This document shows positions 1 through 24,387 of a stretch of 24,387 bases of DNA, piece after piece. Both the position numbers and the translations under genes were made by a program. The notes beneath the pieces are model-generated. The model did not search any database. It saw nothing but the letters and a program-made list of their open reading frames with translations, and was not told the DNA's origin. This DNA is from a virus: IMG/VR virus record IMGVR_UViG_3300033148_004505, positions 42,665 to 67,051 of that record, one strand, 5' to 3'. How positions within the stretch are numbered: the first letter of the stretch is position 1; each line of letters opens with the position of its first letter.

Positions 1-1155
1 AAAATGACTGAGACTGCAATTATGCAGAGCTTGTTTGAGGAGAAGAAAGCTGACGGAGGTCAGGTTGATGACTCATTTAAGTTTGTAAATCCAATCACTT
101 GGTGGTTGAAGAAGTTTAGTGAGGCTGTTAAACTTTATTCAAAACGTATACTTAGCGTAGCTCCACAAGAAGGAGAAACTTTGTCAGTATTTGAAATTGG
201 GTCTAGAATTAAGAAAAGGGATCGTAAATATAAACAAATTATCGAAGAATTATTTCCTGATGAAAAAATACCTAAATATGAAAAAGGCACGCCATATGTT
301 CCAGAAACACAGTTGGCTATAATTCATAAAGGTGAGGCTGTTATTCCAGCTAAATATAATTTAGGTGGGGAAATTACTAATAAATTACAGAAGTTTGCTT
401 TTGGAGGAACAGTAGGAGGAGTTAATGCTTTATTTAGTATAGAAGCAGCGGCAGAAAAAATAGGGGAGACTATTGTTAAGAAAATTGAGAAAGCTGAAAT
501 AAAACTTCAAGCTCCTAAGGCTGAAGAGTTACCAAAATTAGAAATAAGTAATCTTGATGAACTTAAAAATGTTTTTGGCAGTGGGCCGGTAGGCGCTGAT
601 AAAATAAGTAAGTTGGATAAATTTATTGAAAGTACTAATGATAAGTTGGATAGATTGGAGGAGCAGACTGTTTCTACGGTAGATAAGGTAAAAGTATTAG
701 AGACTAGTACTAGGAAACTTAATCAGTTAGATGAATTGCAGGATGAGGTTATTAATTTAAATAAACAGGTAAACAGTTTAAATGAGAGTATGCAGTTAAT
801 CGAAGAACTTCCTGAATTAAAGGCTAGTTTAGAATCGCTTAAAGAGCAGATTGATGATATGTCTAAATTACATATTAGAAGTAGTTTATCAAAGTTGGAG
901 GGTGAAGTTGCTAGTTTAGCTAGTGAGGTTAAAGGTTTGTATTCTAAGGCTGAGAGAAGCGTAGATTCTGCAGATACGAAATCTTATATTGATACGGCTG
1001 TGCATAATGCTGTTTCTGAATTAAGAAGAGACGAAATAAATCCTGTTAAGGCGTTCATTGATGGGTTAAGTTTAAAGATTAACGATTTGAATTATAAATT
1101 GGATAGCCAATTAGACATTATATATTCTAATATATCTAGATTGGGGTTAGCATAG
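1..1155 (+). CDS. Tape-measure-like tail protein, C-terminal part (5' partial)
   Basis: The frame is open to the first base of the window, no ribosome site is visible before the ATG at 4, and tape measure proteins are usually far longer than 383 residues, so this is probably the C-terminal part of a longer protein. Counting from the ATG at 4, residues 95-116 carry GTPYVPETQLAIIHKGEA followed by VIPA, a motif well known near the C-terminus of phage tape measure proteins. Residues about 205-320 form a long heptad-rich helical stretch rich in Leu, Glu and Lys, predicted coiled coil. Tape measure proteins fill the tail tube lumen and set tail length. The hub-like genes that follow immediately fit the usual tail gene order. 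The alternative is a free-standing coiled-coil tail protein starting at 4. The motif is seen; the role is inferred. Confidence 0.6.
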   Translation, partial: KMTETAIMQSLFEEKKADGGQVDDSFKFVNPITWWLKKFSEAVKLYSKRILSVAPQEGETLSVFEIGSRIKKRDRKYKQIIEELFPDEKIPKYEKGTPYVPETQLAIIHKGEAVIPAKYNLGGEITNKLQKFAFGGTVGGVNALFSIEAAAEKIGETIVKKIEKAEIKLQAPKAEELPKLEISNLDELKNVFGSGPVGADKISKLDKFIESTNDKLDRLEEQTVSTVDKVKVLETSTRKLNQLDELQDEVINLNKQVNSLNESMQLIEELPELKASLESLKEQIDDMSKLHIRSSLSKLEGEVASLASEVKGLYSKAERSVDSADTKSYIDTAVHNAVSELRRDEINPVKAFIDGLSLKINDLNYKLDSQLDIIYSNISRLGLA

Positions 1156-1156
1156 C

Positions 1157-3256
1157 ATGGTGACAGCAGTAGAAGATTATACTAGGTTTTATGAGTGGGA
1201 TGGTGTAGCTGAAAAGTGGATTCGTAAAGAAGAAGCTTTTGATAAAGATTTTCCATCTAAACAACCTGTTGATGGTAAGTCTGTAGCTGCGTGGGTAATT
1301 CAAGATGTTTTTGGTTTAAATTTGGCTAGTTCGATAGATATTGGTAGTTCATTACCAGGCTATGACATTAAGAATAGAGATGCGTATCAGATGATTCAGC
1401 TTTCATTAGCTGGGGAATTATTGAATGAAAAGTTATATGAGTGTTATGCTGATGAATACGGTTTAATAAGGTTTTATGAAGTAGGTAAAGATGTGGCAGA
1501 TTTGGATATTTTATATGCAATTAAGGGAGCTACTTTATCTCGTCAGTGTGATTTGGTAATTGTTTCTGGATACGACCCTCCACCTAAAAAATATGCCGGA
1601 GAAGAATTTGATTTATTGACTTACGCTAATAGTATAGATTATAGCGATATACCGTTTTATTACCAAACTTACCCTACAAATTATCCGCAATATGTTGCGT
1701 GGGGGGATAAGTTTGGTCCAGAATTATGTGACTATTATAAAGAGGGATATATTATATATGGTAATCCATATTTTGATCAAAAAAATATTTTAGTCAAACA
1801 AGGCGTGTATGATCCTAAGAAGTTCGAATCTATTGTCTCTTTTATTTATAAAATAGATATACCATTTTATGAAGCTGGACATACTAATGTTAATTTTAGT
1901 ACTACTTCTCCTAGGATAGAAAGGCTGCCTAGCTTTGGTAAGTTACAAAGAAAGAATTTGATGGTTAATAATAAATATATGCCTGATGTTTGTAGAGAAG
2001 GTAGCTATCCAGATCCTGATAAAGGTGTTTTATTACCATATAGCGATGATCCTAGGTTTTTAGGTGTTAGGGCTGTTTATATATATGGCTATAAAATAAA
2101 ACTTGTGCGTCCTTCACACTATAGAGAGGGCGATAACAGAATAGATGGAGAGGAAGATTTTATTATAGATGTGGACACGACTAAGAGCGAGCCTTTTGCA
2201 CTTAGTGCTGGTACTGATTATATTATAACTAAAGATCCAGCAGGGAGTAATAAATATAGAATTGTTTTTTCTTGTGAAGTTGCAGACGAGTATTTATATA
2301 AATTTGGTGGTGATGTTGATAATATTGAAGCTAGAAACGCTAAAGTTAAAATTTCACCAGCTTCAATTAGAGAAAAAGGCGATGTGACAAAATATGCTGA
2401 CCTTAAAGCCGCTCTTGATTATGCTACTTTTGGTAAACAAGTTAGTGTTTATGGAGTTTTGGCTGATGGGGTAACAGAAGCATCTTCTGATGAAAGTTTT
2501 CCTGCGTGTTTATTTCCATTAGGCGAAGGCAAAATGGCATATGGTGTTGATAAGATTTTAGTAGTTTATGATTGGGACGAGCCGTGTATACATATAACGG
2601 ATGATAGGAATATTGTAACGCGTAGCAATTTGGAGTCAGTCAGTATAAAATTTTATCCGTTAATAAGTAAAGATCCTCCACCTCCAATAGCTACTCATGA
2701 TAAAATATTAGATCCAAGTGAGGCTATTCCAGATGAAGACGTAACGACTGTGGAAGAGTTACAATCTACTGAATATAATCGAGCACTATCGTCTTTAGAG
2801 GCTGGTGATGTTAAATTGACTTTACCATTTATAGATAATGCTGAAGATTGTTTAAAAGTGGCTAGATTTGTAAAGAATTTGCAAGATAAAGTTGCTAAAA
2901 ATGTTACTTATGTGTGCTCACCAGAGTCAAATCCAAGGCTTGGCGATGTTGTGGAGGGGGATTTAATAATTAATTCTATTACATATTCATATCAAGACAG
3001 TAATAGTTATTTTATTAACGTACAGGCCGGACCTATATGGAAAGGTATGTCTAGTTGGGAAACGGCATTATATAAAAATAAAACGGAACAAATACAGTTA
3101 CCGGGAAAGGTCTTAAGTGTACATGAGGACAATTCAAAGTGTTATGTTCTTTTGGATAAATTAGGTTTGATGGAGTGTATTAATCAGACGAAAGAAATTT
3201 TGCAAAAAGGCGATAGAGTTTCTGTTACAGTTTATAATAATCCGGTGGAGAAATAA
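1157..3256 (+). CDS. Putative tail hub / baseplate hub protein (699 aa)
   Basis: Starts one base after the tape-measure-like gene and ends overlapping the next ATG by one base. Residues about 75-110 (AYQMIQLSLAGELL, then a YGLIRFYE strand) resemble the segment of tail hub proteins of the gp27/late-control-D type in which a helix is followed by a strand reading the equivalent of 'D-x-x-G-x-L-x-F'. The central part is beta-rich with many Asp and Tyr. Residues about 555-640 (LPFIDNAEDCLKVARFV, then GDVVEGDLIINSITYSYQ) again look like the late-control-D pattern of a helix followed by a short beta barrel. The last 50 residues, from PGKVLSVHEDNSKCYVLL on, look like a small OB-type barrel. Position after the tape measure supports a tail-tip hub. 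It lacks an obvious first hub domain, which may be supplied by the next gene. Family assignment is by pattern only. Confidence 0.5.
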   Translation: MVTAVEDYTRFYEWDGVAEKWIRKEEAFDKDFPSKQPVDGKSVAAWVIQDVFGLNLASSIDIGSSLPGYDIKNRDAYQMIQLSLAGELLNEKLYECYADEYGLIRFYEVGKDVADLDILYAIKGATLSRQCDLVIVSGYDPPPKKYAGEEFDLLTYANSIDYSDIPFYYQTYPTNYPQYVAWGDKFGPELCDYYKEGYIIYGNPYFDQKNILVKQGVYDPKKFESIVSFIYKIDIPFYEAGHTNVNFSTTSPRIERLPSFGKLQRKNLMVNNKYMPDVCREGSYPDPDKGVLLPYSDDPRFLGVRAVYIYGYKIKLVRPSHYREGDNRIDGEEDFIIDVDTTKSEPFALSAGTDYIITKDPAGSNKYRIVFSCEVADEYLYKFGGDVDNIEARNAKVKISPASIREKGDVTKYADLKAALDYATFGKQVSVYGVLADGVTEASSDESFPACLFPLGEGKMAYGVDKILVVYDWDEPCIHITDDRNIVTRSNLESVSIKFYPLISKDPPPPIATHDKILDPSEAIPDEDVTTVEELQSTEYNRALSSLEAGDVKLTLPFIDNAEDCLKVARFVKNLQDKVAKNVTYVCSPESNPRLGDVVEGDLIINSITYSYQDSNSYFINVQAGPIWKGMSSWETALYKNKTEQIQLPGKVLSVHEDNSKCYVLLDKLGLMECINQTKEILQKGDRVSVTVYNNPVEK

Positions 3257-3858
3257 TGGCGCAATATAGACGACAGGAAATTCGTGCTAAGATTACGATA
3301 GGAGATTTAGTTATTGAAACGCCAGATGTAGTGTCTTTTAATGTAACAAGAGCGAGAGGGCAGATATCAGCCTCGTTTTCTGCTAGCGTTAAAATTGGAC
3401 ATGACAAAGTTTCTGATTCAATTGATGTGTTGGATAAAGGAATTATAATTGAAGCTGGTGTTGCTAATAATTTAAAGAGGATATTTACTGGTATTGTTTA
3501 TAAATGTACTATTAATCCTATTAGAACAGATGCATCTAAAGTTATTTTGAATTTATCTGGTAGAGATGTTATGAGTGTGATGGATGGACAACATATTAAT
3601 CGTCGTGTAAAAACTTATCGTGATGGTAAAAATCCACCAGAGCGTTGGGCTGCAGTTACTGCTGTTGTTAAAAGAGATATACCTCAATCTATGAAATTTC
3701 CAGTTAGGTTAATTGATAAAAAAACTAAAGCAGTTGATAAAATGCCATTTATACCATCATATACTATTAACGATGAAATTGCTAAGCCTATTGACAGGAA
3801 TATACCTGAAATTAATATAGGAGCACCAACTATTGAAAGAGTGATTACGGAGGAATAA
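3256..3858 (+). CDS. Hub first-domain-like tail protein (200 aa)
   Basis: ATG overlaps the previous stop by one base (ATAATG type) with GGTGGAG just upstream. Residues about 20-115 follow the pattern of the N-terminal beta domain of phage tail hub proteins: VVSFNVTRARGQISASFSAS, a GIIIEAG strand, RIFTGIVYK, then VILNLSGRDVMSVMDGQH. The 'F-T-G-x-V ... L-x-G-R-D' pair is the recognisable part. The remaining C-terminal region is basic, then Pro- and Ile-rich, without a recognised domain. In most phages this domain is fused to the front of the hub; here it is a separate gene downstream of the likely hub. It probably assembles at the tail tip with the 699-residue protein. Inference rests on pattern, not on a database match. 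Confidence 0.55.
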   Translation: MAQYRRQEIRAKITIGDLVIETPDVVSFNVTRARGQISASFSASVKIGHDKVSDSIDVLDKGIIIEAGVANNLKRIFTGIVYKCTINPIRTDASKVILNLSGRDVMSVMDGQHINRRVKTYRDGKNPPERWAAVTAVVKRDIPQSMKFPVRLIDKKTKAVDKMPFIPSYTINDEIAKPIDRNIPEINIGAPTIERVITEE

Positions 3859-4259
3859 TGTCTACTGGTAATATTGAGTTACGTGGAGATAATATAATAA
3901 CTTATGTATGTTCTGTTAATGATAAATTAAAAATTTGTCAGCCTACGTATTATCCGCCTGTTGAAATTGATCGTGATAAATATTCTGAAACACAGGCACT
4001 AGGAGGATTTTTCATAGTTTACCCTGAATTGGGTAAGTTTGAGGGTTTTGTTGAAGGAAGTAATATGTGTGTTTATTATCGTCATTTGCGTGCTGGTAAG
4101 CAAATAATTCAATATGTGTCGAGATCATTAGGCGAATATATTTTTTATATTGTTTTAGATGGTATTATTGTTCATGATCATTCTAGTATCCCACAAGGCG
4201 GGCCTGCTTATGCTACTTATTATTCACGTATACCTCAAGAAGAAGAGGAGGAGTTTTAA
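3858..4259 (+). CDS. Hypothetical tail-region protein (133 aa)
   Basis: Start chosen from GGAGG at 3849-3853 and an ATG that overlaps the previous TAA by one base. The protein is beta-rich and Tyr-rich, with three dispersed Cys residues, and ends in an acidic tail (EEEEEF). I do not recognise a family. Its position within a tightly packed run of small genes after the hub genes suggests a minor tail-tip component, possibly an assembly partner. No signal peptide or membrane segment is seen. The acidic tail is encoded by GAA and GAG codons that also form the Shine-Dalgarno site (4248-4253) of the next gene, so part of that acidity may be a by-product of the ribosome site. Confidence 0.6.
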   Translation: MSTGNIELRGDNIITYVCSVNDKLKICQPTYYPPVEIDRDKYSETQALGGFFIVYPELGKFEGFVEGSNMCVYYRHLRAGKQIIQYVSRSLGEYIFYIVLDGIIVHDHSSIPQGGPAYATYYSRIPQEEEEEF

Positions 4260-4865
4260 ATGGGTTTGTGTGAATGTCATATAGTGGGAGCATTTCCACA
4301 TTTACGTAACAGAGGTATAATTTCTGCCACTTTACGTACAAATGTCGAGACTAATATTGTTGGTGATAATATTATACTATATGGACCTACTTTTGGCGAT
4401 CTTAGTATTACTGCGTACGCACCTTTACAGAATGAGACTGTACCGTGTCCTGGTAGAGCAGGGGTTAGTTATAATTGGGATAGGCGATATGATTGTGATA
4501 CTTCTGGTGGGGTTATGAAAGTGTATATGATACCTAGAGGAAACGCTAAAGCATTTATTGAAGGGACAGTTACTAATAAAATATCAATGGAGGAAATTAC
4601 TTCCTATAAATCATTTAGTGCATCAGCAGCTAGCGGTCCTGCTACTCCGTATTTTTATGATATTCATAGAGATGGTTATAATTTTACTTATAGCGGTGAC
4701 CCTATATCAATTTATTTAGAGGATGCTTATGAGTATAAAACGATTTGGTTTTTTAATGATATATTGCCTAATGGTTCAAAATTATATTTACAAAGTTTTA
4801 GTTGGGAGTATACACCGCCAAATGTACCGCAGGTAAGTTATTCATTTTTGTTTTCGTATACATGA
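4260..4865 (+). CDS. Beta-rich tail protein, possible tube-like fold (201 aa)
   Basis: Starts directly after the previous stop, with GGAGGAG at 4248-4253. It ends in TGA, the only TGA stop in the window, with TAG as the next codon. It opens MGLCECH and contains beta strands such as DLSITAYAPL and, near the end, KLYLQSFSWEYTPP followed by VSYSFLFSY. The 231-residue protein encoded at 5627 has a similar order (ISINVTAYAG, then MYITSYSYSKTD, then SWSFQTW). This suggests the two share a fold, perhaps of the tail-tube or tube-initiator type in which a terminal hairpin is conserved. That is inference from a short pattern. No catalytic motif is seen. Confidence 0.55.
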   Translation: MGLCECHIVGAFPHLRNRGIISATLRTNVETNIVGDNIILYGPTFGDLSITAYAPLQNETVPCPGRAGVSYNWDRRYDCDTSGGVMKVYMIPRGNAKAFIEGTVTNKISMEEITSYKSFSASAASGPATPYFYDIHRDGYNFTYSGDPISIYLEDAYEYKTIWFFNDILPNGSKLYLQSFSWEYTPPNVPQVSYSFLFSYT

Positions 4866-4866
4866 T

Positions 4867-4873
4867 AGGAGGG
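4867..4873 (+). promoter_or_regulatory. Ribosome binding site setting the start at 4880
   Basis: AGGAGGG lies six bases before the ATG at 4880. A longer open frame from 4802 overlaps the previous gene and has no such site, so the ATG at 4880 is preferred. Confidence 0.8.
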
Positions 4874-4879
4874 ATATTT

Positions 4880-5188
4880 ATGGATGGAACTTATTATGAT
4901 GCGTATAGATATAGATTACGATCGTCTGGTTTAACACCAACAGGTAGGGGAGAATTTATAGTTCAAACATTTGGCGTTGATAGAAATAAAATACGTTTAT
5001 GGCCAGCTACTACTACTTTACCTAAGAGCGATGATTTTGCCGGTGTATCATTTAATGGAGAGTTTATATCTGCTAATTTTCAGCGTTTACCGTTTTTATC
5101 AAAATTTAATAAGCAGTTATTTAATGGACAAGTTGTGTATAAAGCTGAATTTTTGGATGAAGACGAAATGCCTGGAGGTGGAATTTAA
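4880..5188 (+). CDS. Hypothetical small tail-region protein (102 aa)
   Basis: The start is set by AGGAGGG at 4867-4873; the stop overlaps the next ATG by one base. The protein starts MDGTYYDAYRYRLR and has a mixed basic and aromatic composition, with short beta-prone stretches and a terminal PGGGI. No family is recognised. Tight coupling to both neighbours implies co-translation with the tail-tip genes. The terminal Gly-rich residues are encoded by the ribosome site of the next gene (GGAGG at 5174-5178). Confidence 0.65.
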   Translation: MDGTYYDAYRYRLRSSGLTPTGRGEFIVQTFGVDRNKIRLWPATTTLPKSDDFAGVSFNGEFISANFQRLPFLSKFNKQLFNGQVVYKAEFLDEDEMPGGGI

Positions 5189-5421
5189 TGGTTGAGTTTA
5201 TAGATTGTGGATCATTATCAATTAGTTATGATGCTACTGGTAAAGCATCAGTGTCTTTTTCTGTACTTACTGATTCTAATCGGTTGGTTCAAGACTATAC
5301 AAACAGAGAATGGGGTAGTATTAGATTTGATTGTGTTGTTACTAATGTATCACAACGACCGATTATTGGTAGTCGAAAGTGGTATGAGTGGTCAATTCAA
5401 ATGGAAGGAGTAGGAAATTAA
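5188..5421 (+). CDS. Hypothetical small beta-rich protein (77 aa)
   Basis: ATG overlaps the previous TAA by one base and has GGAGG nine bases upstream. Alternating strands (SLSISYDATGKASVSFSVLT, then GSIRFDCVVTNV, then WYEWSIQMEGVG) suggest one compact beta sandwich or barrel. It has no recognised family. Position among tail-tip genes suggests a minor structural protein. An overlapping open frame at 5207-5413 is a shadow of this gene. Confidence 0.6.
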   Translation: MVEFIDCGSLSISYDATGKASVSFSVLTDSNRLVQDYTNREWGSIRFDCVVTNVSQRPIIGSRKWYEWSIQMEGVGN

Positions 5422-5423
5422 CA

Positions 5424-5615
5424 ATGGTGTGTAACTGTGGTAAGCGTAATGCTTTTAAACCTGTTATAAACATTGTTGAACAATATAAATATTTAAAACC
5501 ACATCAAGTTAAAGCGAGACTAGAAGTTTTTAAGCGTAATTATTGTACTAATTGTAAAAAACGTTATGAGTGCGATTATGATATGTATCTTAATTGTATG
5601 ACAAGGCCGCGATAA
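5424..5615 (+). CDS. Small basic cysteine-rich protein (63 aa), possible zinc knuckle
   Basis: The ATG at 5424 is two bases after the previous stop; GGAAGGAG at 5403-5410 is somewhat far but usable, and an alternative ATG at 5388 would overlap the neighbour by 34 bases. Six Cys residues are present: C3 and C5 near the start, C41 and C44 as CTNC, then C50 and C58. With Lys and Arg richness this looks like a small zinc-binding fold, possibly contacting nucleic acid or acting as a structural clip. The function is unknown. It is one of several Cys-paired small proteins in this operon. Confidence 0.6.
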   Translation: MVCNCGKRNAFKPVINIVEQYKYLKPHQVKARLEVFKRNYCTNCKKRYECDYDMYLNCMTRPR

Positions 5616-5626
5616 GGGGGTAAATT

Positions 5627-6322
5627 ATGTCAGTTATTTTGGGGTCGATGACTCAGGTAATTATTGGGGGCGTTAATTCAGGATTTCAATCTATAAGTTG
5701 GAATATTAATAGACAGCCTAATCGTTTATGGCAGTTAGGGGATTGGTTACCTTGGCGCACTCAGATTGCTACAACTATAAGTATTAATGTGACAGCGTAT
5801 GCTGGTGCTTTGCCACGTTTAGATCAAAATATTATAAGGCCTTCTCAAGCATGCGAATTAAGCCCAGCGTCTATGCATGTTATATTAAATGCATCAGCAT
5901 GTCAGCCTAGCGATGCAATACATTTAGATCAAAATCCTATGTATATTACTAGCTATTCATACTCAAAAACTGATCCTATTGGTTATGGTACAGAGTCATG
6001 GTCGTTTCAAACGTGGTTGGCTTCTGATGTAACTGGAAATGAGTTTATAAACATACCTGCGCCTACTTATGTATTACAAGGTATAACTGAAGGACAGCGT
6101 AGTGGTGATCAATCTGGCATTGATAGAGGCATTGATTTGGTTACTGAAGGCTTGGTTACCGGTCAAGAAGGGAATGTGTCAGCAGGTCCTACAAGTATTG
6201 GCGAAGCTAGTACTATTGAATTGGGTATAGTAACCAGGATTGGTGGGGGTGATTTAGAAGCTGGTGGAAAAGTTGGAACATCTAGTGCTTCTATACCACA
6301 TACACCACTTTATATACAGTAG
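5627..6322 (+). CDS. Beta-rich virion protein, possible tube-like fold (231 aa)
   Basis: A clear AAGGGGG lies before ATG 5627. The N-terminal 145 residues are beta-rich: QVIIGGVNSGFQSISWNI, then ISINVTAYAG, then MYITSYSYSKTD and SWSFQTW. The opening and the terminal hairpin resemble tail tube or tube-like adaptor proteins, and the protein at 4260 repeats the same order. Residues from about 146 on are Gly-, Ser- and Thr-rich with low complexity (repeated 'EG' and 'TG' turns) and look like a flexible tail. No enzymatic motif is seen. It is best described as a structural protein of the tail tip. Confidence 0.55.
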   Translation: MSVILGSMTQVIIGGVNSGFQSISWNINRQPNRLWQLGDWLPWRTQIATTISINVTAYAGALPRLDQNIIRPSQACELSPASMHVILNASACQPSDAIHLDQNPMYITSYSYSKTDPIGYGTESWSFQTWLASDVTGNEFINIPAPTYVLQGITEGQRSGDQSGIDRGIDLVTEGLVTGQEGNVSAGPTSIGEASTIELGIVTRIGGGDLEAGGKVGTSSASIPHTPLYIQ

Positions 6323-6324
6323 AT

Positions 6325-6330
6325 AGGGAG
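6325..6330 (+). promoter_or_regulatory. Ribosome binding site setting the start at 6338
   Basis: AGGGAG lies seven bases before ATG 6338. A GTG at 6332 in the same frame is immediately adjacent to this site and is therefore an unlikely start. Confidence 0.7.
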
Positions 6331-6337
6331 AGTGGTT

Positions 6338-6748
6338 ATGGATTTAAAAGATAGATTTAAATTGGAAATACACTGGGAAAAGGTTGTTTATAATAAGGAT
6401 GGAGTAGCTCAACTTATTAATTGTTATTTGATTGGCCCAGTTTTAAATGAATTGACGCAGCTTAATAATGAGGATTATATATTTTTGGATTTTACTAATC
6501 AATATTGTATATTTATACCGTCATATTATATTGCTAAGTTTTATTGGAGAGGAGTGCATTATTTGGAATCTATTATTAAATTGGATTTTGCTTTATTGGA
6601 GAATAAGTATATTAATTCGGTGCCTAAACTTGAAAATGATGATTTTTTGATTGTTGATACTAGTAATCATACGGATGATAAACACGCTATGTATTTAACT
6701 TATGATGCATATTTAATTAGATATGATAAAATTCCTTATAGTTTTTAG
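6338..6748 (+). CDS. Hypothetical protein (136 aa)
   Basis: Start chosen at ATG 6338 rather than GTG 6332 because of AGGGAG at 6325-6330. The protein (MDLKDRFKLEIHWEKVV...) is acidic, rich in Tyr, Ile and Asn and has alternating strands, with no signal peptide or membrane helix and no recognised motif. It ends next to a gene of identical length (136 residues), but the two show no convincing similarity. The position suggests a small virion or tail assembly protein; nothing in the sequence defines its job. Confidence 0.6.
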   Translation: MDLKDRFKLEIHWEKVVYNKDGVAQLINCYLIGPVLNELTQLNNEDYIFLDFTNQYCIFIPSYYIAKFYWRGVHYLESIIKLDFALLENKYINSVPKLENDDFLIVDTSNHTDDKHAMYLTYDAYLIRYDKIPYSF

Positions 6749-6751
6749 GAG
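6746..6751 (+). promoter_or_regulatory. Ribosome binding site overlapping a stop codon, start at 6757
   Basis: TAGGAG contains the stop of the upstream gene (TAG 6746-6748) and lies five bases before ATG 6757. The in-frame GTG at 6751 starts on the last base of the site and is rejected as the start. Confidence 0.75.
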
Positions 6752-6756
6752 TGTAT

Positions 6757-7167
6757 ATGCCTAGAAATCCTGTTGATAAGTGTAATATAACTTGGGAAAA
6801 TAGATATGGTACAACAGTAAGCGGAAATTTATCTCAGTATAATAGAACTAAATGTATAGAAGATATAGTAGATTTAGCTACTATTCATTCAGGCGGTGCT
6901 GATTGGGTTACTATTCATGATTTTCATTATTATTGTATTAAATGCCCGTATTCAAATGAGGCTGAAGTTCATTATGTTTTAAATACGGATAGGAATTCGC
7001 CTAATTTTTGGAAGGTGGAGGAGGTGCCGATTTCTGAAAGAGCTAAACATACCGCTACTAGCGGTATTATGATACGTTATGTAAGAGGCAATAAGTATGG
7101 CTGGTTGTGTGTAGACCCGAATTGTCCATTTTTTATAAATAATGGGCAGCGGTATTTTTATAGATAA
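6757..7167 (+). CDS. Hypothetical protein with paired cysteines, zinc-ribbon-like (136 aa)
   Basis: ATG 6757 follows TAGGAG at 6746-6751. Cys residues are paired: C60-x2-C63 in YYCIKCPYSNE and C118-x4-C123 in WLCVDPNCPFF, about 55 residues apart, with further Cys at 9 and 33. Two knuckles separated by beta strands suggest a zinc ribbon with a long insert. Family and function are not recognised. An antisense open frame at 6979-7179 is a shadow. The zinc site is inferred from spacing only. Confidence 0.6.
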   Translation: MPRNPVDKCNITWENRYGTTVSGNLSQYNRTKCIEDIVDLATIHSGGADWVTIHDFHYYCIKCPYSNEAEVHYVLNTDRNSPNFWKVEEVPISERAKHTATSGIMIRYVRGNKYGWLCVDPNCPFFINNGQRYFYR

Positions 7168-7181
7168 TAGGAGGAACAATA

Positions 7182-8129
7182 ATGGCTAGAAATATTACTG
7201 TTTATGATTTAGATAACTATCCTGATAATAGTAAAACTGTTACTATTGATCAACAAACTGTTGTACCAGTTGGTGCTGAGGGCGATGAGAAGTGGGTTTT
7301 GTCTTTTACAACCACTGCTTATAGCGATAATACTAATAATACACCAATTCAGGATTTGTATATACAAGAGATCAAATGTGGGTGGGTGAAGAGCTCTGGA
7401 TTGGTTAGTTTAGGAGGCTATAAGACTTCTTCGACTAGTAAAAAGCTAGGTGTTAAAATCGATAATAGCTCTCAATATTATTATGTAGAATTAGATGAAG
7501 GTATCGGTGGCGGCGATAACATAGCAGATGCTTTGGAAAGTGCTATTAGAGCTGTTCCTTTGGCGTCTGGTGTGTGGAATTCTAGTGATGACGCACTTGC
7601 TTATAAAAATGCGATAGTTAAATATGAAAATAATAAATTTTATATAGTATCAGGAAATATGGGTGACTCATATATAGGCAATTCAAAATCATCGGTTAAA
7701 GTTACCGCCTCTGGTTCTGATACTATGTACAGGGATTTAGGGTTCGATCTCGGTGTTGATAGTGAAACATTAGCTAATCAAACTACTATGGAGACTTTAT
7801 TGGCACAAGATTATAGTTCTGGATCACAGTATTTATATGTAACTGCTTTAACTGGTATAAATGCTAACGACTGTTGTTTGATTACTGATGGTACTAATGT
7901 AGACTATTTTCAAGTAATAGCTGTCAGCGGTACTAGATTAACTGTACCTACTAATGTTATTAACGGGTTTGATGCAATTTCGCATAGTTACACTGCGAAT
8001 AGAGCTAAAGTACAAGTATTGCGTTATCAAGATCCGGATGGCGAGCCTAATACTTATCATAACACTATCGATTCAATAACTAGATTTGGTATAATGAGCA
8101 TTGTTAATCAAATAGATTTTAGCTCATAA
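7182..8129 (+). CDS. Modular tail/appendage structural protein (315 aa)
   Basis: AGGAGG at 7169-7174 precedes ATG 7182. Three parts are visible. Residues 1-60 carry VPVGAEGDEKWVL, shared with the start of the 171-residue protein at 9056. Residues 88-189 form a module with LGVKIDNSSQYYYVEL, an Ala/Ile helix, then NKFYIVSGNMG and a closing DLGFD; it recurs in the 533-residue protein at 15393 and resembles the 'flagellin hook IN' or DUF3383-type phage pattern ('l-x-I-x-S-x-x-x-G-x-x-S-x-v'). Residues 213-280 form a beta module (SQYLYVTALTGINANDCCLI, then YFQVIAVSGTRLTV) that recurs in the three tandem paralogs downstream. No enzyme motif is present. It is probably a virion surface or tail appendage protein. 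Confidence 0.6.
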   Translation: MARNITVYDLDNYPDNSKTVTIDQQTVVPVGAEGDEKWVLSFTTTAYSDNTNNTPIQDLYIQEIKCGWVKSSGLVSLGGYKTSSTSKKLGVKIDNSSQYYYVELDEGIGGGDNIADALESAIRAVPLASGVWNSSDDALAYKNAIVKYENNKFYIVSGNMGDSYIGNSKSSVKVTASGSDTMYRDLGFDLGVDSETLANQTTMETLLAQDYSSGSQYLYVTALTGINANDCCLITDGTNVDYFQVIAVSGTRLTVPTNVINGFDAISHSYTANRAKVQVLRYQDPDGEPNTYHNTIDSITRFGIMSIVNQIDFSS

Positions 8130-8133
8130 GGAG
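8128..8133 (+). promoter_or_regulatory. Ribosome binding site in front of the homing endonuclease gene
   Basis: AAGGAG lies five bases before ATG 8139 and overlaps the stop of the 315-residue gene. The 171-residue gene downstream of the endonuclease has only a weak site of its own, so this may be the site that once served it. Confidence 0.6.
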
Positions 8134-8138
8134 ATTAT

Positions 8139-9074
8139 ATGCCTAAGTGGAGTGAGTACGAAGATAGGTTTATTCTAAATAATTATGATAAATACGATTA
8201 CGCTACTCTTGGAAAACTAGTTGGTAGGTCTGAGAAAGCGGTTTCTGAGAGATTACGAATGTTTGGTGTGCATAAACGTACTTCATATAGACGTTGGTCG
8301 CAAGATGAAATCAAGGTATTATTTAAATGCTATAATGATAAATTACCGCCTATTAAGATATCTAAGTTATTGAATAGAAGTTATAGCTCTGTAATTTTGA
8401 AAGCTGAATCTCTTGGACTAAAACGTGATGAATATTATAGGCCTGAGAAGTACAACGTAGAATTTTTCACTAAGTGGTCCCATGAGTTAGCGTGGTTAGT
8501 TGGTGTTGTTATGTCAGATGGTTATGTGTCCAATCCTAAATTTGGTAAGTTTATTAGGGTTGCAATGTGTGATAGAGATGTTGTGTTTAATATAGCTAAA
8601 TTAATTGATTATGAAGGTAATATTATCCATAGACATAATAAGCATAATAAGGACGTTTTTATACTTAATATAAGTGGAAAACATGTTTGGAGTTTTTTTG
8701 TTGATTTAGGCATCACTCATAGTAAGTCTGTTGAATTAAAATTTCCGAATTTGCCAGAGATGTATATTTATAGTTGTATACGAGGTATTTTTGATGGGGA
8801 CGGGTCTATTTCTATAAATATGAAGACTATGTATCCTACGGCTAGAATTATAGGTATGAAAGACGTAATACGTTTTATTAGTAATGTTGTTAGTGTACCA
8901 TATAATTTATATGATTATAATAACAATGTTTGTATATTACAGTATACAGGCGAAAGAGCTATGGCTTTTTTGTGTGGTATTTATAAAGATAGTGTCGATT
9001 TAACTAGAATGCAGAGAAAATATTTATTATATATAAAATTAGTAGAGTGTGAGAGATGGCAGAATTTTATGTAA
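8139..9074 (+). CDS. LAGLIDADG homing endonuclease with N-terminal DNA-binding repeats (311 aa)
   Basis: Two LAGLIDADG motifs are visible: LVGVVMSDG at 120-128 with catalytic Asp 127, and IRGIFDGDG at 214-222 with catalytic Asp 221, about 94 residues apart as in single-chain enzymes. Such enzymes cleave a long DNA site in an allele lacking the gene and copy themselves in by repair. The first 100 residues contain two SANT/Myb-like helical repeats (W4 to about 45, W53 to about 96, each with a 'S/Y-S/K-x-V-x-x-R/K' third helix) that probably add DNA contacts. It is free-standing, not in an intron or intein. Its last 19 bases overlap the start of the 171-residue structural gene. Both catalytic acids are present, so it could be active. 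Confidence 0.88.
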   Translation: MPKWSEYEDRFILNNYDKYDYATLGKLVGRSEKAVSERLRMFGVHKRTSYRRWSQDEIKVLFKCYNDKLPPIKISKLLNRSYSSVILKAESLGLKRDEYYRPEKYNVEFFTKWSHELAWLVGVVMSDGYVSNPKFGKFIRVAMCDRDVVFNIAKLIDYEGNIIHRHNKHNKDVFILNISGKHVWSFFVDLGITHSKSVELKFPNLPEMYIYSCIRGIFDGDGSISINMKTMYPTARIIGMKDVIRFISNVVSVPYNLYDYNNNVCILQYTGERAMAFLCGIYKDSVDLTRMQRKYLLYIKLVECERWQNFM

Positions 9075-9571
9075 AACACAGTCTTAATGATAAAAAAGCC
9101 GTTAAATTTAATATTACATTACGGTATATAGTACCTACTAATTCAGAGGGTGACCATAAATGGGTTTTAGAAATTGGAACTACTGAACTTGATAGAAATG
9201 GCGATCAAATCGGCGCAAAAAAAATTTATTTGACAAGTTTAAATAATATAGATGAGGTTATTGAACAGAACATCAATGAATTATGTAGATTAATTGATTG
9301 GGGACCATTTGTTATAGATAAGCGTGCGCCATTTATTAAGTATTATAGTCCTAGTGATGGTAGTAGTGATGTACCTATTGTTTCTATGGTAGAAATTGTT
9401 ATTAAAGATAATTTACCTTCAGCTGGAATAGATTTGAGTAATATGAAAGTATTTTTTGACAATGGAATGCAGAAATTTGATATAACTAATGAAGTTGAAA
9501 TTGAAGGAGATGCTTATGAGTATAAATTGAAATGGGCTCCTAAGCGAATTGTTTATAGTACATATGATTAG
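9056..9571 (+). CDS. Structural protein with shared N-terminus and partial Ig-like domain (171 aa)
   Basis: ATG 9056 lies inside the endonuclease gene, 19 bases before its end, after only a weak GAGTGTGAGAG ribosome site. Residues 22-44 (RYIVPTNSEGDHKWVLEIGTT, split here for length) match the start of the 315-residue protein (VPVGAEGDEKWVL ... TT), so the two genes share a domain and were probably adjacent before the endonuclease arrived. Residues 91-171 (APFIKYYSPSDGSSDVPI, then GIDLSNMKVFFDN) match the Ig-like domain at residues 697-793 of the 861-residue protein, but the last strands are missing. It is probably a tail appendage or connector protein. Confidence 0.65.
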   Translation: MAEFYVKHSLNDKKAVKFNITLRYIVPTNSEGDHKWVLEIGTTELDRNGDQIGAKKIYLTSLNNIDEVIEQNINELCRLIDWGPFVIDKRAPFIKYYSPSDGSSDVPIVSMVEIVIKDNLPSAGIDLSNMKVFFDNGMQKFDITNEVEIEGDAYEYKLKWAPKRIVYSTYD

Positions 9572-9583
9572 AAGGAGTTTTAT

Positions 9584-10882
9584 ATGGCTAATGAAAATAT
9601 TAAATTAGATAAAACTACACAATCTAATTTTACAGTTTATAAAGGTTATTTTTTTACATTTGATTATTCACAGGATAGTTTACTACAAAAAACTGATGAT
9701 GGTAATACGGCTTTTTCTTATCCTTTTGATGTGCTATTAGATCAGCCCGTAAAGAGTGCTGAATTTGATGGAGTATATTTTTGGTCACTAGAGAATCCTT
9801 CTGGTGAAATTAGGATTAAAAGATGGAAAGTGGATAATTATTTATGTAAATTACAACAATCTTTTATATACACTGACGATGTAAATTCTACTTACGATTC
9901 GAATGCTTTTTCTGTTGAGCATTATCACACAACATTTAAATATACTATTACAAGTGGTAGTACTTATTTATATATGTCTAAATATTCTAATGATAATAAT
10001 TTGATGGGCTTCACTACTACTAGTGGCAACGGGCTGTGTTTACATTTAGGTCCTAACTCTAATGGAGAGGAAGAAAATGTAACAGTTAGTGGTGTAGTTA
10101 CTGTTAGTGGTGCAGTTGTGAGTGGTGTTGTTGATTATCGTGTGGATTTAGCACAACCATTACAGTTTAATTATTCAGCAGGCGATGAGATTAATTTTTA
10201 TACTTATTTATGGGTTTTCAATAATTATGACGGCACGGATGGTAGTCGCGGCGCATTATATAAATTTGATGCGCATACAGGTAGTTATATTACCAGATAT
10301 GCTGGTGGAGCATATAAAAACATTACCGCTGCTACATTTTACAATGTATCGTCTTTTACAGAGTATGGAGATGTAGATACGCTCTGTTATGTTAAAGGTA
10401 CGAACATTTTATTTATTAATATTAACTCTACCAGCCCAGTTTTACCATACTATGGATCGATGGTAATGGAAAATGTTCAGTCTGATGAAAGGACGGTTAT
10501 ACCTATTTATGATTTAGCAATGGATAGTAAAAACGTGTATCGTTTGCAAGATATAGCTGATGGAGCGTCAAGCGCATGGAGTGCGTATAGTTATATTTTG
10601 TCATCATTAGAGTCGTTTGTTACATCAATTTCTTTAGCAGCTTATCCTGCAGTGTTAGCAGCTAACACTGTTTCTACAACTAATATTGTTGCTATTGTTA
10701 AGGATCAGTTTTTACAGCCTATTGCTGGTAGGTTAGTATATTTTTCTGATGATGATCCGGTAGGCAGCATTACTGGTGGTACACCAAAATCTACTGATAG
10801 TGAAGGTAAAGCTGAAACAGTTTATACATCTGGAGATTCGGCTCGTGAAGTTCTGATTACGGCGCGAGTTGAACAAACATAA
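9584..10882 (+). CDS. Appendage protein paralog 1, Big_1-like C-terminus (432 aa)
   Basis: AAGGAG at 9572-9577 precedes ATG 9584. It is the first of three tandem paralogs. Shared signatures are NENIKLDK at the start, FDGVYFWSLE at 61-70, SDERTVIPIYDLAMDS at 300-315 with VYRLQ after it, and a C-terminal domain at about 348-432. That last domain (SLAAYPAVLAANTVST, then IVAIVKDQFLQPIAGRLVYF, then DSEGKAETVYTSG) has the Big_1/invasin-type Ig pattern, with 'V-x-D-x-x-x-x-P-x-x-G' and 'T-D-x-x-G-x-A'. Residues 122-205 hold the beta module seen in its neighbours, here interrupted by a Gly/Ser/Val repeat (VTVSGVVTVSGAVVSGVV). It is probably an adhesive or decoration protein of the tail. The paralogy is seen; the role is inferred. 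Confidence 0.7.
   Translation: MANENIKLDKTTQSNFTVYKGYFFTFDYSQDSLLQKTDDGNTAFSYPFDVLLDQPVKSAEFDGVYFWSLENPSGEIRIKRWKVDNYLCKLQQSFIYTDDVNSTYDSNAFSVEHYHTTFKYTITSGSTYLYMSKYSNDNNLMGFTTTSGNGLCLHLGPNSNGEEENVTVSGVVTVSGAVVSGVVDYRVDLAQPLQFNYSAGDEINFYTYLWVFNNYDGTDGSRGALYKFDAHTGSYITRYAGGAYKNITAATFYNVSSFTEYGDVDTLCYVKGTNILFININSTSPVLPYYGSMVMENVQSDERTVIPIYDLAMDSKNVYRLQDIADGASSAWSAYSYILSSLESFVTSISLAAYPAVLAANTVSTTNIVAIVKDQFLQPIAGRLVYFSDDDPVGSITGGTPKSTDSEGKAETVYTSGDSAREVLITARVEQT
10082..10132 (+). repeat. Short in-frame tandem repeat (two 18-base copies plus a degenerate third)
   Basis: 10082-10099 and 10100-10117 match at 16 of 18 bases and encode TVSGVV and TVSGAV; 10118-10132 is a degenerate 15-base copy encoding VSGVV. 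It sits within the beta module of paralog 1 and is absent from the other two paralogs, so it looks like a recent slippage expansion. Confidence 0.75.
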
Positions 10883-10893
10883 TGGTGTAAATT

Positions 10894-12081
10894 ATGGTAT
10901 ATGAAAATTTACATTTTGCTAAACCTAACATGACAATTAAGGATAATTATTTTTTTATGTTTGATGAAGATAACGGTGTTCTATGGCAAAAGCTTCAAGA
11001 TGGAGATACAGCTTTTGTTTATCCATTAGATATGCCCCTTGATACAACAGTAATTTCGTTGGAGTATGATGGTTTATTTTTTTGGACTTTAGAGCAAATT
11101 AGTGGTGATTTATATATTAAACAGTGGCGTTTGCAAAATTTTTTATGTAGGCAATTACATAAATATTATTTTTCTGGTTTGCAAGCAGATGCTTTTACGA
11201 TAGAAAGTTATAATAGTTTATTAACGTCATCTGTAGTTAGCGGAAGCAACACTATTTATATAGAAGATGATTTTAGCTCTACTATTGTTAGTGGTGCTAA
11301 AGTATGTATTAGTAATGATTTTTATTATGAAGTTAATTCTGTTGTTAACGTTAGTGGTACAAAGATTACTCTTTCTAGTGGTGTAACTTATACATATGAT
11401 ATTGGTGATAATTTTTATTATGGTAAGAATATTTTGGTATTGTTAAACCAGGAGTTGTATAAATATCCTATTGATGGGACGTCTACTAGTGGTGTTAGCG
11501 TTGTTTATGGTGACTTTGTTAATATTTCAGCATCAACATTTACTAAAATTATTGGAATTGGCGCCCCTACTTATTTATTAGTTTATGTAAGAGACACTAA
11601 TTTGAAATTTTTAGATATTGGTACTATGACGTTGGAAGCTGTGGCGACTATTGATAATATAAAGACGGATAATAGTACAATTATAAAAATATATGACTTA
11701 GCTATAGGACGTGATTCTGTTTATCGTCTTCAAAAAGAAGCTAATTACTATGAACATGATTATAGCTGGAGTGATTATAATTATGTTTTATCGACTAGTA
11801 GGCGTTTTGTTGATACTACAAATGTGTCTGCTTATCCTATAATATTACCTGCAAATGCGGTTAACGTTACTAAAATAAGTGTGGTAGTGAATGATCAATA
11901 TGGTGATGGTGTTGTGAATAAGCCGGTTTTTGTTACAGATGATGATCCAGTGGGGTTTATAACTACACCTTTAGTTTATACCGATTATTTTTTTGGCACT
12001 GGAGAAGCAGTTACATATTATAAAGCTGGCACGTCTGTAAGAACTGTTACTATAGAAGGGCGAGCTACTCAGTTTGATTAG
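10894..12081 (+). CDS. Appendage protein paralog 2, Big_1-like C-terminus (395 aa)
   Basis: ATG 10894 is twelve bases after the previous stop with only a weak GGTG site. It matches paralog 1 in order: YENLHFAK at the start, YDGLFFWTLE at 58-67, KIYDLAIGRDSVYRLQ at 265-280, and a Big_1-like domain at 309-395 (VSAYPIILPANAVNV, then VVVNDQYGDGVVNKPVFV, then DDDPVG). The DDDPVG turn is identical in paralog 1. The beta module is at 115-178 (SGSNTIYIEDDFSST, then VNSVVNVSGTKITL). It has no extension after the Ig domain. It probably forms part of the same appendage as its neighbours, perhaps as a hetero-oligomer or alternating layer. Confidence 0.7.
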   Translation: MVYENLHFAKPNMTIKDNYFFMFDEDNGVLWQKLQDGDTAFVYPLDMPLDTTVISLEYDGLFFWTLEQISGDLYIKQWRLQNFLCRQLHKYYFSGLQADAFTIESYNSLLTSSVVSGSNTIYIEDDFSSTIVSGAKVCISNDFYYEVNSVVNVSGTKITLSSGVTYTYDIGDNFYYGKNILVLLNQELYKYPIDGTSTSGVSVVYGDFVNISASTFTKIIGIGAPTYLLVYVRDTNLKFLDIGTMTLEAVATIDNIKTDNSTIIKIYDLAIGRDSVYRLQKEANYYEHDYSWSDYNYVLSTSRRFVDTTNVSAYPIILPANAVNVTKISVVVNDQYGDGVVNKPVFVTDDDPVGFITTPLVYTDYFFGTGEAVTYYKAGTSVRTVTIEGRATQFD

Positions 12082-12088
12082 GTTATAA

Positions 12089-12122
12089 ACTTTATGCCTA
12101 AAGATGGGGCTTTTAGCAAAGT
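12089..12122 (+). other. Imperfect hairpin in the gap between paralogs 2 and 3
   Basis: The 56-base gap 12082-12137 is the longest in the window. ACTTT (12089-12093) pairs with AAAGT (12118-12122), and CTAAAG (12098-12103) pairs with CTTTTAG (12110-12116) with one bulge around a six-base loop. No T-run follows, so it is not a typical terminator. It could be an RNA processing or stability element, or chance in AT-rich DNA. Confidence 0.3.
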
Positions 12123-12137
12123 AAAATTGGTGAATAT

Positions 12138-14723
12138 ATGGCATATGAGAATGTAGAGTTTACACAAGCAAATTTTTGTATAGCGCCTAGAGCTGATGAA
12201 TTTTGTAGTATTGATCATACACAGGGCGCTAATGGTGTTTTGCAAATAAAGACTAGCACTGGGAGTTTACAAAAAACATATAGTTTGGATACGTCTATTA
12301 ATGAGGTCTATGCATTAGAATATACTGGCCCCCGTAGTTTATCATTATCATTTAGCCAATTAGGTAATGAGTTACCGTTTTTTACATTAGAACATGTTTC
12401 TGATTCTAATGTAAGAATACGAAGATGGAAGTTGAATAATATTTCTAATTCGTTGGTATTAGACGATACAATAAATTTATTTAATATTGGTAAATATAGA
12501 TTTAACTCATATGCTATGGCTGTTGAGCATTATGAAACTGATTTTGAGCAAGCTACTGCTACTGGGACTGGACGTATCAAAATAACTACTTATAGTGGTA
12601 TTGATTCTGGCGATGTTTTATTATTGGGACCTAGCACAGATTTAGATAATCAATATGCTTTTGAATATGTGCAAGTTACTAGTGTATCTGGTGGGTGGGT
12701 TTATATTACTGCAAGTGGGGTTACACCTCCTAGGCATGAGTATGCAGCTGGGGATGCTGTTACTTATTGGAAAAACATTTATTTATTTAGTGATGATGGA
12801 TTGAATGGAAACTATAATTATGGTTCGTATTATAAGGTAAATATTAACACTAAAACTGTTACAAGTGGTATTCAAGATGGGTTATTTAATAATATTAGAG
12901 CAGCCAGTTGGAGTCGAGATTATCAATCTGTAGGTTTTGTTAAGGATGTTAATATTTTATATTATAGTTTTGATAAGCAACAAGTGTTAAGATCGCAAAC
13001 TTTGAATAATATTGAATATGATGAGCGTACAGTTATTCCGATTTATAGTTTGGTTTTTGATAATCAAGTTATTTATCGTTTACAAAACAAACTTACTTTA
13101 GTAGACGATGATGGTAATAAGACGACTACTTCATGGAGTACATATAATTATCATAAAGATAGTATAGTGCCGTACACAAAAAGCATTTCTATTAAGCCTA
13201 TACCTGATGGTGTAGTGCTAAATGATCAACAGGTAACGTTGAAAGTTGTTGTGCGCGACCAGTTTGGAGTTGGATTGAACAATAAGACTGTTTATTTTTA
13301 TGATTCGCCAGATTTGGGGTCTTTTTCATCTAGTGGTCAAGTTACTACTAATGTGAATGGTGAGGCAACGATAATTTATGATGTTAATTATTTTAATCCA
13401 GAAGGCGTTGATGATGATTCTGTGGTTATTACTATTAGTGCGAAGGCTGATGGTGCGTCTTCGTTTACTGGTAGTCAGTATGTGTGGGGTGCTTTAGATT
13501 TATTATTGCTTAAAAGGTTTAAGATTAAATTGCAAAATTTATTACAAAAATTAGATAGGTACGAACTTTATACACAGCTTTCTCAGTTAGAAGGTTTAAG
13601 TATGGATTTTTATATAAAATGCTTAAATAAGTTTCAATTTCCAGGAGGGGATTGGATAGGAACCTCGCCACCGTCTGACTATACAATTATTGTTAAGCAA
13701 GTCGCAGACTTTGAAAGCGTAGATTATATCAAGCAATTAAGTAAAGATGTAAATATAGGTGCTCATGTCGAACAGTTAGCTGATAAGACAAATGATGTTC
13801 AATTAAGTCAATTATATATAAGCCGACACAAATCTTTTGGGCATAAAGACACTGTTCAAATAGACCAGTTTAGGTTTATTGAAGATGCTATACCTGCATT
13901 TTGGTCAGAAAAAAATCCTATTAATACTAATATTTATATTAGATTAAGACCGTTTGCTTTTAGTTTAAACCAATCTACACTTAAATTTAAAATTAGAGAA
14001 CTATCATATGTCGAGGATACCGGTTTTGTAGATGTTACATCGTTGTGCGCTATATCTACTTTTGATGCTGGTGGTGGTTTGTTAGGGCTGGACGTTGTAT
14101 ATAACCCTGTCAATGATTTTCATCATAGTGCCATAATTTATGTTTCAATAGAAGTTTATGACACTGCTCCATTGCCAAATATAATTTTGGCCGATTATTG
14201 GTTTAAAATAATTCCTGATTATAAAAGTCCGTATATTATAAATGAAACACCATCAAGAGAAGCTTGTGATGTGCCTATTGATAGCGATGTTTGTTTTGAT
14301 ATAATAGATGCTGGTGTTGGTGTTGATATAAACACACTAGAATTGTATGTTAACAATGTTGAAGTTAGTTATGTGACTACTGTTATTTCTGGTGGATACC
14401 ATATTTATTATACAAATGCAAGTGAATTTTTTTATGGGGAGACAGTTGAAGTAGCGGTAGGTGTGGAAGACAAGTCCACAAATCGGAATAGGTTATTTGA
14501 TGCGTGGAGGTTTTATTGTGTTGGTAGTACTGGTCCATGGATAGATGAGGAGAGTTTTTATCCTGAAGCATGTAGTAAAGGAATTCCTAGAAGGATACAT
14601 GGTGTTTCAGCAAATGTTTATGCGGTGGATGGGACTGGAATTGATAAGGATAGTATTTTAGTAAGAATAGGCGGTAAAGATAGAAAAGTTCAAATAATAC
14701 CAATAATATACCGATTAAAGTAA
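12138..14723 (+). CDS. Appendage protein paralog 3 with extended multi-Ig C-terminus (861 aa)
   Basis: Residues 1-345 match paralogs 1 and 2: YENVEFTQ, LPFFTLEH at 79-86, the beta module at 143-212 (GRIKITTYSGIDSGDVLLLG, EYVQVTSVSGGWVYI), and YDERTVIPIYSLVF with IYRLQ at 294-316. Residues 347-450 are a Big_1-like Ig domain (VVVRDQFGVGLNNKTVYFYD, then TTNVNGEATIIYD). Residues 451-585 are helical, including LLLLKRFKIKLQNLLQKL and a run with QLSQL motifs. Three further Ig-like units follow: about 588-692, 697-793 (SPYIINETP, DVPIDSDVCFDI, INTLELYVNN) and a partial unit 798-861. The last unit ends mid-domain at IIYRLK. It is likely the largest stalk or spike component of the appendage built from these paralogs. 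Confidence 0.7.
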   Translation: MAYENVEFTQANFCIAPRADEFCSIDHTQGANGVLQIKTSTGSLQKTYSLDTSINEVYALEYTGPRSLSLSFSQLGNELPFFTLEHVSDSNVRIRRWKLNNISNSLVLDDTINLFNIGKYRFNSYAMAVEHYETDFEQATATGTGRIKITTYSGIDSGDVLLLGPSTDLDNQYAFEYVQVTSVSGGWVYITASGVTPPRHEYAAGDAVTYWKNIYLFSDDGLNGNYNYGSYYKVNINTKTVTSGIQDGLFNNIRAASWSRDYQSVGFVKDVNILYYSFDKQQVLRSQTLNNIEYDERTVIPIYSLVFDNQVIYRLQNKLTLVDDDGNKTTTSWSTYNYHKDSIVPYTKSISIKPIPDGVVLNDQQVTLKVVVRDQFGVGLNNKTVYFYDSPDLGSFSSSGQVTTNVNGEATIIYDVNYFNPEGVDDDSVVITISAKADGASSFTGSQYVWGALDLLLLKRFKIKLQNLLQKLDRYELYTQLSQLEGLSMDFYIKCLNKFQFPGGDWIGTSPPSDYTIIVKQVADFESVDYIKQLSKDVNIGAHVEQLADKTNDVQLSQLYISRHKSFGHKDTVQIDQFRFIEDAIPAFWSEKNPINTNIYIRLRPFAFSLNQSTLKFKIRELSYVEDTGFVDVTSLCAISTFDAGGGLLGLDVVYNPVNDFHHSAIIYVSIEVYDTAPLPNIILADYWFKIIPDYKSPYIINETPSREACDVPIDSDVCFDIIDAGVGVDINTLELYVNNVEVSYVTTVISGGYHIYYTNASEFFYGETVEVAVGVEDKSTNRNRLFDAWRFYCVGSTGPWIDEESFYPEACSKGIPRRIHGVSANVYAVDGTGIDKDSILVRIGGKDRKVQIIPIIYRLK

Positions 14724-14760
14724 TAAACTAACTGTTATTTATAGGAGTGTTAAATTATTA

Positions 14761-15381
14761 ATGGCCGTTGAAATTACTAATTTTTCTTTAGACAAAAAGG
14801 AGTGGAGGAGTGTAGATGATTTAAATTATTTTAGCGTTAATGTTGTAGAGACTGATACTGCACATTCAATAGTTACGTCTGGAACTTATTTTATTAGGAA
14901 TGGTGTTAAGGTTGCTACAACTTATTCTGGTATATCTAATGGGTATGAATGTAGATATTACCCACCGTCATTAGTCTCCAGCGGAATTATTTATTTGGAT
15001 TTTAGGGCTGAAAGTACGTCTGGAGAAGTAAGGTTTGTAAGTTATGAATTATTGTATGGGTATCATTTATTATTTGATGAAATAGTGAATTGGAGTCCTA
15101 ATCAAGAAGTAGTAGTATCTATTTATGCACAAAATGCGGTTATATGCCCTAATGTAGAAAGCAAAGCTTTTTCATTTGAAATTAAAGATTTGCGGTCTAC
15201 ATCATTACAAGCATCTATAAGACCTATAGATAGTGTAGATTTAACGGCAAGTATTTATCCTCAAGACGTTGTATTTTATTATGGGGGTACTTACAGTATT
15301 ACAGTTTCTGGTGTACGTGATTTTAGCGGAAATGAATTAGAACGGTTTAGTTTTACGTTTACAATTGAGAATCCAACTTAG
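14761..15381 (+). CDS. Two-domain Ig-like structural protein (206 aa)
   Basis: ATG 14761 follows AGGAG at 14743-14747, a rather long 13-base spacing. Residues about 1-105 look like the Ig-like unit of the 861-residue protein: YFIRNGVKVATTYSGISNGY aligns with its LYVNNVEVSYVTTVISGGYH. Residues about 108-206 form a Big_5-like Ig domain ending in YYGGTYSITVSGVRDFSGNE and FSFTFTIE, the typical 'Y-x-v-x-v-x-G-v-x-D-x-x-G-N' signature. No signal peptide is present. Following a gene that stops inside an Ig-like domain, it may be a natural continuation of that stalk as a separate chain. It is probably a tail appendage component. Confidence 0.65.
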   Translation: MAVEITNFSLDKKEWRSVDDLNYFSVNVVETDTAHSIVTSGTYFIRNGVKVATTYSGISNGYECRYYPPSLVSSGIIYLDFRAESTSGEVRFVSYELLYGYHLLFDEIVNWSPNQEVVVSIYAQNAVICPNVESKAFSFEIKDLRSTSLQASIRPIDSVDLTASIYPQDVVFYYGGTYSITVSGVRDFSGNELERFSFTFTIENPT

Positions 15382-15392
15382 GAGGTTTAGAT

Positions 15393-16994
15393 ATGGTAGC
15401 TGTTACAAGATGGGTAGAGTATTCTCCATCAGCAGCAGGTGAAGCAGATGATGGTAGGAATGCTGGGTGTAAAGGAACTCGTGGTTATTGTATAGGGACA
15501 TCAGATCCTGGCGATACTATTACTATTGGTCCTACTACAAATCGTTTGCATTTAAGTATAGATGGAGATTCTGGCCCATATATTACATTATATTCTGGAA
15601 CAAATTTAGATCCAAGATTTGTTGCACGTGATGTTACTGAAAAACTACATAATTTGGGCAAGTCTGATGCTAGATGGGACCACGCTGTTTGTAGGTGGGA
15701 AAACGTTACAATTAGTGGTAGTATATCTAAAAGAAATAGATTTGTTATTTATTCAGGTAGTTTAGGATCAAGTTCAAGCGTGTCTGTTGTTAGTGGTACT
15801 AATTCTGCGCACCAAGTTTTGGGATTTCAAACTAAATATGAACATGGTGGTACAGCTACGCCTGATGGTAAAGCATCGTACACTTTTTCTGGTAATGTTT
15901 CTATATCTGGGACATATTATGGTTTATTTGATGAGGTTTATAAGATAGTTATTACTAACGACAATGATGCTACACGTGGGATAGGAACTCCTACTAAAGG
16001 AGGTAGTAATACATACGCTGGAACGTTAACCACTGGCGGTGTTTTTAATTATACATCTGATATTCAGTATACTATAGAAATAGACACAACAAACGGTACA
16101 ACGATGGGGGCTGGGACTGGTAATGTGCCAAGAATGCGTTGGACTAGTTCACCGAATATAGACAGTCAGACTGATTGGATTGAGTTACTATATTCTGATT
16201 ATTGGTATAATATTGGTAAATATGGATTAAGAGTTAAATTTAGTGATGCAGTGTTTAATACGTGTAATCCAGCTTGGACTATCCAGTGCTATAAACCAGA
16301 CTATGCTGCTGGGACTAACGCAAGTGCTCCAGTTGGCACAGCGCAATATGTTTATAGTTCTGATAGAGGAGATGATAGTTCAGCTCCAGTGACAACTATT
16401 TCAGGTGGTTGGACACAGTTAGGTTCTAGAGGTTTAAAAATAAAATTTAATCCGTCAGGTGGTTCAGATAATCTTGGGGCTGGCGATTGTTTTTATGTTA
16501 TTTGTTCTGGACCTAAACCATCTAATTATAATATTACACAATTGAATTATGGAAATGTTACTGTTTCTACAGAGAGTGATGTTAAAACAGTAATGTTTGA
16601 GATAGAGTCTGGAGCTACTCAGATGAGTACTGTTAAATTTGGTTTGAATAGCCATGGCACGTTTAATCACCATGGGGCTGGTAATAATGATACTTATTTT
16701 AGATTTGGTACTGTAGGTCCTGGTCATAATGCAGGTAGTGCGCCTAATAATGGCGTTGAGTGGCATCCTAATATTCAAGCTTCAGATATTGATAATGATA
16801 CTCCTCCTAGTTATTTATATGCTACTAAAGCTAATTTGAATGTTGTTAGTACTGCTGATGACAGTGAGTCTATTGGGCAGTATAATTTGTGTGGATTAAC
16901 CAGTGATCCAATTTGGCTTAATATTAGATTGGGAGTAGCTGAAACGGGAGCTAATTCATCTATTTTGTATCGTTTATTCTTCGACTATGCATAA
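15393..16994 (+). CDS. Fibre-like beta-rich structural protein (533 aa)
   Basis: A strong AGGAGG at 15380-15385 precedes ATG 15393 and overlaps the upstream stop. Residues 48-145 carry the module also found at 88-189 of the 315-residue protein: RLHLSIDGDSGPYITLYSG, a helix, then NRFVIYSGSLGSSSSVSVVS and VLGFQ. Residues about 182-303 and 317-373 look like two copies of a beta unit, each closing with 'W-x-x-I/L-G-x-x-G-L-R/K-V/I-K-F' (YWYNIGKYGLRVKF and GWTQLGSRGLKIKF) and then a strand ending in a Cys. The C-terminal 160 residues are Gly-, Asn- and His-rich and may be the receptor-facing end. No enzymatic site is visible. It is probably a tail fibre or adsorption protein. Its last eight bases overlap the nuclease gene. 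Confidence 0.6.
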   Translation: MVAVTRWVEYSPSAAGEADDGRNAGCKGTRGYCIGTSDPGDTITIGPTTNRLHLSIDGDSGPYITLYSGTNLDPRFVARDVTEKLHNLGKSDARWDHAVCRWENVTISGSISKRNRFVIYSGSLGSSSSVSVVSGTNSAHQVLGFQTKYEHGGTATPDGKASYTFSGNVSISGTYYGLFDEVYKIVITNDNDATRGIGTPTKGGSNTYAGTLTTGGVFNYTSDIQYTIEIDTTNGTTMGAGTGNVPRMRWTSSPNIDSQTDWIELLYSDYWYNIGKYGLRVKFSDAVFNTCNPAWTIQCYKPDYAAGTNASAPVGTAQYVYSSDRGDDSSAPVTTISGGWTQLGSRGLKIKFNPSGGSDNLGAGDCFYVICSGPKPSNYNITQLNYGNVTVSTESDVKTVMFEIESGATQMSTVKFGLNSHGTFNHHGAGNNDTYFRFGTVGPGHNAGSAPNNGVEWHPNIQASDIDNDTPPSYLYATKANLNVVSTADDSESIGQYNLCGLTSDPIWLNIRLGVAETGANSSILYRLFFDYA

Positions 16995-18171
16995 ATATTG
17001 TAAATGCGGTTGTGGTAAATTAGTTAAAGGTAATAATGATTATTTACATGGACATAATCGACGTGGTTTAGTTAGTAATACTACTAATGGAAAATGGTCA
17101 CGTCAGTATGATAAGTGTATTAAGTGCGGTACTACTGAATACAAACATAATGCTAAGGGTTTGTGTGTTAAATGTTATAAGAAAGAATTATATAGAAAAC
17201 GTAAAGCTAAATTGGTTAAATGGTCGAGAAAATATGAAAAATGCATAGACTGTGGTACAACCGATAGGCCGTATGCTGCTAGTGGAAGATGTATTAGATG
17301 CCATGTTAGATCGATTAATAGAAAAAAGGGCGTGCGTGAAAGGAAAGCAGGGAATTGGTCATTGTCTTTTTCTAAATGTTTAAATTGTGGTACTACTAAA
17401 TACCCACATGCTGGTCATGGATTATGTTCTAAATGTTATTTAGAATCTAGGAGGAATATAACTAAAGCGAAATTTAAATGCCCAGTGTGTGGTACTAAAT
17501 TAAATAAGCTATACCAACATATGGCATTAAAAATTAAAACTTGTGAAGAACATTTTAATTATATGTATAATTTGTTGAAGATATATTTTGACAGTGATTT
17601 TAGTGTTAACGAGATAAGTAAGGAATTAGATATGGATAGGCATAGTTTGACTAGGTGGTTTATTCGTTTGTTTGGTAAAAATAAAACTATGTTGCGTAAT
17701 GAAAGAATTAGGCGGTGTGTCATATCTGAGCATGCAGTGTTAAATTATAATAGGCACGGTAAGTATGGTACTGTTGTTAAATATGATTCTCCATATCAAG
17801 GTGGATTATTGTTAAGATCTAAAACTGAAGCTAGATATGCTGATTTTTTAACAATTAATAATTATAAATGGTTTTATGAGATTCGCAAATTTCCTTATAT
17901 AGATAAGTACGGTAATAGGCGCTCATATACACCTGATTTTTATTTGGAAGATTTTGATGTGTACGTGGAAGTTAAAAGTAAAAATATAACACGTAATGAG
18001 CTGTTAGAAGTGATTGATAAAATAGATAGAGTGTTTTTTTTAGTGGGGCAAGTATTTGGGTTGTTTGTGTTTAGATGTATGGATGGGATGGGAAGTAACT
18101 ATAGTGTGGTATATAACTATGTTTTAGGAAATGGAGGTTTATATGCAACGTTATTGGGAAGTTCAACTTAA
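16987..18171 (+). CDS. Modular PD-(D/E)XK homing-type endonuclease with zinc knuckles and HTH (394 aa)
   Basis: A Cys/His cluster opens the protein (C5, C7, C9, H21, H23). Three near-repeats follow, each of the form 'W-S-x-x-x-x-K-C-I/L-x-C-G-T-T ... G-x-C-x-x-C' with ligands C44/C47/C60/C63, C86/C89/C102/C105 and C131/C134/C147/C150. A C2HC-like finger is at 165-189 (C165, C168, H178, C186, H189). Residues 206-230 look like a helix-turn-helix (VNEISKELDMDRHSLTRWF). The core at 277-330 is PD-(D/E)XK: E281 in RSKTEARYADFL, E298, D317 in YTPDFYL and E328-V-K330. This layout fits a DNA-cleaving selfish element. Its start overlaps the upstream gene by eight bases without a ribosome site, and its end overlaps the next gene by 29. 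Confidence 0.82.
   Translation: MHKYCKCGCGKLVKGNNDYLHGHNRRGLVSNTTNGKWSRQYDKCIKCGTTEYKHNAKGLCVKCYKKELYRKRKAKLVKWSRKYEKCIDCGTTDRPYAASGRCIRCHVRSINRKKGVRERKAGNWSLSFSKCLNCGTTKYPHAGHGLCSKCYLESRRNITKAKFKCPVCGTKLNKLYQHMALKIKTCEEHFNYMYNLLKIYFDSDFSVNEISKELDMDRHSLTRWFIRLFGKNKTMLRNERIRRCVISEHAVLNYNRHGKYGTVVKYDSPYQGGLLLRSKTEARYADFLTINNYKWFYEIRKFPYIDKYGNRRSYTPDFYLEDFDVYVEVKSKNITRNELLEVIDKIDRVFFLVGQVFGLFVFRCMDGMGSNYSVVYNYVLGNGGLYATLLGSST
18133..18137 (+). promoter_or_regulatory. Ribosome binding site embedded in the nuclease coding sequence
   Basis: GGAGG lies five bases before ATG 18143 while also coding for the C-terminal Gly-Gly of the nuclease. It selects ATG 18143 over the in-frame ATG at 18131, which overlaps the site itself. 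Confidence 0.75.
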
Positions 18172-18457
18172 AGATGGAACTATTATAAGAGAAGGACAGA
18201 TGGAGTGGCGCGAAGTTCCAAAAAAAGCCATAGTTCGTCTGTCTTTATTTTTTGATGGTAGATCTTGGCATTTAACTAATAAAGAAGCTTATTTTGTTAA
18301 ATATCGTGCTTCAATGGTTCCAGGAATAGCAGATAGTTTTAGATTGGAACGACGTACTGTAGGATTTTATGAAGGGCGTTGTAAAGTGTGTTATCATGTT
18401 GATGAGTTGACTGGCCGTTTTTATATGGAGGTTATAGACACCAATGCTACCAACTAG
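18143..18457 (+). CDS. Hypothetical small protein (104 aa)
   Basis: Start chosen from GGAGG at 18133-18137. The N-terminal 60 residues (WEVQLKDGTIIREGQMEWRE, then VRLSLFFDGRSWHL) follow a pattern I associate with small phage proteins in which 'L-K-D-G-x-x-I-x-E' is followed by a W and a short beta sheet, but I cannot name a family. A single C80-x2-C83 pair occurs in GRCKVCYHVD with a nearby His (H85). Its start overlaps the nuclease by 29 bases and its end overlaps the next gene by 14, so it is likely translated in concert with the 1753-residue protein and may be a partner of it. Confidence 0.65.
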   Translation: MQRYWEVQLKDGTIIREGQMEWREVPKKAIVRLSLFFDGRSWHLTNKEAYFVKYRASMVPGIADSFRLERRTVGFYEGRCKVCYHVDELTGRFYMEVIDTNATN

Positions 18458-21400
18458 TGCCTCTGGAATTTATTTATGTCAATATTGGGTAAAAGAGCCA
18501 CAGAGGTGTAGTAAGTGGGATTTAGAAAACATTCATTGCACATATAAAGAGGCAGATTTTTATCCGTTTTGTAATTTATTAGGTACTCAAACAAAATGTG
18601 GTCAGTATGATGGTGATAAATCTAAGCTTCAATACATGTGTGTTAGACCAGATCCTTATAGAACGGTGCCTAGCCGTAAAATTGGTAAATGGGTAAATTT
18701 ACCAGTGTTGAATAAAGATGGAGAAGTTATTAATGCTGGGGATTATAATCCAATCACTTTTTATAATAAGGGAGCTTGTGATGGTTATGGTACGGCATTA
18801 AAATGTAGTGGGTATATGCCGTTTAATATGGCGTTTTCAGCTTTGCAGCCTGATGATCGAGCAGGCTCATTAGGGTATGATTTAGATGAGATAACTACAA
18901 CTGCTAATCTTGTTTTTAGGCTACCATTAAATTTTAAAATTTACAATCTACGTGCTAAGTTATCACGGTGTTATTGGTGGAAAGATAGCCCACAAGAATT
19001 TACAGTTAATGCTAGTGGTATTGTGCAGAAACCTTATTATGCTTGTACTAATCCAGATGAAATAACGCTTAAGTTCAATGATTTTTATTATGACGCGAAG
19101 CTTAATATGTATGTACCGCCATGTAATGGGGCTAAGCCCGAATGTCCTAGGTATACTGGGGTTTGCTGGGAATATTGTATAGATAAATATATGAGGCATG
19201 GTGATTATGTTTCTGCTGAGCAGATATTGGAGTTACGTTATTATATACGTAAAGATAGGTGGACGTTTGAAGACTATTATAATTCATTTTATGAGGGCGA
19301 TATTTTTACTTGGGATGGGTATTTATTAGATTTTAATAATATTATACCTAGTCATAGGGTTTATTTTGTAGACTTTGAGTATTTTAATATTGATAGTAGA
19401 AGCACTGCTTTAACTACTGGTTTATCATCTGAGGGACTTTGGCCAAGCTTTCCTACATTAGTGAGAGAGCTTAAGACTACGTCATTAGCGCCTATCATTA
19501 GAAATGTTTTTGATAAGTTGGAAAATAAAAATGTGTTTGAGACTTCTGATATTAATCATAAATATATAACTATTTTTGGAGATCAATTTTATTATGGTTC
19601 TGATACTTATGCATTTAATTTGAATGATCCAGAGTTAGATATTCCAGCTTACATTAAAAGTTTTTTATTAAATAATAAAAGTTTGTCAGATGCAAAGGCA
19701 AATTTAGTGGATACGTTTGATGATTTGTATCAAGATTATAAGAATTATATCGAATTTTTTATAAATAGCAGTTCAGACCATGTGATTAAATCTGATGTAG
19801 GATCTGATAAAAATATGTTTTATATGGATGTGCCAACTTTTTTTGGTACTAATACAATTATTGTTGTTAATAATGGAAGCGGCGAGTGGGAGTTTGATAA
19901 AATAACGTTCGAGAAGATTTATGTTGGAGGAGTTATTGGCCAGACCTCATTCAAAATACATGGAACTGGAGTAGTAAATTATTTGCCATCATATGAAGAC
20001 AGTTTTACTGCTGATTTAAATAATAACGGAGAGGTTACATTTAAATTTTTTTCTTTAACGTCTTATAAGGTTAAAATTGATAATCCAGTGGAGTATGTTT
20101 ATTTAGACGGCGTGAAGAGACGATTGAGTCCATCATTAATTAATCCATTACCGTATACTTTATGGAAGATGAATTATAAACTTTACAAAAAAACTGTTTT
20201 TTCTAATTTAGAATTAGGCATTAACAATATTAAATTTTTTGGAAACGCTGGCTATGCGCTTGTTATTTTGCCGGATGATGCTAAAGTGCTTACTAACGTT
20301 ATTAAACCGTGGGAAGCTGAGGGTATACGGCTTTATTATAGCACTAATAATTATATTGATATGGTTATTGTTGCTAAGTGCAACGACAAATTAGAACTTA
20401 ATCAATGTATTATAAAACCAAAATCTATTGCAGATTTTTCTAAAGTTTGCTCTGATGTGGTGCTTAAAATAGATAAAATTTATATTTATGAGAGACACAC
20501 GGCTTCCGAAGTTATGGCTGATGCTAGTTACGAAGAAGTTAATGAAGAATTTATAGCTGATGATGATGTTGTTACGTATACTAATTCGGTTATAGTTGAT
20601 AATGGCGAATATTACTCAATTGAAAAATTTTCTGATATGCCATTAGTTCCGTCTGTTGTTTTTAAAGGGCATACTGGTAGGATTAGAGGGCAAGTTAAAA
20701 CTAAGTTAATAACATGGGTAAGGCAGCCATATTGTAGGGATGTGGAAATATATTATAAGTGGAAGGCAAATTATTTACAATATAAATTATTACCAGAGTT
20801 TGTCAAATATGGACCTGTTGGAGTTGAAACTTACAATGAGTTAGTAACGAAGCTGTATAGTCCTCCATGCGGGGATCATGATTTATCTTTTATAACACAG
20901 ATAGGGCCTCTTTGGTATCCTTATAGTGCTTGTGCTGAGTATGCTAATTATAATATACGAAGTAATATTTTAGGTGTGGATATTGGAATTATGGAAGTGT
21001 TTAATGATGATTATTCATCTGATTATAAACACGGCCAGCACGATTTACGTATGCTTGGGCCGGCTGATAATTTTGGAGTTATATGTGATATCCATTCTAC
21101 TATATGGACATGTCACGAAGACTGGTCTTATTGTAATTTAGAAAAAAAGGGGGAAAATATTTTTGTTGGTTATGCACGTTATCGCGGCGGCTTGTCGTAT
21201 GCTGATAAATTAAAGGCATCACAGTTTGGTGGTTCTTTGCCTAAATTTGGTAATGTTTATCGTGATTTTTTAAGAAGTTTTAGAGCAGTTGATAATATAG
21301 ATTATTATTATTGGAGTGGAAGTGGCTATATACGTAAATCCAAATGGGTTCCTATGACTGAGCTGTATTCTGTTATGGATGCTGGAGGCTCTATTACTGA

Positions 21401-23705
21401 TTACCCGTATTTAACGTACATTAGCAATGATTTTTATAATGATGGTAGTTTTTATATGGACCAGTTCGGTTTGTTATTGGCTTCAACTATAGAAAACGTA
21501 AACATTAATGAAGAAATTGTAAATGATGATAATGGAGTGGTACGTTTTCGTTTTGATGAAATTTTTAAAGCACACTGGATAAGTGGTATTTATTACCCGT
21601 ATCCTAGGAAATTGTATTTACATGGTAATAATCTTATTCCAGTAATTTCATGGTATACGTATAAAGATAATCCGTTAGGTGATATTACGAAGTCAATTCA
21701 GTGGGTGTGGAGAGAGTATTGGAAAGATATAGAACGGCAAAAAATTTTATTTGATTATGATTGGTTCGATAAATTTAGTGTATTAAGTGGGCATTATATA
21801 AATAAAAACAAGGCTGTGATTGATAGTTTATTGTTAAAACAGTATAAAGAGAGTGATGGTAAGGTACAAGGCCGTCACTTATTTTTAGATATAAATTATC
21901 CGCCATATAAGTATAATTATCTGATTGAGGAGCATAGATTAGTATGTGATGAAGGTGAGCAGTTAATTAAAATTTATGCTCCTGAAATTTCTGATGATTT
22001 AACATATGATTCGAGTGCCGTTTGGCGAATTCAGTTGAATGATGGGCCGATACGTTGTTTTAATATAAACGGAGAATGGGTTGATCAAATAACAACGAGT
22101 GGGGCTGAGGAGTGTAATATAAATTTATATAAAGTTTGTACTAAAGATCCTTGGCTTGATGACGTAACAATTTTTGATACTGGATATGCTAGTACTGCTC
22201 CGTCAGATGATAGGACTATAATTACTTATGATGATGTTGGAGATGAAGTTAAGAATTATTATCAGCGTGGTTTAAATGTTTCTTTAAATACTAGCAGATT
22301 TAATTATTTACCGTATAAATTACATATGTTGGATTCAAAATTATACGATTTACGTTTATCGGTTAAGCCTACTTTAAGTGAAAATGAATGGAGTACTATT
22401 GAATCTACGGAATATTTTTACCCAGCAAAGTACGATTTAAATATTGATTATAATTGTAAGGTAGAGGAAGTAAGTATTACAGTATATAACGATAGTGGGG
22501 TTAGTATTGGAGGAATGTCGGTTGTATTTAAAGTAGGCGCACTTGAAGGCGCGTACCCTGATATTGATAAGAAACCTATATTTTCAGGACAATTATACCA
22601 TGTTCCAGCAATTAAGGTTTATAGGTCTAATGATGATGTTAATTATGAATTAGTTTATGAGAATAACAATATGTTACTATATGGAAAGAACGATAGTTTT
22701 AATACAGTAAATATTTTTTATGAATTTTTATTATCTACGCAGCAAAAACTTATTGGGAGTAAATATACAAAAGTAGTATTTAGGTTAAAACCGACTATTG
22801 ATGAATTAAATAAATATGGAGATATGGTTAAATATTATGATTCAATTTATGTTATTAATCATGTGTTTATTGATGGTTTATATTTTTATTATATAGAATT
22901 TATAGATGCAGTAGAAAAAATTACTACTTACGAACGAAAATACGCTGTTTCTATAGGAAGTCATGGTGATTTTCCACCACATGGGTATGAATCGACCGGG
23001 TCTTTATTGTATAAACTTCCTAGCGATAACGCTACTGTGTATCAAATGGATAGCGTGTATGGGGTAGTAGGCATGCCGGGATCTAGTGGAGATCATAAAA
23101 CTATGAATAAATTACGTGGAAGAATTATGAAGCAGTGTCATGCGGATAAAGAAGCTATTTCAGGTCCAAAAGACCCTCATTATTATGAAAGTAGGCAGAA
23201 AGCTATACATGATAGTATTATTAATGAGGGTGGTGTGCAGTTTAATATGGAGTCGTGTTTACCGCCGTTTTTAAGTGAGCAGTTAGCTGAATTAAACATA
23301 CCATTTCCTAGATGGAAGTGTGTTTTTGAGAATACATATGTAAGGCCTTTAGCAGAAATTATTGCTTTTGCTAGATACAGTCCTTGTGGTCATAAGTTTG
23401 TATATGATTTTGATACGCTACGGTATGTACCGTGTATTTTATGTGGAAGGACGTTTCCAGTTCCTTGTGTGTGGAAGGATATTTATGATAAGGTGTTTAC
23501 TAGAGCATGCGATGATAGTTATAGGAAGGTGCCGAACACTGCTGTAGTAGCTTATTTCAAAGGAATTGCAAATATTTTAATACGTCCTTTTGAATATTTT
23601 TTGGCTCCGACTGTTGAACGTTATGAGAGTGTTTCTAAGGTTTTACGTAGTTGGAGTGGAAGTGTTTTAATGAATTTGCCAGACAACGTTCAAAATTTGT
23701 ATTAA
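18444..23705 (+). CDS. Giant cysteine-rich putative virion protein (1753 aa)
   Basis: ATG 18444 lies 12 bases after GGAGG (18427-18431) inside the preceding gene. I do not recognise a family. The first 250 residues hold 14 Cys (12, 22, 32, 43, 52, 66, 112, 121, 176, 201, 227, 234, 241, 245) with many Tyr and Trp. The middle is long, beta-rich and rich in Tyr, Asp and Asn. A segment with VEEVSITVYNDSGV and later AIKVYRSNDDVNYELVYE looks like a jelly-roll such as discoidin or carbohydrate-binding domains; this is tentative. The C-terminal 150 residues hold C1605, C1626, C1648/H1650 (PCGHKF), C1664-x2-C1667, C1675 and C1689, resembling a zinc site. No transmembrane or signal segment is evident. 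It is probably a very large tail or baseplate appendage protein, given its place in the operon. Confidence 0.6.
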   Translation: MLPTSASGIYLCQYWVKEPQRCSKWDLENIHCTYKEADFYPFCNLLGTQTKCGQYDGDKSKLQYMCVRPDPYRTVPSRKIGKWVNLPVLNKDGEVINAGDYNPITFYNKGACDGYGTALKCSGYMPFNMAFSALQPDDRAGSLGYDLDEITTTANLVFRLPLNFKIYNLRAKLSRCYWWKDSPQEFTVNASGIVQKPYYACTNPDEITLKFNDFYYDAKLNMYVPPCNGAKPECPRYTGVCWEYCIDKYMRHGDYVSAEQILELRYYIRKDRWTFEDYYNSFYEGDIFTWDGYLLDFNNIIPSHRVYFVDFEYFNIDSRSTALTTGLSSEGLWPSFPTLVRELKTTSLAPIIRNVFDKLENKNVFETSDINHKYITIFGDQFYYGSDTYAFNLNDPELDIPAYIKSFLLNNKSLSDAKANLVDTFDDLYQDYKNYIEFFINSSSDHVIKSDVGSDKNMFYMDVPTFFGTNTIIVVNNGSGEWEFDKITFEKIYVGGVIGQTSFKIHGTGVVNYLPSYEDSFTADLNNNGEVTFKFFSLTSYKVKIDNPVEYVYLDGVKRRLSPSLINPLPYTLWKMNYKLYKKTVFSNLELGINNIKFFGNAGYALVILPDDAKVLTNVIKPWEAEGIRLYYSTNNYIDMVIVAKCNDKLELNQCIIKPKSIADFSKVCSDVVLKIDKIYIYERHTASEVMADASYEEVNEEFIADDDVVTYTNSVIVDNGEYYSIEKFSDMPLVPSVVFKGHTGRIRGQVKTKLITWVRQPYCRDVEIYYKWKANYLQYKLLPEFVKYGPVGVETYNELVTKLYSPPCGDHDLSFITQIGPLWYPYSACAEYANYNIRSNILGVDIGIMEVFNDDYSSDYKHGQHDLRMLGPADNFGVICDIHSTIWTCHEDWSYCNLEKKGENIFVGYARYRGGLSYADKLKASQFGGSLPKFGNVYRDFLRSFRAVDNIDYYYWSGSGYIRKSKWVPMTELYSVMDAGGSITDYPYLTYISNDFYNDGSFYMDQFGLLLASTIENVNINEEIVNDDNGVVRFRFDEIFKAHWISGIYYPYPRKLYLHGNNLIPVISWYTYKDNPLGDITKSIQWVWREYWKDIERQKILFDYDWFDKFSVLSGHYINKNKAVIDSLLLKQYKESDGKVQGRHLFLDINYPPYKYNYLIEEHRLVCDEGEQLIKIYAPEISDDLTYDSSAVWRIQLNDGPIRCFNINGEWVDQITTSGAEECNINLYKVCTKDPWLDDVTIFDTGYASTAPSDDRTIITYDDVGDEVKNYYQRGLNVSLNTSRFNYLPYKLHMLDSKLYDLRLSVKPTLSENEWSTIESTEYFYPAKYDLNIDYNCKVEEVSITVYNDSGVSIGGMSVVFKVGALEGAYPDIDKKPIFSGQLYHVPAIKVYRSNDDVNYELVYENNNMLLYGKNDSFNTVNIFYEFLLSTQQKLIGSKYTKVVFRLKPTIDELNKYGDMVKYYDSIYVINHVFIDGLYFYYIEFIDAVEKITTYERKYAVSIGSHGDFPPHGYESTGSLLYKLPSDNATVYQMDSVYGVVGMPGSSGDHKTMNKLRGRIMKQCHADKEAISGPKDPHYYESRQKAIHDSIINEGGVQFNMESCLPPFLSEQLAELNIPFPRWKCVFENTYVRPLAEIIAFARYSPCGHKFVYDFDTLRYVPCILCGRTFPVPCVWKDIYDKVFTRACDDSYRKVPNTAVVAYFKGIANILIRPFEYFLAPTVERYESVSKVLRSWSGSVLMNLPDNVQNLY

Positions 23706-23710
23706 AGGAG
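23704..23710 (+). promoter_or_regulatory. Ribosome binding site setting the start at 23716
   Basis: AAAGGAG overlaps the stop of the 1753-residue gene and lies five bases before ATG 23716. The GTG at 23710 in the same frame begins on the last base of the site and is rejected. Confidence 0.75.
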
Positions 23711-23715
23711 TGCCT

Positions 23716-24108
23716 ATGTTTACTATTCTTTGTGATGATTGTGGTGGCGAGTTAATTATAAATGAGCAAAAAACTTTGGATGAATATTTTAAAGATGCTG
23801 ATTATTTGTTGGATGAGAATAGCGGAAAATTAGTTGATGATTCTATTCAGCAGTATTTAATTTATACGTGCAGTGTATGTCAAAAGAGCTATAAATATAC
23901 ATATAAAGAATGGGAAGCTAAATATAGAGAAAAGCTAGCGCGACAGGTTATGGAAATGCGTAAGCAAAAGATGTTTGCTGAAATTATAAACCCACAGTTA
24001 ATTGATCCTGATAACGGTATAGAGTTTTGTGGTAGGTGTAGTGGTTATGGTGGAGATGGGTACTGTTTGGTAGATATTATTAAACAGTGTACAATTCGTA
24101 AGGAGTAA
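23716..24108 (+). CDS. Zinc-ribbon-like small protein (130 aa)
   Basis: ATG 23716 follows AAAGGAG. The first half has C6-x2-C9 (LCDDCGG) and C52-x2-C55 (TCSVCQKSY), the spacing of a zinc ribbon with a roughly 40-residue insert. A charged helix at about 63-90 (YKEWEAKYREKLARQVMEM) follows. A second Cys group, C105-x2-C108, C117 and C125, could form another metal site. No DNA-binding or catalytic family is recognised. It lies directly after the giant protein, whose C-terminus also carries a Cys/His cluster. It may be a chaperone or a minor structural part; that is a guess from position. Confidence 0.65.
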   Translation: MFTILCDDCGGELIINEQKTLDEYFKDADYLLDENSGKLVDDSIQQYLIYTCSVCQKSYKYTYKEWEAKYREKLARQVMEMRKQKMFAEIINPQLIDPDNGIEFCGRCSGYGGDGYCLVDIIKQCTIRKE

Positions 24109-24109
24109 T

Positions 24110-24387
24110 ATGTATAATATTTTTAAAGACGCCAGATTAATACAAAATTCTGATTATTGTCGTTTTGACTCTTTAGATGCCTACTCTACGAATTTTATAA
24201 CTGATGGTGATGTCGATGGGTGGGATGTGTATTATAATATGTATTTGTATTGTAGTTGGCATGGTGTTTTGGTAGGCAATCTGAAAGATGGGAGTGCTTA
24301 TATAAGCAGATCTAATCCATTTATACCTATTGATGGTTCGGATTTTTACTATATACGTATTATGATGAAGTATACAGCTTTTGATGA
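24110..24387 (+). CDS. Start of a further structural gene (3' partial, 92 aa visible)
   Basis: ATG 24110 follows AGGAG at 24101-24105, with the previous stop ending at 24108. The frame is open to the end of the window. The visible part starts MYNIFKDARLIQNSDYCRFD and contains DGWDVYYNMYLYCSWHG, then SNPFIPIDGSDFYYIRIMMK. The order 'W-D ... S-x-P-F-I-P-I-D-x-S-x-F-Y-x-I-R-I' resembles a carbohydrate-binding-like beta sandwich seen in phage tail proteins. Only the N-terminus is present, so the assignment is tentative. Confidence 0.6.
   Translation, partial: MYNIFKDARLIQNSDYCRFDSLDAYSTNFITDGDVDGWDVYYNMYLYCSWHGVLVGNLKDGSAYISRSNPFIPIDGSDFYYIRIMMKYTAFD

Follow-up and report, generated by a model that had tools for sequence, protein, structure and literature searches.

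A cysteine-rich 1753-residue protein from uncultured phages: a new family in a conserved tail-gene cassette and a possible tail-tip adhesin

Results

The window analyzed here is the whole stretch of 24,387 nucleotides comprising bases 42665 to 67051 of a 67,051-base IMG/VR virus record, and the genes described from position 9584 onward lie on the plus strand. The open reading frame at 18444..23705 starts with ATG, contains no internal stops, and encodes a putative tail-tip protein of 1753 amino acids with several domains and with relatives across IMG/VR contigs. A GGAGG motif lies 12 bases 5' of the ATG, and the start of the gene shares a 14-base overlap with the gene preceding it. The protein contains 36 cysteines (2.05%). 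An origin of the frame by frameshift or artifact could be excluded because its relatives are full length in a single frame, and searches for RNA families, tandem repeats, and tRNAs gave nothing bearing on this gene.

The gene is part of a tail-gene cassette whose order (861-206-533-108-1753-132-giant, by product length in amino acids) is conserved in 29 diverged loci, to the end of each contig, with the tape measures lying upstream. At 9584..14723, the same cassette holds three adjacent tail-fiber-like genes (432, 395, and 861 aa) that are related to each other and carry Big_1 Ig-like domains, either at the end or within; a tandem duplication of a fiber gene is probable. The cassette comparison further identified the conserved 206- and 533-aa genes (14761..16994) and, inserted behind them, a homing-endonuclease-like gene (16987..18171) that is accessory, being absent from L002 and L003; relatives of it occur in 14 of the 29 loci and in most cases separate the 533-aa gene from the 108-aa gene. 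The structural module is rich in genes of this kind (8139-9074 and 16987-18171 in the window and 4327-5148, 5171-6661, 14931-16403, and 18154-19800 in L035). The conserved 108-aa partner (18131..18457), which overlaps the start of the 1753-aa gene, is present in 28 of the 29 loci, and the contig of the sole locus lacking it begins inside the 1753-aa gene.

On the other side, at 23710..24108, lies the gene for a 132-aa partner with the motifs CxxC...CxxC and C-G-x-C-x(8)-C-x(7)-C. It is found in 24 of the 29 loci, its 8 cysteines (two sets of four, CxxC...CxxC and CGxCxG....GxC.......C) are retained in essentially all relatives, and a dedicated role in assembly or in the handling of metal is conceivable. 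The window closes with the start of a downstream giant tail protein (24110..24387), cut by the contig end. In most relatives this giant is 2.1 to 3.1 kaa long, and its profile matches are to F5/8C (9e-9) or laminin-G (5e-16) domains. The iterated profile of this giant (e.g., L020:15784-22590) also matches the 533-aa protein (window 15393-16994), which suggests that the two share a domain of ~100 residues. At L028:1851-2854, two small genes resembling halves of a putative thiamine-diphosphate-dependent decarboxylase lie amid the tail genes.

The original prediction, made from the sequence of the window, had been that the 1753-aa protein belongs to no recognizable family, and this was borne out: no profile match, whether to a known tail protein family or to an enzyme family, was obtained in PHROGs, Pfam, or NCBIfam, and none at E values of up to 10 in a profile search of PDB sequences. 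INPHARED (50,697 phage records) contained no real match, the best having an E value of 0.08 over 4% of the query, and diverged family members used as queries gave no useful match in these same five collections. Scans of viral and genome contigs with the protein as the single query sequence found no relatives; these were reached only via the neighboring 861-aa gene (12138-14723) and afterwards via an alignment. The scan with the neighbor gene gave four related contigs with homologues at the same place, either full length or truncated by the contig, the alignment-based scan gave 29 loci, including the 4 contigs found before, and another scan, using a diverged branch, added three further loci (L066, L068, and L069). 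Full-length relatives are present in ~30 IMG/VR contigs from uncultured phages, in every case within the same tail-gene cassette, with 22 to 73% identity to the 1753-aa protein across its N-terminal two-thirds, while the GTDB species genomes contained none.

The N-terminal cysteine framework domain (residues 1 to 250; 18444..19193) contains 14 near-invariant cysteines, at positions 12, 22, 32, 43, 52, 66, 112, 121, 176, 201, 227, 234, 241, and 245. The count noted in the original prediction holds, and the clustering differs from random placement (hypergeometric P = 2.0e-4). Nor are these cysteines scattered and unconserved at the N terminus, as 12 to 14 of the 14 are retained in 26 of 28 aligned sequences, the exceptions being L024, which is cut at the contig edge, and L033, which lacks Cys 22, 32, 43, and 66 as well as 201 and 241. 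Among the 28 sequences, C12, 52, 112, 121, 176, 227, and 234 are kept in every filled column, C22, 32, and 66 in every filled column save for the L033 deletion, and C43, 201, 241, and 245 nearly always. In the L066 group, the first cysteine block has for the most part been lost; the N terminus of this group was placed by profile alignment, the MAFFT alignment having put the cysteines at the wrong places. In the alignment, 17 of 35 cysteine columns show at least 93% identity, compared to ~6% of all columns. Residues 1 to 250 are the best-conserved part of the protein, and the mean pairwise identity declines from 0.40 here to 0.24 in the jelly-roll described below, which together with the extreme C terminus is the least conserved.

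The AlphaFold model of the cysteine domain is poor (pLDDT of ~30 to 82 by block), with little regular secondary structure. It is followed by a predicted Ig-like beta-sandwich region (residues ~296 to 805; 19329..20858), in which residues 340 to 760 form beta-sandwiches mostly at pLDDT 80 to 93. Foldseek matches of the N-terminal half are of the Ig or adhesin type and are weak, being nonsignificant beyond "Ig-like strings." Residues 809 to 890 (20868..21113) constitute a candidate metal site that is absent from the original prediction: C809 and H812 of an invariant C-G-D-H motif, C830, and C890 are each present in 27 of 27 aligned sequences, and C764 is present in 25 of 27. The invariant C-x2-H...C...C pattern makes this set look more like a metal site, and judged from the alignment, it probably binds metal.

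The model of residues 700 to 1753 has a mean pLDDT of 77, and its top Foldseek matches in the PDB are CBM32/discoidin domains, with a probability of 1.0 to several CBM32 structures, a modest E value of 5e-4 for 4lks, and a TM score by target of 0.64 for 4a42. We assign residues ~1331 to 1506 (22434..22961), with limits set from the strand pattern and the sequence, as a predicted CBM32 or F5/8 type C (discoidin)-like jelly-roll. This is a structural assignment only: in contrast to CBM32 and F5/8 type C domains proper, there is no sequence-profile match (the PF00754 F5/8C profile matched neither the protein nor its relatives in Pfam), and the jelly-roll is one domain of a 1753-aa protein. The C-terminal Cys/His cluster that had also been proposed (residues 1648 to 1689; 23385..23510) consists of Cys 1648, 1664, 1667, 1675, and 1689 and H1650. 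It is present, but its conservation is partial, with C1664 kept in 26 of 26 sequences and H1650 in 21 of 26, while the other cysteines occur in about half or fewer (C1648 and C1689, 11 of 26 each; C1667, 3 of 10). The lack of conservation that was to count against the original prediction thus holds in part for this cluster, but not for the N-terminal cysteines.

Discussion

By sequence comparison, the 1753-aa protein defines a family not described before, all of whose members come from uncultured phages with enormous tape-measure genes. What was an orphan giant open reading frame is now a family of ~30 members with a domain layout, a fixed gene neighborhood, and a testable cysteine framework. 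The cysteine density of the protein, which had been called unusual, is so in comparison with the other tail genes of the window (mostly 0 to 2%), but it has a precedent in the Agrobacterium phage Milano, where structural proteins average 2.1% cysteine and the virion is locked by disulfides (PMC10811340). The likeness lies in the ~2.1% cysteine and in the conserved cysteines of tail or baseplate proteins. Milano differs in its contractile tail with intersubunit disulfides in the sheath, tube, and baseplate (PMC10811340), and no homologous phage record for the 1753-aa protein was found in INPHARED.

Of the metal sites or postrelease disulfides put forward in the original prediction, we favor disulfides in the N-terminal domain, because separate lineages have acquired or dropped cysteines there two at a time, and a metal site at C809/H812/C830/C890. 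The extra cysteines 106 and 118 (ISC...G-x-C) were gained jointly in three lineages (L010; L033; and L066/L068/L069) and never singly, Cys 108 and 119 are present jointly in L026 and L030 and never singly, and Cys 241 and 245 are jointly missing in L066-L069. An odd number of cysteines, such as 15 or 17, is present in several relatives and speaks against full pairing. Based on the paired gains and losses and on the analogy with Milano, the domain is probably a compact framework whose disulfides would close after release. A Zn or Fe-S fold, metallated in the cytoplasm during assembly, can be entertained tentatively in its place. Such a fold would be consistent with the invariance of the N-terminal cysteines, with the little secondary structure in the model, and with the zinc-ribbon-like cysteine motifs in the neighboring 132-aa and downstream giant proteins. 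Within residues 227 to 245, where Cys 241 is exchanged for 236 in the L028 clade and 245 for 230 in L013, about four cysteines remain at shifted positions, as would suit a four-ligand site. However, the N-terminal domain of the window protein has no CxxC pair, and both the gain of Cys 106 and 118 as a pair in separate lineages and the even-numbered losses in L033 (22, 32, 43, 66 and 201, 241) argue against a metal fold.

That the protein is a virion component, as originally predicted, is supported indirectly by the conserved gene neighborhood, in which it comes after the tape measure and before the giant with lectin domains. The Big_1 domains upstream and the F5/8C or laminin-G domains of the downstream giant point to the cassette being an adhesion module. 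With moderate confidence, we interpret the 1753-aa protein as a large structural tail-tip adhesin, docked by its cysteine-rich N terminus and contacting host glycans with its C-terminal half. The N terminus, the slowest-evolving part, would anchor the protein at the tail tip, the beta-sandwich modules in the middle would act as a spacer, and the fast-evolving jelly-roll would bind host surface glycans ahead of DNA ejection. The conservation gradient is what would be expected of a protein that is held to the virion by its N terminus and faces the host with its C-terminal half.

The size, the tail position, and the carbohydrate-binding-like domain would also fit a tail-tip enzyme, a glycan depolymerase or peptidase with accessory lectin domains, and many charged residues are invariant (E1023, R1034, E1091, E1170, R1204, R1275, E1497, and R1498). 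We consider an enzyme unlikely, as no enzyme family was matched in Pfam, PHROGs, NCBIfam, or PDB sequences and the top Foldseek matches are binding or Ig-like modules, which are noncatalytic. It is very unlikely that the protein is the central tail hub or host specificity protein (gpJ/Tal-like), despite its size range, its tail location, and one weak BFVD match (probability of 0.20) to an entry bearing the name host specificity protein J. Hub-like genes follow the tape measure closely (window 1157-3858, with a weak baseplate-hub match), while the 1753-aa gene lies ~15 kb further downstream and has no hub profile match in PHROGs.

As a tail-tip adhesin, the protein would resemble the modular tail adhesins built as strings of Big_1/Ig, FN3, and lectin domains, with which it shares the string of beta-sandwiches, the lectin-like domain, and the location in a tail operon. 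In contrast to these, it has the 14-Cys N-terminal framework and the C809-GDH812/C830/C890 set, both without a known match; the invariant framework matched nothing in any library searched (PHROGs, Pfam, NCBIfam, PDB sequences, and INPHARED). The protein thus appears to work like a modular tail adhesin while belonging to no named family. A more far-reaching version, to which we give little credence, is that the 14-Cys domain acts as a latch under redox or metal control, which would keep the adhesin locked on the tip until the host is contacted, in a lineage-wide and otherwise unseen tip cassette on tails of >1 micrometer.

To the left of the window, a single frame of 6,909 aa with tape-measure profile matches (G000 21942-42671; L036:1942-20000 and L037:1-2671) was found, and in related records where the frame appears to be spanned whole, it measures 7,430 to 8,654 aa. 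Tail length is usually ~1.5 Å per tape-measure residue, and frames of 6,909 to 8,654 aa therefore predict tails of ~1.0 to 1.3 micrometers. The ultralong tail of phage P74-26, the longest that the cited study describes, is nearly 1 micrometer (PMC10034513). The phages described here would be like P74-26 in having a very long tail, as inferred from the giant tape measure, but INPHARED contains no related record for their capsid or tip proteins, and their tape-measure frames extend to 8,654 aa. The tip cassette can serve as a marker for more such uncultured phages, with predicted tails equaling or exceeding that of P74-26, and for their hosts.

The tip has evolved far more quickly than the head, since five of the six records matched carry a major capsid protein with 81 to 87% identity (59% in the sixth) while the tip protein is down to 22%. 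Two of the capsid matches contain in-frame TAA codons (one in G006:C1:39535-40605 and two in G007:C1:165926-167011) despite 81 to 84% identity, possibly reflecting an insertion, an intron, or an assembly error.
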